Part shown: positions 1-64,000 of the stretch, one piece after another
Position numbering within the stretch: position 1 is the stretch's first letter
How the letters are laid out: each line of letters starts with the position of its first letter
IMG/VR virus record: IMGVR_UViG_3300044591_001745
Span: 1 to 64,000 of that record
Origin: a virus
Direction: 5' to 3' (one strand)
DNA: 64,000 nucleotides
Position numbers and translations under genes: made by a program
Notes under the pieces: model-generated
Seen by the model: only the letters and a program-made list of their open reading frames with translations
What the model was told of the DNA's origin: nothing
Databases searched by the model: none

Positions 1-740
1 GGCGATATAGCGGTATTCTGTACAGTCTCGGAGTATTCTGTAATCTCAAATGTAGCCTTGATATTGTTTTCTCTACCCATATCGTAATATCTATACCAAA
101 ATAATAACCCTAAAACTGAGTTAGTTAAAAAATTCTCTTTGGGTATTCTCCAATTGACTCTAAATTGAGAACCCCCACTCAATGTCCAGTTTTTCAATGT
201 TGGATTAGTGATAGTTATAAAATTTTCCCATACCAAACCAGCCTCGTAAGGATTTTCTTGTGCAGATGCTGATCTTGTTAACCTGGTATTTTTTACGCTA
301 GAATTTTGCGAATCAATATACAAGAAGAAGGGCCTCCAAATACCGCTAATGTTTGCATTGAATGGAGTTAGTCCCCATCTAGGGTCAGGATCTAAAACAA
401 TTTGACTATCTTCTATACTGTTTATGTCTAGGTCATATTCTAAATCTGTAGCAAAAATATCGCAATTGTTATTGCTAAAAGATAAAAAATCTCCTTCTAT
501 TTGATTCTCAACATTAGCAACATAGGTATTTATGCTCTGACTTGAGGATATTGGCTGCGGTATAGGTCTAGGAACAAATGGTGGAGGTGGAGGAATACTG
601 GTTTGTTGAATATAAGTATTATATATATCTAAATTATATGGGGGATATGTATTGTATATATTTTGAGCCGCAATGTCTAATAACTCTTGCGCTGTTGCTA
701 CAAAAGCCTGAGCTTCAAAAATAACTGGAGATGTAGGCAT
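1..740 (-). CDS. Phage structural protein, 3' end cut by window edge
   Basis: I read an uninterrupted frame from an ATG at 740 to base 1 (246 codons, no stop), so this is the N-terminal part of a longer protein. The ATG overlaps the TAA of the upstream gene by one base (TAATG), which supports this start and suggests translational coupling. The N-terminus is helical (about residues 8-28), followed by a Tyr/Asn-rich stretch and a run of five prolines near residue 50. After residue 110 it looks beta-rich, with Trp/Tyr/Asn-rich strands as in virion surface or baseplate proteins. I recognise no family. Its position at the end of the tail module suggests a baseplate or peripheral tail component (inference). 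Confidence 0.8.
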   Translation of the reverse strand, partial: MPTSPVIFEAQAFVATAQELLDIAAQNIYNTYPPYNLDIYNTYIQQTSIPPPPPFVPRPIPQPISSSQSINTYVANVENQIEGDFLSFSNNNCDIFATDLEYDLDINSIEDSQIVLDPDPRWGLTPFNANISGIWRPFFLYIDSQNSSVKNTRLTRSASAQENPYEAGLVWENFITITNPTLKNWTLSGGSQFRVNWRIPKENFLTNSVLGLLFWYRYYDMGRENNIKATFEITEYSETVQNTAIS

Positions 741-1123
741 TATTCTAAGGTACTTATTTTATTGAGTAAAATATTTAATACTTGATATAATTCATTAGTA
801 ATCTTTTCATTTATATTAGTATACCATTGCATAGCAGTAGCCAGATTGGTCTTATTAGTAATGTCTGATAGGTGAGATAAAACGGCCACACCATGCTTAA
901 GGTCTGCGCGAAATTTTTCTATTAGTGATTCTAACTCATCAATCACTAAATCTCTGAATTCTAATTTTTGAGTTTTGTTGGTTTGAATGGCTATAGCAGT
1001 AATAACTTTAGATTTAATATTGTCAAGATCTCTATCAATCCTAATATGGGCTTGTCTAATAAAATCTTGATCATTTAAAAGTTCTATATTTTCATAACTA
1101 ATAGAATCAATATTCTCTATCAT
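740..1123 (-). CDS. Small helical tail-module protein, unknown function
   Basis: This 127-residue protein starts at the ATG at 1123, which forms an ATGA overlap with the TGA of the preceding gene. An in-frame ATG at 1150 would add nine residues but overlaps the upstream gene further, so I prefer 1123. The sequence is almost wholly alpha-helical by composition, rich in Ile, Leu, Asn, Asp and Lys, with no Cys, signal peptide or membrane segment. Two long amphipathic segments (about residues 20-75 and 95-127) could form a helical hairpin or coiled coil. It sits between two large structural genes with overlaps on both sides, so it is probably made with them as an assembly or linker component. I do not recognise a family. 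Confidence 0.8.
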   Translation of the reverse strand: MIENIDSISYENIELLNDQDFIRQAHIRIDRDLDNIKSKVITAIAIQTNKTQKLEFRDLVIDELESLIEKFRADLKHGVAVLSHLSDITNKTNLATAMQWYTNINEKITNELYQVLNILLNKISTLE

Positions 1124-4100
1124 GGTTTGCCTACAGCCATTAACGTCCAAGCGCCATCCATATAAATGAATAATGCTCTATGATTAGGTTTAGCTTCTAA
1201 ATTTAGATTGTTAACGAATTGAACATTAATTTTAGTTACATCTTGCGTTCTAGTATTATTTGGGACAGCGTATGTTGAGAAAATAGTAGCACTAAATCCT
1301 TGCTGAATGACCCCAGAAGTAATAATCTGTTGTTTTGCAACAGGCTCATAAAACCCGGTATCTCCATTGTATTTGCAATATAGTTTAGCTCCACGCGGTG
1401 CTGTATAACCACCGTAATCTTTAACGAACACTACTCTCCTTAGTCCTGTTGGTAATGGATCTTTAGAGAATTGTAAATCATCTAAAAAGCCCCTTGCTGG
1501 ATATGTTGATCTAGAATTACGCTCCAACACTAAGTCTTCTTCAAGAACTACATAGACATTCTTGGGGGCTTGAGGAGCAACCCATACCCTACGACTATCA
1601 TCCCAACGAAGATCGACTGGGCCAACAGGCCACTTTTCTGGTGCCTGACCCCATTTTTCTGCAAATGCTGCTTCTTTATATGGTTTAGACCATTCTGATT
1701 TTTCTTCATCCCATACCTGATTTCGCCCAATAATAATATCTCCAGAATCAGCACTGTTAGGATCGAATGATCCATATGTTTTTAAATCTTTTGTTCTATG
1801 AGGACGCCCAAAACTATCGACCATTTTAGGCTCACCAGAAGCATTTGGCACAGGATACCCCTCTGTGTCATATCCCCAACCGTGCATAACCATAGGGCCT
1901 CTGAAACCCATAAATCTTTGATTCATCAGTGTAATTTGTGGCTCTTGATCGTCCTGAACTTGACTAACCTGTTTGATAGTTCTGCGGAATTCATAGTCTA
2001 TATCTAAGTAATCTTTAGGTAGCATTATACCGCTAAATGCAGCCGAATCTGCAACGAATTTACCTTGAGTGTCATTCCATTTATATAGTACGTTATTATT
2101 TGTTCCATTAACTACCACCTCTCCCGCAACTATATTGTCTACAACATCTAAAGCATTTTTAGGAGCTATCATACCTCTAGCTACAACTTCGATACCATGT
2201 CCGCTCATATCATTATCTAATGCATTGATATTGCGGAATTCTCCAGAAGCTACTATAATAGGATTAAGATTAAAAAGATTTATACTTCTACGACCAAAAA
2301 CCTCTAAATACTTTTTAGGATTACTAATTAAATTTTTATCACTTACATATTCATATATAATACTTTGTGTATTGGTAGAATTACCGGTCGGTTCTCTTAC
2401 TGCCAATCTCAAGCCAGAAGCTAAAATATAAGGAGGTGAACTTTCCGTAACGGTAAAGTTTTTCATATCAGGTATTTTACTTTTATCCTCACAGTATTCA
2501 CATCTTACCTGAATCTTCTGTTCTGGATAACCCATAGTTGGACTAATTTCTTTTTCGTATACTCCAGCACCTTTACAAATAGGACAAAATTTTCTGTCAT
2601 ATTTTACATAACTAACAGTAGATTGATGAGGAGTTGGATAAAATGATATTGGAGAGAAAAAACCATCAAGACTCATCATAGATTTAGAAGAATACGCAGT
2701 ATTTAACTCACGAGAAACTTCTTTAGAGTCAAAAATACCAACCTGTCCTCTATGTGCTTCAATAGTCCTATCTTTTAATGATATCCCCGATAGTGCAGGA
2801 TTCTTACTTACGTCTATTTCTTTACTGAATGCATTAAATGACCCAACCATAATCTCTACTGGACTATTACCGCCAGTTAATGTGTCATATAGATAATCTC
2901 TGAATGAAGTTTTAAATGTTTGCTCCTGCTTTTTCTTCATTCTATCATAAAGAGCTATGCTCAACTGGTGTTGCTCTCTTTGTCTTTTCCTTGATTCTCC
3001 AACTAATTTCTTTAGTCTATCCGAATTCTCTTTGTTGAATAGAGATAGTTTAGATTGATATGTTCTAAATGTATAGGTTGTCTCTGTTTGTTGTCCAACA
3101 GTAACTTGAATGTTAGAAATATTACTTGCAGATGGAGATCTAAAATCAGGATTACGATTAATTGTAATACTATTAACACCGCCTAGTGAATTTTGTATTG
3201 GTTGATATTTGAAAATACTAGATGTGCTTTCTGTTAAAACGTCTCCTAAGGCAAATGCGGGATATCCTGGAACACTTAGTTGTCCTGTTTCTAGGAATTG
3301 TTGATATGTTGCTTTTTCTTGTATTTTAAGCTCGACAGCAAGATCTAATGCGTACATACCTCCATAATTCCAAGGAGCTAAATCGTTATCCACCTCAAGA
3401 TGAACAGAGCCTATCATGTTTTCTATAGCTACTTTACGATTAGTATCATTTAATAAAAACGGAAAAATAGTTTGCATTTGTTTATCTGGATAGTTAATCC
3501 ACGGACCATAAACATGCTGATTAGAAACTAACGGAACAGCAGCAAACCCAGGCAACGCGGCCTTTGGAGATAAAGCCAAATTCTTAGAAGTGTGGAAACT
3601 TTTTGTAATCTGTTCTGCTAAGGATTTTGGAGGACCAGAAGGAGTAATTCTTCCTCCATCATCAAAAATATTTGCTGTTGCACCTAAACTTGCGGTACCA
3701 TTGCTATTGTTCTGCATATACTGTTTGCCCACTTGCAAGAATGATTCTTGTATAGGGGACATTAATTTCATCAGTATGTCTAGTAATCCAGATGCTTTTC
3801 CTGTATTGGTACCAAAATCTCCTAGTCTCGTAAATAATGCAAATTCTTCGGCAGCGGCGACAGGAACCATTTTTGATGACGGACTTGTATTGGAGTCTCC
3901 ACCAAGAGCGGCAGAATCATTAAGAGCAACCATACTATTAATACTTAAAATTGCTCTAGCATCTCCTAAATTAGCAGGATCCAAAAAAATCATTTCTTCT
4001 TCGACTTCAGCAGCAACAAATAATTTTCTACGCCTGTTAATTTTTTGACCAGATGTACCATTATATTCTGTTCCTACGTTTATTTCAAAAGCATCTAAAT

Positions 4101-4374
4101 GCCCTGCGTTTTGTACAGGAGATTCTATTAATATAGATTCGGTTGGACCAAATTGATATTTTAATGCAGGATACCAAAACTCTTGATGGTTGCAGGTTAC
4201 CCTTGTTATTTTTCTGTCTGCTGGTGGCGGAGTATTCGCAGCGGTTGAGTTGTCGCTCACTGGTGTTGACGATGCGCCGCTATCTTCAGCTACTGGAGTA
4301 TTAGAGCTAGGAGTAGGGGCCGGCGGTGTAGCCGGTTGCGGTCCTCTATTATCTGGTAAAACCGGAGCTGTCAT
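1120..4374 (-). CDS. Large tail/baseplate structural protein with CxxC-CxxC zinc-knuckle-like motif
   Basis: This 1084-residue protein begins with a disordered Pro/Thr/Ser/Ala-rich segment (about residues 1-55) and continues with mixed alpha/beta sequence. A basic, Gln-rich helix lies near residues 455-490. Cys597-x2-Cys600 and Cys625-x2-Cys628 form two CxxC pairs 24 residues apart, with CPICKGAG resembling DnaJ-type zinc knuckles, so a structural zinc site is likely. The C-terminal third has repeated short Trp/Tyr-rich beta segments. A full-consensus ribosome binding site precedes the ATG, implying strong expression. It follows the hub-like protein and overlaps the next gene by ATGA. Baseplate or tail-tip membership is inferred from position; no precise homologue is recognised. 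Confidence 0.85.
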   Translation of the reverse strand: MTAPVLPDNRGPQPATPPAPTPSSNTPVAEDSGASSTPVSDNSTAANTPPPADRKITRVTCNHQEFWYPALKYQFGPTESILIESPVQNAGHLDAFEINVGTEYNGTSGQKINRRRKLFVAAEVEEEMIFLDPANLGDARAILSINSMVALNDSAALGGDSNTSPSSKMVPVAAAEEFALFTRLGDFGTNTGKASGLLDILMKLMSPIQESFLQVGKQYMQNNSNGTASLGATANIFDDGGRITPSGPPKSLAEQITKSFHTSKNLALSPKAALPGFAAVPLVSNQHVYGPWINYPDKQMQTIFPFLLNDTNRKVAIENMIGSVHLEVDNDLAPWNYGGMYALDLAVELKIQEKATYQQFLETGQLSVPGYPAFALGDVLTESTSSIFKYQPIQNSLGGVNSITINRNPDFRSPSASNISNIQVTVGQQTETTYTFRTYQSKLSLFNKENSDRLKKLVGESRKRQREQHQLSIALYDRMKKKQEQTFKTSFRDYLYDTLTGGNSPVEIMVGSFNAFSKEIDVSKNPALSGISLKDRTIEAHRGQVGIFDSKEVSRELNTAYSSKSMMSLDGFFSPISFYPTPHQSTVSYVKYDRKFCPICKGAGVYEKEISPTMGYPEQKIQVRCEYCEDKSKIPDMKNFTVTESSPPYILASGLRLAVREPTGNSTNTQSIIYEYVSDKNLISNPKKYLEVFGRRSINLFNLNPIIVASGEFRNINALDNDMSGHGIEVVARGMIAPKNALDVVDNIVAGEVVVNGTNNNVLYKWNDTQGKFVADSAAFSGIMLPKDYLDIDYEFRRTIKQVSQVQDDQEPQITLMNQRFMGFRGPMVMHGWGYDTEGYPVPNASGEPKMVDSFGRPHRTKDLKTYGSFDPNSADSGDIIIGRNQVWDEEKSEWSKPYKEAAFAEKWGQAPEKWPVGPVDLRWDDSRRVWVAPQAPKNVYVVLEEDLVLERNSRSTYPARGFLDDLQFSKDPLPTGLRRVVFVKDYGGYTAPRGAKLYCKYNGDTGFYEPVAKQQIITSGVIQQGFSATIFSTYAVPNNTRTQDVTKINVQFVNNLNLEAKPNHRALFIYMDGAWTLMAVGKP

Positions 4375-4380
4375 TTCAGT

Positions 4381-4388
4381 ACCTCCTT
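4381..4388 (-). promoter_or_regulatory. Full-consensus Shine-Dalgarno site
   Basis: On the minus strand AAGGAGGT lies six bases before the ATG at 4374, a complete match to the anti-Shine-Dalgarno consensus. Most neighbouring genes have only AGGA or AGGTG. It also decides the start of this gene. Confidence 0.85.
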
Positions 4389-4389
4389 A

Positions 4390-7300
4390 TTAGCTGCATG
4401 GGGCACCGCCATTTCGTGTACCACCTGTAAACGCAGTATATCTATTAGCATTAGATAATGCATTAGATCTTTTAAGAATATCATAATAGTAAAATACATT
4501 TGGTCCAGTAACCAGCTTACAAACATTATCTCGTACCCATTCACAGCAAAAATACGCCTCGTGATCAAATTTGTCATCTGCTGGATATCCTAATATTGGT
4601 TTAATTTTTCCGCTGTCATCCGTAAAAGGAGACGCAGTATATGCTCCAACCATAATACAATCATCAATACTATTACCATATTCTTCCCAAGCTCCTTCTG
4701 GGCTAATACTATAATTAGAATATATTTTCCCAGTCCCCTCTGTTAAATATCTAGGATTGTCCGATGTGCCTATATTAATATAAGTAAATCCTGCTGTGGG
4801 AATAGTACCAGCATTAGGATTAGATGTTCCTCCAGTTGTACTACTATTGGAAGATCCTTGAGATGGGTTACTGGATGAAGGAGCAGTAGTAGATCCTATA
4901 TTAGCTGAATTAGGCGCTGGAGTAGGTGTTGGTCTAGGATCCAAATTTATCATAGCATCTCTATCTTTATATGATAAAATCATTGGCAATCTCACCATAA
5001 ATTTTTTACCATAATATTCATCAGCAATTTTTCTGAAAAAGGCATGTAGCGTTTTGAGATCGTCTTGTAAAGCGCTTTGCAAACCAGCATTACGATTTTT
5101 AGGAGTAGATGCGCCAGCGTTAGCACTTTTAGTTTTCTGATTTAGTCCTGTCTCAATCTTAAATAAAGCGCAGAATATAGCGCAAGCATCCCAATCATTA
5201 TCCGATGTTACTTGCCAATCAGATTTTGTGTCTTTTTGTTGTGGTTTATTATCTCCTTGTCCCGGATTCATATTAGCAACAGCGCCAACATCGGCAGAAT
5301 TAGGAGCTGTAGGTCCTGCTCTCCTAGATGCCTGCGGAGTAGGTTGAGGAGATGGTGTTATAACGCGATTTCCACAAACAGCATTTTTAACCATTTGTTT
5401 AATATGAGGATCATGTATTCTTGTACTAAGATACCCCATCCACGAGTCATATCCTACCAATGCTGCTCTTAGCTCTGTTTCGTGAACAATAAAAGTACCT
5501 CCATTAAAAATTCCTTCTAATTCTAATCTAGTAATTGGTAGTTCTTTAACATTAAATTCTATAGCTAAACCATTAAGCCAAGTATCAAACCATACTGGTC
5601 TGGGTTTTTTGGTTTTGTCTACTGTAGCATATTGAGTTTTTGTTTTGTCTATAAAGTCCACCGTACCAAAAAATGGACATACACTATGATAAAAAATAGG
5701 AATAAATCTCTTGGCTCCGTCATCTCTTGTCCAACCAAACTGAGCCAAATCATTGAATGTATACTTTAACCTATTCTTAAAATAATGAGTATTAGGATTA
5801 TACTTAAATACATTATACCCTATATCAGCTATAGCATCTGCAAAATTACTCAGTACTGTTGATTCTGTAGGAGCTGATCCTGGACTTCCTGTCCCTCCCC
5901 TAACGCTAACGCTTCCGACTCCACTACTCCATCCACCACCACCGCTGCCTACACTACTACTTCCGCTACCGCTTCCACTCCCACTACTGCCGCTGCTTCC
6001 ACTGCTGCTTGTACTATTGCTACTACTTCCGCTACTACTTCCGCTACTACTTCCGCTACTACTTCCGCTACTACTTCCGCTACTACTTCCGCTATCATTA
6101 CTAGCCGGGCTACTAATCCACCAGTTTTGTTGTTTATGCAAATCCCTATTTAGACTTTGATTAGCATTGGTTGATGACTTATCTAAAAACTTTGTATATG
6201 CCCAGTCAAATAAAACCTTCCCAATGTCTCTAATAAAAGTATCAGAATTTTTGATGCTAGGAGTACTTGACCCTTTAACCAAGGGACTATCTCCTCCAGT
6301 AGTTATTGTGGTTGTCGATGATACAGATTTAAGATAATTACCCTTAGCAGGAAAAGCATTATTACTGTGTTTGTTCCAAGATGTATCTATGTCATAAAAA
6401 TCAGCTTTTTTAATTTCATTTGGTGATGTAACGGATGTTTGTCTTTCTATAGCCAATAAGTCTCTTATAGACCCAGGATCTGGAATTCTATATGCATTAT
6501 ATGTTAAATCATTAAAAGTATCATAGTGGATAAACTTTTTTCTGGTAGTATGATAAATATAATTACTAGCTTTATATGCTAACGTATAATTTTTGGCTTG
6601 AAATAATCTTTGTTGTTTTGCCCCTATTAACATTGTGCGAGGCTTGGCCGCAGAGTTAAACTCTTTTCCTAAACTTACCGAACTCAACATTACTCCCTGC
6701 TCTCTCAATGTAGCAATATAATCTGATATCTTACGATCAGACGGTTGTACTTTTCTAGACACTGTTCTGAGTTTAATAATCTTTATCGATGGCATATTAG
6801 TATATACTTTTAGATATAACATTTCCCAAAAGAAATCTACGCCGGATTTATCGCAAACTTCTGTTATAAAAGAATTAAAATCCATTACAATTTGAGAACA
6901 GTCTGTTCTTAACTGCATTGGTACAACAGGAAGCTCTCCTAAGTCTATATAGTATAGCTGTTTGTATTGTTGGTTAGCAACCACCGTGTTTGTTCCAACA
7001 CCGCCGCTTATGGTCTGACTAGCATCATCCGGAGGAATTAATCCAAAATCAAAAATACTATATTGTTGTCCACTATCTGCGGTAGGTAAACTATTACGGT
7101 GTACACTGCCATCGTCTCCTAATTCTAAAAATGTACCAACAGTACCGGTGGTGGGTTTTCCTGTTGCAGATGACTGCTGAAGTCTACTATTCGGAAAAGA
7201 TAGGGCTGCTCCTGTACCACCATATGTTACGCTATCCTGTTTATTAAATGCTTTGGGTACATTACTACTGGTGGCATGGTAAATTTCCATGTTGGTATTT

Positions 7301-8667
7301 GTGGGGGCTGCGGATTCTGCGGTTGGTGACTTGGGTGTTCCTGTCATTGGAGATCTTCCAACCAAAGCTCCAAAAGTACTAAAAATATTACGTGTTGTCT
7401 GTCCGGGTTTGCTTGTATTGTTTACGGGTAGTCCTAATAAATAATTTAAAGCATAAATAATACTATTAGTACGAATACCACTATCGTTAATATTTGCTCC
7501 TCCAAACCCCCCTGGAGCCATGGCTTCTAAAAATCCATATACATTAATGATATTAGGAATATTTCCATTTAAAATATTCCCCTTAAATGCATTAGTTAAA
7601 TTGATTTTCTCAGACCAAACATCATTAGATGGTCCAGATATCTCACTATTATCACTCTTAGAAAAAACACTACCGGCATAGGTACTTAAAATTAATTGTG
7701 CTTGATTAATAATTTCGTTTGGTCCTTCAATATCAACTTGATACGTTCGTCCTCCTGTACCAGAATTTACAGATTTCCATGATTTGAGTATTCCACAAAA
7801 AGTAAAATCATCAAACTGGAAAAATACGGGACAACCTATAATATCTACTGGTGTGCCTAGTTCTATATTTTGTTTACCAGTGATAGGATCGGTGCCGACA
7901 TTAGTACGACCACTAGATTTAAAACTATTTTTTGCTCCTATAAAGCCAGGATCAGGTCCAAGCCAATATTTTTGTTGTATAGTACCAGTAGTTACATTAT
8001 AGTAATAAAATAATTTACCAGGAACAATAACGTTTCCATTAGAATCTAAAAATTGTTGTATTCTAGTCTTATATGCCTTAGCATCTTCATTAACATTACC
8101 TTGAGTATCTTTGTATGGCTTTAAAACGTTATAGTAATGATCAGAAGAGCTTTGAAGCCCCATTGCTGCGCTTTTATAGATTCCTCCATCATGGCTCATA
8201 ACATAATGAGGAGTAGTATCCTCCACCAAGGTTACGGACAGTTGAGAAGGCTGATTACCCCATCCTAAACTAACATTAAAATTAGCAACACTACATCCTA
8301 AAAATAGTGTTTGAGGAAATGGGCCGAATACATTAGTTGGCAAAGCCTTTCCGGTATCAATATCTCCACGAGCTAATATAGAATTAGGGGCGGTCGCAGG
8401 ATTGATACCCATTGCGGCCGTAGCTGTTTGAGTAGCTGTTGGAGTAACATTGGGCACAGGAGGATTGCGCTTATATGTTGTTGCTAACTGAGGAATATTG
8501 GGAGTAGGAGTAGGTCCAGGCAGAGCTGGAGTCCTAGTTGGACTAACAACAAGAGCATTCTCAGCAGCTGAAAAATTAGTTACTGTACGAAAATTACTAG
8601 TAGCGTCTCTTTTTTCCCCTAAAGGAATAGGGCTACACGCTGGATCTTCTGGGGGAATATATGGCAT
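4390..8667 (-). CDS. Baseplate/tail hub-like structural protein with Ser-Gly linker
   Basis: This 1425-residue protein has a Pro/Thr-rich N-terminal segment (to about residue 95), then a segment with the text LGCSVANFNVSLGWG (about residues 120-150) of the kind seen in large-phage structural proteins. Around residues 265-335 a beta-rich stretch with a 'GCPVFFQFDDFTFCGIL' core resembles the barrel of hub or late-control D-like tail proteins. A Ser/Gly linker (about 855-930) contains six identical GSSS units and joins the N-terminal half to a second folded half with Pro/Thr spacers near 1180 and 1310. The start at 8667 has AAGGA six bases upstream. It lies between a conserved tail protein and the zinc-knuckle protein. 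The hub role is inference; structural-protein status is firm. Confidence 0.8.
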   Translation of the reverse strand: MPYIPPEDPACSPIPLGEKRDATSNFRTVTNFSAAENALVVSPTRTPALPGPTPTPNIPQLATTYKRNPPVPNVTPTATQTATAAMGINPATAPNSILARGDIDTGKALPTNVFGPFPQTLFLGCSVANFNVSLGWGNQPSQLSVTLVEDTTPHYVMSHDGGIYKSAAMGLQSSSDHYYNVLKPYKDTQGNVNEDAKAYKTRIQQFLDSNGNVIVPGKLFYYYNVTTGTIQQKYWLGPDPGFIGAKNSFKSSGRTNVGTDPITGKQNIELGTPVDIIGCPVFFQFDDFTFCGILKSWKSVNSGTGGRTYQVDIEGPNEIINQAQLILSTYAGSVFSKSDNSEISGPSNDVWSEKINLTNAFKGNILNGNIPNIINVYGFLEAMAPGGFGGANINDSGIRTNSIIYALNYLLGLPVNNTSKPGQTTRNIFSTFGALVGRSPMTGTPKSPTAESAAPTNTNMEIYHATSSNVPKAFNKQDSVTYGGTGAALSFPNSRLQQSSATGKPTTGTVGTFLELGDDGSVHRNSLPTADSGQQYSIFDFGLIPPDDASQTISGGVGTNTVVANQQYKQLYYIDLGELPVVPMQLRTDCSQIVMDFNSFITEVCDKSGVDFFWEMLYLKVYTNMPSIKIIKLRTVSRKVQPSDRKISDYIATLREQGVMLSSVSLGKEFNSAAKPRTMLIGAKQQRLFQAKNYTLAYKASNYIYHTTRKKFIHYDTFNDLTYNAYRIPDPGSIRDLLAIERQTSVTSPNEIKKADFYDIDTSWNKHSNNAFPAKGNYLKSVSSTTTITTGGDSPLVKGSSTPSIKNSDTFIRDIGKVLFDWAYTKFLDKSSTNANQSLNRDLHKQQNWWISSPASNDSGSSSGSSSGSSSGSSSGSSSGSSSNSTSSSGSSGSSGSGSGSGSSSVGSGGGGWSSGVGSVSVRGGTGSPGSAPTESTVLSNFADAIADIGYNVFKYNPNTHYFKNRLKYTFNDLAQFGWTRDDGAKRFIPIFYHSVCPFFGTVDFIDKTKTQYATVDKTKKPRPVWFDTWLNGLAIEFNVKELPITRLELEGIFNGGTFIVHETELRAALVGYDSWMGYLSTRIHDPHIKQMVKNAVCGNRVITPSPQPTPQASRRAGPTAPNSADVGAVANMNPGQGDNKPQQKDTKSDWQVTSDNDWDACAIFCALFKIETGLNQKTKSANAGASTPKNRNAGLQSALQDDLKTLHAFFRKIADEYYGKKFMVRLPMILSYKDRDAMINLDPRPTPTPAPNSANIGSTTAPSSSNPSQGSSNSSTTGGTSNPNAGTIPTAGFTYINIGTSDNPRYLTEGTGKIYSNYSISPEGAWEEYGNSIDDCIMVGAYTASPFTDDSGKIKPILGYPADDKFDHEAYFCCEWVRDNVCKLVTGPNVFYYYDILKRSNALSNANRYTAFTGGTRNGGAPCS
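6021..6092. repeat. 12-bp minisatellite, six perfect copies, coding for (GSSS)n
   Basis: Six head-to-tail identical copies of tactacttccgc run from 6021 to 6092, inside the structural gene at 4390-8667. On the coding strand they specify Gly-Ser-Ser-Ser units. Degenerate Ser/Gly codons continue on both sides. Identity at the DNA level, not only the protein level, indicates recent slippage expansion. Confidence 0.95.
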
Positions 8668-8681
8668 GTCTTGTCCTTGAA

Positions 8682-10730
8682 TTAAGCGTCATAAACCCAC
8701 GTTATAGTCTTAGAAAAACGTCCTTCTATGGGATTCCAGGTTTCATCATCTGATTTAATATACACCTGACCAGCATATGAACCATTAATTAGAGTTATGC
8801 TTGGATCTTTTGATCTTAGATCAGCAAGTTTGGTGGGAATCCAAGTGTCTGGCAATACTGGTCTAAGCATATCTATTATATTTAATAAGTCTTTATAAAC
8901 TATACCTCCTGTCCACATAGGACAAGCATTGTATCTTGTATCAAATTCTCCCATATTACGAGGTATGGTGGTTTGTATTTCTATGCTGACCTGACGTGTT
9001 TTAGCCGTTTTGCTACCAGTATCTTGTAAAATTGGTCCACGTTTTCTTCCCATAACAAACATTTCAGCAATAACATCGGCCGGTTTAGAGTCTTGTACGT
9101 TTAATGATAAAATGGTTGCTCCTTTTATCTGGTTAGCTCCTCTGCGATTATTAAATTCACAACTATATGTTATAGTCCCACGCGTTGGATCGCTACCTAT
9201 AGTTTTATTAACAAATCGCGTATCTAAAATAATGTTTTCTCTTTTATCTAAATAATCACAAGTACCAAAATTAGTTTGAGGATACCTTATCTGAAAATTT
9301 CCACCATCACTTACTTGCGGTATGACTCCTCCCCAAACTGATCTATTTAATTCTCCATTTGTATTATCTAAAGTATTATTAGTAGCATTTATTTTAGTTG
9401 TCTGACCCTGCACCATATACATAGCTAAACTATTACTTCTGGCATATAATAATGGTTCAACAAAATTTCTCCAAGCCTCTAAGGCATTATTATATTTAGC
9501 ACTATAAATAGCTCCTTCATTAATATTTTGTAAATCTAATTTACCTCTATCCAATCCCACTCCAGCTGGCGGTAAAGAATTATAGGCATTATGTGTAGTG
9601 GTCTGCTTTAATGCTGATCCTTCGGTATATCCAGCTTTTTTGATTTCTAGTCCTTGTACAGTACCATTAATCCTTACGGTAACATTAAAGTTATTGTCTT
9701 GAGTAACCTCTACGCTGTAATCTTCTAAGTAATGAGTAGGCTTGCTAAGAGCTAACCATGTATCCGTAATATCGAAAGTACCATTAGACTCACTAACATT
9801 AGTGGCTCTTACATGATTATACAAATAAATTTCTTCGTTTTGAGTTTTACTACCAGTAGCATTATTTTCATTAACATAGCTATGTTGGCCAAATCCATTA
9901 TTATTATATGCTAAAAATACATGATTAATATTATTGTGTGGCATCTTAATGTGTTCTTCAACAAATCGTTTAGCATTATACCATGCAGAATCATTAAAGT
10001 TACGGGAAAGACCAGCAGCTTCTCCAGCATTGTATTGTCCTGTTGGTGCAGATAGTCCTTGTGCTCCTACTCTGTGAGTGATTCTGAATTGTATTAAATT
10101 ATCTAACTTATTTAGTCCGGCTGGCCAGTCTTGGACTGTTGCGTTAGGATTATTATTCAATACATTTAAATGATAATATGCCGCATCTTCTACTGGCTCT
10201 ATAGTCCACTCATCTGTGTAGCTACTAATGGTATAAGAATGAGCATGTGGTAAGGTAGCATTCTTTGAATGATTGCATTGTAGTTCCACAGTATAGTCTA
10301 TTGTTTGAACCCAATTGTCTTCTGTTTTAGATATGTTATAACTCATCACCTTGCACATAAAACCTTTACCTAACCCATTTGGTGTCTGAATAGTATCATC
10401 CCACCAGAATCCAAACTTGCCATTCGAAACACCATTGGCTAGAGCTTGGCTATTATTAGCAGAACATGTGACGGTTAGTAGGCCATCTCTACTAAAAAGA
10501 TGTCGTAATTGTTTTTCATCTTCTAAAAGACGATCTAATCCGGGTTTATGAGCTTGTTCACTTACTCCTTTTTTATATGCTGTGATTTTTCCTTCTAGTG
10601 TAATATTAATAGTTTCAGATAAGATATGTACATTAGCACTATCTCTATTGGTAGTTTTACTCAGATTAATGAATGGGGTTGGACCAAATTTATTTAGGTC
10701 TATCCCATCATACCATATCTTTGCTCCCAT
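8682..10730 (-). CDS. Conserved tail/baseplate structural protein
   Basis: This 682-residue protein starts at the ATG at 10730 with AAGGA eight bases upstream. Its N-terminal 170 residues are a compact beta-rich domain that opens with a Gly-Pro-Thr-Pro-Phe stretch and a 'SETINITLEGKI' strand, then a helix ending in LRHLFSRDGLLTV. This is the arrangement expected of a beta-sandwich tail ring protein. The same kind of segment recurs near residues 500-560, suggesting an internal duplication or two similar domains. There is no Cys cluster, signal peptide or membrane segment. It lies just upstream of the hub-like protein, so a distal tail or baseplate ring role is plausible. No exact family is assigned. 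Confidence 0.82.
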   Translation of the reverse strand: MGAKIWYDGIDLNKFGPTPFINLSKTTNRDSANVHILSETINITLEGKITAYKKGVSEQAHKPGLDRLLEDEKQLRHLFSRDGLLTVTCSANNSQALANGVSNGKFGFWWDDTIQTPNGLGKGFMCKVMSYNISKTEDNWVQTIDYTVELQCNHSKNATLPHAHSYTISSYTDEWTIEPVEDAAYYHLNVLNNNPNATVQDWPAGLNKLDNLIQFRITHRVGAQGLSAPTGQYNAGEAAGLSRNFNDSAWYNAKRFVEEHIKMPHNNINHVFLAYNNNGFGQHSYVNENNATGSKTQNEEIYLYNHVRATNVSESNGTFDITDTWLALSKPTHYLEDYSVEVTQDNNFNVTVRINGTVQGLEIKKAGYTEGSALKQTTTHNAYNSLPPAGVGLDRGKLDLQNINEGAIYSAKYNNALEAWRNFVEPLLYARSNSLAMYMVQGQTTKINATNNTLDNTNGELNRSVWGGVIPQVSDGGNFQIRYPQTNFGTCDYLDKRENIILDTRFVNKTIGSDPTRGTITYSCEFNNRRGANQIKGATILSLNVQDSKPADVIAEMFVMGRKRGPILQDTGSKTAKTRQVSIEIQTTIPRNMGEFDTRYNACPMWTGGIVYKDLLNIIDMLRPVLPDTWIPTKLADLRSKDPSITLINGSYAGQVYIKSDDETWNPIEGRFSKTITWVYDA

Positions 10731-10747
10731 AAATTAAATCCTTAGCG

Positions 10748-10770
10748 AAAAATCACATTATGTGAATATT
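10748..10770 (-). terminator. Weak terminator-like hairpin at the end of the RCC1/PT gene
   Basis: The minus-strand RNA reads TTCACATAATGTGATTTTT. A short stem (TCAC/GTGA) encloses the TAA stop codon of the upstream gene and is followed by five U. The stem is short and AT-rich, so this may only pause or attenuate transcription or protect a 3' end. Confidence 0.3.
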
Positions 10771-13700
10771 CTGTTTGGTACAATTAGTATATGATTAGCC
10801 AGATGTCCTATTCCTATATTATCTATTACACTAATATCATTACTTATATTGATAGATCCCCATGGTCCATTTGCACTAATTGGCATTTCAAAAGGAACAA
10901 TGGGTAGATTAATAACAGATGGTATATTACGAATAGAACTAGATAAAGCATCTCTATTGGTAATATTGCCAGTTTGACCAAGATTACTTTCACCCCAAGA
11001 ATACATTTTATTATCTGTTGACTTTATGGCAAATGATGTTATTCTGCCAGCATAAACTCGTTTCCAGTAATTACGACTATTATCATTATTGACGAAACCA
11101 AAGTCTACTTCATTAATGTCTATTTCGTTAGGATCGGCATCAACGGTTTTTGGAGAAGTATTAACTCTAGCCAATTGTCCGAAACTATTATCTCCCCAGG
11201 CCCATAGAGAGCCATAAGTTTCTATACTACTAAATTCTTTCTTGATGGCTAAATTATGATATGCCCCAGCTGCTATATCTAACCAAACGTCTGTTTCTAC
11301 AGATCTGTTCTGTATATCAGAATAGTTATCTTGTAATACATACATTTTTAATGGTAGTGGAGCATATGGAATAATAACGCTCGACCTATTAGGAAGATCT
11401 TTTTCTGCAATGCTTCCTACAGACGGATAGCTTTCTTGTACAACAACTGCTTTGTACAATAGGGTCGAACTTTCTCCTAATCCAAGTTGTTTAAAGTCAT
11501 TATCTCCCCAAACCCACATTTGACCCATCTCGTCTAAACCAAGAGTATGGAATCTGCCCAATGAAATTTTCTTCCATGCGAAACCTCTATTATAGCAATA
11601 CCCGCGACCAGGAGGAGGATTAACTAATCTCATTTTGGTAGTCAGACCAATTAAAACTGTTGGCTTATTATTAACTATCACAGGCTCTTTATTATTATTA
11701 ACCTTTTGAATGATACCTAATCCTAATTGTCCGTACTTGTTACTTCCGCATACAAAAAGTCTGCCATTAGTATCTAGAGCCATTGAATGAGATTCACCAC
11801 CATATACCCTACTAAACTGCTCATATTCATAATTATTATCATTAGTAGACCATTCTGTATCTAAGAATCTAATAATAGATACATATTTGATGCTATTTAT
11901 ATCAATAGAATTAATATTTTCATGATCTATACGCAACTTAGTAACGCCATTGCTTGGTATCCATTCAACATTTAATACCTTAACTTTGTGTAATAATGCT
12001 GGACTAGAATTTTCAGTATATGCATCAAGCATTACTTGATTTTTATTAGTATTAGTCAAAATAGAACTAATATCTCCATAGATTGTAATTACAGAAAATG
12101 CTGCTTTAGTTGGAGTTACAGTAGGAGTAGCGGTGCCGGTATTGGTCTGTGTTGGAGTAACAGAACGAGTAGGAGTAACGCTAACTGTAGTCGAAGGAGT
12201 AGGACTATTCGTAGGAGTTTGTGTACGAGTAGCCGTTACAGTTACGGTCGATGTTGGAGTAGCCGTTAATGTACGCGTTGGAGTAGGTGTAGCAGTTGGT
12301 GTTGGGGTTTGATTTGGAGAAGCTGATGGTGAAGCAGTTATACTCACTGTCGGTGTTGATGTGAGTGTTGTAGTTGATGTTTGTGTGGCCGTTAATGTTG
12401 TAGTTGTAGTCGGAGTCGCTGTTGGAGTAGTTGTTAAGGTTGTAGTTGTACTAGGAGTAAAACTAATAGTGGGGGTCGGAGTTGGAGTTGCTAAGAATAC
12501 ATCATTATTGTCTACACAATATCTATATTCCTTATATGCCTTGATCTTTTTAGGAGTTGGATTAGCTAATAAACCAGGGTCTGTGTCAATTTTGGTCTTT
12601 GAAACTACAGTAGCAACAACATCAAAATCAATTGGCTCATAATCTTCCCATTGTATTCTGATGGTAGTAGAATTAAAAGCAGTTAAAGAGGGAGCATTGA
12701 TCCATACTTTCGCAACACTTCTCTTATGAATATTTCCATCATAATAATCAATAAAAATTTCATCATTAACGGAGAATTCACTTCTAACGTCACCAGGAAC
12801 AATGATATCATATAGGTCCAAATCACTAGAAAAAGTACCAATGCTATAGATAGGACGCTCTAAGTAATGATTACCTAATTGTCCATCAGAGTTTCTACCC
12901 CATGTCCAAATGTCTCCGTTAGAATCAAGAGCTATACCGTGCATGGCTCCTAGACTAACCTGTTCGAATGTTACTCCGGCCACTCCGGAGACTCTAGTGA
13001 ACATAGACTTACTTTCAAAATTACCAATACCCAATTGTCCCCAGGCATTAACGCCTATGGCATGTAATGATCCGCTAGTATCAATAGCAACTGTAAAATT
13101 AGAACCAGCAGCTACGCTATCAAATTCAACAGTGTTATTGGTATTGTGATCTCTATAGTAAAGAATATTTTGATAATTGACTAATTTTTCATTAGTTTGT
13201 GCTGCAAGACGCGGTGGATCTAAAAATCTTTCATTCAATAAATGACTCATACCCAATTGACCATAAGAATTATCACCCCACACTAATGTATTAGATACTA
13301 ATGCTGTAGGAGTTGGGGTTACTGTAGGTGTTCTTGTTTGGGTTGGAGTAAGTGTAGCAGTTATGCTTGGTGTGGGCGTTACTGTTGAAGTTAGGCTCGG
13401 AGTTAATGTAACTGTAGATGTTGGGGTGGGAGTGCTAGTTTTGGTTGGAGTAACAGTAATAGTTGAAGTTTGTGTTGGAGTAGGAGTTTGCGTATTTGTA
13501 GCGGTTAATGTCAATGTACTAGTTGGGGTCCTAGTATTTGTTGGGGTTTGTGTTTGTGTGCTAGTTGGTGTTCTTGTAGGAGTACTAGAGTATGTTGGCG
13601 TAGTAGTAGGAGTGCGTGTAGGATTAGGTGTTCTAGTAGGAGTTTGTGTTGGAGTAGCACTTAATGTTTGCGTTGTAGTCTGAGTTAATGTTGGAGTCTG

Positions 13701-14213
13701 TGTCGGTGTTTGTGTGGCCGTTGGTGTTGGGGTTATCAAAACAGACTGGCTAATATATGAATATGGTTGTATATTATTAAAAGGATTAGTGTTATTGGTT
13801 TGTCCCATAACCCAATAAGAACTAGGAGCATAGTTGCTATCTAATTGAGGGAGATAACCAAAAGTAATAGTGGCTCTATAGCCCAAGCCGGTAATATTGG
13901 GATTATTTGTGCCATTATTATTTGTAGTTAAATAAGCTACAACTCTATTATTGGCATCCAGCATGACTAGTTCTAATTCAGCATAAATAAGTTGACTATT
14001 AGCTGGAGTAGTATTAATAGCTAGTGAAATAATATTTTCATATGAATAAGTATAATTGTCATGAGTATCTGTAACGGTACCAACTAATGCGGTGCCCAAT
14101 GACTGAGAAGCAGTTGTTCCAGTATCTGGATTCCTAAGAGTAAATTTTCCACTTACTCTGTAAATCTGTAATGGATATTGAATTAATTCATTGTAATTTG
14201 TTGCTATTCTCAT
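10758..14213 (-). CDS. RCC1 beta-propeller protein with two Pro/Thr mucin-like linkers
   Basis: This 1151-residue protein has an N-terminal beta domain (1-160), a Pro/Thr/Gln/Arg linker (about 161-306), three RCC1-type blades (about 308-460), a spacer, a second Pro/Thr linker (about 574-703) and four more blades (about 794-1095). Seven blade signatures are visible, for example [28 protein letters not shown] and [14 protein letters not shown], which is the number needed to close an RCC1 propeller. The second linker is inserted inside the propeller. RCC1 repeats are binding scaffolds, so a receptor-binding or tail-decoration role is likely (inference). The start overlaps the upstream TAA (TAATG) with AAAGGA in front. 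The neighbouring upstream gene is a paralogue with the same fold. Confidence 0.9.
12105..12490. repeat. Pro/Thr-coding low-complexity tract (intra-propeller linker)
   Basis: About 130 codons of Thr-Pro, Thr-Ala and Thr-Ser units appear on the plus strand as degenerate ggagtagg/gttggagt repeats. The tract lies between the third and fourth RCC1 blades of the protein at 10758-14213. Units vary in codon use, so it is an old, diverged repeat rather than a fresh expansion. Confidence 0.9.
13295..13735. repeat. Pro/Thr-coding low-complexity tract (N-terminal linker)
   Basis: About 145 codons of TPT-type repeats with interspersed Gln, Arg, Asn and Val connect the N-terminal domain of the RCC1 protein to its propeller. 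The composition resembles an extended mucin-like stalk and offers many potential O-glycosylation positions. Confidence 0.9.
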
Positions 14214-17200
14214 TATTCATCCTTTAAAACTATAAAATACCCAGCTGTTATATCTGGTACAACAGCTTTGAAACGCGACCTTACGGCACTGTTAGGAGTG
14301 GTTCCTGTTCCCCAACCTGTACTGGTGCTAGTATACAATGCTGCTATTGTCGATCCATATTCATAATACGAGATATTTGTTGAATTTAATGTTGTTGCTA
14401 TAGCAACATTAGTCGGCACACTGCTTGGGACAGTACCTATTATAACGGGGCCATTTCCAGCATTGCCTGATCCTCCAGTACCTAATAGTATGTCCTCTAC
14501 GCCAGTCCAATTGGTTGGTAGATTTTGAGCTGTGTCTATAAAAGGATTCATGTGTAATTTATTATTAACATCATAAGCTATAAGCACACTACTACTTGCT
14601 GATAGCTTAGAATATGCCGTACTATTATCAATTAGTACAGGAGCAACAGATGATCCGCTTAGAGTCAATGTGCCCGTATTTACTTTGATGGTACCTCCAA
14701 CCCAAACATTGCCTCCTCCCCAATAGCCAGATAAACGATATAATCCTCCGTCGCTCTTTATTCCATAGAAACCTCCAGCATTACCGGCAACTGATTGCCA
14801 AGAGTCGGTACTAACTCTAACAGGAGCAGTAGAGAAAGTAAAAGTACCGGCCGATCCAGCACCGGTTACTAATCTATTGTCTCCCCAAGCCCATAACGTA
14901 TTATCTGATGCTGAAATCATATACAGAGTAGAAGTATATAATGTATTAGAATCGTATCCCCATCCTGCTACTGATGTAGCCTGAAGATTAACAGACGTGC
15001 CTATTCTGTTCCATGTCGTAGTTGATCCCAAAATAGAACTAGATGATATACCATATATTTTACCAGATTGAGATATGGCAAATAAATATCTTATTGCACC
15101 GGCAGATGTTTGTGGCGATCCAGGATTACCTATTAATTTTACAATGGTTTCACCAGCAGGATTGTTAATTATAGACGATCCTCCAAAAGTATTTGCTGAT
15201 GAACATACTACTACGCCATTGGATAATAAAAATGCAGTATAGAAACGATCAACATAGACAGCCTGAGTAACTTTTGTATTTTGATTACCCGATCCTGTTT
15301 TAAGTGTCCCGACTGAGCCATAATTAAACTCATTCCATTGAGTCCAAATAGCTCCTGGCGTGGTTGGTATAGTTGATGAAACACTACTACGAGTACCTCT
15401 ATAAAAGACTGCTGCTGATTTATCTATTAATGTAGCAGCTGCGGTGACTATGGGGTAGGCGTTATACGATCCAGAGACTATGCAACGATATCTATAACTA
15501 TCAAAAGTAGTATTTAAGTTTGATAAATATAAAATATTATTTGTAGATCCATTGATATTGGACCAATTTATGCCACTGTCGGTTGAGACTTGCCATTGAT
15601 AAGTTATTTGAGCATAGTTCGTGGCAGAAGCCGAAACGCTGAACGAAGCTGCTCCGGCTAAAGATTCAACGCTTTGGGGATTTGCAGAAATTGTTAGAAT
15701 AGCACCACTCCTAATTGCAGCAGAACTATTGCCTCCAGCATATACAGACTCCCAATACGTGTCTCCATTTGCACTAATTTGAACAGGACTTGAGCTGTTA
15801 ATATTTGTTCCATTTCCTAGCTGTCCTTGTAAGTTATTCCCCCATGCCCATAATGAACCATCAATTTTAATGCCTATTACGTGCGTGTTACCAGCACTAA
15901 TGTCTAACCATGTTCCTGATAGTTGATATGGACTATTACGAGAAGTTGTTGTAGAATCTCCTAATTGACCAACGGCATTATTTCCCCAAACCCATAGTGA
16001 TCCATTGGTTTTTAAAGCGGCAGTAAAACCTGCTCCGCAGACAACTTTTGACCAATCGCTACCAGCTACAGCAGTTGGAGCCGATGTATTTGTGTTGTTT
16101 CCTAAGCCCAGTTGCCCATCAGTATTTTGTCCCCATGTATATAATGTTCCACTATTATCAATGGCGGCCGAATGATTCTGCCCACATGCTACACTAACAA
16201 TGTTTGTGGTTATCGTAACAAAAGTATTTTGAGAAGTATTATTGCCTGTACCTAATTGACCATTAGAGTTTAATCCGCAAGCAACCAAGGTTCCATCTGT
16301 TCTAACTGCTAAACTGTGATTTTCTCCAACAGCTATATCTTTGTAATCATTAGTATCCGATATTGCAGTCAATGAGGAAATGACTGTTGACGATGTTCCG
16401 AGTCCACACTGTCCATTAGTATTGTTACCACACGCATATAAGCTATTGCCATTACTATCAGATATAATAAACAAATTATGATTATATTTAGTTACTGCTT
16501 TTACTGCATTTAAAATATTGTTAGCAGAAGCTTGACCCTGGGTATTAATGCCAAAAGAATTAAGTATGCCACTAGCATTAATTAATATCGTATGGTTTTG
16601 TCCTAATGAAGCACTTCTGTAAATATTTGATGGATTGTTTCCGAATCTAGGAAGATTTGAAGAGCCAGTATAGCTTAATTGATCGTTATTATTAGAACCC
16701 CATAACAATAAACCACCAAAAGTATCGGCCACATTTAGTGTGGCGGCGTTACTCGTTACAGGATTTGCTGCTGTATTGGACGAAACAACTACTCTATATT
16801 GATCATTATCAGATGATCTGGTCAAATTAGTAATAGTTAATGTGGTAGAGCTACCAACTCCGGGAATATTAGTGAAAGTAGCTCCGCCATCAGAACTTCT
16901 TTGCCATGTATATGTTAAATTATATAGAGTGGAACCAAGAGAAGGTATGGATGCTAATGTATAAAAAGTTGCACTAGCATTGAATGATGTGACGTTCTGT
17001 GGTTGCAAGGAAATAACAATTTGTGGAGCCGTGACAATGAGTGTTCCAGCGGTAGTGGTTTGGCTAGTAGCTCCGCCATTTCCAGAGACTATTACACGAT
17101 ACATACTACCACTATCTGCTACTGTTAAATTACTCAAGTTTAGCGTACTACTATTAGCTCCGGATATATTGCTATAAGTTGTTCCGCTATTAGTACTTTT

Positions 17201-18547
17201 CTGCCATTGATAAGATAACGTGCAATAATCTGGAGATACATTTGCTTCTACACTAAATGCTCCTGATGTTCCTGATGTAGTCAAATTTTCCGGATCGCTA
17301 GTGATTGTTATCTGGGCTGTTGTAACAGACAATACAGAATTACTACTGTTAACCGGGGTCGGAGTTGATCCTCCACCAGAGGCTACTCCACTAATACGAA
17401 CTCTATAAAAAGCTCCGTTATCAGATAGCTGGGGGTTTGTAATGGTATAAGATGAGGTTACAGCACCAGAGATATCGTTCCAATTACTACCACTATCGGT
17501 GCTTTTTTGCCATTGATACAATAAAGTTATAGATGATGGTACTGCTACGGCGGTAACACTGATTGTTCGATTAATACCTATAGCAGTGAAGATGTCTGAT
17601 ACTGGTTGACTTGTAATATTAATACCAGCTGGTAGCGGAGGTCCGCTGTTTGATGGAGTCTGAGTGTTGGTGGGCGTTACGGTCGGAGTGGCGGGAATAC
17701 CGGCATCGAACCAGAAGCGAGCATTAGGATAATGATCTATACCGGGAGCCGGATAATTGTTACCAAATAATGGATATGAACCATCTTCTGTTGTGGATGG
17801 CCCTTGACGTCCTTTTGGCTTTCCATTGGCAATCCAATTTACATAGCGAGCTATATCACTCCAGCTTACATAGCTGATGGTTCTACTAAGATGTTCTGGT
17901 TGATTAGGAAAACAAGAAGTAGCACCAACAACACATCCATCTACGCTATATACATAAAAGAAACCGTCGTAATCTTTATTAATTCCACAAGCTTTATCTT
18001 TTTCCATTTGTGGTTTCCACAACATATGTGGATCATCGTATTGTGCTACGCTATTTAAAAATTCTACCCAGTCAGCAACAGTAATAGTTGTCCTATATGT
18101 ACCGAATGTTTCTTCGTCCCTAGAAACTATAGTATAGTTGACTATATTACGATGTCTATCAATATTACGAGGAGTAGGAGTAACTGTTGGAGTTGGAGTA
18201 GCAGTACACTGTAAACTAGAACATGATGTATTTTTAACGCAAATAATTTGTCTTCTTAACTTAGTAGTTGTCAATTCGCTATATGGACCGTCAGAAGATA
18301 TTCCATAAAATTCTAAGTTAATAAGATAATGGTTATTTGGATTGTCCCTTAAATGTACAATTATATTGAGCGTTTCAGAAGTGCCGTCGGCTTTAAATTC
18401 TCCTTGAGATGGATGGAATATGGCCTTCCCAGCATTCATTAGGCTGAGTTTATATTTGTAGGTTGTGCCAGGAACAAGATCAACCAAATCTATTATGGCT
18501 GAAACTTCAAATGGACACTCGCATTTGTTTACAGTAATTTCTTGCAT
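14213..18547 (-). CDS. Multi-domain adhesin-like protein: FGE-like domain, Ig-like repeats, RCC1 propeller
   Basis: The 1444-residue protein starts at 18547 (AGGA ten bases upstream). Domains in order: a Cys-containing N-terminal beta domain (1-115); a short PT spacer; a segment resembling the formylglycine-generating-enzyme/sulfatase-modifying fold (about 137-287, with [11 protein letters not shown] and [14 protein letters not shown]); three Ig-like repeats with YQWQKS- or YTWQRS-type strands (about 303-602); seven RCC1 blades (about 609-942, for example [16 protein letters not shown]); a fourth Ig-like repeat (944-1046); and a degenerate second propeller-like region to the end. The FGE-like segment stops after ARFWF, short of a full domain, and no catalytic Cys pair is evident, so it is more likely a lectin-like binding fold than an enzyme. 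Host binding or fibre decoration is inferred. Confidence 0.88.
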
Positions 18548-18585
18548 TTTTTAGAATCCTATGCTGTTATCTAATAATACCCCAA

Positions 18586-21288
18586 TCAGGGTGTTGGATT
18601 TTGACCACAATCCGGAATATAAACACACTCATATATCCACTGCCAACATTCCTGTCCTGGTCCAATGCTGACTATTTTTTTGCCAGCCAATAACGGAGTC
18701 ATACAGTCAGGGCATGTGGGAATAACTTCTGGCTGCCAGCAGTCTATAATTGGCTTCGTTGGACTAGGAGTGGGTGTTGGTGTTGGACTACTCCTAGGGG
18801 TATCTGTGGGCCTATTGGTTGGAGTAGGAGTCATCTGAGCCGTGGTGGTACTAGTTGGGGTTTGTGTTGGAGTAGCTGTACGAGTAGTTGTAGTTGTTGG
18901 GGTAGTGGTTATTGTACTAGTTGGAGTTCTAGTTGGTGTGCCAGTAGGAGTTCTTGTGATTAAGTCCTTAAAGCCTACCTCAAAACATCTGTCTAATCCA
19001 ACAGGAGGAGAACTAGGGGTTGGTGTTGGTAGTGGTTGAGATCCTGTGCTTGTATCTTTGATTGTGAAAATTTCTGATCTTGATATTAGACTTTGATATG
19101 CTGAATCAGAGAAAAATTCTATTTGCAATAATTCGCTACCTTCTGTTATCTGATCAGAAGATATCTTTAATTCTAAAGAACCAGTAGAAGACGTTAAATT
19201 AATCTTTCCTCCAATTATTTTTAAATCAGTATCCTGAGCCGTAGCAATAGATCCAGTAGCATTGGTTCCGTCATTAAGTCTAGGATTAGTAGCAATTTTC
19301 CAATATATTGCTGAGCTAGTAAAATTACGAGCTGTAAGATTTAGCGTTAAAGTTTGACCTTCGTTAATTTCATTCGATAATAAAACAGATGGAGTACCAT
19401 CAACAAATGATTCTACTTCTATGAAAGGTTGGGGCGCAGCAACCGTTAATGAGTACTCACGAAAAATACTAGTAGCATTAGCACTAGATATTATAACTTT
19501 GTACATGTTTCCATTGTTTTCCAATGTCAATCCGGTCAATGACAAAGAGCTAGATGATGAGCTTGGTATATCAACATATGTTCCTGAAGATGGAGTTTTA
19601 ATTTGCCATTGATAATTTAATGCTTGAGAAGGAGTTACATTAGCAGTAACAAACAAAGTGGGAGCGCTATTTCCTGTTTGATATACAATATCATTTGCAG
19701 AACCTCCTGTTATTGTAATAACTGGAGCGCCTATAGATAGCGTTATTTCTCTACTGCTAGATGTTACGGCTCCTGTTGAATCAGTTATCACAGCCCTATA
19801 TTTATCGCCATTATCTGCAAAGGTTATATTAGTAAGATTCAATGAAGCGGGACTGCTTGTTCCTGTAGCTCCATTAATGTCTGTCCATATAGAAGAACCG
19901 GCTTCTTGTTTTTGCCATTTATAAGATCCTGTACCATTAGTAATTGTCCAGGGCTCGTTGATAGAGACTGTTGTGCCAGACACTGGCAGAGAAATATCTA
20001 CCGTACCATTGGTCCAGTTGACCGCTGTTGGAGCTAAACCATCATCAGCATAAAATTCAGAAAGAGACATTGTAGAATTTAGAATATTATTACCAGTACT
20101 AGTAATGTTTCCCTCTAAGAATAATGATAAGCAGCCCTTAACTCCTCCCCATAGACTGTAATAGTATCCATAGTATCCTCCTCCAGCAGATGCTCCGCTA
20201 TAAACTCCTAATCTTATCTGTCCGGCAGTTACTGGCGTAGATAGTTGGTATATTCTAGTACCATCAATACTATCGCTGCCAGTGTTTGCAAGAGTATCAA
20301 TCAGAGTTAATGTTGGAAGAGTTATCCAGTTTTGGGCGGTTGGATCAACAGTATATTGTGCATAAGAGCTTGTTAGAATAGAGGTGTTGTTTCCTGGCTT
20401 TACTCCTATATAACTAATGAGTCGTGAATTTCCAAATGAAGTCTTTACATATGGTGGGTAGGTGGTCGTCGCGACCGCTGTTTTTAGCGCTGTGGAGCCA
20501 AAATTATTAGTAGCTGGATCTCCATACAAAATGTACATAGCTCTATTTCTTGGAGATGTTGCTTTGTAAGCTATATCATGTTGTCTTTGTGGTTGCGAAG
20601 TTGTTCCAATTAAGCTTAATTTAATGTAACGTATTTGTCCTATACTAGAAGGCATTGTAATGCTTAGGTCAAGATTTTTAGATAGTGGAGTATCTATAAT
20701 ATTGTCTTGAAAATCTAGAAAACCACCACCGGTTATACTATACTGTATTTTGTATCTTGCAGTAGGAGAGTAACCTAAAAATTTAGGATTATCTGACGGA
20801 ATCAATGATGGAAAACTATCCCCGCAATTATTATTTGGTTTTGAAATCAAATATTCTAGCTCTCCAGATGAGCTATAAAATCCACTATCTCCTGCAATCA
20901 ATTTGGTTGGTAGTGTTCCATTAACAGCTAAATAAGTAGGATCTGGAGATTCTGATGTTGAGAAATTATATATTCTAACAGAAGCAAATATGGAGTTGGT
21001 TCCAGCTAGAGAAATTATACCACCAGGATATTCTAATGCTGTTTGGCCTTTAATTCTTAAAGTTTGAACAGTTTTAAGTGATCCTAAGTCCATAATTATG
21101 CCGGTGTCTGCTGTTGCTGTATATGTTCTTGAAGATCCATTAAAAACAGCATTGGTTGTTCCGCTAAAAATCTTAGTTGTACTAGTTAACACACTAGAAT
21201 TATCAGACAATAACTCAAAAGATGGAGCAAGATATGCTGGGTCTACGCTTGTTCCCTGAGATAATGTATAAGTAGCATTAATTTTCAT
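18586..21288 (-). CDS. Ig-like/Calx-beta-like adhesin with PT stalk and Cys-rich C-terminus
   Basis: This 900-residue protein begins with a beta-sandwich resembling a discoidin/galactose-binding module (about residues 1-130), then a less clear beta region. Two Ig-like repeats follow (about 430-625, with YKWQKQ and YQWQIK strands). A Calx-beta-like stretch lies at about 630-755, then a Pro/Thr linker (about 776-843). The last 50 residues hold eight Cys, including CPDC, so a small disulfide- or metal-stabilised tip is likely. The ATG at 21288 has GGAG upstream overlapping the preceding stop. It belongs to the same run of surface proteins as its downstream RCC1 neighbours. The function is probably carbohydrate or receptor contact (inference). 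Confidence 0.85.
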   Translation of the reverse strand: MKINATYTLSQGTSVDPAYLAPSFELLSDNSSVLTSTTKIFSGTTNAVFNGSSRTYTATADTGIIMDLGSLKTVQTLRIKGQTALEYPGGIISLAGTNSIFASVRIYNFSTSESPDPTYLAVNGTLPTKLIAGDSGFYSSSGELEYLISKPNNNCGDSFPSLIPSDNPKFLGYSPTARYKIQYSITGGGFLDFQDNIIDTPLSKNLDLSITMPSSIGQIRYIKLSLIGTTSQPQRQHDIAYKATSPRNRAMYILYGDPATNNFGSTALKTAVATTTYPPYVKTSFGNSRLISYIGVKPGNNTSILTSSYAQYTVDPTAQNWITLPTLTLIDTLANTGSDSIDGTRIYQLSTPVTAGQIRLGVYSGASAGGGYYGYYYSLWGGVKGCLSLFLEGNITSTGNNILNSTMSLSEFYADDGLAPTAVNWTNGTVDISLPVSGTTVSINEPWTITNGTGSYKWQKQEAGSSIWTDINGATGTSSPASLNLTNITFADNGDKYRAVITDSTGAVTSSSREITLSIGAPVITITGGSANDIVYQTGNSAPTLFVTANVTPSQALNYQWQIKTPSSGTYVDIPSSSSSSLSLTGLTLENNGNMYKVIISSANATSIFREYSLTVAAPQPFIEVESFVDGTPSVLLSNEINEGQTLTLNLTARNFTSSAIYWKIATNPRLNDGTNATGSIATAQDTDLKIIGGKINLTSSTGSLELKISSDQITEGSELLQIEFFSDSAYQSLISRSEIFTIKDTSTGSQPLPTPTPSSPPVGLDRCFEVGFKDLITRTPTGTPTRTPTSTITTTPTTTTTRTATPTQTPTSTTTAQMTPTPTNRPTDTPRSSPTPTPTPSPTKPIIDCWQPEVIPTCPDCMTPLLAGKKIVSIGPGQECWQWIYECVYIPDCGQNPTP
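18760..18965. repeat. Pro/Thr-coding low-complexity tract
   Basis: About 68 codons of TPT, TTT and TPR units near the C-terminus of the Ig-like protein at 18586-21288 separate the Calx-beta-like region from the Cys-rich tip. It has the same flavour as the two tracts in the RCC1 protein, so the linker type is shared across proteins of this locus. Confidence 0.88.
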
Positions 21289-21293
21289 TATAT

Positions 21294-22463
21294 TTACTCC
21301 ACCGATCTAACTATAGGTTGTGATAGCCTAAATGTAGGGGACTGAGGAGGCGAGTCACAATCAACATATATGCTTAAAATATCTTTATCAATATTTGTAG
21401 CACCAATATTTAATGAAGATACTATTGTAAAAATATTATTATTTGTATTATTAACAAATTTTACCTTAGCATAAATTGAACGATTAGGCAGTTGATTTTT
21501 ATTTAAATAGAAGTCTTGATTTACAAATATAACATTTGTATCTTCAGAATCTAAATGAACGTGGTAGTCTGTATTTTTTTTAAGATTTGTGAGGTTTATA
21601 ACCACGGAAACTATAGCTGTATAGTCTTCTTTGCATGTGCCGGGTTTTTGATCTAGTCTTATGGCCTTAACATTATTGTCTATAAAATTTACTTCCTGCT
21701 TGTTGATATTAAAACATTGTTCAATATCAAATGCTATTCTTTCGAATTTAGTTGATGTAGGAGTGCTTCCTGTAGAATACCATACAAAAGGAAGGGTTTG
21801 GTCTTGTCTGGGAATAACAATATATCCCTCTTCTCTTTTCAAATAAGAAATTTGATTCAGAACATCGTTTATGCGAACGTGTCTATTAGAGATGTATGCG
21901 CCATTACTAGTTGTTGTATAAATTTTATCTATTTTAGTAAATAGGTTGGTTAGGTCTTCTAAAAATATCCATTCATCATTTTGAGTAATATAGGCTCCTT
22001 TACCATCAATCCATACATAGACATTATTAGGCAATACCGATATAGGCTCAACAAATATATTTGGTTTAGGAAATACTACTTCTATTTTAGTTTCTGTACC
22101 TTCTTTGGAAACTTTACCTCCGGATAAAGTTATTACTGGTGCCGAAGTATATCCAGCGCCCTCGTTGGTTATTTTAATAGATTGAATAGTTTTAGGATCG
22201 CTATTTAAAGTTACAGTTGCTGTGGCTCCTTTGCCGCCCCCTCCAGTTATAGTTACTGAAGGGGCTTCGCTATACTCTACTGTTCCTAATGTAATTTTTA
22301 GATTATTATCAGATAAAGGAACTCCAACATCTTTTATGACAAAATCAGTTAGGCCACGAGGAGTAGACGAAGCATCAAGAATATAGGAAAATTTTAATGG
22401 CCTATCTTCACCAGTATATTCAACAATTTGTATGCTTTTTGATATGATTTCTTCGGTTAGCAT
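21294..22463 (-). CDS. Tail fibre/structural protein with Gly-rich beta repeats
   Basis: I take the ATG at 22463 as the start (389 residues). An upstream TTG at 22496 would add 11 residues but lacks a ribosome binding site, whereas ATAGG lies before the ATG. Residues about 45-120 hold two copies of a strand-turn motif, 'SEAPSVTITGGGGKGATATV' and 'TSAPVITLSGG', characteristic of tail-associated proteins of T4-like cyanophages. The middle contains a 'YVWIDGKGAYITQNDEWIF' stretch. The C-terminal third is beta-rich, with 'FVNQDFYLNKNQLP'. It is adjacent to and probably works with the next gene upstream, which has a similar C-terminal strand pattern. A tail fibre or its attachment protein is inferred. 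Confidence 0.8.
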   Translation of the reverse strand: MLTEEIISKSIQIVEYTGEDRPLKFSYILDASSTPRGLTDFVIKDVGVPLSDNNLKITLGTVEYSEAPSVTITGGGGKGATATVTLNSDPKTIQSIKITNEGAGYTSAPVITLSGGKVSKEGTETKIEVVFPKPNIFVEPISVLPNNVYVWIDGKGAYITQNDEWIFLEDLTNLFTKIDKIYTTTSNGAYISNRHVRINDVLNQISYLKREEGYIVIPRQDQTLPFVWYSTGSTPTSTKFERIAFDIEQCFNINKQEVNFIDNNVKAIRLDQKPGTCKEDYTAIVSVVINLTNLKKNTDYHVHLDSEDTNVIFVNQDFYLNKNQLPNRSIYAKVKFVNNTNNNIFTIVSSLNIGATNIDKDILSIYVDCDSPPQSPTFRLSQPIVRSVE

Positions 22464-22515
22464 TATAATATGGCCTATATTAAAAAATTTGTGCAACTAC
22501 AATTAGTATACCCCA

Positions 22516-24072
22516 TTAGATGGGAGAAGCTGTTGGAGTAGGTGTTCGTTTAGGATACGTAATTCTTGCGTTTGTTGGTGTTGGTGTTGGCGTGGGATCG
22601 GGTTCACAGTAATTTTCATCACAAATACTTAATGTAATATAAGCTATAGATGAAATATTAGTATTCAAATTTGTTAGTTTAACATACACAGTAGAGCGTA
22701 CTTTGTGCTCTGTGGAAAAATATGTTCCAAATTTTTGTGTAAATTTACCAGTTGACAAGTATCCAACTTGTGGTTCAAAAAATTGATCATTTTGACCATC
22801 TGTATCTCTAGGAGATAGTTCTCCTTTATCAAATAATCCAAATTCATAATAATAGTCACCATCCAGCAATAATGATGATGCTGTGACCGATAGATATCTC
22901 TTAACACATCCTTCACATTCGTCTACTTTGAGATAATTACCATCATCAAATGCAACGCTATGAATTGCGGGAGTCGGAGTGACAGTGGGGGTTGGTTGAG
23001 GCATATTAATAACTTTAGTGAGATTGAAACAATAATTATCTTCAGAAACTACTACTCCTGTAGTAGCATCTGTTAGTTTAAAGAATATATCATAATGTCC
23101 ATTATAAGTAATGTTAATAATATGATTAATATATGATGAATCTGGCAAGCTGGCGACAGTTTGTTTTTTGGTTTCAATAACATACTTTTTATTTTTGATT
23201 GAATATTCTGATTTGTGTAATTTATCCAAACCAAGATATCCATTGTATACATATAGATCATCAATTGTATATTCAGAATTGACAATCCAAACTATAGAGC
23301 CCTCGCGCAATCCTCCAAACTTATTAGAAGCTACTGTTGATGATGATAATTGAAACTGAGATGGCCCACCAATAGTTTTTGGAGGAGAAGCAAAGTCAGA
23401 CTTAATAAGATTGATTTTTGCAGCAACATCTACGTATTCTGGATCTGGGCAGCCTATTATATCAAGCTCCAAGATATAATCTTTAGGGTCTGACGATGCT
23501 CCAAGTCTTGAAGTCAAGACCACAGGTTGATATGTTTTAGAATTTAGATTTAAAGAATATGCTGGTTCATTATGATCCGCATCTTCTACTGTCAATCCAA
23601 GATTAATAAAATTATGTTTAGTAATATTGCGGTCTACAACAATAGACGGTAACACATCATCATTGTATGTATACCAGACTAATGGTAATTGTGCTTGTGT
23701 TTTACAAACAATTATAACTCCTTGTCCCGGCATGATGCTATGTAGTTGATTTAATGAATTACCTGGCCCAAAAAAGCCTCGATATGATACTTCTCCATCT
23801 TTATCATCTATGGCATAAATCTTATCTACTGCATTTAAAAAGGCTGATTGATATCTAACTAAATTAGTTCCATTAAATAAATATAAGCCGTTTTCTTTCA
23901 CATCGGTTTGATTGTTTAAAAGAACCAAATCATTCGTTACAAAAGTAGCAAAATTACCAGCTACTAAATCAATATTTTTATCATATGTATAATCCGCAGA
24001 TAGTCTAAATGGCTCTGAACCTTTATATTTTGTAATTAATCTTGGTTTACTAATATAGTGTGTTTGTAACAT
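22516..24072 (-). CDS. Tail fibre adaptor-like structural protein
   Basis: This 518-residue protein starts at the ATG at 24072, two bases after the TAA of the upstream gene (TAATATG). Residues about 45-75 carry 'NDLVLLNNQTDVKENGLYLF', a pattern (V-L-L-x-x-Q-T-D-x-x-E-N-G-I-Y) common in phage tail-fibre and tail-appendage proteins. Beta-rich segments with Cys at about 203 and an E-C-E-G-C pair near 385 follow. Short PTPTPTP spacers lie near residue 365 and at the C-terminus. It probably links fibres to the tail tip (inference). Confidence 0.78.
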   Translation of the reverse strand: MLQTHYISKPRLITKYKGSEPFRLSADYTYDKNIDLVAGNFATFVTNDLVLLNNQTDVKENGLYLFNGTNLVRYQSAFLNAVDKIYAIDDKDGEVSYRGFFGPGNSLNQLHSIMPGQGVIIVCKTQAQLPLVWYTYNDDVLPSIVVDRNITKHNFINLGLTVEDADHNEPAYSLNLNSKTYQPVVLTSRLGASSDPKDYILELDIIGCPDPEYVDVAAKINLIKSDFASPPKTIGGPSQFQLSSSTVASNKFGGLREGSIVWIVNSEYTIDDLYVYNGYLGLDKLHKSEYSIKNKKYVIETKKQTVASLPDSSYINHIINITYNGHYDIFFKLTDATTGVVVSEDNYCFNLTKVINMPQPTPTVTPTPAIHSVAFDDGNYLKVDECEGCVKRYLSVTASSLLLDGDYYYEFGLFDKGELSPRDTDGQNDQFFEPQVGYLSTGKFTQKFGTYFSTEHKVRSTVYVKLTNLNTNISSIAYITLSICDENYCEPDPTPTPTPTNARITYPKRTPTPTASPI

Positions 24073-24073
24073 A

Positions 24074-24724
24074 TTATGCAGCTTCTATTTTAAGGAGACC
24101 TAATGATTGATTATTGTATAATCCAGCCTTGAAGTTTCCAACTAGCGCTTTGAAGCCCGTAGAGTCTTTGAGAATAAATTCGAAATTACTGTCCATATAA
24201 TCTCCTACGATAGTAACTCTTGCTATTTCTGTAAACGTTGTGTTTGGCGATGGCGCATAAGAGAATGAGAAAGAGATAGGAAATCCTTGATTTATAGTTG
24301 TCAAAGGATTAAATCTTAATTCGTTTTCTTTATTAGTTGACAAAGTAATGCCAAATAACGACGAGGAGAATATCTTGTCTGGATATGTTTCTGGTACAGA
24401 AATAACTGCCGCAAATGTAGATGGTGCTGGCTTGCCTACGCAGACCATAGTCCCAGGATAATATACAACTTGACCAGAAACTAACTTGGTATATAAATTG
24501 CCGGTCATAGCATTAAGAACCAATTCTCCAACGGCAAGATCATCTGGACATGGATGATTGAGGGTGGTTTCGTCTCTCTTTAAGATAATTCTATTGGCAA
24601 ATGGGACAAATCCTTGTGCTACAGGAACATAGTCCGGTAGCGGTGGTGCAGTAGGTGGCTGTGGTTGAGTAGGGTTGCTGTTGTCGAACTTGGGAACTAT
24701 ATTTGTATATTTTGTAAATGGCAT
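24074..24724 (-). CDS. Small tail fibre-associated protein
   Basis: This 216-residue protein has a Pro-rich N-terminus (about residues 15-40). A segment around 47-85 reads 'GELVLNAMTGNLYTKL', a pattern common at the N-terminus of cyanophage and other tail fibre proteins (feature-list-like strands). The rest is a beta-sandwich-like domain. AGGTG five bases upstream supports the ATG at 24724. It lies between the 2488-residue fibre and the adaptor-like protein, which suggests a joint or fibre-tip role. There is no enzyme motif. Confidence 0.8.
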   Translation of the reverse strand: MPFTKYTNIVPKFDNSNPTQPQPPTAPPLPDYVPVAQGFVPFANRIILKRDETTLNHPCPDDLAVGELVLNAMTGNLYTKLVSGQVVYYPGTMVCVGKPAPSTFAAVISVPETYPDKIFSSSLFGITLSTNKENELRFNPLTTINQGFPISFSFSYAPSPNTTFTEIARVTIVGDYMDSNFEFILKDSTGFKALVGNFKAGLYNNQSLGLLKIEAA

Positions 24725-24736
24725 AATATCACCTAA

Positions 24737-27700
24737 TTATTGTCCAGGGGTGGGTTGTGGTTCAACACATACGTTAGTGTTACTATTGCACGAGCCCCTA
24801 AACTGAACTACTCCTCCATCAATACTATTAAATCTATTCAATGTGTCAACATGCATTTGTTGAGCATAAACAGTTCCATACATACTAAAGTTTGCAAAGA
24901 TTGGCTGCAATTTTTCTGGATTAGAGGCGCTAATCGGTAGCTCTGGCTTATCTCTGTATTTAACCAGAGATAACGGACGAGGCATATCATTATTAAAGAC
25001 TAAATGTTTAGTAACGCTATTATTATTATTTAATGCTACTACGTCTACATAGCCAAGATTACTGCCAGAGACCAGTCCATTATCGCTGTATAACAATGAT
25101 TGATTTTTAATGATAACATTATTATTTTGGTCTTTTTCTCCCAACATTAAGCCATCAGTATATGTCAAACCTCTAATCGAAAAATCTGCATAAAGCGGCA
25201 CTTTATCCTCTGCCGTGACTACAACACCGCCTCCAACAACATCAACTTTCTTAGCTAGCTGTCTCTTAATAACTCTAAACTTGAAGTTACCATTACTGAT
25301 TACTCCTCCTGTGCTTCTTATTATGTTCCCAATTTTATCTTCAATCATACCAAGGTTAATAGCTTTGAAAGAAATTGTGATTACTTTATCGTCTATAGTC
25401 TGCACACTAGCTTTGATATCCTGATTATTATCATAAATAATCTCTATCACATCGCCAGTAACTACGTCTATATTGTCTTCGGCAACAGTTAATGTGTTGT
25501 CTTCTTCATCATATGAACCGTCTAGATATTGCCCATTAACATTATAGTTATAGTATAAAGAACTATTAATATTTTTTTCTAAAGACGGGCCTATATTATT
25601 AATACTTCTGGTTTCATATCCATATATGAAAGGCTTGTTGCTGTTAATCTGTATACTATTAGTTGTTGTATCTGCGTATAATAAAGTTGGCACCGCAGTA
25701 CCTGACTTGGCTCCGTTAATAGCAAAATTAGTAAATTTACCATTTGCATTAAATGTTGTATCAATAAATTCTCTATTGCTAATAACAATATCAGGATTTG
25801 TACCGGGGAAGTTAAATGTCAAATATCCACCGATACTCTGAGAAATTATGGCAACATTACGTAATTCATTGCTAGAGTCTAATAGATATGATGCTTCAGA
25901 GACATTCGTTAATAGTTTATCTAAAACGACACTAGTTCTCGAATATCTACCATTGATTGGTTCAGTCAATGCAACAGTATAAAGCCCTATGACTCTTGCT
26001 CTTTCTATGGTAGACGTGCGGACAATTTGATTCTGAACTGTTGTATCATACTTATAGTAAATACGAACTATATCATTGATATTGAATCTGCGAGTAGCGT
26101 CACCATCAATGACTACTTCTGTCGTTCCAGACTCTGGATTAACATCTACAATTCCCGCAAGGGCATTAGTATATCCATAATAGAATAGGTTCTCTGTACC
26201 ATCAATATTCATTTCGTTAGGATTGGTTGGCAGAGATGACTCATTGAAATCATTACTGAAATTGTCTGTTCTATTAGGCAAAGGATTCTTTGCGAATAAT
26301 AAGCTATTACGAGTTACTCCACGTAATCTTAGTACCGGATTGGCTATGGTAGTTTCATTAGAAACATTAACCGTGTCTCTGTATAGTCTAGCGCTATCTG
26401 ACTCTAGTCCTTCTAGTCCTAGATTCCCAACAGAACTAATTGGGTCGAGCACCCCCTCCGTTAGAACAACAGTAGAATCAGATGTTGACTGGGATGATAA
26501 TGTATCATTTGTTGTTACTGTACCACCTAATGGTGTCCATGTGGCAAAACCGTATGCATCGGACATCAATACCATGCCTGATGTAGTTTCATATATTGGT
26601 TTGCCTTGACTATCTACAGCTTCTACTAATTTCCCTTCATTGTTGGTAGTGTAAGCTCTGCGGAAACCTTGACCTATTCTAATACCGCTGGCTCCTATCC
26701 ATCCTCTTACGGTCAAATCAGCAAAATTTATACCGCTTTGTATTGGATCGCAAGGTTCACAATCAGCAGCTATTTTTGTTGGAATCCAAGCCGGTCTATC
26801 TGTATGAATCATAAACGATCCATTAGATGCATTAAAATAGAATGCTGGAACAGTTGTTAAGAACGGGAAGTTGGAGTCTTCTCTACCTAGTCCTGTTTTC
26901 TTCCACGAAACATACTGAGAAACATCGCCAAACAAGAACTTAGAAACTTTATCTTGTGGATACTTGGATCCTGTACCATAAATAACAAAATCTACTTCTT
27001 CTCTGTTCAAATTAAAGGCTGTCGGAACAGTTCTTTGAATAGTAGAATATCTGAAATCAATTGGCTTGGAACCTTGTCCTCCTGTAGTATCAGAAGGATC
27101 ATAATACCACCAGCTTTGATATGTCCTACTGATACTGACTCCGGGAACAGGAGCTGCCGTACCTCCTGACATCGGCCTTATGACATCATATTGAGCACCA
27201 ACTAATTCTTCGTCATATGGAGCCATATATGGAGAAACTAGCTCATCATAATTATACTTATACTTTGGTCTCAAATAACTATTTTGACCAGCAAGATCCT
27301 TTTTAGGAATTGTAGATAATACGATTTGAGGGGCAGATACTCCACCAGGAAATAGTTTATTATCGACATCAACATCCTCGCCCCTATCTAGTTGTACGGG
27401 TTGTGATAGTTCTGCTTTTCTTCTGCCGATAACAAATAACGACTGCTGGGCCTGTCCAGCTTTTTCTAGATTTAGTCTAAGGTTTGAGCTACTAGAAGCT
27501 AAAGCTAAATCAGCAGATGGTGTGCTGTATGCTGTGGATTCTGGTATAAAATATAGTGCATTATATTGACGAGGAATAAAATGACTATCATCAGAAATTT
27601 TCTTTTCTTTAGCTAGATCTATTAGTCTTTGAATATAATCTATCTTACCAGGATTAACCTGTGGAAGTCTCTGTACCTCTTCTAGAGGATAGCCCATTAC

Positions 27701-30700
27701 TGAACGTCTATGCTCATCAAGAGTCATGATAGCATACTTATCAACATTCATGTATTGGTCAAAAATTAATCCACTTCTACTGACATTACATCCTGATGGC
27801 TCATATGTGTATGTATTAACTTGCCACTCTTTATTTTGTACAATAGTTGATAAACTAATTGGTTGTACTTTTCCACCAGTAGCTGGGGTGCCACTATAAT
27901 ATACTAATGTTCCGGGATATCCGCTAACATCCACCCTGACACCAGCGACCCATTCGGCGTTACCTTCAGAATCGTAAGAAGATAAGAAATATCCAGGAGC
28001 TGCACCGCTACTCATTTGTAGATTTGATGCATAGACGCCGCTGGTTATAACAGAATCGGTTGATTTAATTATACCAGCCACGTCTAAATGATAGGATGGA
28101 TAGCTTTTGTTAATACCGATGTATCCGCTTCCATTTGAAATAATAGATAATACAGGCTCTTTCTCTGTACTGTTGTTAAGAACATGTAAAGAATTATCAA
28201 TAGTATCTGCATTAAATATTAATCCTCTTAGATAAACACCAGTACCTATTTTTTCTCCTACTGTTGTTACCGTTTCTGGAGGAGTAACATTGGGATCAAC
28301 TACTATAGATGATGATGCATCTTTTTTGCCTCCCAAGTCAAAAATTTTGATAATGTTTTGATCATATCCTATCTTGATAGAATTAGGATCTGCATTCCTA
28401 ATATCAAAACCAATAGCTCCCTGGAATAGTCCTGAAGCATCTGGATATAAAGGCTCAATGCCTACAACTGTACCATTAGCATTTTTAATGAATCTTAAAG
28501 GATGATATGTTTGATTATTATGTCCCACTAACAATCCAGATACTGCTACAACATCTTTAGGATTCTTCCAATCGATACCCATTTGATTAGAATTACCCAT
28601 AACTACGCTGTACGGAGAACCGATAACTAAATTACCACTACCAGCTATAACGGTAGAACCGTCTATTTTATGCTGAATGGTAAATTGTAACGTCTCTGGA
28701 GTTTGTGTTGGGAAATAGTTTTCAATAAATTGATTGATGGAAACTGGATTAACTAAAACTTCTTGTTGATTAATGGTTACTGTATTATCAAAAAATACAG
28801 CCTTAAAGCCATTAACAATTTTTGGATCATTGGTAATTCTGCCAATATATGTTGATAAAGGTATATCATTATAATACAGTTGGACAGATGCCTGATTGCC
28901 GCTTGAGAACTGCCAAGTCACATCGTTGTCTAATAATAAGCACTGATAAGCTAGACTATAATATCCACTGCCAGTTGGGTTGCTTGAATAACCTGTAAAG
29001 TCTAGTCTGTTTTTTGTGTCATAAATATCAGAGATGTCACCTAGTTCACGTTGACCTTTTCCTAGTACGGTATTTCCTCTTCCAACAACAGAGGAATCTC
29101 CGTTCATCAATTGGTTGTCATTACCAAAAACATCAGTATCTCCTGCGCTTACATTATTTATACCAAATATATTATTTTGAAAGCCTATACCAATATTATT
29201 TTGTCCTAATGTATTAGCTCCAGATAATCCTCCTACATTATCAAAACCAATATTTACTATGTTATTAAAACCACTACCCGCAAATCTTTGACTAATAACT
29301 ATAGAATTATCTCCTCCATAAATATTATCGCTGCCTATGATAGTATTATTATATCCGCTGATAGAATTATTATGTCCAACAACAACTCCAGAAAAACCTA
29401 TAATATCATTTTCATTACCTATAACAGATACTGGTCTAGAATAATTGTTGATAACTTCTTGCTGTTTAGTTTGAGATAAGATAATAACAGAATTATTATT
29501 TGTAGATAATGCCGCTACCGGCTGTATAATCAAATCCGTATCGCTATCGTTTGGAATGTATACTGACTGTATTACTCCGGATCCCAAAAGGGTCCCGTCA
29601 TTTCCATAGTATAAAATAGTATCACTAACTCTATAGTTATTAATTTGAGTAGCAAAATCTACTCCTACAAATTTAGTTCCATTATCCGATACATTAAAAC
29701 TAACAGATGGGAGCGTAAAGTTATAACGATTTTGTATAGTATTGTTTGTTCCAACCAACAGATTATGCAGTGTTCCTGATGATAGTGAATTATTTTGTCC
29801 AAAAAGATTAGCATAATAAAAATCAGATTCATCTAAGGTATTTTTGGCCCCATAAATAGTAGTATTTGACAGCTCTCCAGAAACTGATGTATTAGAACTA
29901 ACAATCACATTTCCAGAGCCAGATATTTGATTATTATTACCTAGTAAGAAGTTATCATTGCCTTCAGATACTAAATTGCTACCCACAGAAATAGATGAGT
30001 TGCCACTGCTAACAATGTTTGTGCCGAATACAAGATTATTGATTCCCGATGATTGTAAATCTGAACCATGCAGTATGCTATTAAGGCCTGTGGCTATAAT
30101 ACTATTGCCAGAAAGAACATTATTTTCTCCACTAGCATTTATGTTGGAGCCAATAACTGTATTTTCTATTCCATAGATGGTATTGTTGGTTCCAACTATT
30201 GTTGACAGTGTTTGTATTCCAAAATTACGATTGCCGATAACCACACCACTGATAGATGTTAATTCATTATTATTCCCGATAATAACGCTATCCAAAGTAC
30301 CTGAACCAATAGTATTTAATGAACCATTTAACATTAATGCCCTAATACCGCTTCCCGCATTACGATTACCGAATACTACGACTCCGCTCGCGTCAAATGT
30401 GTTAACATTGCCAATAACTGTAGAATAGTCTGGTCTAAAGTTAGTATTGATAATATCAGAAATAGACTGTGTACGAATATTATTGAAATTACCAAAAACA
30501 GATAAATTATTGCCACTGGCATTACTGTTACTGCCAATAGCGATTAAATTATTACCAGATATGGTGCTATCACTACCGATGATAAAATTAGCATTGCCAA
30601 AATAACCCACAGCAACATTATCTTCAACCTTTATCCAGTTTGTTGTTTGCGCAATATAGTACCCATTTATTGTAGAGTTATTAGTAACCTGTACAATGTC

Positions 30701-32203
30701 TCCAGCTTGTAGATCATCTAGATCATTCCACTCCAAACCAGACAGAGTACTTATATTGGGTTCCGATAGAGTATATCTCACACTATTTTTGATAAAATCA
30801 ACACTATTATCAGAACCGATAACATATACATTGCTAACACTATCTATAGTATTATTGTTGCCTAATACTTTGCCTCCAGACATAGATATGAGTTCATTAT
30901 TCTTGCCTATAACAGCAGAATCTATAGATTTCTTGATGTCGTTATTACCGATAACTAAATTTGCTAAATCAAGAGAGGTCACATTGTATGGAGAACCAGA
31001 AACATCAACATTAACCAAAAATTGTCCACTAGAAACTCCTTTATTTGGATTCAAAATTTTAGATTGAACCTGAGCATAGTTAACAACATTTCTATTACTA
31101 TTTCTAGCAGACATATTAAAGCTGCCACCGACACTCCCAACCTGAGGCACAACATCAGGATTATTAAATAATGTTAAGGCCACTCCAGCAGCGCCGCAGT
31201 TGCCTTCGAAAACAGCACATCTGCCAACCATATGGAAATTAGGTGACGATTCATACAATGGTAAGCTTTGAGTATTTATAGATACTTTACCGTCTTTAGT
31301 TAGGGCAAAAAAGTTTCCATTATTCAGCCTAATGTAAAACGGATAGATTCCAGAAGCCTTGTTCTGAGAAGCGCTAACCACCAGATCAGCATTAAGGACA
31401 TTATTAGTATCTCCGAAATATAATGTCTTAGAAGGATCATCCCAATATACTTTCCCTCCAGATATAGATCCGGCATTATTAAATTGTACTGCTTTATTTA
31501 ATCCTCCAACAAAAGAAGCTGTTCCTTCACCACCAAATAATTCTGTAGAAAATAATTTATACCATTGTCCACCAGATGTTCCCACCAATTCCACATATGT
31601 ACCTACTCCTGTTACAGAAATAGACGATACGGTATTATTGCTATTTAGAACAATAGAGTCAGTGCCAGAAGCGGCTATTGTTAATGAGTCTAATCCATTA
31701 TATTTACTAGATAATAAAAATCCATACTTGACATTTTCTGTTAATATATTTGCTAATGGCAATCTTACGGTTCCATTACCACTTAACGAAATGATATAAT
31801 CTGATGTTTGTAATTCAGGAGTAAATAATGCTGTATTCGGTTTAAGCAGTAGCTGGTTAGCAGAAACGCTATGGTTGATAGATATGTCGTTGAATACTGA
31901 AGCTTCGGCGTATACTCCAGAATTAAGTGTCCCATACTTTGAAATGGTGCGTTCAACTTCGAGAGATCGTACGCCAAATTCATTAATAACATATCTAGCT
32001 ATAACAACTGCAAAAGCCGACTGTGCCGTTTGTTGTAGTTTTACATACAGCCTATCGTTATTAGTAACATTATTTAAAAATGGCTTGTAGCCAGATAGTT
32101 CTAAACCAGATTGTGTAAACGAAACGTTAGTGGGGTTGTTGGACGAATCCAATGAAACTATTCCAAGTTCTCCAACTAAATCATAAAATTTGATAATGCT
32201 CAT
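24737..32203 (-). CDS. Giant tail fibre with YadA-like beta-roll repeats
   Basis: This 2488-residue protein follows the tape measure gene by 18 bp; its ribosome binding site (GAAAG) is weak. The N-terminal 230 residues are probably the tail-attachment domain. Residues about 430-1200 consist of dozens of 'VIGNNNTISG' or 'VFGNNN' units, the left-handed beta-roll seen in YadA-type adhesin heads. Around 1380-1430 is a 'SYPSHLDVAG'-like unit as in trimeric phage fibres. A long unrepeated region with Tyr/Pro-rich linkers follows (about 1500-1800), then further beta domains. The last 15 residues contain two Cys and a PQPTPGQ end. No S74 chaperone signature was seen. It is very likely a trimeric long tail fibre or central tip protein; receptor contact is inferred. 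Confidence 0.88.
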   Translation of the reverse strand: MSIIKFYDLVGELGIVSLDSSNNPTNVSFTQSGLELSGYKPFLNNVTNNDRLYVKLQQTAQSAFAVVIARYVINEFGVRSLEVERTISKYGTLNSGVYAEASVFNDISINHSVSANQLLLKPNTALFTPELQTSDYIISLSGNGTVRLPLANILTENVKYGFLLSSKYNGLDSLTIAASGTDSIVLNSNNTVSSISVTGVGTYVELVGTSGGQWYKLFSTELFGGEGTASFVGGLNKAVQFNNAGSISGGKVYWDDPSKTLYFGDTNNVLNADLVVSASQNKASGIYPFYIRLNNGNFFALTKDGKVSINTQSLPLYESSPNFHMVGRCAVFEGNCGAAGVALTLFNNPDVVPQVGSVGGSFNMSARNSNRNVVNYAQVQSKILNPNKGVSSGQFLVNVDVSGSPYNVTSLDLANLVIGNNDIKKSIDSAVIGKNNELISMSGGKVLGNNNTIDSVSNVYVIGSDNSVDFIKNSVRYTLSEPNISTLSGLEWNDLDDLQAGDIVQVTNNSTINGYYIAQTTNWIKVEDNVAVGYFGNANFIIGSDSTISGNNLIAIGSNSNASGNNLSVFGNFNNIRTQSISDIINTNFRPDYSTVIGNVNTFDASGVVVFGNRNAGSGIRALMLNGSLNTIGSGTLDSVIIGNNNELTSISGVVIGNRNFGIQTLSTIVGTNNTIYGIENTVIGSNINASGENNVLSGNSIIATGLNSILHGSDLQSSGINNLVFGTNIVSSGNSSISVGSNLVSEGNDNFLLGNNNQISGSGNVIVSSNTSVSGELSNTTIYGAKNTLDESDFYYANLFGQNNSLSSGTLHNLLVGTNNTIQNRYNFTLPSVSFNVSDNGTKFVGVDFATQINNYRVSDTILYYGNDGTLLGSGVIQSVYIPNDSDTDLIIQPVAALSTNNNSVIILSQTKQQEVINNYSRPVSVIGNENDIIGFSGVVVGHNNSISGYNNTIIGSDNIYGGDNSIVISQRFAGSGFNNIVNIGFDNVGGLSGANTLGQNNIGIGFQNNIFGINNVSAGDTDVFGNDNQLMNGDSSVVGRGNTVLGKGQRELGDISDIYDTKNRLDFTGYSSNPTGSGYYSLAYQCLLLDNDVTWQFSSGNQASVQLYYNDIPLSTYIGRITNDPKIVNGFKAVFFDNTVTINQQEVLVNPVSINQFIENYFPTQTPETLQFTIQHKIDGSTVIAGSGNLVIGSPYSVVMGNSNQMGIDWKNPKDVVAVSGLLVGHNNQTYHPLRFIKNANGTVVGIEPLYPDASGLFQGAIGFDIRNADPNSIKIGYDQNIIKIFDLGGKKDASSSIVVDPNVTPPETVTTVGEKIGTGVYLRGLIFNADTIDNSLHVLNNSTEKEPVLSIISNGSGYIGINKSYPSYHLDVAGIIKSTDSVITSGVYASNLQMSSGAAPGYFLSSYDSEGNAEWVAGVRVDVSGYPGTLVYYSGTPATGGKVQPISLSTIVQNKEWQVNTYTYEPSGCNVSRSGLIFDQYMNVDKYAIMTLDEHRRSVMGYPLEEVQRLPQVNPGKIDYIQRLIDLAKEKKISDDSHFIPRQYNALYFIPESTAYSTPSADLALASSSSNLRLNLEKAGQAQQSLFVIGRRKAELSQPVQLDRGEDVDVDNKLFPGGVSAPQIVLSTIPKKDLAGQNSYLRPKYKYNYDELVSPYMAPYDEELVGAQYDVIRPMSGGTAAPVPGVSISRTYQSWWYYDPSDTTGGQGSKPIDFRYSTIQRTVPTAFNLNREEVDFVIYGTGSKYPQDKVSKFLFGDVSQYVSWKKTGLGREDSNFPFLTTVPAFYFNASNGSFMIHTDRPAWIPTKIAADCEPCDPIQSGINFADLTVRGWIGASGIRIGQGFRRAYTTNNEGKLVEAVDSQGKPIYETTSGMVLMSDAYGFATWTPLGGTVTTNDTLSSQSTSDSTVVLTEGVLDPISSVGNLGLEGLESDSARLYRDTVNVSNETTIANPVLRLRGVTRNSLLFAKNPLPNRTDNFSNDFNESSLPTNPNEMNIDGTENLFYYGYTNALAGIVDVNPESGTTEVVIDGDATRRFNINDIVRIYYKYDTTVQNQIVRTSTIERARVIGLYTVALTEPINGRYSRTSVVLDKLLTNVSEASYLLDSSNELRNVAIISQSIGGYLTFNFPGTNPDIVISNREFIDTTFNANGKFTNFAINGAKSGTAVPTLLYADTTTNSIQINSNKPFIYGYETRSINNIGPSLEKNINSSLYYNYNVNGQYLDGSYDEEDNTLTVAEDNIDVVTGDVIEIIYDNNQDIKASVQTIDDKVITISFKAINLGMIEDKIGNIIRSTGGVISNGNFKFRVIKRQLAKKVDVVGGGVVVTAEDKVPLYADFSIRGLTYTDGLMLGEKDQNNNVIIKNQSLLYSDNGLVSGSNLGYVDVVALNNNNSVTKHLVFNNDMPRPLSLVKYRDKPELPISASNPEKLQPIFANFSMYGTVYAQQMHVDTLNRFNSIDGGVVQFRGSCNSNTNVCVEPQPTPGQ
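28604..30916. repeat. Region coding for YadA-like beta-roll units
   Basis: This stretch of the giant fibre gene specifies degenerate short units of the form [VI]-[IV]-G-x-N-N-x-[IV]-x-[SG]-G. DNA copies have diverged, with plus-strand attattattgcc-like words recurring. It predicts a long stiff rod. Confidence 0.85.
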
Positions 32204-32221
32204 ATTATTAAACTTTCAATA

Positions 32222-35200
32222 TCATTTTGGTTTAAAGTTGAAACTACCTTCTGACTGCTTATTCATATTCTCAAAGGCTCTATCTACTTCACCTCTAACA
32301 AGCTCCTTAACTTTTTCTTCCATATTATTGAAAGTAGCGGTTCCATTAATATTCACGTTTACCTCATGTTTTCCTGTAATGTTAATAATTGGTGGAACAT
32401 TAAGCTTGGATAAAGTTTCCGCAAATTGAGTGAACTTGGTGGTAAAATCTCCTAAAGCTGTTAAGGCGGTTTCATCCAGTGTAATATTGCCAATATTTAA
32501 TCCACCTAGAGCTTCTCCAAAAGCAGTAACGCTAGTTTCAAACTGTTTAATAGCGGTCAATGTAGCGCTATCAAAGCCCATACTATATGAACTAGATACA
32601 CCGCCAGAGGATCCACCACCTTTATTTTCTCCACCACCACTAAAATACTTGGGATTAATTACTCCTCCGCGACTAGCATAACTAACAATCTGACCAGTGG
32701 TATTATTTCCATTATTAATGGCTTCTAAAATTGGCAAGTATCTTTGAGTGGAGTCTCTATTGATAACAAATTCGCCGGGGGTTAACATGGCTGGAACAGT
32801 ATCTGTTCCTTTAGGAGACCAATTTACAGGAGCAGCGCCTCCATCAGCACGATAAATAAGCCCTCCCTTGGCTTTATTGACTGCATTTCTTGTTTCTTCT
32901 TCTGTGCGTGGAGCTTCTGATGGAGGTACCTCAGCTTGATTAGGAGCATTTTTTGCTGCCTGATTAGCTACGTCTTCTGCGGTTTGCGGTTTAGGCTGAG
33001 ACGCAGCCTGAGCTTCTTTTTCTTGAACAGCCTTTTCTCTCAATAATGCCTCAACAGTATTTGTAGTGCCAGCTTTTCTATTCTTATTATAATAAAATCC
33101 ATACAAAGTGGGTTGTGCATATGGCATAAGATTTTCATCGTATATTTCCTGTAATCCAACCATTCCTGGACCACCTTCGCCATCGACAGTTAGGCCAGAG
33201 AAATTAGTAAATGCTTTATTAGCTGGCTCATAATTCATCTTCATTTTATTCCATAATTCATTACCTTTCTCAGTAAATACTCTTGGTAATGCATCAGGAG
33301 ATAAATTATTATCGTAAAAATCTAAAACTTGTTGTGCGGTAGCTTTCATCTGATCGCGTTTTTCAAAATCTTCTGGTGCTGTCGGAGATACGCTACCAAC
33401 AAATTGATTAACAAGGCCAACGAAAGCATTTTTATCTTTTAATGCCCCTATAAATGTTTCAGCATTAACGTCTGTCGGTGGAGTGATTTTTGCTTGGGTA
33501 GCCATAGCCGTTAAGGAAGAGATCAAACCATTCACTGATGGAACTACAGCAGGTTCAAATAGCTGCTCTCCTTCGCCAGCAACTGGACGCATCAAAAGAT
33601 CATCTCTATCCGTTAAGAAATCTCTTAGTGATATTAATTGTGGAGAATATTCTTCCCACAAACCAGCCCACCCAGCTGTTCCCGGATCTTTACTTTGTGT
33701 CCACTTTCTTGCATAAGTATCTGCATTTTTCCATAAAATATTTCCCAAAGTTTCTCTATATTTAGGTTCATAAACTTTACTGTCGTCTAAAAATTGAGTT
33801 AATATATCGTCTATTGTTTCTGGAATCTGTATGTCTTCTGTTCCTGTTGCTGTAGCAACCTTCATCATCATCATGTCAGGATCTGCTGTTTTTCCAGCCA
33901 TAAACTCTGAAGCTTTTTTCTCTGATCCAAAAGCAGCGAAGTTAGATTGTAATAATGCCATTTGTTCAGAGCTTATTTTGGCTAAATTATTGCCTGTCAC
34001 TAATTGTTTAAAGCGTTGTGCTGTGCGTACTTGATTAGCAAATCCTAAGATATAATCAACAAATTTTGGATCCCTAACAACTTCTGGAACATTCCAAAAC
34101 TTTTTAACTAGCTCTTTGCCTGATCTTTGATCTGTTTCTTTTTCTTTGAGTAGATATTTTTCTAGATTACCAGATTTAGAAAATAACGTATAAAGTCTCG
34201 TGCTTGCTTGTCCAATAGATGTTCCTTCTGATATTGGTCGTTCAGCATCAGATGCTAGTTGACTAAAAAATCTGCCAGCGCTCATATATTGACCAAGCGC
34301 TCCTTCAGAAGCTAAAGTCTCAACTTTTTCTCCTTGATTTTTATCGTAAGCTTCCTGTTCCAATTGCAAAGCTTTTCCTTTAACCCATGAGATATAATCA
34401 ACGGCTGCCATTAGATCGTCTTGAGTGCTGATACTTCCCGGAGGAGCTACTCCATCATTAGAAGCAGCCTTAGCCCAATCGGCAGCACTAGATAATGAGC
34501 CCATAGGAATATTAATATTTTTAATCTTGCTCCAAACAGGAGCAGCTAGCATAGGAATTTGTTCAGACTTAAAGTGAATTAAACTGGCTTCTTTTTCCAT
34601 CTGGGCCTGTCTAGTCTTTCTGTCTGTCAAAGCTTTCCTAGCTACAATTCCTTGAACTAGTTCAATAATATTAGGAATTTTAGCTAAAATAGGATTCTTG
34701 GCATCTTCATAAACCGGATTAAGACCCGACAGGAAACTATCGGTATAGAACAAAGCATTTTGTCTTAATAAATATGCAGCAGCACTATCCTCAGCATCTG
34801 ACCCTTGAGCTTGATCTTGTCCAGGCTTGGCTTTTCTGCTGGTTCTAGCACCTCTGACATATTCAGCTGACTGCATAGCAGCCTCTGCCATAATAGGCTG
34901 ATATCCACCAGCTAAAGTCATGCCAAGAATACCCCAATCTGGAATATTAAAATTAGCCAAGGCCCATTCATTGACGGCAGCTTCCATTGCTGCTTCACTG
35001 CTATAATATGGCAATAATTTTTCTGCTCCTGGTCCCATAGATTGAAAAGGATTAATTCCTCCTTCTGCTTTATTGCGACCAATAATGTGGACACCTTTCA
35101 TTGGAGTGTCGGATGGCTCAAAAGGAGGTCCGGGTAAAAATTTAGTTTTGGTTTGACCATCTATATCTACCGTGGCAGGATCTAATAGAGGAATTTGTTC

Positions 35201-38200
35201 GAATGGTCTATATGAAAATTGAACTGGTACAGGAAATTTTGAATTAGGTAAATCTATAAGTTTATCAAATGTTGCCGCTGTCTTGACTTTTAATCCTATT
35301 TGAGAGGCCATTGCAGCTTCTTGTTGTGCTTGAACAGATTTTAGCATATCGTCTGGAACTATATCTATCGTACTCCAAGGAAGCGGATCATATTGATTAG
35401 AAGGTTTGCCTTCTTGATATATCTTAAATCCATTCTCTGCTGTATAGTCCCACATTTTCTTTTGCTCAATAGCATTTTTAATGGCTTCGTTCGTATCTTT
35501 TGCTGCTACAAGACTCTTCCACGATGGCCTCATTGCAGTACCATAAACTGTCAAATTACCTGAACTTTTACCAGTAGCTCCTTCTCCTGGCTTATCTGAT
35601 GATCCAGCAGACGAACTCCAACCAAATGAAGAACGAACACTATCTTTAATTTCTGATTGCTTAAAGTCGTACTTTAGTCTTGTTCCAGATTGTAAGGCTC
35701 CAAGAATCTTAGAATATCTGCCTTCTTTGGCTTTTGACGGGGTTTCTCTTGTCCAATGAGCAGAATTAAAATTATCTGGGGTCGTAGTTTCGGCCTTTAC
35801 TTCCTTAAGACTGTCGTAATAACTTTGCAAAGCATCTTTAACAACGGAAAAATCTTGAACATTAGTGTTTGCAGCAGAGTTATCAATTTTTACTGCTTCA
35901 GCTAAATATTGTTCTGTAATTGCGCTTTTCTTTGGATCATTTTCATCCAGAGTAGGATAGCCATCAGTTCTAAACTGTAATAAACCTCCTGCTGAATTTC
36001 TTTTTGGAAAAGCATCCTTAGGAACTTCTTTTCCTTGACTTAAATAAGCATACATATATTCTTTATCTTTAGACATTGCAGTTGGCCCAAAAGAATAAGT
36101 AGTGTATGCTCCGCTACCTGATGTAGATACTTGGGCTTCTGGTGGGTCGGTTCTTAGCTTCCATTCATCAGCCTTAATAAAAGAATCAACCCATTGTTTT
36201 AGTGCTTTTTCTTGAGCTTTGGCTTCTGTTAAAGATATATGATCTACACTACCTTCTCCATCAATCAATCTTAAGGCAGTATCCTTATCCCTAAACTGCA
36301 TAGGATAAGAAATCCCACTATCTACTGCTAGCTCTTGTAATTTTTGACCTATGCCTTTAACTTCTACGGGAGTAGCTCCATCGTATATAGCCTTGCCGGC
36401 TCCTACTACAGCGCCAGTTGCAGCTAGTCCCGGAACAGCATTTCTTGCTGCCGTCCTAACTCCTTGTTCTAAGGTCTCTCCTCCCATTCTAATCGCTGCT
36501 TTTTCGGATACTCTGGCAGTCATGCCTGTAGCAGCTGATGTTGCTTCAGCAGCAGCTTTAGCAGAAGACATTCCTAGTTTTTTCTTTATGGAGTTGGGAA
36601 TAAATCTCATAAGAACATCTACAGTGTTCCCGTTCAAGAATCCTGCCATCTTATCATATAGACCTGGGGCAAATTTTTGGAAAATACCAGGAATTAATTT
36701 ACCGCCAGCGGATGCTAATCTTTTAAAGCCAGGTACCCATTTTAATGCCCAGCCAAGAGCCTTTGTAACACCCTTTCCTACTACTCCAGCGCCAGGAATA
36801 GGAACTAAATTAAATACAGCGCTCAATCCTTCTAGGGCTGCTCCCAAAATATTTCCTTTAAATAGTTCTCTTACGGCGTCTATTCCGGATACAACAGCAC
36901 CCAAACCAGGAACAAATTTCATAGCCTCCCATATCCATCCTCCAACATTGCCTCCAATTCCCATAGGAGCACCATCAACTTCACCACTATTATTCGCTGC
37001 TGTTGTGGCAACAACCTGTCCTAACCTTCCTGCTGCTGCATTTTTTGCGGCAATACCGGCGGCGGCCCCGAGACCAGCCCCCTCTAATGTTTTATTTACT
37101 ATTTGCCTAGATAGATAAAAATCTGGCAATATTCCCATTTCTGCCTGATTACCCTTCATAGACCCTGTTCCTATAGTTCCAGCACCAAGAGCATTGGCTA
37201 CATCAGCAGAAGAACCATTAAAAGTAGGATATGAATAAGGCTTATAGAATTGCAAGCTACCTTTATCTGCATCTAGCCCAGCAATATTTTTGATAACATC
37301 ATTTCCAGAACCAAATTTAGAAAAATCATTCCATGTTGTATATAGCTCTCCTGGTTTACTATCTGTAAATCTATCTTTTTCTGGTTGAAGCATATCGCTC
37401 ACCCAACCACCCTCTGCTAAATATTTTACGGGTCCTCCTTTTGCGTATCCATTATTAATAGCTGTTAACAATGACTTATTCGACGATGCGGCTTCTTTGT
37501 TTACAACAAATTCTCCTGGCGTTAACATTGCCGGAACTGTGTCTGTTCCTTTTGGTTTGAATATAGATCCGCCAACAGCTTTATATGTAACTGTTCCTCC
37601 TCTAGCGAAAGGCATGGCTTCCCCGCCTCCTGCTGCGACATTAGTTACTTTGGTAACTCCATTTTGTAAATGGGTGTTGAGAGTGTTAATTCCCTGGCTG
37701 ATATCTTTTAGATTAGCATTTGCAGATGCTTGTTGTACGCCATTAAGCGCATTCTGGAAAGCTTGCTGAGAATTAGCTCCTATTTGTTGAGCAAGATTGC
37801 CATCCAACATAGCTAAATGCTCATTAGCTTTAGCTTGTAGTTCTGTTGCTTGTTTGTATTGATTGATGGCTTCTGCCATCTGGGGGTCGCCTTCTGGATT
37901 TCTTAATCCTTCTAATACCTTATTGAACATGGGACTCATTTCTGTCCCTGATTCTCTCATCATAGACTCTAGCATATTGGCTTTCAACTGATTTTGATTT
38001 TCTCCCAACATAGGAGCCAACATCTTAAATGCTTCTAATGTATCGCTTCTGTCTTGTGCAGCAGCAGAATCAGCGGCTTCCTGTGCTTCTTTCATACTGG
38101 CACCGCTTTGTAAAGCCTCGTTATAGGCTTCTTGCACTCTTACGGACTCCCACATATTATTGGTTTGGCCGTTCATGTTGCGTTCTAAACGATCAAAAGC

Positions 38201-41200
38201 ACCGCTTAACTTGGCTTGGTCCTTGGGAGATGAGGACACATATCTTTCTAGTATATTTAGTCCTGCTTCATTCTTAGCTCTTAGTTCTCCAATTTTATTT
38301 AGAGCTGCTTGAGCTACTTCTGTGCTTTCTGATAGTCCTTTAAGAGCAGCATAATTTTCCCTTAAAGACATAGTTGTAGATGCTAACTCTCTGTTAAATG
38401 CTACTATATCCTTTTGATTTCTTGGTCCTCCTTGGGACGCATTGTTCATTGACGCTTGTTGTCCTTGTCTTAATTGTTCTAATCGTCCTATATTATTAAA
38501 TATCGCTTCTGGGTCTGTTGTTCCAGCCTGACTCATAACTCCAGCCCTAGCGTCTCTCTTACTAGCGGTAAAAGATATAGTTTTTCCTAGAGCTTTTGCT
38601 AGATCTGTTTCTCCACGAGCGCGAATATCAGAAGCTCTTCTGAATTTCTCGTTAGAAGAAATCTGAGTATTCACCATTTCATTTGTGGCTTGAGCATAAC
38701 TATTAAGCGACTCTTGGTAAAATTCTAATGCTTTGACTGCTGTTTCTTGTGCTCTCTTAGTGGCTTGAATAGTCTTGCCAAGAGCCGATGACTCATTAAA
38801 CAGCTGCCTAAAGTCTTTTTTATCATCACTGCTGGTTCTTGACGAAGTGACGTCCGCTGCTACTTGACGAGATAAAGTTTGTTTTAGCGCAGCATCAATA
38901 TTTAATTTTCCAAGTTCATCTTCTATATTTTTACCTATACGAGCTTCTATTTTCCCGCTACTAGCTTTTGGATCTTGTTCTATTGTGCTATTAATTGTTG
39001 ATAGTATTGTTTCTTCCAATTTTGGACCAAATTCTAATAAGCCCTTCATATTAGCGGCTTGACCACCAAAAAATTGTGAACCTACATTTGCAGCAGCAGA
39101 TCTATCTGTTTGACTAGAGACATTCGGATTTTGCAGAATATTGAGTGCGTCTATCCTAGCTGCCCCTACCTTAGCATCTCCAGTCATAGATGCTTGCATC
39201 AAATCTGTAGCATCGGCTAATTTGTTTAAAGAATGTGTTACAGAATTAATGCTCTGCTCCATATTACTGAGCATTCTTTCCAAGCCATATAATAAACTAC
39301 TACTTTGTCTGTCTGCCTGTTCACTATTTCGTTGTCTAATAGCTTGAACTTCTTGTTGTCTAACAGCATTAGATGCTGTAAATTGTATTAGTTCTTGTTT
39401 ACGCGCTTCTCTGACTTGTCTAGATACACTCAAATCTGCATCTATCAACCTTAAGCTTTCTTCTACTTTAGCATTAGATCTAGCCAGTACTTCTGCTTGT
39501 TGAGCCCAGCCCGGATCCTTCATTATGTCTGAGGATGTTTCTCCAGCCTTAAATCTAGCGGAGTTTTGCTGTTCTATCATAGAGGCTACTTTTGCAAATT
39601 GCTCCGATGATTTAGCTGCATTTTGTGGTGCTAGTTCTCTGGTATATTGCTCTTGTGTGCGGCCCGTTACATCTAAAAGAGACCCAAAATAAGCCATACT
39701 GCCTTTTTGACTTAATATATCTGCTCTCTGAGATCGTCCTTCTTGGGAACCTCCACCAAGAGCTAGTGTTTCTCCAATTACATTAGATGTACTCCATTGA
39801 GGATTAGTTTTGCTAATATCTGCTAATGTCTTTGCAGCAGATGCGGCTCTACTTATTTCCATTCCAGCCGATTTTAACTGATTGGCATTCTCTACGGTAT
39901 TTTGATTATAAGAAGCCAATGCTTCTGATGCATTCTTCAAACTATTTTCTAGAATCTGTGTAGCTCTTTCTAATTTATTCCTACGCAAAGTATCTGTAAT
40001 TGCTATAAAAGCAGATGCTGCTGCGTTAAATGCTCCGACGACCAAAGCAGCAGGACCGGCCAAAGCAGATAGTGAACCAGTAATGCCACTTATCACTTTA
40101 GGTAGATTGCCCGCTAACTTACCTACCATGCCTCCTCCAGTATCAAGTCCGCCACCTATACGGCCAACAATGTTCTTTAAAAATCCAGGACTCATTCCGT
40201 CTGCAAAAGTAGATACTCTTCTACTGGCATCGATTAATGTTGAGGAGAAATTTGATAATGTTTTGGATGCGTCTTCAGAAGTACCTGCCTTTGCTATGAA
40301 TTCTAATCCTTTATTAAATCCATAGAATAATGCCTGAGTATTTCCTATGCTTGTAGACAATGATGATAGTGTACTACCAACTAAAGTAGTAGAGCCGACA
40401 AATTGACCCAAAGCACTAGTAGCAACAGCAGCCGCGCCACTATACAACAAAGACTGTTTTGTCATATTCTGTATAGCTACTACATTATCTTGTATAGATT
40501 TAGCATAATCAGTATTATCTGGAACAGTGGTCGATCCTCTTGCTGTAGACTGAGCTGCTGTTCTCATTTCTCCAGAGGATAGTACTGCCCCTCCTCTAAC
40601 AGAAGCCATGCGACTCCTAGCCTCATTAATTGCATCAGCCTGATCGGCAGTTGCTGATGTTAGTCTATTCTGAGCAGCAGCTTGCACAGCAGCAAATGCA
40701 GCGGCGTCTGCTCTTGCTTTTGCTTCGCTTGCTGTAGCTCCTGCTAATCTTTGTTCCTGATATGTTTGTAGTTTCGTTGCTTTGGCTGCTTCTTCTAGCT
40801 CCATCATATATCTTTGTATCGCTGCTTCTGCATCTCCAGCAGGAGGACTGCCCGGTGGACCTCCACCAGCAGGAGGACTAGGAGGTGATGGTGGAGAAGT
40901 TGGTGGTCCGCTAGGAGCAGGAGTTGGTGCGGTAGAGGTAGCTGCCGAGCCGATGATATCATCTTTTGTTATACCGCTGGTAATTGCTAAAAATGCATCT
41001 AGAGCAGCTTTATTTTTACCAAGACTTTCTGCCATTGCTTTGGCACCGATATCTACAAGCTCAAATGATGGAATATTGTTTGCCTTGCCTCCTCTTTGAC
41101 CTCCTCCAGTTACCTCATATCCAACCATTCTTTGAACCATTTGCAATACCAATTTAGGATCTTGCATAGGATTACCCAAACGATATTTATCAGAACTCTT

Positions 41201-44200
41201 ATCTGGATTTTCGTTCATATGCAACTGTTTGCCAATATCCCACGTTGCCCAACTTTCGCTTTGACCAGCGATACTAGGAGCTTGTCCAATTCCTGACATA
41301 GCAGTAGAGAACATATCTCTCATTTGAGAAACTAAGGCATCGACTTTGGTATTGTCTTGTTTTGTTAACTCTTCTGCATATTTTTGACCGGAAGGGCTGA
41401 TTGCGGTATCTGTTTGTCCGCTAACATCGCTATAATTCATGCGTTTGCGATAATATTCAGTATCTCTTACTGGTAAAGGCGGCAATGGAGGTGGAGTGAT
41501 AGTAGGAGGAGATACTGATATTGGCTGTGGAGAAGTACCAACAGCAGCTTTCATAGCGTCTGATGCTGATACTGGATTTCCTGCATTTCTGTTGGCTAGT
41601 CTTGCCTGTCTAGCAGTTAATGTGTCCTCTTGCATTCTTTGGAGATCTTGTGAAGAATATCCTTCTGATTTAGCTATAGATTGTTCTTGAGTAGCTACTC
41701 TGGATCTATTAATTTTATCTAATTCTACCACTACTCCTGTAGACATCTGTCTAAAAGCTTCTACTATATCTGGACCCAAAGAATCAGTTTGTTTTCTAAT
41801 GCTTGACATAGACCTTTTGACAGTGCTCATAGCGGCATTCCATGATGATGTGTCTAATAGGACACTAGCATCAGATAATGAACCGATAGTAACACCAAAA
41901 GCATCTTTTAATTCTTGCGGAAATGACGATATGATACTGTCTATTCTATTTTGTATTTGTGCTAATTCTTTAGCATTAATTGCAACAGTTTCTACTCTTT
42001 GTAATTCTCCACCATCAGCAAACTTTTGTATTCCTATAGCCCCGCCCTTATTGAAGCCCAATGCTTCAGTGGCTTTTTTCCTAATAACAAAACTTCCTAC
42101 TGGCAATCCTACTGGACCAAAAGAATCAGTATTTCCACTACCAGGAACTATACCAACGTCTCCACCACCAGCATATCTACCCATGCCATTTTTATCGGCA
42201 TGATTCATACGACGCAACCTACCGTATCCTATTTTCTTAGCTAGTTTTGGACCAATTACAGCTTCTCCGGGAGTCAACAAAGCTGGAACACTACCTCCTT
42301 CGGCAAATCCTCCGGTTTGTAGTCCTTGAGCTTGACGTTGAAAGAATTGCATGGCCATTGTTCTAGAGTCTTGTTTCTGGTTTGCTCTAGTAACAGATTT
42401 GGGATCATTAATTAAAGAGGGACTCTTAGTATATCCGCTTTGTAGTACCCATGCTAAGTCTGTTGGGGGTGGCCAAGTTTCTCTTCTACCATAAAGTTTA
42501 GGATCTATAAGCGCGTTATTTTTTGTCCAATCTTCAGGTTCTAATGGGACTTTTTTAACGTCTGATCTATTTTTGAAATAATATTCCCATACTTTTTTTG
42601 CATCTCCACTAACCATAGCCCTATCTGATGTAAGCATAGCTCCTTGTTCTGTTGCTGCTTCCATAACAGCATCATATAATTTAGGACCACCGCCTCCAGT
42701 AGCTTTAGACAATCCAACAGTATACAGATTGTTTTTGGCTTTTTTAGCCATAACAAATCCCGACACTGTATCATTTTTAACATATCCAGCATTTATTGTA
42801 GATCCATCAGATGTTAGAGATATGCGTGGATATTGTTTTTCTTCTTTACGAGCTGGCTGCTGATTATTTCCATCTCCTAATATTTCTATATTAGATGGCT
42901 TTAATGGTGATTGTCCAACATACTTTAAAACTAAACCGTATGGTTTTTGGAATAGTTTACTCTCGAATTCATTAACTAATGCAGGGTCTCCGGCTGTTAA
43001 TCTCTGCATTAATTTGCCAATAAGTTCGCCCTCTCTAACATTCCCGTCGGTACCACTATAAAGCGTTCTTCTCGCACCGCCTTGAACTGTATATTGTTGC
43101 CCGTCATCTCCGGTAAGCGTTTGTGATCCTTCTTGTACTCTTATGCCAGATGACATAATTCCTTTTTCTAGGTTCTTATCAACTTTACCCAATAGGCTAA
43201 TCGGAGCATCATCTTTCATGGATAGCGTTGGCTGTATTTTATCAAAATTTTCAGTCATCCATTTAATGATTAAAGACTTTTGCAATTCATAGTCTAGATC
43301 ATAATTTTCTGGTGTAAGAGCTTCATTGAATGTTAACACCATCGGTTTCCCTGTTGTGTCCCCAGAAACAACGGTTCCAAAACCGCCGCCAGCAACTCTC
43401 ATTTTGGCTTGAGTAACTGCCCTGTCTTTTTCTGTGTAAACATAAAATCCTGCTCCTTGCCCATAGCCAGTAGCAATATTGCTTAATGCTCCTTTTTCTT
43501 TGAAGCTATTAAGGACACTATCATTAGTTCCGGTATTACTACCATGAAATAAACTAACTATTCCACCACCGGCAAATCTGGCGATATTTGGATTTTCTAA
43601 AAAATATCTTGCAAACTCATTACGTGCTCTTTCAAAAGCACTGCCATCTAATGTTCTCTTTATTTCTGTAGGCAGATCGGGATCTAACCCGAAAAATTGT
43701 GCAGCGCGTCCAAGCCCATTTGGGAAGTCGATAGCTCTATTCGATTCAAGTTGATCGATGGGTGGAAGATTAGCTCCTAAAAGTGCCAGGGCTTTTTCTA
43801 TAACTGCGCCTTCTATATTGCCCTGACCCATTAATTCATCTAATTCTGGTTTGGCTTTCGGCTCAGTATATAAGAATCCTTTCTTTCCACTCTTAGATAC
43901 GGCATTTAAATTATCTAGACTATCATCTATTAATTTTTCTGTTTGCGCTAAATTGGCTGCCTTCGCTGCTGCTATATTGGTAGATGCTCCTGAGCTTACT
44001 CCTGTAATATCTGATTCTTTGTATGGTAGTCCAAAAGTTTGCAAAGTTTTTGCGAGTAAATCGGCAGTTGCTTGTGGTCTTGCGGTCAATATACGAGTTT
44101 GTCTAATAAAATTAGGATCTTCATCTATAAGTGTTTTAAGTTTTGCTCCTAATCTAGTTAATTTAGCTTTTTTAAGAGCTTCTGCTACAGCATCCCTATT

Positions 44201-47200
44201 AGAGTATTGGGGAATATTTGGTTTACCATTAGCATCTAAAATGTCCCCACCAGAAACCAAAGTCTCATCGAAATCAAAAACAAGAGAACCACCATCAAAA
44301 ATATCTGCATATTGCACATTCTCCGCTAATCTTATAGAAGATTCAGAAGTTTCTTGTTGCATTTGACGAACAGCATTAAGGTATTTACCTTTGAATCCCC
44401 TAACATATGCATAAATATTTTTTGGATCTTTATCTGTACCGATATTCCACTCAAAATTTTTATTGTAATCTAAAGCATTATTAGAATCAACTAGTCCTGC
44501 TACAGCAACTTTCGGCAGTCTAGATATTCTTTCTACTTCGGCAGCACTTTCAATATTCCCAGCAGATAGTGCCCTATCGATTACTTTTGCCGCTTCTTCT
44601 ATTCTCCTGCCCTGTTTGAGATTACTAACTCTTAGCAAGCTATCTAATTCTCTGTCTCCACCGCCTACTCCTAGTATTTTTTTAACTCCAGCTATTTTAC
44701 CAAGAGCTTCTAATTCTTGAATTATAGTATCTTGCAAGCTTTGACCTCTTTGTTGCGCTAGTTCTGCAACTCCTCCTATAGAAAATTTTTGTATTAGTCC
44801 TCCTAGATTAAATCCTGGAATACCGGCCGCTCTTTGTTTTTCTATCCATTGATAAAATTGTTTCTTTTGATCTTCTGCCCAAAAATAATCTAAGGTTCCT
44901 AACATTGCTTCATCTATAGAAGATCCAGAAGACTGTTCTTTAAAATAGGAACCAATAGATTTTTTATCTATTCTGTATCTTAATAATTTGCTAACTAAAT
45001 CCATATCATCTGTTGGTATAGATCTAAATTTAGCTTCTCCAATAGCGTCTATAGAATTATCTTTAAGTTTTCTAACAAGATCTATAGGATAGTCAGATTG
45101 GTTGCTGGCACTTTCCCATTTGCCAGATAATTTGGCTGCCAATACTTCTTCATATGCTTTACCCCATCGGCCTTCAGCGCTCATTAGTTTGCCAACAGAA
45201 GATTCCCCTGTAGCTGGAGGAGCCTTCCTTCTTCGATCTGATTGTCTAATTTGTCTTAATCTATCTCTATTTTCTGGACTAACATCAACGCCTTCATAGC
45301 TTTTATACTTACCACCACCCATTGAAGCCGAGGCGTTTGCTGTGTCCCATATTTTTTGAAAATCTTCTTTTTCTGTTAATTTTACCGTTCTTCTATTAAT
45401 TCTAATAGCAGCTTTGTCTGCTAATCTATCATTCGCTGATTTTTCTATATTGGATGCTGGGAACAATACTGAATTAATTGTATTAGATCCGGAGCGACCC
45501 AGTAATTCATCTATTGTAAAATATTCCGTTAGTCCACCGGCAGCAAATTTTTTAGCTTGTCCTTTATTTATTGCAACAAGATTACCCTTACCATAAGCCT
45601 GTACTGCTTTGCGATTAACAACAAATTCTCCGGGTTCAAGCATGGACGGAACTCTATCTCCTCTGCCAGACCCAGGAACACTACCGCCCTTAGCAAACTT
45701 TAATATACGACCACCACTGTTAGCGGTAACAGTTCCTCCACCGCCTCCGAAATCTGTACTAGCAATAGTATTATTCAGAGCAACAACCTCATTGGTCAGC
45801 TGAGCAATTGCGCTATTTCCTAAATTATCTATGGATGCTTGTAGTGGAGTTATAGCCCCTGCTAATGCACCCATAGTTGAGCCCAAATTATTTAGCGCTG
45901 TAGTATTAGCGTCTAAATACCTAGAATTGTCTGTAACGTCCGCCGCTGCCCTATTATTTCTAGCAGATGATGCCGCTCCTCCTCCTTGGTCTCCTGGTTT
46001 AACTTTTTGCAGACCACCGACGAATCCTCCAACAAAACTTGTTAAAGCCTTAGCTCCTTTAATAGCTCCGATAGTAGCAAGAATAGGGAGTAGTGGTCTA
46101 GCAACATCAGCAACTTTGATAAAAGTGTTTGCTAATGTTAGTCCTAAGCTTACTAAGGTCTGAAAACTATCGCTTTTGCCAATTTCTCTGATAAGGGCTA
46201 CAAATGACTCTCTGGTTTTACTAAATTGTACTGCTAACGATGCTTGTGCTTTTATGGCATCAGCGGCTAATGAATTTTGTCCTCTTTGAGCAACGGTCAA
46301 GGCTTGTTGGGCTGTGCCGAACTCCTGAATTAACGGCAGCACCTTGCCAATCTGTCTAAATCCACCAAGTTCTTCTACTATTCTGGAAAAGCTAACATCT
46401 CTAGGATCAAGCTTGCCTAGACCTTCACTTAATAATTGTACAGCCTTATACGCCCCTACGAATTTACCTTGAACATCTAATAAATTAACTCCATACTCTT
46501 TAAGAGCTTCGATAGTATCTTCTCTTTGAATACGAGTAAAAATTGTTCTTAAACCGGTAGCGATAGTTTCCGCACTTTCACGAGTTGTAGCACGAACGCT
46601 TGTGAATACCGCGATGAATTCATTTAATGCGTCTGTACCTTCGCTTACTCCTTTACTGGCAGCAGCAAACACACCACCGGTACGTTGAATAGCAGTAATA
46701 ATATCACTAGCTTCGACAGCAAATCCAGCAGCAACAGCATTTATAGAACCTAGGGCATTATCCAAGTCTTCTGTACTAATTTTAAACTGTCTCATCAAAG
46801 CAATACTTCCTTCGACAGTATTATTCAGATCATCGAACGATGGAGCTAGAGCTGTCAATGCTAATGCTCTCAACGCTTGGTCTGTTTCTCTTGCGCTCAA
46901 ACCAGCCTGAGCCAATGTGTCTGATATGCGAATTAAATCACTGGATGCAACTCCAAGCCCTGTTGATAATCCGGTTATGGTATCTGTAATTCTATTTAAT
47001 TCATTATATGATTCGCCTGTAATTTGAGTTAATCTGACTAATTGTCTATCAAACTCTATAAATTCGGATGTAGCCTTGCTTACAGCATTATAAAGTCCAT
47101 AAATTACTGATGTAGCAGCATTAAACGCAGCAAATCTACGAACAGCCAGAGCAGATTGGCGACCAAACTCTTCCATTTCGTCTTTGGCTTCTACAGTATT

Positions 47201-47551
47201 TTTTCTTACTCTAGCTAATTGTCTTGATGTCTGTTCGGCAGAGCTTACAATTCTCTCCATAGAGTTATTTGAACCGCCTAAAGCATTACTTAATCCATTG
47301 AGAGCAGCAACTAAACCAGTGATATTATTTGTCGTTCTTGCAGAAGCGGTGGCTGTTATTTCAAGCTCTCTATTAAGTCTTCCCAGGGCTGTGGCATTTC
47401 CTAGAATAGACCTTTCTGCCGCTCTATCTATTTTAAGTTTAACATTAGCATCAATTGAACCTATTTCTCTTCTAATGGCTGCGGCAACCTGTTTAAGATT
47501 ACCTGGTCCTCTTAGATTAAGTTCAGCAGTAAGGTTGAAGGCTTTGGCCAT
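32222..47551 (-). CDS. Tape measure protein, 5109 residues, with embedded enzyme-like domains
   Basis: This is the longest gene in the window. Residues about 120-350 match the conserved tape-measure core, with FDRQLVRLTQITGES followed by an Ala/Thr-rich helical stretch, and a hydrophobic segment lies near 465-515. Five Gly-rich modules ending in P-x-x-LTPGEFVVN or a variant centre on Pro640, 1761, 1817, 3345 and 4925. Between the first two lie a PD-(D/E)XK-like, a HAD-like, an ADP-ribosyltransferase-like and a GNAT-like domain. A Pro-rich hinge is at about 2207-2237, hydrophobic segments at about 2487-2535 and 3440-3560, and Ala/Gln-rich helices elsewhere. The family sets tail length, forms the tube core and is ejected before the DNA. 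At 0.15 nm per residue the whole chain would span about 766 nm, less where it folds. The ribosome binding site before 47551 is poor, and a terminator lies just upstream. Confidence 0.93.
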   Translation of the reverse strand: MAKAFNLTAELNLRGPGNLKQVAAAIRREIGSIDANVKLKIDRAAERSILGNATALGRLNRELEITATASARTTNNITGLVAALNGLSNALGGSNNSMERIVSSAEQTSRQLARVRKNTVEAKDEMEEFGRQSALAVRRFAAFNAATSVIYGLYNAVSKATSEFIEFDRQLVRLTQITGESYNELNRITDTITGLSTGLGVASSDLIRISDTLAQAGLSARETDQALRALALTALAPSFDDLNNTVEGSIALMRQFKISTEDLDNALGSINAVAAGFAVEASDIITAIQRTGGVFAAASKGVSEGTDALNEFIAVFTSVRATTRESAETIATGLRTIFTRIQREDTIEALKEYGVNLLDVQGKFVGAYKAVQLLSEGLGKLDPRDVSFSRIVEELGGFRQIGKVLPLIQEFGTAQQALTVAQRGQNSLAADAIKAQASLAVQFSKTRESFVALIREIGKSDSFQTLVSLGLTLANTFIKVADVARPLLPILATIGAIKGAKALTSFVGGFVGGLQKVKPGDQGGGAASSARNNRAAADVTDNSRYLDANTTALNNLGSTMGALAGAITPLQASIDNLGNSAIAQLTNEVVALNNTIASTDFGGGGGTVTANSGGRILKFAKGGSVPGSGRGDRVPSMLEPGEFVVNRKAVQAYGKGNLVAINKGQAKKFAAGGLTEYFTIDELLGRSGSNTINSVLFPASNIEKSANDRLADKAAIRINRRTVKLTEKEDFQKIWDTANASASMGGGKYKSYEGVDVSPENRDRLRQIRQSDRRRKAPPATGESSVGKLMSAEGRWGKAYEEVLAAKLSGKWESASNQSDYPIDLVRKLKDNSIDAIGEAKFRSIPTDDMDLVSKLLRYRIDKKSIGSYFKEQSSGSSIDEAMLGTLDYFWAEDQKKQFYQWIEKQRAAGIPGFNLGGLIQKFSIGGVAELAQQRGQSLQDTIIQELEALGKIAGVKKILGVGGGDRELDSLLRVSNLKQGRRIEEAAKVIDRALSAGNIESAAEVERISRLPKVAVAGLVDSNNALDYNKNFEWNIGTDKDPKNIYAYVRGFKGKYLNAVRQMQQETSESSIRLAENVQYADIFDGGSLVFDFDETLVSGGDILDANGKPNIPQYSNRDAVAEALKKAKLTRLGAKLKTLIDEDPNFIRQTRILTARPQATADLLAKTLQTFGLPYKESDITGVSSGASTNIAAAKAANLAQTEKLIDDSLDNLNAVSKSGKKGFLYTEPKAKPELDELMGQGNIEGAVIEKALALLGANLPPIDQLESNRAIDFPNGLGRAAQFFGLDPDLPTEIKRTLDGSAFERARNEFARYFLENPNIARFAGGGIVSLFHGSNTGTNDSVLNSFKEKGALSNIATGYGQGAGFYVYTEKDRAVTQAKMRVAGGGFGTVVSGDTTGKPMVLTFNEALTPENYDLDYELQKSLIIKWMTENFDKIQPTLSMKDDAPISLLGKVDKNLEKGIMSSGIRVQEGSQTLTGDDGQQYTVQGGARRTLYSGTDGNVREGELIGKLMQRLTAGDPALVNEFESKLFQKPYGLVLKYVGQSPLKPSNIEILGDGNNQQPARKEEKQYPRISLTSDGSTINAGYVKNDTVSGFVMAKKAKNNLYTVGLSKATGGGGPKLYDAVMEAATEQGAMLTSDRAMVSGDAKKVWEYYFKNRSDVKKVPLEPEDWTKNNALIDPKLYGRRETWPPPTDLAWVLQSGYTKSPSLINDPKSVTRANQKQDSRTMAMQFFQRQAQGLQTGGFAEGGSVPALLTPGEAVIGPKLAKKIGYGRLRRMNHADKNGMGRYAGGGDVGIVPGSGNTDSFGPVGLPVGSFVIRKKATEALGFNKGGAIGIQKFADGGELQRVETVAINAKELAQIQNRIDSIISSFPQELKDAFGVTIGSLSDASVLLDTSSWNAAMSTVKRSMSSIRKQTDSLGPDIVEAFRQMSTGVVVELDKINRSRVATQEQSIAKSEGYSSQDLQRMQEDTLTARQARLANRNAGNPVSASDAMKAAVGTSPQPISVSPPTITPPPLPPLPVRDTEYYRKRMNYSDVSGQTDTAISPSGQKYAEELTKQDNTKVDALVSQMRDMFSTAMSGIGQAPSIAGQSESWATWDIGKQLHMNENPDKSSDKYRLGNPMQDPKLVLQMVQRMVGYEVTGGGQRGGKANNIPSFELVDIGAKAMAESLGKNKAALDAFLAITSGITKDDIIGSAATSTAPTPAPSGPPTSPPSPPSPPAGGGPPGSPPAGDAEAAIQRYMMELEEAAKATKLQTYQEQRLAGATASEAKARADAAAFAAVQAAAQNRLTSATADQADAINEARSRMASVRGGAVLSSGEMRTAAQSTARGSTTVPDNTDYAKSIQDNVVAIQNMTKQSLLYSGAAAVATSALGQFVGSTTLVGSTLSSLSTSIGNTQALFYGFNKGLEFIAKAGTSEDASKTLSNFSSTLIDASRRVSTFADGMSPGFLKNIVGRIGGGLDTGGGMVGKLAGNLPKVISGITGSLSALAGPAALVVGAFNAAASAFIAITDTLRRNKLERATQILENSLKNASEALASYNQNTVENANQLKSAGMEISRAASAAKTLADISKTNPQWSTSNVIGETLALGGGSQEGRSQRADILSQKGSMAYFGSLLDVTGRTQEQYTRELAPQNAAKSSEQFAKVASMIEQQNSARFKAGETSSDIMKDPGWAQQAEVLARSNAKVEESLRLIDADLSVSRQVREARKQELIQFTASNAVRQQEVQAIRQRNSEQADRQSSSLLYGLERMLSNMEQSINSVTHSLNKLADATDLMQASMTGDAKVGAARIDALNILQNPNVSSQTDRSAAANVGSQFFGGQAANMKGLLEFGPKLEETILSTINSTIEQDPKASSGKIEARIGKNIEDELGKLNIDAALKQTLSRQVAADVTSSRTSSDDKKDFRQLFNESSALGKTIQATKRAQETAVKALEFYQESLNSYAQATNEMVNTQISSNEKFRRASDIRARGETDLAKALGKTISFTASKRDARAGVMSQAGTTDPEAIFNNIGRLEQLRQGQQASMNNASQGGPRNQKDIVAFNRELASTTMSLRENYAALKGLSESTEVAQAALNKIGELRAKNEAGLNILERYVSSSPKDQAKLSGAFDRLERNMNGQTNNMWESVRVQEAYNEALQSGASMKEAQEAADSAAAQDRSDTLEAFKMLAPMLGENQNQLKANMLESMMRESGTEMSPMFNKVLEGLRNPEGDPQMAEAINQYKQATELQAKANEHLAMLDGNLAQQIGANSQQAFQNALNGVQQASANANLKDISQGINTLNTHLQNGVTKVTNVAAGGGEAMPFARGGTVTYKAVGGSIFKPKGTDTVPAMLTPGEFVVNKEAASSNKSLLTAINNGYAKGGPVKYLAEGGWVSDMLQPEKDRFTDSKPGELYTTWNDFSKFGSGNDVIKNIAGLDADKGSLQFYKPYSYPTFNGSSADVANALGAGTIGTGSMKGNQAEMGILPDFYLSRQIVNKTLEGAGLGAAAGIAAKNAAAGRLGQVVATTAANNSGEVDGAPMGIGGNVGGWIWEAMKFVPGLGAVVSGIDAVRELFKGNILGAALEGLSAVFNLVPIPGAGVVGKGVTKALGWALKWVPGFKRLASAGGKLIPGIFQKFAPGLYDKMAGFLNGNTVDVLMRFIPNSIKKKLGMSSAKAAAEATSAATGMTARVSEKAAIRMGGETLEQGVRTAARNAVPGLAATGAVVGAGKAIYDGATPVEVKGIGQKLQELAVDSGISYPMQFRDKDTALRLIDGEGSVDHISLTEAKAQEKALKQWVDSFIKADEWKLRTDPPEAQVSTSGSGAYTTYSFGPTAMSKDKEYMYAYLSQGKEVPKDAFPKRNSAGGLLQFRTDGYPTLDENDPKKSAITEQYLAEAVKIDNSAANTNVQDFSVVKDALQSYYDSLKEVKAETTTPDNFNSAHWTRETPSKAKEGRYSKILGALQSGTRLKYDFKQSEIKDSVRSSFGWSSSAGSSDKPGEGATGKSSGNLTVYGTAMRPSWKSLVAAKDTNEAIKNAIEQKKMWDYTAENGFKIYQEGKPSNQYDPLPWSTIDIVPDDMLKSVQAQQEAAMASQIGLKVKTAATFDKLIDLPNSKFPVPVQFSYRPFEQIPLLDPATVDIDGQTKTKFLPGPPFEPSDTPMKGVHIIGRNKAEGGINPFQSMGPGAEKLLPYYSSEAAMEAAVNEWALANFNIPDWGILGMTLAGGYQPIMAEAAMQSAEYVRGARTSRKAKPGQDQAQGSDAEDSAAAYLLRQNALFYTDSFLSGLNPVYEDAKNPILAKIPNIIELVQGIVARKALTDRKTRQAQMEKEASLIHFKSEQIPMLAAPVWSKIKNINIPMGSLSSAADWAKAASNDGVAPPGSISTQDDLMAAVDYISWVKGKALQLEQEAYDKNQGEKVETLASEGALGQYMSAGRFFSQLASDAERPISEGTSIGQASTRLYTLFSKSGNLEKYLLKEKETDQRSGKELVKKFWNVPEVVRDPKFVDYILGFANQVRTAQRFKQLVTGNNLAKISSEQMALLQSNFAAFGSEKKASEFMAGKTADPDMMMMKVATATGTEDIQIPETIDDILTQFLDDSKVYEPKYRETLGNILWKNADTYARKWTQSKDPGTAGWAGLWEEYSPQLISLRDFLTDRDDLLMRPVAGEGEQLFEPAVVPSVNGLISSLTAMATQAKITPPTDVNAETFIGALKDKNAFVGLVNQFVGSVSPTAPEDFEKRDQMKATAQQVLDFYDNNLSPDALPRVFTEKGNELWNKMKMNYEPANKAFTNFSGLTVDGEGGPGMVGLQEIYDENLMPYAQPTLYGFYYNKNRKAGTTNTVEALLREKAVQEKEAQAASQPKPQTAEDVANQAAKNAPNQAEVPPSEAPRTEEETRNAVNKAKGGLIYRADGGAAPVNWSPKGTDTVPAMLTPGEFVINRDSTQRYLPILEAINNGNNTTGQIVSYASRGGVINPKYFSGGGENKGGGSSGGVSSSYSMGFDSATLTAIKQFETSVTAFGEALGGLNIGNITLDETALTALGDFTTKFTQFAETLSKLNVPPIINITGKHEVNVNINGTATFNNMEEKVKELVRGEVDRAFENMNKQSEGSFNFKPK
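42527..42859 (-). other. GNAT-like acetyltransferase-type domain inside tape measure protein
   Basis: Residues about 1565-1675. Beta strands (AGYVKNDTVSGFVMA, LYTVGLSKA) lead into GGGGPKLYDAVMEAA, a Gly-rich turn plus helix as at the acetyl-CoA site. LTSDRAMVSGDAKKVWEYY (Asp1643) follows. The SDR..VS..A..VW pattern is one I associate with phage GNAT-like proteins; this is a moderate-confidence call. Confidence 0.52.
42872..43570 (-). other. ADP-ribosyltransferase-like domain inside tape measure protein
   Basis: Residues about 1328-1560. LFHGSN (His1336, Gly1337, Ser1338) is followed about 30 residues later by GQGAGFYVYT (Tyr1370) and then a helix with an Ala-rich start. The H-G-[ST] then G-x-GFY pattern is the NAD-binding signature of the His-Tyr class of ADP-ribosyltransferase folds. 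The third catalytic residue was not pinned down. Confidence 0.55.
43847..44314 (-). other. HAD-superfamily phosphatase-like domain inside tape measure protein
   Basis: Residues about 1080-1235. LVFDFDETLV gives the DxDxT motif I (Asp1093, Asp1095, Thr1097). ILTARP gives the motif II Thr1156, and EKLIDDS gives the acidic motif IV (Asp1209, Asp1210) with a nearby Lys. Motif order and spacing fit small HAD phosphatases, including nucleic-acid 3'-phosphatases. All catalytic positions appear intact. Confidence 0.75.
44840..45259 (-). other. PD-(D/E)XK nuclease-like domain inside tape measure protein
   Basis: Residues about 765-904. A helix with GRWGKAYEEVLAAKL is followed by YPIDLV (Asp824) and, 15 residues on, IGEAKF (Glu839-x-Lys841). 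An upstream Glu-bearing helix, then D, then E-x-K on adjacent strands is the signature of the restriction-endonuclease-like fold. All three catalytic-type residues are present, so activity is possible. The fold call is from motif and order only. Confidence 0.62.
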
Positions 47552-47565
47552 AAATTTGTCTCACT

Positions 47566-47606
47566 AAAAAATAACACCAACAGACCATTGATCTGCTGGT
47601 GCTATT
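47566..47606 (-). terminator. Strong intrinsic terminator between assembly genes and tape measure gene
   Basis: In the minus-strand RNA, AAUAGCACCAGCAGA pairs with UCUGUUGGUGUUAUU around a 7-base loop (47585-47591). That is a 15-bp stem containing two G-U wobbles, followed directly by a U run (complement of a47566-a47571). In DNA the two wobbles appear as mismatches, so selection appears to act on the RNA. It sits 15 bp before the tape measure ATG. Confidence 0.8.
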
Positions 47607-47642
47607 TGCTTCGAATCAATACAGATACTAACTAACAAACTA

Positions 47643-48563
47643 TCAAGAGTTGGGAGCAGTCTGTGGATCTGCAACGGTAGTTGTAGTTTCTGAAACCACA
47701 GGGGTTTCTTCGACTGCTGGTGTTGGAGGCACTGATTGTTCTTTTGTTTCATCTTTTTTATCTTCATCTAGTACAATAGGATTTCCATCATCATCCAAAA
47801 ACGGTTGTGTTTCAACTAAATATTCTCCATCTTTATCAACCCTATTACCAAACTTATCCACAAAATTTCCTTGCTCATCAACGTACCTACCATTTTCATC
47901 GACCAGCCTACCATCAGCATCTGTTAATTTTCCTTCTTTATTAATGTAACGTAATTTGTCATCAATGAATTTATACTTTTTCAAGAATTTATTTTCTGGC
48001 AAATTCAGTTCATAATCATTATCTAAACCATATAACATAGAGGCCAAATGTTGTGCTCCAACAATTGCGACCTCTTCATTAGACCTATTTAGATAGTCCT
48101 CCATACTGCTGAAATATGGCTGTTTCTCGCTATTATTATACACCAAGCATACTGAGACCAGATAATTAAATCTGGCATTATCAGCCTGGCCTTCTGCGCT
48201 ATGATTATCTAAAGACGTTCTTACTGCGATAAGAGAACGAATTTCATCTCTATCTCTTTTCATTTGAATAGCTATAGATCTGGCTTCTTTTACTGAAATA
48301 CCGCCTTTTGCTAGCTTTCTTTCAGAATCTAGTATATCCTGTTGCAGCTTATTGAACTTGATCTGTTTGTCTTGGTTCCAAAGGCCTTGTTCTTCTAATA
48401 AGTCATCCATTTTAGCTCTTACTACACACTTAGATTTAATGGCGTCTGTGAAAGCCTGATTATAAATCTTTTGAGCTTCTCTCTGGTCGTGTATGGTGGG
48501 TGTTTTCACCATGAAATCCACATCTTTACCGTCAATCTTAATCTTAAAAGTCTTAGCCTTCAT
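47643..48563 (-). CDS. Candidate tail assembly chaperone with heptapeptide acidic repeats
   Basis: This 306-residue protein starts at 48563, with AGGAG six bases upstream, overlapping the preceding gene by 11 bp. The N-terminal domain (1-60) begins with a 'KIKIDGKDVDFMVKTPTIHDQREAQKIYNQAF'-type strand-helix pattern (quoted in part: KIDGKDVDFMVKTP) common in tail-assembly proteins. A Lys/Arg-rich helix follows (65-115), then a helical domain to about 195. Residues about 200-260 are nine 7-residue units with Gly at the fourth position (DENGRYV, DEQGNFV, DKFGNRV). The C-terminal 45 residues are a Pro/Thr/Glu tail. Position between tube and tape measure genes supports a chaperone role. I see no convincing slippery heptamer. 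Confidence 0.75.
   Translation of the reverse strand: MKAKTFKIKIDGKDVDFMVKTPTIHDQREAQKIYNQAFTDAIKSKCVVRAKMDDLLEEQGLWNQDKQIKFNKLQQDILDSERKLAKGGISVKEARSIAIQMKRDRDEIRSLIAVRTSLDNHSAEGQADNARFNYLVSVCLVYNNSEKQPYFSSMEDYLNRSNEEVAIVGAQHLASMLYGLDNDYELNLPENKFLKKYKFIDDKLRYINKEGKLTDADGRLVDENGRYVDEQGNFVDKFGNRVDKDGEYLVETQPFLDDDGNPIVLDEDKKDETKEQSVPPTPAVEETPVVSETTTTVADPQTAPNS
47800..47990. repeat. Region coding for nine 7-residue acidic repeats
   Basis: Degenerate 21-bp units code for [D/N]-x-x-G-x-[LYFNR]-[VILT] heptapeptides in the candidate chaperone (for example DADGRLV and DENGRYV). The first and last units are the most diverged. The D-x-D/N-G pattern recalls calcium-binding loops, but the 7-residue period is shorter than in known RTX or dockerin repeats. 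Confidence 0.8.
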
Positions 48564-48870
48564 AGTCTTCTCCTGTTTCTGGATAGTTTGGTTTTACGTA
48601 GAATTTGTAATTATATCTGTATTTTGATCTAATAAATTTGGTTATTTCTGAAATAGCCGAACGCATCTGATGATTACCATTATTTAATATAAGCATCCTG
48701 GTGCGTTCCCACAAGTCTCTAAAATCTAATTCTTTTTCTGTTAATTCATCTTCGTTTTTTGTATGTCCCCATAAATGACCAAAAGCATCTTCAAATTTAG
48801 CTAATGATCCTATCATGGTGGTTTGGAATCTTTTTTCTATATTATAATAGATTTCATTTTCATGGTTCAT
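48553..48870 (-). CDS. Small conserved tail-region protein, unknown function
   Basis: This 105-residue helical protein has AGGA seven bases before the ATG at 48870, three bases after the upstream stop. It contains TMIGSLAKFEDAFGHLWG and a 'W-x-R-T-R-M-L-I-L-N-N-G-N-H-Q-M-R' stretch (about residues 54-70), which resembles a small protein family I have seen in large-genome phages, but I cannot name it. It overlaps the next gene by 11 bp. Position between the tube and tape measure genes makes a tail-assembly chaperone partner possible. No Cys or membrane segment. Confidence 0.8.
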   Translation of the reverse strand: MNHENEIYYNIEKRFQTTMIGSLAKFEDAFGHLWGHTKNEDELTEKELDFRDLWERTRMLILNNGNHQMRSAISEITKFIRSKYRYNYKFYVKPNYPETGEDYEG

Positions 48871-48872
48871 AA

Positions 48873-49928
48873 TTATTTCCTATTTAAAGAGCTTCGTTTT
48901 TCATTTAACTGTTGAATTAATTCTCTTTGAACATCTGGCAATTGAGCTTCGCTAATACCATCTTCATTAGTTGAATTAATTGCACTAAATTTTTCTTTCA
49001 TCCTGTGTCTAGCTACAGGATCATTATTACTCAAAATTTCTTTGGTTTCTTCAGCAGAACTACTAACAAAAAAGACCTCATTGGCTTTTTTCATCTTTGG
49101 ACTATTCAATAGACTATCAGTTTTTTGTTTAGTTTTGGCTTGATCATTTTTACGTTTTTGGAATATCATCCAGCCATCCAAAGCGTCTTCATCATCTATA
49201 ATATTATCTGGTGGACATTCTGGATGTTCATAAACAGAATCAAACATTTTAGATAGATTTACTAGTGCTCGTTGCTCGTCAGTCCACTCAAAAACAGTAC
49301 CGTCAAATATTTTTTGTTTATTAGCAGCAGACCAGTAAGACTTCCACATTTCTGATCTAGCAAGAGCCCTTATCTCACTCAGTGTTGGTAGAGAAGAGGC
49401 TATTTTAGCTGCGATATTGTTAAGAAAGATAGAGTTTTGGGGATTTTTCCCCTGAAATACTTTACGTTTTTTATGATACAAAGTATTCATGATAATAAAT
49501 TCATTCCTTATTCTTCCAGCATAAGCTTCCAGTGTGTATTGATCCAAAGAATGCTTAGTGCTTAATGCCCTGTCTTTTTGAGTATTAATACTGCTAATCT
49601 GTTTCTTAATATCCTTCTTTTTTTGTGGCTGAATAAAATTTTGGTATAATTCAACCTTAAGATTGTCCAGTCTTGTTTCCATTTGTTTCAATACTTCATT
49701 ATTTTCTAATTTCCAAATTCCATTGTCAATTAAAATATATTCTGTATCTTGCATTAAAATCCAATCACTATAAAGGTGTTCTTGATACACCCTGTTATAT
49801 AGTAAGTCTGCCTTATATTTTAAAGAGACGGAAGGTCTTTTTAGACTATAAAGCTTATTCTCATGCTCAATATACAGAAAGCCGGCGACAATTCTGGATA
49901 ATAATTTATCATTATCACTGCGTATCAT
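48873..49928 (-). CDS. Tail assembly-associated protein
   Basis: This 351-residue protein starts at the ATG at 49928, inside the last codons of the 56-residue gene upstream. No good ribosome binding site lies directly before it (the nearest AAGGA is 18 bases away), so translation is probably coupled. The N-terminal 75 residues are a small beta domain. A basic coiled coil (about 82-120) follows, then a helical domain containing 'LARSEMWKSYWSAANK' and an acidic 'CPPDNIIDDEDALDGWMIF' motif (about 238-258). The last 80 residues are charged and probably flexible. The W-x-x-Y-W and D-D-x-x-L-D-G-W pair resembles proteins coded between tube and tape measure genes in other phages; the chaperone role is inferred. 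Confidence 0.78.
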   Translation of the reverse strand: MIRSDNDKLLSRIVAGFLYIEHENKLYSLKRPSVSLKYKADLLYNRVYQEHLYSDWILMQDTEYILIDNGIWKLENNEVLKQMETRLDNLKVELYQNFIQPQKKKDIKKQISSINTQKDRALSTKHSLDQYTLEAYAGRIRNEFIIMNTLYHKKRKVFQGKNPQNSIFLNNIAAKIASSLPTLSEIRALARSEMWKSYWSAANKQKIFDGTVFEWTDEQRALVNLSKMFDSVYEHPECPPDNIIDDEDALDGWMIFQKRKNDQAKTKQKTDSLLNSPKMKKANEVFFVSSSAEETKEILSNNDPVARHRMKEKFSAINSTNEDGISEAQLPDVQRELIQQLNEKRSSLNRK

Positions 49929-50085
49929 CGCTAGGGTACGAAGAATCCTTAGAAAGTTTCTTCTTTAGTTCCTGTATTTCCTGATCTTTTTCTTGTAGTT
50001 TTTTTTGAAAAGTTTCCAAAATCTTCTGTGCCTGAACAACATCTACATACAATCTTCCGATTGTTAAAAATAAATCATCCATCAT
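49915..50085 (-). CDS. 56-residue coiled-coil protein
   Basis: A short gene with a good ribosome binding site (TTAGGAG, five bases before the ATG at 50085; a second in-frame ATG follows at once). It codes MMDDLFLTIGRLYVDVV, then a charged heptad-like helix rich in Gln, Glu and Lys (about residues 18-46), ending in PSDDTQ. It overlaps the next gene by 14 bp. A coiled coil is the only structural prediction I can make. It may be a tube-associated assembly factor. The clear Shine-Dalgarno and tight packing argue it is real. Confidence 0.75.
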   Translation of the reverse strand: MMDDLFLTIGRLYVDVVQAQKILETFQKKLQEKDQEIQELKKKLSKDSSYPSDDTQ

Positions 50086-50141
50086 GTAATCTCCTAAGTC
50101 TTAAATTTAATTCCTTAATCTAACCGATATTTTTAAACTAA

Positions 50142-51410
50142 TCAAACTGTACTGCCAGGACCGCCTCCGGCAGTACCGGTTCCGCCAGTGCTGAATGTCG
50201 GAGTCGTACCTTCAAGACCACTTGCTGTTCTACCGCAGGTGTTAAAGCCTCTGCCACTATAAGGAGCAGCTGTAACAGTAATCTTAGCACCTTGATCAAC
50301 ATAGAAGTTATTATATCCGGTGAAGCTGTAGGTTACGGTAACGTTACCACCACCAGTATCTCCACCACTATAGTTAACACTTGTTAATCTGTTGTTCTTT
50401 CCTAGATAGAAATTCATACCTTTGGCACCATTGGAATCGCTAGCCGATGGTCCGCACAATCTAAGATAAATTTCTCTGGCTTGAAGATTTCTAGTATTGG
50501 CAGCACATGCACTAGCACTACCGAAATTACTTGCACTAACATCAAAGTCAGTAGCAATTACTTCAAATTCACTAGTAACTTCTAATGGAACATTAACGAA
50601 TCGAGTATAAGGATTTCTGCTACCTAGTTCAAATAGTGGTTCACGACCAAGATCGCAACTAACAGTTAGACTTGTGATATGGGGAACAACATTCTTTGCG
50701 CCATCATGTGGCATGATTATGCCGCCATCCCAAGATGTTAAGCCTGATGGTAGTACCGAATCACCAAGGTTAATGTTCCATCTACGAGCAATACCTGTGG
50801 CCCTTAAGTTATTGAAACCTTCTGTTTGAGCATCACTTGGATGTACTTGTTCACTAGCAGTACTAGCTGTTAGATTCGGAGAATCGGTAACACCAGCGCC
50901 AGTATACCATACTTTGTTATTTCCTACTAGTGTTGCTTCTTCTGTAAAATTACCGTCGGTAGCAAATGTATATGTAATAGATGACAAATACATACCTGTC
51001 ATCTTTACAGCATACTTGAGTGTACCTGTAGCATTTTGATTGTCGATATCACTACCAACTAACAAGCGAACGTTGCATCTACGGGAAGCAAGCTCAAGAA
51101 TATTTTTGCCGGTTGTGGAGTAGGAACTACCGCCGCAAGCCAACTTATATATTGGATCTGTATAATCAATAACTTTATTTAATGTTACTTCAATTTCGGG
51201 ATTATCATCGAGCACGTCATATTGATCAAATTCACCGAGTTGGAAGACGTTTTCAAGGTTGAAGTTGGTGGAAATGCCTACGCTCTGAACGCCAAACACG
51301 CCTTTCCAAGTACCAACAGCTTCAGGATTAGCAGCATCGATACCAGGACCATTAACGCCTTGCATTTGAACAGCTTGTACGGCATAATAAATTCTATTTG
51401 CACTTGCCAT
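50142..51410 (-). CDS. Major tail tube protein
   Basis: This 422-residue protein has a strong GAGGTGA four bases before the ATG at 51410 and its own promoter-like sequence 70 bp upstream, as expected for a gene expressed at high level. The N-terminal half contains 'GVQSVGISTNFNLENVFQLG' and 'EIEVTLNKVIDYTDPIYKLA', the beta-strand/long-loop pattern of tail tube proteins of large phages. A Gly/Thr/Ser-rich C-terminal tail (about 385-422) follows a small extra beta domain (about 345-385) that may be exposed on the tube surface. It lies immediately before the assembly genes and tape measure, the canonical order. No sheath gene precedes it. Confidence 0.82.
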   Translation of the reverse strand: MASANRIYYAVQAVQMQGVNGPGIDAANPEAVGTWKGVFGVQSVGISTNFNLENVFQLGEFDQYDVLDDNPEIEVTLNKVIDYTDPIYKLACGGSSYSTTGKNILELASRRCNVRLLVGSDIDNQNATGTLKYAVKMTGMYLSSITYTFATDGNFTEEATLVGNNKVWYTGAGVTDSPNLTASTASEQVHPSDAQTEGFNNLRATGIARRWNINLGDSVLPSGLTSWDGGIIMPHDGAKNVVPHITSLTVSCDLGREPLFELGSRNPYTRFVNVPLEVTSEFEVIATDFDVSASNFGSASACAANTRNLQAREIYLRLCGPSASDSNGAKGMNFYLGKNNRLTSVNYSGGDTGGGNVTVTYSFTGYNNFYVDQGAKITVTAAPYSGRGFNTCGRTASGLEGTTPTFSTGGTGTAGGGPGSTV

Positions 51411-51479
51411 TTCTCACCTCATAAAAAATGTTATTGAGTTTGTATTGTTATTTGAAGTAGTCTGTTAGAGAACTAGATA

Positions 51480-51507
51480 ATTGTACACCAGATGATTAAG
51501 TTTACAA
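51480..51507 (-). promoter_or_regulatory. Promoter upstream of tail tube gene
   Basis: Minus strand: -35 TTGTAA (51507-51502), 16-bp spacer ending GGTG, -10 TACAAT (51485-51480), 70 bp before the tube ATG. The -35 overlaps the stop codon of the preceding gene. The layout matches the promoters at 53629 and 57137. Confidence 0.6.
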
Positions 51508-52452
51508 AATAATTTTGACGCCCAATCTTATTGTACTATAATACACCTTATTATTCAAAGATTCCATATCCATTACAGTAATATTATCAATATGGCCTAT
51601 TCTCCATAAATATTCGCTAGAGTCATCGACCAATTGGTTATAATTTTGACCATATATATTTTTAGAGCCATTGGGATTCAACGGATAAACTTTATTAGCT
51701 ACAACTTTATTAATATCATACAGTCTTATTTCTTTGTCTTTTTGCAGTCTAATTATGTCTATAATGTTATTTTTATCAACATAATTTTCTGTAAAAACAT
51801 GCAAAAGTACATCTTGATCAGCCCAGTACTTTTTAGTGCCTAGCTCATATGGCTTAAAGTTGGATTCTGCGACTGGTTCTATAACTACACACGGCATCTG
51901 GATCCTATGGTTAGACGGAATAGCAGCATCAACATCTCCTCGCTTGTAGGTCAATTGCTGTAACTCTTTCCAATCATTTAGATTATCATTAGCTTTGTAT
52001 GTTTGTATAGTGCGAAAACAATAATTCATCTCTACTGAAGCATTGGCTGGTAAACCACTAGGGAACGTTACCCTACCCAATTCATAATTGAAAGAATAAG
52101 GGTATTGAGGATTTCCAGTAGGACCAGGAACAAATGTATTGTTCACGTATACGCCACTGATAGCTATTGGAGCCGATCCATTAAAATTAATCCCGGATTC
52201 ATACACCCATTGTTTTTTAAAGGTTTCCCAAACTCTGTTCTTTTGCAAAGATGGGTCTTGTCTAAGGGCTAATTTATGAAATGCTGCTGTACTGTTAATA
52301 TTGCTGGATGGTCGAGAAATATTGACAAATCCACCAATATTAATAAACCCCCAATCTAAAAAGCTTTTTAAATTATGCTCTAGTTGAGTATATAAATAAT
52401 AGTTGCCAATACTTTCAACATTTTGAAAATTTGGATTAAAATCACAACTCAT
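51502..52452 (-). CDS. Neck/tail-completion structural protein
   Basis: This 316-residue protein overlaps the upstream gene by ATGA. A helix-rich N-terminal part (about 1-95) with 'FLDWGFINIGGFVNI' is followed by a beta segment 'YELGRVTFPSGLPANASVEM' (about 130-150), a pattern I associate with head-completion or tail-terminator proteins of T4-like cyanophages. The C-terminal half is beta-rich with a final VKIIL. It is too short to be a sheath. It lies between the neck proteins and the tube gene and may be the tail terminator or a neck ring (inference). Confidence 0.75.
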   Translation of the reverse strand: MSCDFNPNFQNVESIGNYYLYTQLEHNLKSFLDWGFINIGGFVNISRPSSNINSTAAFHKLALRQDPSLQKNRVWETFKKQWVYESGINFNGSAPIAISGVYVNNTFVPGPTGNPQYPYSFNYELGRVTFPSGLPANASVEMNYCFRTIQTYKANDNLNDWKELQQLTYKRGDVDAAIPSNHRIQMPCVVIEPVAESNFKPYELGTKKYWADQDVLLHVFTENYVDKNNIIDIIRLQKDKEIRLYDINKVVANKVYPLNPNGSKNIYGQNYNQLVDDSSEYLWRIGHIDNITVMDMESLNNKVYYSTIRLGVKIIL

Positions 52453-53114
52453 ACAATAGCTCTTTCTATTTGCTGAATAATAATAGAGTTAATTTCATCA
52501 GATAATGAGTCTATGGCTCTAGTTACCCAGTTATTAGTTATGGTGCCGGCAAATTCTGGAGGAACTCTCCAATTAGAAGATGAATCACTTCTCATAATAG
52601 CATACCCCGTTCTAGAGTATGGATTTGGCCCTAATACTACCTTATAATCCTTAACCAAAACTTTACCTCCGTCTTTCAATAGCCATTGCAACCAAGGTAA
52701 TGAATATCCTCTATCGGTATCTATCATAGAGGCCTCAGCCAAAGACAAAACATCTTGTAGGTTGGATGCAATCATTCCTAAAGAAAAGCCTCCAGATAAT
52801 CCAGCATTATTTATTTTGATAGGCTTCATGTCAATATTAATATTATTGCTCCATGTATCTACTATTTTATCGGCTTGATTTTGACTATCATATAAGCCAA
52901 ATTCAAATTTTAATTGACCATTTAATAAAGATTGGTACTCAGGAGTATTTTTAATGGTCTTATTTATTAGCTCTTGTATATTTTTAGTTATATTGGGTAA
53001 TGCTTTACGGAATGTTTGTTCAACATCTTCTTGCAGAGCTTCTAAAATCAATTTTCTGATAGTAGAGTCAGATTCTATTAATCTAACTGAGTATTTCACT
53101 ACTTTTGGCTCCAT
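52449..53114 (-). CDS. Neck/head-tail completion protein
   Basis: This 221-residue protein starts at 53114 and overlaps the upstream coding sequence by 16 bp; no clear ribosome binding site is visible, so coupling is likely. The N-terminal helical part (1-70) leads to a region with 'LPWLQWLLKDGGKVLV' and 'WRVPPEFAGTITNNWVTRAI' (about 140-200). The latter motif recurs in neck proteins of large phages as I recall it; I cannot name the family. ATGA overlap with the next gene shows joint translation. Head-tail joining is the likely role. Confidence 0.75.
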   Translation of the reverse strand: MEPKVVKYSVRLIESDSTIRKLILEALQEDVEQTFRKALPNITKNIQELINKTIKNTPEYQSLLNGQLKFEFGLYDSQNQADKIVDTWSNNINIDMKPIKINNAGLSGGFSLGMIASNLQDVLSLAEASMIDTDRGYSLPWLQWLLKDGGKVLVKDYKVVLGPNPYSRTGYAIMRSDSSSNWRVPPEFAGTITNNWVTRAIDSLSDEINSIIIQQIERAIV

Positions 53115-53602
53115 ATGGCAAATAAATAATTAGTATCTCCAAATCCCATAGGTTGTGGTGCTCCAGATAATGTATACGGAGTTGTATCATCAGAACCAAA
53201 TGTTATATAATCTGCACTAATTAATTTATTTAGCAATTCTGTCTTGCATAGTGTCTGAACAGTACCTCCATCAGCAACTCTTACAGTCTTAGAACCCCAA
53301 TCATACCACGTACTAGTATTGGCTATTACTCCTAAGTATACTGTCTCTATAACATTAGAGTCAATATATCCTTTACCTAAACATACAGGACACAATGAGT
53401 TTTCTTCAAATGGTTGTGGACCAACACCATTGTATATGTTCGATGATCTGTTAGTAATAGGATCCATTTCGCAGTTACCACAATAGATAGGCTTAGTGGA
53501 TCCATATTTAAGTTTGCATGGAATAGTTAGTGCATCTTTTAGCAATAGGGAGTCTATAGCTTGATTAAATAGTTCTTTCATCTGCGGAGTAATAAATTGC
53601 AT
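53099..53602 (-). CDS. Connector protein with CxxC-CxxC zinc motif
   Basis: I choose the ATG at 53602 (167 residues), because ATGAGG lies six to seven bases upstream. The ATG at 53614 would add four residues and would use that Shine-Dalgarno as codons. Cys41-x2-Cys44 (CGNC) and Cys71-x2-Cys74 (CPVC, followed by LGKG) form a two-pair zinc-ribbon-like site, and 'RSSNIYNGVGPQPF' lies between. A beta-rich C-terminal half follows. The layout, a helix then a C-x2-C knuckle then beta strands, resembles head-tail adaptor proteins of large marine phages. The gene has its own promoter-like element upstream. The connector role is inferred. Confidence 0.78.
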   Translation of the reverse strand: MQFITPQMKELFNQAIDSLLLKDALTIPCKLKYGSTKPIYCGNCEMDPITNRSSNIYNGVGPQPFEENSLCPVCLGKGYIDSNVIETVYLGVIANTSTWYDWGSKTVRVADGGTVQTLCKTELLNKLISADYITFGSDDTTPYTLSGAPQPMGFGDTNYLFAIWSQK

Positions 53603-53628
53603 ATAAAACCTCATAAGAAGATTGCTTA

Positions 53629-53656
53629 ATTATACACCGTACCAAATAATTAGCAA
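53629..53656 (-). promoter_or_regulatory. Promoter upstream of connector/neck genes
   Basis: Minus strand: -35 TTGCTA (53656-53651), a 16-bp spacer ending GGTG, and a perfect -10 TATAAT (53634-53629). It lies 27 bp before the chosen ATG at 53602. The -35 overlaps the end of the glycosyltransferase gene. Confidence 0.65.
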
Positions 53657-54594
53657 TAATATGAATTTTCGGCTATTTTGTTGTATCTTTTCCAAAATCC
53701 ATTATATGATTTATGTTTCCAGTTAATAAGTAAATCATTAAAATTAGTTTTACAATATATACCACTGACTAGTATATTAGTGTCTAAATAGCATCTATTA
53801 TTATAACAGCATATTAAATTATAGTGTTTTTGTTGTTCTGTATTCAAAATACTTATAGTATCGGTATTGGTTCCATTCACTATATGTTTTGCAGACAATC
53901 CTACTATGTATCCGAACACTCTTTCTAAGGAGTGCTCATACGTTGGTCCGAATCTATCAGAAGCTTTTCCAGATATTAATAAAGCATATAAATTATCTAT
54001 AATCTTATCATTAAAATATTGCTGAAACAATTCTGTACGGGACCAAAAGATACTACCAGCAATGAATGTTAGATCTGTTCTCTGTGATTGATATTGATCT
54101 AGTCCTAGAGTGTCTTGTAGAATTTCTTGAATTAGTAATTGATTAAAACCCTCTTTATCTCTATTTAGCATTAATCCAGTATTTCCTATCATTCCAATAT
54201 TTTTATTTGAATCTATCATTTCTAGATTAGATAAAAAAATATCTTTATTACCTATTAATGAATGTACTAATAAAATTCTCCAATCAATATTTTTATGCTC
54301 TCCCCATAAGGATTGTTTAGAGTGCAATTTAATAAAATATGGATATTCAGAACTGTCAATATTTTTAAGTTGTAATAAGAATGGTCCGATATCTGAACCC
54401 TTATTAGGAAGTATAGTCAGGTCATAGAAAAAATTTTTTTCTAATTTGAATCTGACAGATTCTTCTTTTTTAGTGATGTGATCGCATATTGCAACGCACA
54501 ATTTTATGTAGGAACTGATGGGCTTTAAAAGAGAAATATATTCATCTAATAATGAATCATCATACAAATACAACAATACTAATACTTTTGTCAT
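53650..54594 (-). CDS. RgpF-type (rhamnan synthesis F) glycosyltransferase
   Basis: This 314-residue protein shows the run typical of the RgpF family: a hydrophobic N-terminal strand (residues 4-10), N64-KGSDIGPF (the N-x-G-x-D-I-x-P-F signature), YFIKLHSK (86-93), WR at 105-106, IGMIG (133-137), FIAGSIFW (177-184) and EHSLERVFG (220-228). Family members transfer sugars onto bacterial surface polysaccharide. The length is close to that of the core domain. There is no signal peptide, so it is cytoplasmic. It is translationally coupled (ATGA) to the collagen-like fibre gene, so a natural target is a virion protein, although host glycan modification is possible. A glycosyltransferase inside a virion operon is unusual. 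Confidence 0.82.
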   Translation of the reverse strand: MTKVLVLLYLYDDSLLDEYISLLKPISSYIKLCVAICDHITKKEESVRFKLEKNFFYDLTILPNKGSDIGPFLLQLKNIDSSEYPYFIKLHSKQSLWGEHKNIDWRILLVHSLIGNKDIFLSNLEMIDSNKNIGMIGNTGLMLNRDKEGFNQLLIQEILQDTLGLDQYQSQRTDLTFIAGSIFWSRTELFQQYFNDKIIDNLYALLISGKASDRFGPTYEHSLERVFGYIVGLSAKHIVNGTNTDTISILNTEQQKHYNLICCYNNRCYLDTNILVSGIYCKTNFNDLLINWKHKSYNGFWKRYNKIAENSYYC

Positions 54595-55136
54595 ATCTTA
54601 TTAATAAATACTGTTCCTGTCCATATAATGTTTTTTGAATTTATCCCATTTACAGCAAAAACTATAGTCCCAGTATTGCTATCTGTATTGATCGCAACAA
54701 CAAGACTATTCATTCCGCTATCAGAAAAAATAAGTCCAGAATTAATCCAAGAAGACATAACTCCAGAGGAATTTCTTTTAACTGCTCCTTGTATATTAAA
54801 AGCTGCGGCCAAGTCATCAGTAACATTATAAGCAGAAACTGCCGCATAAAAAGATGATATAGATTTTTGAGGAATATACAGCGCAGTATTAGAGTCTGTA
54901 TTTAAAAAATATGTATTGCTATCAGTTGTTGCTCCGCTCAACTTAACGATCTCATTCGGCTTGCTAGGAGGTGCTGCCCTTCCTCTAGGTCCACGAGCGC
55001 CAGGAGGTCCGGGAGGACCATCTTTACCAGCAGGACCAGGAAAGCCGCTTGTAATTTCTATTATATTAGACTCAATAAAATTATCTATGACAGATAACCT
55101 ATCTCCATCATTAATGGCAATAATTTCTGCCATCAT
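54591..55136 (-). CDS. Short fibre with collagen-like stem and tip domain
   Basis: This 181-residue protein has an N-terminal attachment segment (1-30), a collagen-like stretch of seven to eight Gly-X-Y triplets (about 31-53) and a linker. A C-terminal beta domain (about 88-181) clearly resembles the C-terminus of the 1068-residue fibre at 57181-60387 (shared IP-K, SAYN-T, NI-GA-RN and NI-W positions). Two ATGs occur at 55136 and 55133; AGGAGGT gives better spacing for the second. It overlaps the upstream gene by ATGA. A homotrimeric short fibre is likely. The gene between it and the neck genes is a glycosyltransferase, so the fibre may be glycosylated (inference). Confidence 0.82.
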   Translation of the reverse strand: MMAEIIAINDGDRLSVIDNFIESNIIEITSGFPGPAGKDGPPGPPGARGPRGRAAPPSKPNEIVKLSGATTDSNTYFLNTDSNTALYIPQKSISSFYAAVSAYNVTDDLAAAFNIQGAVKRNSSGVMSSWINSGLIFSDSGMNSLVVAINTDSNTGTIVFAVNGINSKNIIWTGTVFINKI

Positions 55137-56563
55137 TGACCTCCTGATGTGTTGTATTTAATAAGTTTTGGATTATTAACAGTTCCAGTAATAGAGCTTT
55201 CGATATTGAAAGAAGTGGTATTCGTCACTGTACTAAAAACAGGTGTGCTAGATATTGTTCTTGTTGTTGCGACCGTACCTGTTCCATTATCATATTCAAT
55301 AATAATGATATCTCCATTATCTAAATTATATGTTGAATCACCACTTATGGTAACTGATGTTCCGGATAGAGTTATGTCTCTATGAATATCTCCACAGGCA
55401 TTAAAATTAATGGCACTATTCGATGATTCATTTTGGAAATATACTATTAGTTTTACTCCTCCTATCAGTCCAGAATCTTTTTCATTTTCATCAATAGAAT
55501 ATAGTTTCCAATCACCAAAAACATTCATTCCCTCAAATGTCTTAAGCCCACTACCATATACGGTAATATTTTTATTAGAATCTGATGAATTAAAAGCACC
55601 ATAGGGTAGAGGAAATAATAGAGATGCTGGATTTGTACATCCTGGTAAAGCAGATGCTAAATTTTTATTCGCAATAAGCGTATTATTATAATCCATAACA
55701 TTTGCAACTGTAGGTGCAGACCCATCAGGTCTAGTTATAGCATAGTCTGATAAAATAAAATTCAAATTTTTTGGTAAATTGTTATTAGAGAACTTATTTT
55801 TATCTAGCAATAAAACTCCACTACCATTATGTGCTAATAACATGCGAACATCAGTAGGGTTAGAATGAGTAAAACCATCAAAGAAAACGTCTATACGTTC
55901 TATTATTCTTGACTCTGTGACAGTAACTCCTATAGGAAATGGACTGCTCTTTCCGTAGGGATTTTCATTATTAATAGTTACTCTATCTTGTAAATAAACA
56001 ACTGTTGAATCTGTAGATGTATTAACTAAAGAATATATAACAGCATTTCCTCCTATAAATTCGCACGGAGAACCTACACAACTATCCAATATACTATAGC
56101 TTGAAAGGTTTAACTCTGACCCAAATACTGGTTGAGATGATTCCTCTGTTATTGTGCAGCTCGGTATGGTCTCGGACGGTATTAGTCTGCGTCTCAATGT
56201 GATGGTTCCTTGTAATAGTCTTTTAACAACCCTGGACCCTCCCGTATAAAATAAATCAGGAGAGGTTACTTCTAATTCATAACTAGCAGTATCCCACGTA
56301 TAAGCATTTGTGGTTTCTGCTGGTAGTCTAAGCTTTATCAGTCCTTGATTTGGAATTATACTAAAAGAATAATTGGGAGTAGTAGTATTGCCAGTAGTGC
56401 TAAATGTAATCAAATTGGTATTAGAGCCACTGAGAGGCTGAATTCTCATAACGACACAATAATTAGAAATATCAATAGGTACTTGAGACGAATTAAGATA
56501 TTTAAAATCTATAGCAAAAATTGTTCCTTGCTCTATAGCAAAATTATATTCTGTAGCTGCCAT
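55133..56563 (-). CDS. Structural protein with P-domain-like region
   Basis: This 476-residue protein has an N-terminal domain (1-130) beginning NFAIEQGTIFAIDF and ending GTITLRRRL, an Ig-like attachment module found in baseplate or fibre proteins of large phages. A Ser/Cys-rich linker follows. Residues about 205-375 match the proprotein-convertase P-domain pattern: RIDVFFDGFTHSNPTDVRML, later GDWKLYSIDENEKDSG, then a final GGVKLIVYF strand. P-domains are beta-sandwich binding modules often attached to proteases; no protease is present here. The C-terminal 90 residues form another beta domain. It is probably a neck or head decoration protein (inference). The gene starts 15 bp after the connector-like gene. 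Confidence 0.78.
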   Translation of the reverse strand: MAATEYNFAIEQGTIFAIDFKYLNSSQVPIDISNYCVVMRIQPLSGSNTNLITFSTTGNTTTPNYSFSIIPNQGLIKLRLPAETTNAYTWDTASYELEVTSPDLFYTGGSRVVKRLLQGTITLRRRLIPSETIPSCTITEESSQPVFGSELNLSSYSILDSCVGSPCEFIGGNAVIYSLVNTSTDSTVVYLQDRVTINNENPYGKSSPFPIGVTVTESRIIERIDVFFDGFTHSNPTDVRMLLAHNGSGVLLLDKNKFSNNNLPKNLNFILSDYAITRPDGSAPTVANVMDYNNTLIANKNLASALPGCTNPASLLFPLPYGAFNSSDSNKNITVYGSGLKTFEGMNVFGDWKLYSIDENEKDSGLIGGVKLIVYFQNESSNSAINFNACGDIHRDITLSGTSVTISGDSTYNLDNGDIIIIEYDNGTGTVATTRTISSTPVFSTVTNTTSFNIESSITGTVNNPKLIKYNTSGGQ

Positions 56564-56578
56564 TTAAAATGCCTTATA

Positions 56579-57094
56579 TTATGAAAATAAATCTCTACCA
56601 CGATCTTCAACATATGGAATAGAGGATGGATTAAATCTGTTACCAACGAATGGACTGAGTATAGCTCTAACTGCGGTAGCCTCTTTAACGTCCCAATGAG
56701 ATGTTAATTCATCATAAGCTGCACATGGACCTTTCTCTAGAATTAGCCTTAATCCTTCTAAACTTCCACCAATACTCAAGCTGGCAGGACCAAGGGCCGC
56801 CCTTATGCCTTCCATAGCTGCTTTTGTTCTTAATGCGCTTTGATCTATTATACATGCTGCCTTAAGAGAAACCAAACTAATAAATATTTCGTCTCTATCT
56901 TCGGTTGGATCTGGACTCATAGATGTTGTAGTAACATCAACCTCATACTTATGATCTAAAACAACATCAAATTGTACATATTTTGCAGCTACCGATATGA
57001 CCTGTAGAAGCCTCTCATCGCTATAAGTGGGCTGCTCGGACATATCGTTGATCAGAGTTCGTACTATAATGGGAAGCTCTATCTGCCAACTCAT
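56579..57094 (-). CDS. Head-tail connector/adaptor-like protein
   Basis: This 171-residue mostly helical protein begins 'IVRTLINDMSEQPTYSDERLLQV', the pattern of gp6-like head-tail adaptors (quoted in part: TYSDERLLQV), in which the N-terminal helix pair packs on the portal. Helices continue to about residue 110. A Trp-containing segment and a proline-rich C-terminus follow. AAGG lies eleven bases before the ATG at 57094, and a promoter-like element is upstream. Being the first gene after the fibre block and before neck genes supports the adaptor role; I am moderately sure. Confidence 0.72.
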   Translation of the reverse strand: MSWQIELPIIVRTLINDMSEQPTYSDERLLQVISVAAKYVQFDVVLDHKYEVDVTTTSMSPDPTEDRDEIFISLVSLKAACIIDQSALRTKAAMEGIRAALGPASLSIGGSLEGLRLILEKGPCAAYDELTSHWDVKEATAVRAILSPFVGNRFNPSSIPYVEDRGRDLFS

Positions 57095-57136
57095 AAGTAA
57101 TATGGCCTTTCTTAAATAATTATATGTTTATACCTC

Positions 57137-57164
57137 TAGATACACCTTAACTAACTATCCTCAA
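57137..57164 (-). promoter_or_regulatory. Promoter upstream of connector gene
   Basis: Minus strand: -35 TTGAGG (57164-57159), a 16-bp spacer ending GGTG, -10 TATCTA (57142-57137), about 43 bp before the ATG at 57094. The -10 matches the consensus less well than the other two; a TATAAT also lies nearer the gene. Confidence 0.5.
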
Positions 57165-57180
57165 AATTTATCTAATTGAC

Positions 57181-60100
57181 CTAATAACTAACTTGACTAT
57201 AATCTATCACAGCTATCCAACGAATATTGGTACTAGCTAGTCCAGTAACGTTAATTTGCAAAGCTTCATTTGTATCATCTGCTGTAACAGTAGCTACTAA
57301 TCCATTCATAACTCCTCCATCTGTCCAGCTAGTGGTAGTACTTCCCAATAAGGCTGTGCCATTCGCCCCATTCCTTCTTATAGCTCCTCGTATATTCCAT
57401 CCCATACCTAAATTGCCAGTATCATTATATGCACTTAATTTAATATCAAATGTCCATGTAGTTTTTGCTGGAATAGTTATTCTATTAGAAGAACCAGCTG
57501 CGGCCCCATCTAATGTCAAAATAGTAGCTGTAGCATTAGACGTTTGCATTCTAGCAACCAATACTGAGTGTTGAGCATCGCCAGCTGTCGCAAAATATCC
57601 GGCTGCATGCGCAAATTCTCCATGCTTATCTGTTTTAGCCTGTTTTCCTCCTGCGATAAAAGAATTATTTCCAGATACATTATTTTCTTCACCAGCAGCT
57701 ACTCCATAGGAACCACTAACAATGTTTTTAAAGCCACCAAGAATAGAGCTATGCGTACTAGTAATTGTATTACTTTGTCCTCCAATAATTGATCCATAAT
57801 TGCCAGCAGCAACCTGAGTACCGGTGCTTCTGATAGCTTGCCAATCTATAGAGTATTGACCACGAGGATCTCCATCTTCAGTTCTTTGTACTGCTCCATA
57901 ATTACTTGGTTGTATTATTACAGGACCATTAGAATTAGTACTACTAAGACTATTGCCGTCTAATCTTAGATTGTCTACGTTTATTCTGCTGCTTGAACCA
58001 CCAAATACGGTAAACGCCCCATCTCCAGATAATGTTGCTATATTTGTAGCTCCAGCATACCATTTAAAGCTTTGACTTGATCCTGGAACTGTTTGCCATA
58101 CAGCATTAGTCTCTATACCAAAAGCATAGTCTCCACTAAAGGTACTGGTACTAGGTCTTAAAATTATTTTAACTCCGTCGCTACGACCACCAAAGTTTAG
58201 TGTAGGAGCACCTACTCCAGAAGCATTGAAAGAAAGGAAATTAGAATTAGGATTATTAAAATGTAAACTTCCAGTATTATTAAATGAAGACGTATTCGAC
58301 AATCCGGTTATTGATATATTTGATAAAGAGAGACTTTCTGGAATATCAGAAGACTGTATTGTAGATGAAACAAACCTTGTCCCATTCCCTCTCAAGTATT
58401 GTCCAGAAGTTGCGGTATTATTTACTCTAAACCCGAAATTATTGCTAACATTAATGTCTCCAACTACATGAAGAAGCTGGTCAGGAGCGGTTGTCCCTAT
58501 CCCAATATTTCCATTATTTAAAATACTTAATCTTTCTGTTCTATTATTAGTGCCGTCTCCATTATGCATTAAAAATGCGAACCTAGAAGATAAATTAGTC
58601 GTAGTCGATGCCGTGGATGTGATCGCATTACCAACACTTACCTCAGCAGAACCTGTCCAGAGCCCATTAAACATAATAATAGAGTTAGTATTACTTTGAG
58701 TTGCTGTGCTTGTTGCTGTGGCCGACTTCGGAAAGGTTAATGTGCCATTAACGTATGTACTCTGCCCATTTAGCCATACAAATTGAGTACCTAAATATGT
58801 ATTAGAATTTGTATATGTATTAGATCCAATGTCTATTCTATTTGTTGTGCTGGTATTGAACTGAATAAAAGTATTGCCACTAGGACCGATAACAATACCA
58901 TTAGTACTACTGTCTCCTACCATAATACCGCTACTGAATATCCCGCTCCCTATAACATGAAGCCTGCTAGTGGGTGTAGATATACCAACACCTAAATTGC
59001 CAGCATTGATATAAGAAGCTGAATTTATATCGCTAGTTAAAAAGATATCAGTATTATTACTTCCATCTATAAGAGAGAATGTGCCATTACCACCACTATC
59101 TAATGAAAACTTTGCTTTCTCTACAGAATTACTGTTGCTAAAATGAGCTATATCACAGCTCACTGTTCCTGTCGCTGCTACCTCTAGTCTGGTAGATGGA
59201 GATGCGGTACCTATTCCAAGATTTCCCGCTCCTGTCAGCCTCATTCTTTCAGTGTAAGAAGCTAAGAATATAAGATTGGCCTCACTGATATAGCCTATGC
59301 GCATATTAGCAGATGTTGCTGGAGATGCTGCTTGTTGTAATTCTATAAAAGCATTAAGGTTATTGTAAGAATTAAATTGTTTAGTAGCAAATAAACTAAA
59401 GTTTTCTAAGAATACTCCCCTATTTGTTGTATCGATGCCAAAAACATCTGTGCCATTCCTTCGTATAAAAAAATGATCCTCATAATTCCCAGTCGAGCCA
59501 ATCCTAAAATCAACAAATGTTCTCTGTCCTGGATGACCATTCTGAATTCTTAATATGTTGCCAGTAGAAGGAATATTTCCACTGATATGGACCAGCTGTT
59601 GAGGAGCGGTAGTCCCTATTCCTAAGTTACCAATACTATCTAATCTTAATCTTTCTGCTCCGTTAGTACTAACACAAACAGTATTAGCAGAAGGAGAAAA
59701 AAGCCCAGTATCGGAATCTCCAACAAATTCAAAAGATGGTAAAGACGCAGTGCCAGAGCCTGCTACAAATGACCCGGTTGCGCTAATGTCTCCATTAAAT
59801 ACAGAGTTACCAACGACATGAAGTTTGACGGATGGTACTCCTGTGCCTATACCTATGTTGCCTCCGCTGGTCATAATAAAATCGTTTTGATTAAATCTAC
59901 CTGCAACTATTCTATCATCACTAAATACTTCAAATACTGGTAACCCAGCATTATTATTAACACTCATCAGACTACCACTAAGATTATCTGTAACACTAAA
60001 AAGATTTCCATTAGTACCAACAACATTAATTAGTGTTGAACCACTAACAGAATTATATATATCTAATGGAATATTACTTAAACTATTTTGATTAATTCCT

Positions 60101-60387
60101 ATTTTAGTTGCTAATATATTAGTGAATGCTCCACTTGCACCTATTGTCAGAGTTTTAGATGGCAGTGCCCTAATTTCGCCATTTTGTTCGAATACTATAT
60201 CTACTTCGCTGACACCATTGCCGATATATACATCTCTGCTAGCATCTCCTATAATTAGATTGCCACTTGTTGTGGATAGTGCTAGATCATTAGTGTTAGT
60301 AAGCTCTATCTTTGCTAATGATGAAGCTCCAAGATCTTGATAAAAATCTATCTTGCCGCTTCCTGGAGTTATAATAATATCGCTCAT
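57181..60387 (-). CDS. Tail or head fibre with repeated 'IGIGT..P...LHV.G' units
   Basis: I choose the ATG at 60387 (1068 residues). A GTG nine bases earlier is part of the AGGTGG ribosome binding site. The body contains five units of the form LGIGT-x-x-P-x-x-x-LHV-x-G (near residues 185, 260, 395, 475 and 645), typical of trimeric phage fibres. A YadA-like block (IIGGQSNTI, IVSGSYGVAAG, NVSGNNSFIAGG) lies at about 895-950. The final 96 residues are a tip domain shared with the collagen-like fibre at 54591. No S74 autocleavage chaperone is present. It follows the beta-helix protein with adjacent stop and start. Host or surface binding is inferred. Confidence 0.88.
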   Translation of the reverse strand: MSDIIITPGSGKIDFYQDLGASSLAKIELTNTNDLALSTTSGNLIIGDASRDVYIGNGVSEVDIVFEQNGEIRALPSKTLTIGASGAFTNILATKIGINQNSLSNIPLDIYNSVSGSTLINVVGTNGNLFSVTDNLSGSLMSVNNNAGLPVFEVFSDDRIVAGRFNQNDFIMTSGGNIGIGTGVPSVKLHVVGNSVFNGDISATGSFVAGSGTASLPSFEFVGDSDTGLFSPSANTVCVSTNGAERLRLDSIGNLGIGTTAPQQLVHISGNIPSTGNILRIQNGHPGQRTFVDFRIGSTGNYEDHFFIRRNGTDVFGIDTTNRGVFLENFSLFATKQFNSYNNLNAFIELQQAASPATSANMRIGYISEANLIFLASYTERMRLTGAGNLGIGTASPSTRLEVAATGTVSCDIAHFSNSNSVEKAKFSLDSGGNGTFSLIDGSNNTDIFLTSDINSASYINAGNLGVGISTPTSRLHVIGSGIFSSGIMVGDSSTNGIVIGPSGNTFIQFNTSTTNRIDIGSNTYTNSNTYLGTQFVWLNGQSTYVNGTLTFPKSATATSTATQSNTNSIIMFNGLWTGSAEVSVGNAITSTASTTTNLSSRFAFLMHNGDGTNNRTERLSILNNGNIGIGTTAPDQLLHVVGDINVSNNFGFRVNNTATSGQYLRGNGTRFVSSTIQSSDIPESLSLSNISITGLSNTSSFNNTGSLHFNNPNSNFLSFNASGVGAPTLNFGGRSDGVKIILRPSTSTFSGDYAFGIETNAVWQTVPGSSQSFKWYAGATNIATLSGDGAFTVFGGSSSRINVDNLRLDGNSLSSTNSNGPVIIQPSNYGAVQRTEDGDPRGQYSIDWQAIRSTGTQVAAGNYGSIIGGQSNTITSTHSSILGGFKNIVSGSYGVAAGEENNVSGNNSFIAGGKQAKTDKHGEFAHAAGYFATAGDAQHSVLVARMQTSNATATILTLDGAAAGSSNRITIPAKTTWTFDIKLSAYNDTGNLGMGWNIRGAIRRNGANGTALLGSTTTSWTDGGVMNGLVATVTADDTNEALQINVTGLASTNIRWIAVIDYSQVSY

Positions 60388-60388
60388 A

Positions 60389-62923
60389 TTATCCACCTAA
60401 TATTGTTTTAAGTTGCGTGATTGAATTTCGGACCACAACATTATTTTTTGTGTTATTATAATTAACCAAAGAGTTAGTTTCAATTAGCCCATTACTATTT
60501 TCTATACTAATATCGAGATCCTTCTCCCACCAACCCAATCTGCTGTTACTACCACTATCCAAACAGCCTATGCCAACAGTTAAATAATAGTCAAATGGTA
60601 ATTTTGGTAAAGTTAGTGTTCTATTTTCCCAGATATTTGAGCTGTTGGTGAATCTTACGCTAATGTCCCTAAAGCCAATTCCTGGAGTAACATTAGAGCT
60701 ATCAAATGTTGTAACTGTTTCATTATTATTATGAAAAATACCATTATTGTATCCATCTAAATAATGTCTAGCATATATATATGGATAATTAGTATTACCA
60801 GAAGCTGTTTTAACACTGGCTTTAATAAAAACTCTAGTATTGGCCGGAACATAAACGTCATTGGTAAAGCCCATCCAACCGCTCTGGTCTCTATCAGGAT
60901 AAACTCTCCAAGCAGATTCATTAAAATCATAAACTCTTAAAGCTCTTCTATTCCAATTAATACTATTACCTTGTTTAAAATTATAGCCATGACAAACAAA
61001 CTGCTGCATAAAAGCTGATCTTCCGTCCATTCTGCCTTGTGTTCCATCAGCAAGGTTAAGACCATCGCTATAAGCACCAAAACCATTGAAGTTCGTTACA
61101 TCCCAACTGTTACCAAGATAGCTATTATTAATAAGAAAAATGCTCGAACGTTCTCCATATGGCCAAAGTATAAAATAATCTATATAACAATTATCTACAT
61201 AGCTTAAACCATTTTGATATTGTACAGTCATAGGATAAGACGTATTGAATACTGCATAATTTTGTCTGAACCTAGAAGATGGTTCATACCATTGACTAAA
61301 CCCATATGCAGTATTACCAGATCTTGTAGCAAAGTTATATGATACTTCGGTACTGTTGTTGTACATGCCTTCTAAATATATCTGATCGGCATATCTTGCA
61401 GCTATATTATTAAAAAATCCATGATCATTAGCATATCTAGCAAATGCCCAGCTATTAGTATTATAACTAACACAATTTCGAATATTCAAATTATGATGAT
61501 CCCACCAATAGCCACAATTACGACTTATTCTATTAGTAGGATAAATAACTATACCATCAAAATAGCTAGTATAACTTGTTCCTATTCCACTTGCCGTAGA
61601 GTTTTGATAACTAAAACTACCTCTTAATCCTATACAGCCATAATCTGCACTATTACTATTTGCTCCAACATTAATGAGACAATTAACTATTCTCATTCTT
61701 CTTGTATAGTTTCCCGGCAAATTACCAGAATAAATAAAACTAGTTTGATCTGTACCGTATGCTGTGCCTTCTGGAGCTTTTATTTTAGTATCTCTATTCA
61801 AGTTAACAACAATACCTCCAATGCCAGCTTTAGCATTTTTTTGCAAAGTCGTTGTTGCGGATGACGAGAATCCGCCTGTTAACGTAATGACCTTTGTTTC
61901 GGTATTGATGGCAGATATCGTATAGTCCATAACATGATCCCAACTATTAGCATTGCTGTAGACGGGGTCATTTACTGGTACCATTATCAAGTCCCCAACA
62001 TTAAATCCATTTGTATTATTAACTGTTATAGTATTTGTACCAGCATTACTATCAGTCGTTAATACAGCTGCTATTCGCAAAACGATATCTCCGGATATAT
62101 GACTTTTTTCTAGTCCTGTTCTATATATCGTTAAACCAACTATTGTTCCAGAAGGAACTCCAGATAAAGTAATGAGATTTGTAACATAATTAATATCAGT
62201 AATAGTAAGTATATTCCTATTGGCTCCAGTTCCAAAAATGATTTTGTATCCTACCCTCATAACTTTGGAATCAGCGACAGTAATCGTTGAACCAGATGTG
62301 CTCAATATGGTTGTAGAAGGACTAACAAAATGTCTGAAATATATAGTATTCCCACTAATATCATGAATCCACATTCCTTCATCGCTTTTATAGTATCTAA
62401 AGTCTTTATTCAGATAATCATTACGATAAACTGTGATCCAATCCCCAGTAGCAAAATTTGTTGCATTAACCACTGAAAGAGATGTATCATTATTATTGGC
62501 ATTTGCAGATAGGGTCGTCTGAGGATTAGGATTAGTTCCTTCTATTTCGCATGTAACGTATTGATGAGCTTGAATTTGTAATCTGTGTTGTTCAGCATTT
62601 GATCCTTTAAATTCCAATAAAGACCCAGGATCCATCCTAAAAAACGCAGCACTATTCACACCCTCAGTGAACCATGTAGTATATCCAGCATTATTATCTA
62701 TATATAGAATGCCATTCATTCTTAATTTACCAGAAGACGTTATAGTCAATTTTCCTCTCACTGTACTGTCATTAAATCCATTTGTTGTTCTTCTGTCATC
62801 ATTAATGGTAACAACATGACCATAATTCACTATAAATATGTCGCCATCCACAGGAACTGGATTTCCGCCCCATGTTGATGTGCTATTAAAATTTCCACTT
62901 TGTGTGCTAGTTCGTGTTGCCAT
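60389..62923 (-). CDS. G8-like / right-handed beta-helix surface protein
   Basis: This 844-residue protein starts ATRTSTQSGNFNSTSTWGG and continues with PVDGDIFIVNYGHVVTI, the signature of a G8-type N-terminal beta domain (about residues 5-115). Residues 140-400 hold several 'LS-x-x-NATNFATGDWI' or 'NGFNVGDLIMV' strand pairs. Residues about 400-640 are Asn/Tyr/Ser-rich with short turns, as in right-handed parallel beta-helices of tailspikes and polysaccharide-active enzymes. The C-terminal 200 residues form a beta-sandwich. No catalytic triad can be assigned, so depolymerase activity is only a possibility. The start overlaps the preceding small gene by 17 bp; GGAAA lies upstream. Confidence 0.8.
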   Translation of the reverse strand: MATRTSTQSGNFNSTSTWGGNPVPVDGDIFIVNYGHVVTINDDRRTTNGFNDSTVRGKLTITSSGKLRMNGILYIDNNAGYTTWFTEGVNSAAFFRMDPGSLLEFKGSNAEQHRLQIQAHQYVTCEIEGTNPNPQTTLSANANNNDTSLSVVNATNFATGDWITVYRNDYLNKDFRYYKSDEGMWIHDISGNTIYFRHFVSPSTTILSTSGSTITVADSKVMRVGYKIIFGTGANRNILTITDINYVTNLITLSGVPSGTIVGLTIYRTGLEKSHISGDIVLRIAAVLTTDSNAGTNTITVNNTNGFNVGDLIMVPVNDPVYSNANSWDHVMDYTISAINTETKVITLTGGFSSSATTTLQKNAKAGIGGIVVNLNRDTKIKAPEGTAYGTDQTSFIYSGNLPGNYTRRMRIVNCLINVGANSNSADYGCIGLRGSFSYQNSTASGIGTSYTSYFDGIVIYPTNRISRNCGYWWDHHNLNIRNCVSYNTNSWAFARYANDHGFFNNIAARYADQIYLEGMYNNSTEVSYNFATRSGNTAYGFSQWYEPSSRFRQNYAVFNTSYPMTVQYQNGLSYVDNCYIDYFILWPYGERSSIFLINNSYLGNSWDVTNFNGFGAYSDGLNLADGTQGRMDGRSAFMQQFVCHGYNFKQGNSINWNRRALRVYDFNESAWRVYPDRDQSGWMGFTNDVYVPANTRVFIKASVKTASGNTNYPYIYARHYLDGYNNGIFHNNNETVTTFDSSNVTPGIGFRDISVRFTNSSNIWENRTLTLPKLPFDYYLTVGIGCLDSGSNSRLGWWEKDLDISIENSNGLIETNSLVNYNNTKNNVVVRNSITQLKTILGG

Positions 62924-63110
62924 TTATATTTTCCGAAATATTGTATAGCTTTTCAAAGCTTGTAGTGTTAAAGGCTATTTCAAATTTTGTTGTATTATCG
63001 TCATTTTGTACCGTAGATGAAGATATTTCTACAACATCGGTATTTGGATACATATCGTTGTTAATTGATATTTCTCCAGTATTTTTATCAATATTCACAT
63101 ATATTATCAT
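62907..63110 (-). CDS. Small 67-residue protein, unknown function
   Basis: AGGA lies about six bases before the ATG at 63110. The protein is acidic and Asn/Thr-rich (MIIYVNIDKNTGEIS, then a Thr/Ser/Asp-rich region), with no Cys or membrane segment. It is predicted to be beta-strand-containing. It overlaps the next gene by 17 bp and lies 27 bp after the preceding one, so it fits the operon. It could be a small fibre or joint protein. Confidence 0.65.
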   Translation of the reverse strand: MIIYVNIDKNTGEISINNDMYPNTDVVEISSSTVQNDDNTTKFEIAFNTTSFEKLYNISENINGNTN

Positions 63111-63137
63111 AATATTTCCTCAATATCATATACACTA

Positions 63138-64000
63138 TTATAAATATTTATATCTCATAGACTGATAATTGGCCATAATTTCATTAGCAGATAATATTCT
63201 ATTATAAATTTTGGCACTATATAAGTATCCATAAGCAGAATGATTACCGCAGTGATTAGTATTGCCCATCAAATTAAAAACTAATGTTGGATGAGAATAA
63301 CTCTGAGAAATGCTCCCACTAGCAACCAAAACTCCATTAACATATAATAATAATGTTTGAGTATTACCAACAATAATTTGTTGCATGGTATATAGGTATA
63401 CATTATTTAAGAGCGTTCCTTCATAATAGATATTTAAAGATGAGGAGCCTGCAATATTAAGGTAGAGTCTTCCTGATGTGGTATCATACCCTGCTCTTAG
63501 CCCTGTGTATAAGGGGCCGTTTGGGCCGTTGAATCCTCCTTGCTTACTAAACAGAGTATATCCTGTAGTCCCGCAGGCGCTATTAACATTTAAAAAGCTT
63601 GTCGGCTTATACCAAATGTCTATTGTCATTAAATCTGTAAATGGAACACTATTAACAACATTCTCATACGCATTACTATTGCCACTGGTATACAACAAAG
63701 CCTTATTGTCTTGAAATCCTCCACCAATATTAAAATGTCTATTATTTCCTGATAAGTCATATAATATATTAGAATTAGGAGTTAATATTTCTTTTATACT
63801 AAGATAGTCTATATCAAAGTCTGCTCCAACATTGTCAGCATTTAATACAAATTGGCCTGTTGTATTGCATGTAAAAGTTCTTGTGTACGTTCCTGGAGCA
63901 AGAGCCATCGCGCTTTGAAAATTCGGTGTTAAGCTATAAGGAGGAACATTGGGGCTAAAACTAGCTGAGGTAGAGCCTCTCTTGGCGGTAATGGTCCATA
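63138..64000 (-). CDS. LamG-like (concanavalin-fold) protein, 5' end cut by window edge
   Basis: The frame is open from base 64000 without a stop, so the ATG at 63908 is internal and the true start lies outside the window. Visible upstream residues include WTITAKRGSTSASFSP. The visible C-terminal part (about residues 95-250 from the internal Met) is a LamG-type jellyroll: MTIDIWYKPTSF, TLFSKQGG, LYLNIAG, LLLYVNGVLVASG, then the typical final 'AKIYNRILSANEIMANYQS'. Such modules bind glycans on phage adhesins. The preceding segment (TRTFTCNTTGQFVLN) is a short beta domain. It is the first of the fibre and decoration genes. Confidence 0.85.
   Translation of the reverse strand, partial: WTITAKRGSTSASFSPNVPPYSLTPNFQSAMALAPGTYTRTFTCNTTGQFVLNADNVGADFDIDYLSIKEILTPNSNILYDLSGNNRHFNIGGGFQDNKALLYTSGNSNAYENVVNSVPFTDLMTIDIWYKPTSFLNVNSACGTTGYTLFSKQGGFNGPNGPLYTGLRAGYDTTSGRLYLNIAGSSSLNIYYEGTLLNNVYLYTMQQIIVGNTQTLLLYVNGVLVASGSISQSYSHPTLVFNLMGNTNHCGNHSAYGYLYSAKIYNRILSANEIMANYQSMRYKYL

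Follow-up and report, generated by a model that had tools for sequence, protein, structure and literature searches.

Two adjacent RCC1-repeat proteins in the tail region of an uncultured phage, one of them with threonine arrays and an interrupted propeller

Results

The window analyzed here is a 64-kb stretch of an 85.2-kb uncultured virus record. Virtually all of its long ORFs lie on the minus strand and form one late array, and a terminase gene is found to the right of the window. Within this array ORF2 (14213..18547, minus strand) encodes a tail-region protein of 1444 aa that carries an RCC1 propeller, and ORF1 (10758..14213, minus strand) one of 1151 aa in which the RCC1 propeller is interrupted. 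ORF2 is transcribed first, and base 14213 is common to its stop codon and the start codon of ORF1. The blade signature [WCFI]G.[NS]..[GKD]Q occurs exactly seven times per protein, at residues 616, 665, 706, 757, 805, 854 and 902 of ORF2 and at residues 312, 386, 438, 822, 902, 1006 and 1073 of ORF1, in agreement with the initial annotation, which had recognized seven RCC1 blades in both. The RCC1-like domain PF25390 matches ORF2 with an E-value of 1.4e-97 and ORF1 with 4.3e-62; the corresponding values are 8e-51 and 6e-37 for PF00415, and 8e-43 and 5e-40 for PF13540. All three families score above their curated cut-offs in both ORFs, which places the proteins in the RCC1 repeat superfamily, and judged by these profile matches their RCC1 similarity is far beyond chance. 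A search of NCBIfam gave no matches.

The pair lies downstream, in the same late array, of a gene for a 5109-aa tape measure protein (32222..47551, minus strand; PF10145 1e-22, phrog_4211 9e-24), and a 400-aa tail/baseplate-type neighbor (21294..22496, minus strand) matches PHROGs 460, 708, 438 and 32294, which cover head closure and baseplate wedge. The placement in a tail module that was first proposed for the two genes is thus upheld by an upstream tape measure, a baseplate-wedge-like neighbor and a common strand, that is, by position. The 682-, 1425- and 1084-aa proteins encoded downstream have no detectable family, and so the tail-tip identity of the region is likewise proposed from position. 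The late region also encodes a 256-aa LamG-like protein and other fiber-like proteins, and large proteins at 57181-60396 and 24737-32203 match the LbR_Ice_bind beta-roll family PF21300 with E-values of 7.5e-8 (above cut-off) and 2.4e-5 (below), respectively. Phage P23-45, whose tail is extremely long, has a tape measure of 5002 aa (PMC10770324), shorter than the one at 32222-47551, and the uncultured phage may have one of the longest tails known. The DxDxD polymerase motif, as in P23-45, was not found in the 5109-aa protein.

ORF2 reads as a chain of domains, all on the minus strand. The N-terminal domain (aa 1-115; 18203..18547), with 72 and 64% identity to two orthologues, is the best-conserved part of the protein and is a possible attachment domain. 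It is followed by a second conserved domain, unassigned to any family (aa 126-283; 17699..18172; 65-66% identity to orthologues), for which a by-eye likeness to FGE/C-type-lectin domains was rejected, as Pfam gave no match and the PDB no significant one. About three Ig-like domains occupy aa 308-606 (16730..17626), where Pfam PF13927 Ig_3 matches at 9e-7, just below its cut-off, and the phage Ig-like head/decoration PHROGs 613, 25852 and 4069 match as well. The seven-bladed RCC1 propeller spans aa 607-950 (15698..16729), and sequence pattern and position point by eye to a further Ig-like domain at aa 951-1043 (15419..15697; 52 and 47% identity to orthologues). The C-terminal part (aa 1044-1444; 14216..15418; 45-47% identity) can be divided by eye into about seven units and may be a second propeller: PF13540 matches it with an E-value of 0.026, below cut-off, a profile-profile comparison gives 6e-4 over about two blades with a probability of just 29%, and AlphaFold confidence is low. 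A further, degenerate RCC1 set at the C-terminus of ORF2 is plausible on these sequence matches.

The fold of the ORF2 propeller was modeled with AlphaFold from three orthologues. Its blades have pLDDT values mostly of 75-93, weaker at the domain start and in the first blade, and the model superposes on complete RCC1 propellers over about 370 aligned columns for the HERC2 RLD and RPGR and about 324 for UVR8. TM scores normalized by target length are about 0.7-0.8 against solved RCC1 domains, with matches to complete propellers at 0.79-0.80. Motifs and model together predict that ORF2 forms a closed ring of seven blades. The corresponding ORF1 model, also from three orthologues, has a mean pLDDT of 29 and is uninformative, and so ring closure in ORF1 is predicted from its seven motifs. 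The closed propellers initially assigned to both proteins are therefore borne out by superposition for ORF2, and for ORF1 are what the motif count would imply.

ORF1 (all features again on the minus strand) begins with an N-terminal domain (aa 1-156; 13746..14213) that is 58-60% identical to its orthologues. Next comes a stalk-like alternating-threonine array (array 1, aa 161-309; 13287..13733), gap-free in the orthologues; over its 149 residues, 91% of the positions in phase are threonine and 3% of those out of phase. Blades 1 to the first part of 3 (aa 309-455; 12849..13289) carry the WG motifs at aa 312, 386 and 438, and blade 3 is then interrupted by an insert of about 340 residues (aa 456-796; 11826..12848), in which two small domains, weakly alike (E 0.003), flank a second alternating-threonine array (array 2, aa 576-703; 12105-12488). 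The remainder of blade 3 and blades 4 to 7 (aa 797-1151; 10761..11825; WG motifs at aa 822, 902, 1006 and 1073) are 79% identical to the orthologues. The length of both threonine arrays is unchanged across the three orthologues. Expansion of a DNA tandem repeat was considered as their source and rejected, since Tandem Repeats Finder gives one weak array and all four threonine codons are used. PHROG 15511, of unknown function, matches the alternating-threonine type, and the ORF at 18586-21288 has a further array with threonine at every second residue, at about aa 778-844.

Viral contig searches with the single ORF1 or ORF2 sequences returned a near-identical record only, and an alignment query added the 150-kb record L016. 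The ORF2-ORF1 pair is kept in order and size in L016 and in the 81.9-kb record L010. Against L010, ORF2 identity falls from the N- to the C-terminus through 72, 65, 54, 56, 52 and 45%, a pattern of conserved N-terminal anchor and variable C-terminal tip across three orthologues, with aa 1044-1444 the least conserved part. This pattern is absent from ORF1, where the C-terminal propeller reaches 79% versus 58-60% for the N-terminus. Identity of the ORF1 propeller among orthologues is 71-79%, and that of the neighboring 682-, 1425- and 1084-aa proteins 68-81% (81% for the 682-aa and 77% for the 1084-aa protein); the ORF1 propeller is as conserved as the proteins around it. Further RCC1-bearing ORFs of about 820-850 aa occur in three records of the phage group, and the 150-kb record has a 1733-aa RCC1-bearing ORF upstream of the pair, so two RCC1 proteins per phage is probably an under-count. 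RCC1-bearing ORFs of relatives measure 823 aa in L148, 816 aa in L150 and 1733 aa in L149; one such ORF adjoins a gene that by eye is DNA polymerase III alpha-like, and the propeller sequences of ORF1 and ORF2 in that record are identical to those of the window.

Paired RCC1 proteins in a phage tail module had been considered unusual, a view that comparison with other phages does not support. PHROGs has at least three RCC1 families of phages, 7220, 16766 and 4219 ('regulator of chromosome condensation'), with significant matches over the propellers of both ORFs, and tblastn with the propeller found 111 phage records at E-values up to 1. The blade pattern matched at least 120 stretches of IMG/VR viral contigs. 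Among the loci listed, which include viruses of eukaryotes, 64 (with the window as one of them) contain an ORF of at least three motifs, 11 of these have at least two such ORFs, and several stretches hold two to four RCC1 ORFs. Three RCC1 genes of the cultured Synechococcus phage S-SRM01 adjoin those for a baseplate wedge and a distal tail fiber; RCC1 genes of this phage lie among metabolic and glycosyltransferase genes as well. In PollyC and SeaP3 a T7-type tail-fiber N-terminus (Phage_T7_tail 7e-5, slightly below cut-off) is followed by RCC1 repeats, and in LIS04 and LIBA6276 RCC1 repeats are found in the baseplate/fiber region. RCC1 proteins have been detected by mass spectrometry in virions of W70 (PMC11370258) and GAP32 (PMC5259590), and the structural proteome of phAPEC6, also determined by mass spectrometry, lists several 'DNA condensation proteins' (PMC7247149). 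Large RCC1-bearing tail-region proteins, also in tandem, are already present in many phages.

Discussion

The adjacency of ORF2 and ORF1 had suggested that one arose from the other, and it is natural to ask whether a single ancestral propeller gene gave rise to both by tandem duplication. Apart from adjacency, this explanation draws on a profile alignment that places three blades in register at an offset of one (E 5e-19), and on the best cyclic offset, also one, whose score exceeds that of permuted blades by about 2 s.d. when the seven offsets are not corrected for; these matches are compatible with common descent and with general family similarity equally. Recent copies should be each other's closest relatives, and among 55 RCC1 proteins ordered by mean blade score, ORF2 comes 46th for ORF1 and ORF1 51st for ORF2, so the two do not behave as products of a recent duplication. 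For six blades drawn at random among 345 the expected rank is about 49; the ranks of the best partner blades average about 45 for ORF1 queries and about 128 for ORF2 queries. Mean blade scores and the tree were used for this comparison in place of raw phmmer totals, which favor many-blade proteins and were dropped. The free tree of 41 propellers keeps ORF1 and ORF2 apart while joining tandem RCC1 copies of other phages (L117 at 100, L043 at 97 and a pair in L018 at 92), and outside the propeller the architectures of the two proteins are unrelated. A common ORF1-ORF2 clade is nevertheless not rejected (p-AU 0.92), and the tree constrained to contain it is better than the free tree by 20 log units, so the tree is undecided between shared and separate origin; ORF1 sits in it on a long branch and has an odd composition. 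Since the pair is common to three diverged phages, any duplication would be older than their split. In sum, the sequences give no sign that ORF1 and ORF2 are recent copies, and tandem duplication appears an improbable origin for the pair.

We favor, with a probability of roughly 0.55, the reading that ORF2 and ORF1 are tail-tip structural proteins, with ORF2 an exposed adhesin and ORF1 its more constant structural partner. The seven-bladed RCC1 propeller of each protein would serve as a rigid binding head held out on long linkers, made of Ig-like domains in ORF2 and of alternating-threonine stalks in ORF1. ORF2 would bind a host surface molecule, and ORF1 would be a constant component of the tail tip or baseplate that carries such adhesins. 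We infer that both proteins are in the virion, that they bind a ligand and that they divide the labor in this way; the fall of ORF2 identity from N- to C-terminus and the steadiness of ORF1 suggest that the former is the changing, exposed adhesin and the latter the constant component. By analogy, the ORF2 gradient resembles that of receptor-binding proteins, and the PollyC/SeaP3 fibers, the genes of S-SRM01, LIS04 and LIBA6276 and the virion RCC1 proteins of W70, GAP32 and phAPEC6 would be supporting precedents. The reading is also favored by the place of the genes downstream of the tape measure and near the baseplate-wedge-like protein, by the conservation of the pair and its order in L010 and L016, and by the accompanying Ig-like domains. 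Four observations weigh on the other side: the conservation of ORF1 is higher than a typical receptor-binding protein would show; the faster change of ORF2 could come from relaxed constraint instead; RCC1 genes of S-SRM01 lie among metabolic and glycosyltransferase genes too; and the downstream proteins match no family, which leaves the tail-tip assignment to position.

The equal conservation of the ORF1 propeller (71-79%) and its neighbors (68-81%) would also fit propellers that are purely architectural, serving the tail tip or whiskers as rigid spacers or as platforms for docking, while host recognition falls to different proteins of the array, such as the LamG-like one or that of 2488 aa; the 256-aa LamG-like protein and the other fiber-like proteins of the late region are consistent with this. 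We regard such a role as unlikely, though deserving of serious attention, because ORF2 divergence rises toward the C-terminus and the RCC1 repeats of PollyC are fused to a tail fiber.

Phage RCC1 proteins are widely annotated with 'chromosome' or 'DNA condensation' because of the eukaryotic name, and condensation or organization of DNA inside the capsid has been proposed for phAPEC6 (PMC7247149). Beyond that proposal, which rests on eukaryotic RCC1 only, this role draws on name-based annotation in PHROGs and jumbo phages, and for ORF1 and ORF2 the 'chromosome condensation' label taken from eukaryotic RCC1 has no support. Both are large, multi-domain proteins with Ig-like domains and threonine stalks and a tail-region location, and RCC1-like propellers bind very different partners, as the structural neighbors UVR8, HERC2 and BLIP-II illustrate; a function in DNA condensation is accordingly very unlikely. 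The position of the genes here, RCC1 genes in the tail regions of other phages and the T7-type fiber speak for an adhesive or structural role in the tail, a proposal open to testing in S-SRM01, PollyC or other cultured phages. Least probable of all is that the two are non-virion proteins, secreted or displayed for host manipulation as BLIP-II-like enzyme inhibitors or superinfection exclusion factors, for although BLIP-II (3qhy, 3qi0) is among the structural matches with a TM of about 0.8, the genes are embedded between tail genes in a late structural array and encode a very large, stalked architecture.

What is unusual in detail is the split blade and the threonine arrays, and these deserve attention ahead of the pairing itself. 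Speculatively, and at rather long odds, the arrays may be rigid rods of measured length, possibly sugar-coated by enzymes of the phage, and the split blade may carry a rod that bears further domains; if true, this would be a previously undescribed way of mounting several binding heads on one tail protein. The sugar-related genes of the phage (window 53650-54594; L012:14333-15325; L013:1773-3536) include an RgpF-like gene (PF05045) and a nucleotide-sugar epimerase (phrog_540), and an ORF that by eye is glucosamine-fructose-6-phosphate aminotransferase-like is also among them. Possibly these genes serve virion glycosylation.

Comparison with known RCC1 systems places ORF2 within the seven-bladed fold of the eukaryotic RCC1/RLD proteins RCC1, HERC2, RPGR and UVR8 (TM about 0.7-0.8) at low identity (16-29%), and the likeness seen is one of fold, with no sign of Ran exchange, binding of chromatin or photoreception; Ran is not encountered by a bacterial phage. 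BLIP-II, a bacterial beta-lactamase inhibitor and extracellular protein binder, is likewise an RCC1-like propeller and a structural match to ORF2, but is a single small domain and not part of a virion. Relative to the phage families PHROG 7220, 16766 and 4219, ORF1 and ORF2 add Ig-like domains, threonine stalks and, in ORF1, the large insert in blade 3. The closest propeller matches in cultured phages, at 36-38% identity, are gp335, gp337 and gp344 of S-SRM01 and a 'BNR repeat domain protein' of BUCT-ZZ01; the S-SRM01 RCC1 proteins have about 350-400 aa, compared with 1151 and 1444 aa here, and the BUCT-ZZ01 protein has 700 aa and 13 RCC1 matches. The tail fibers of PollyC and SeaP3 belong to short-tailed phages and use a different anchor domain, unlike the long-tailed phage described here, and what they share with its proteins is a propeller in the distal part of a tail protein.
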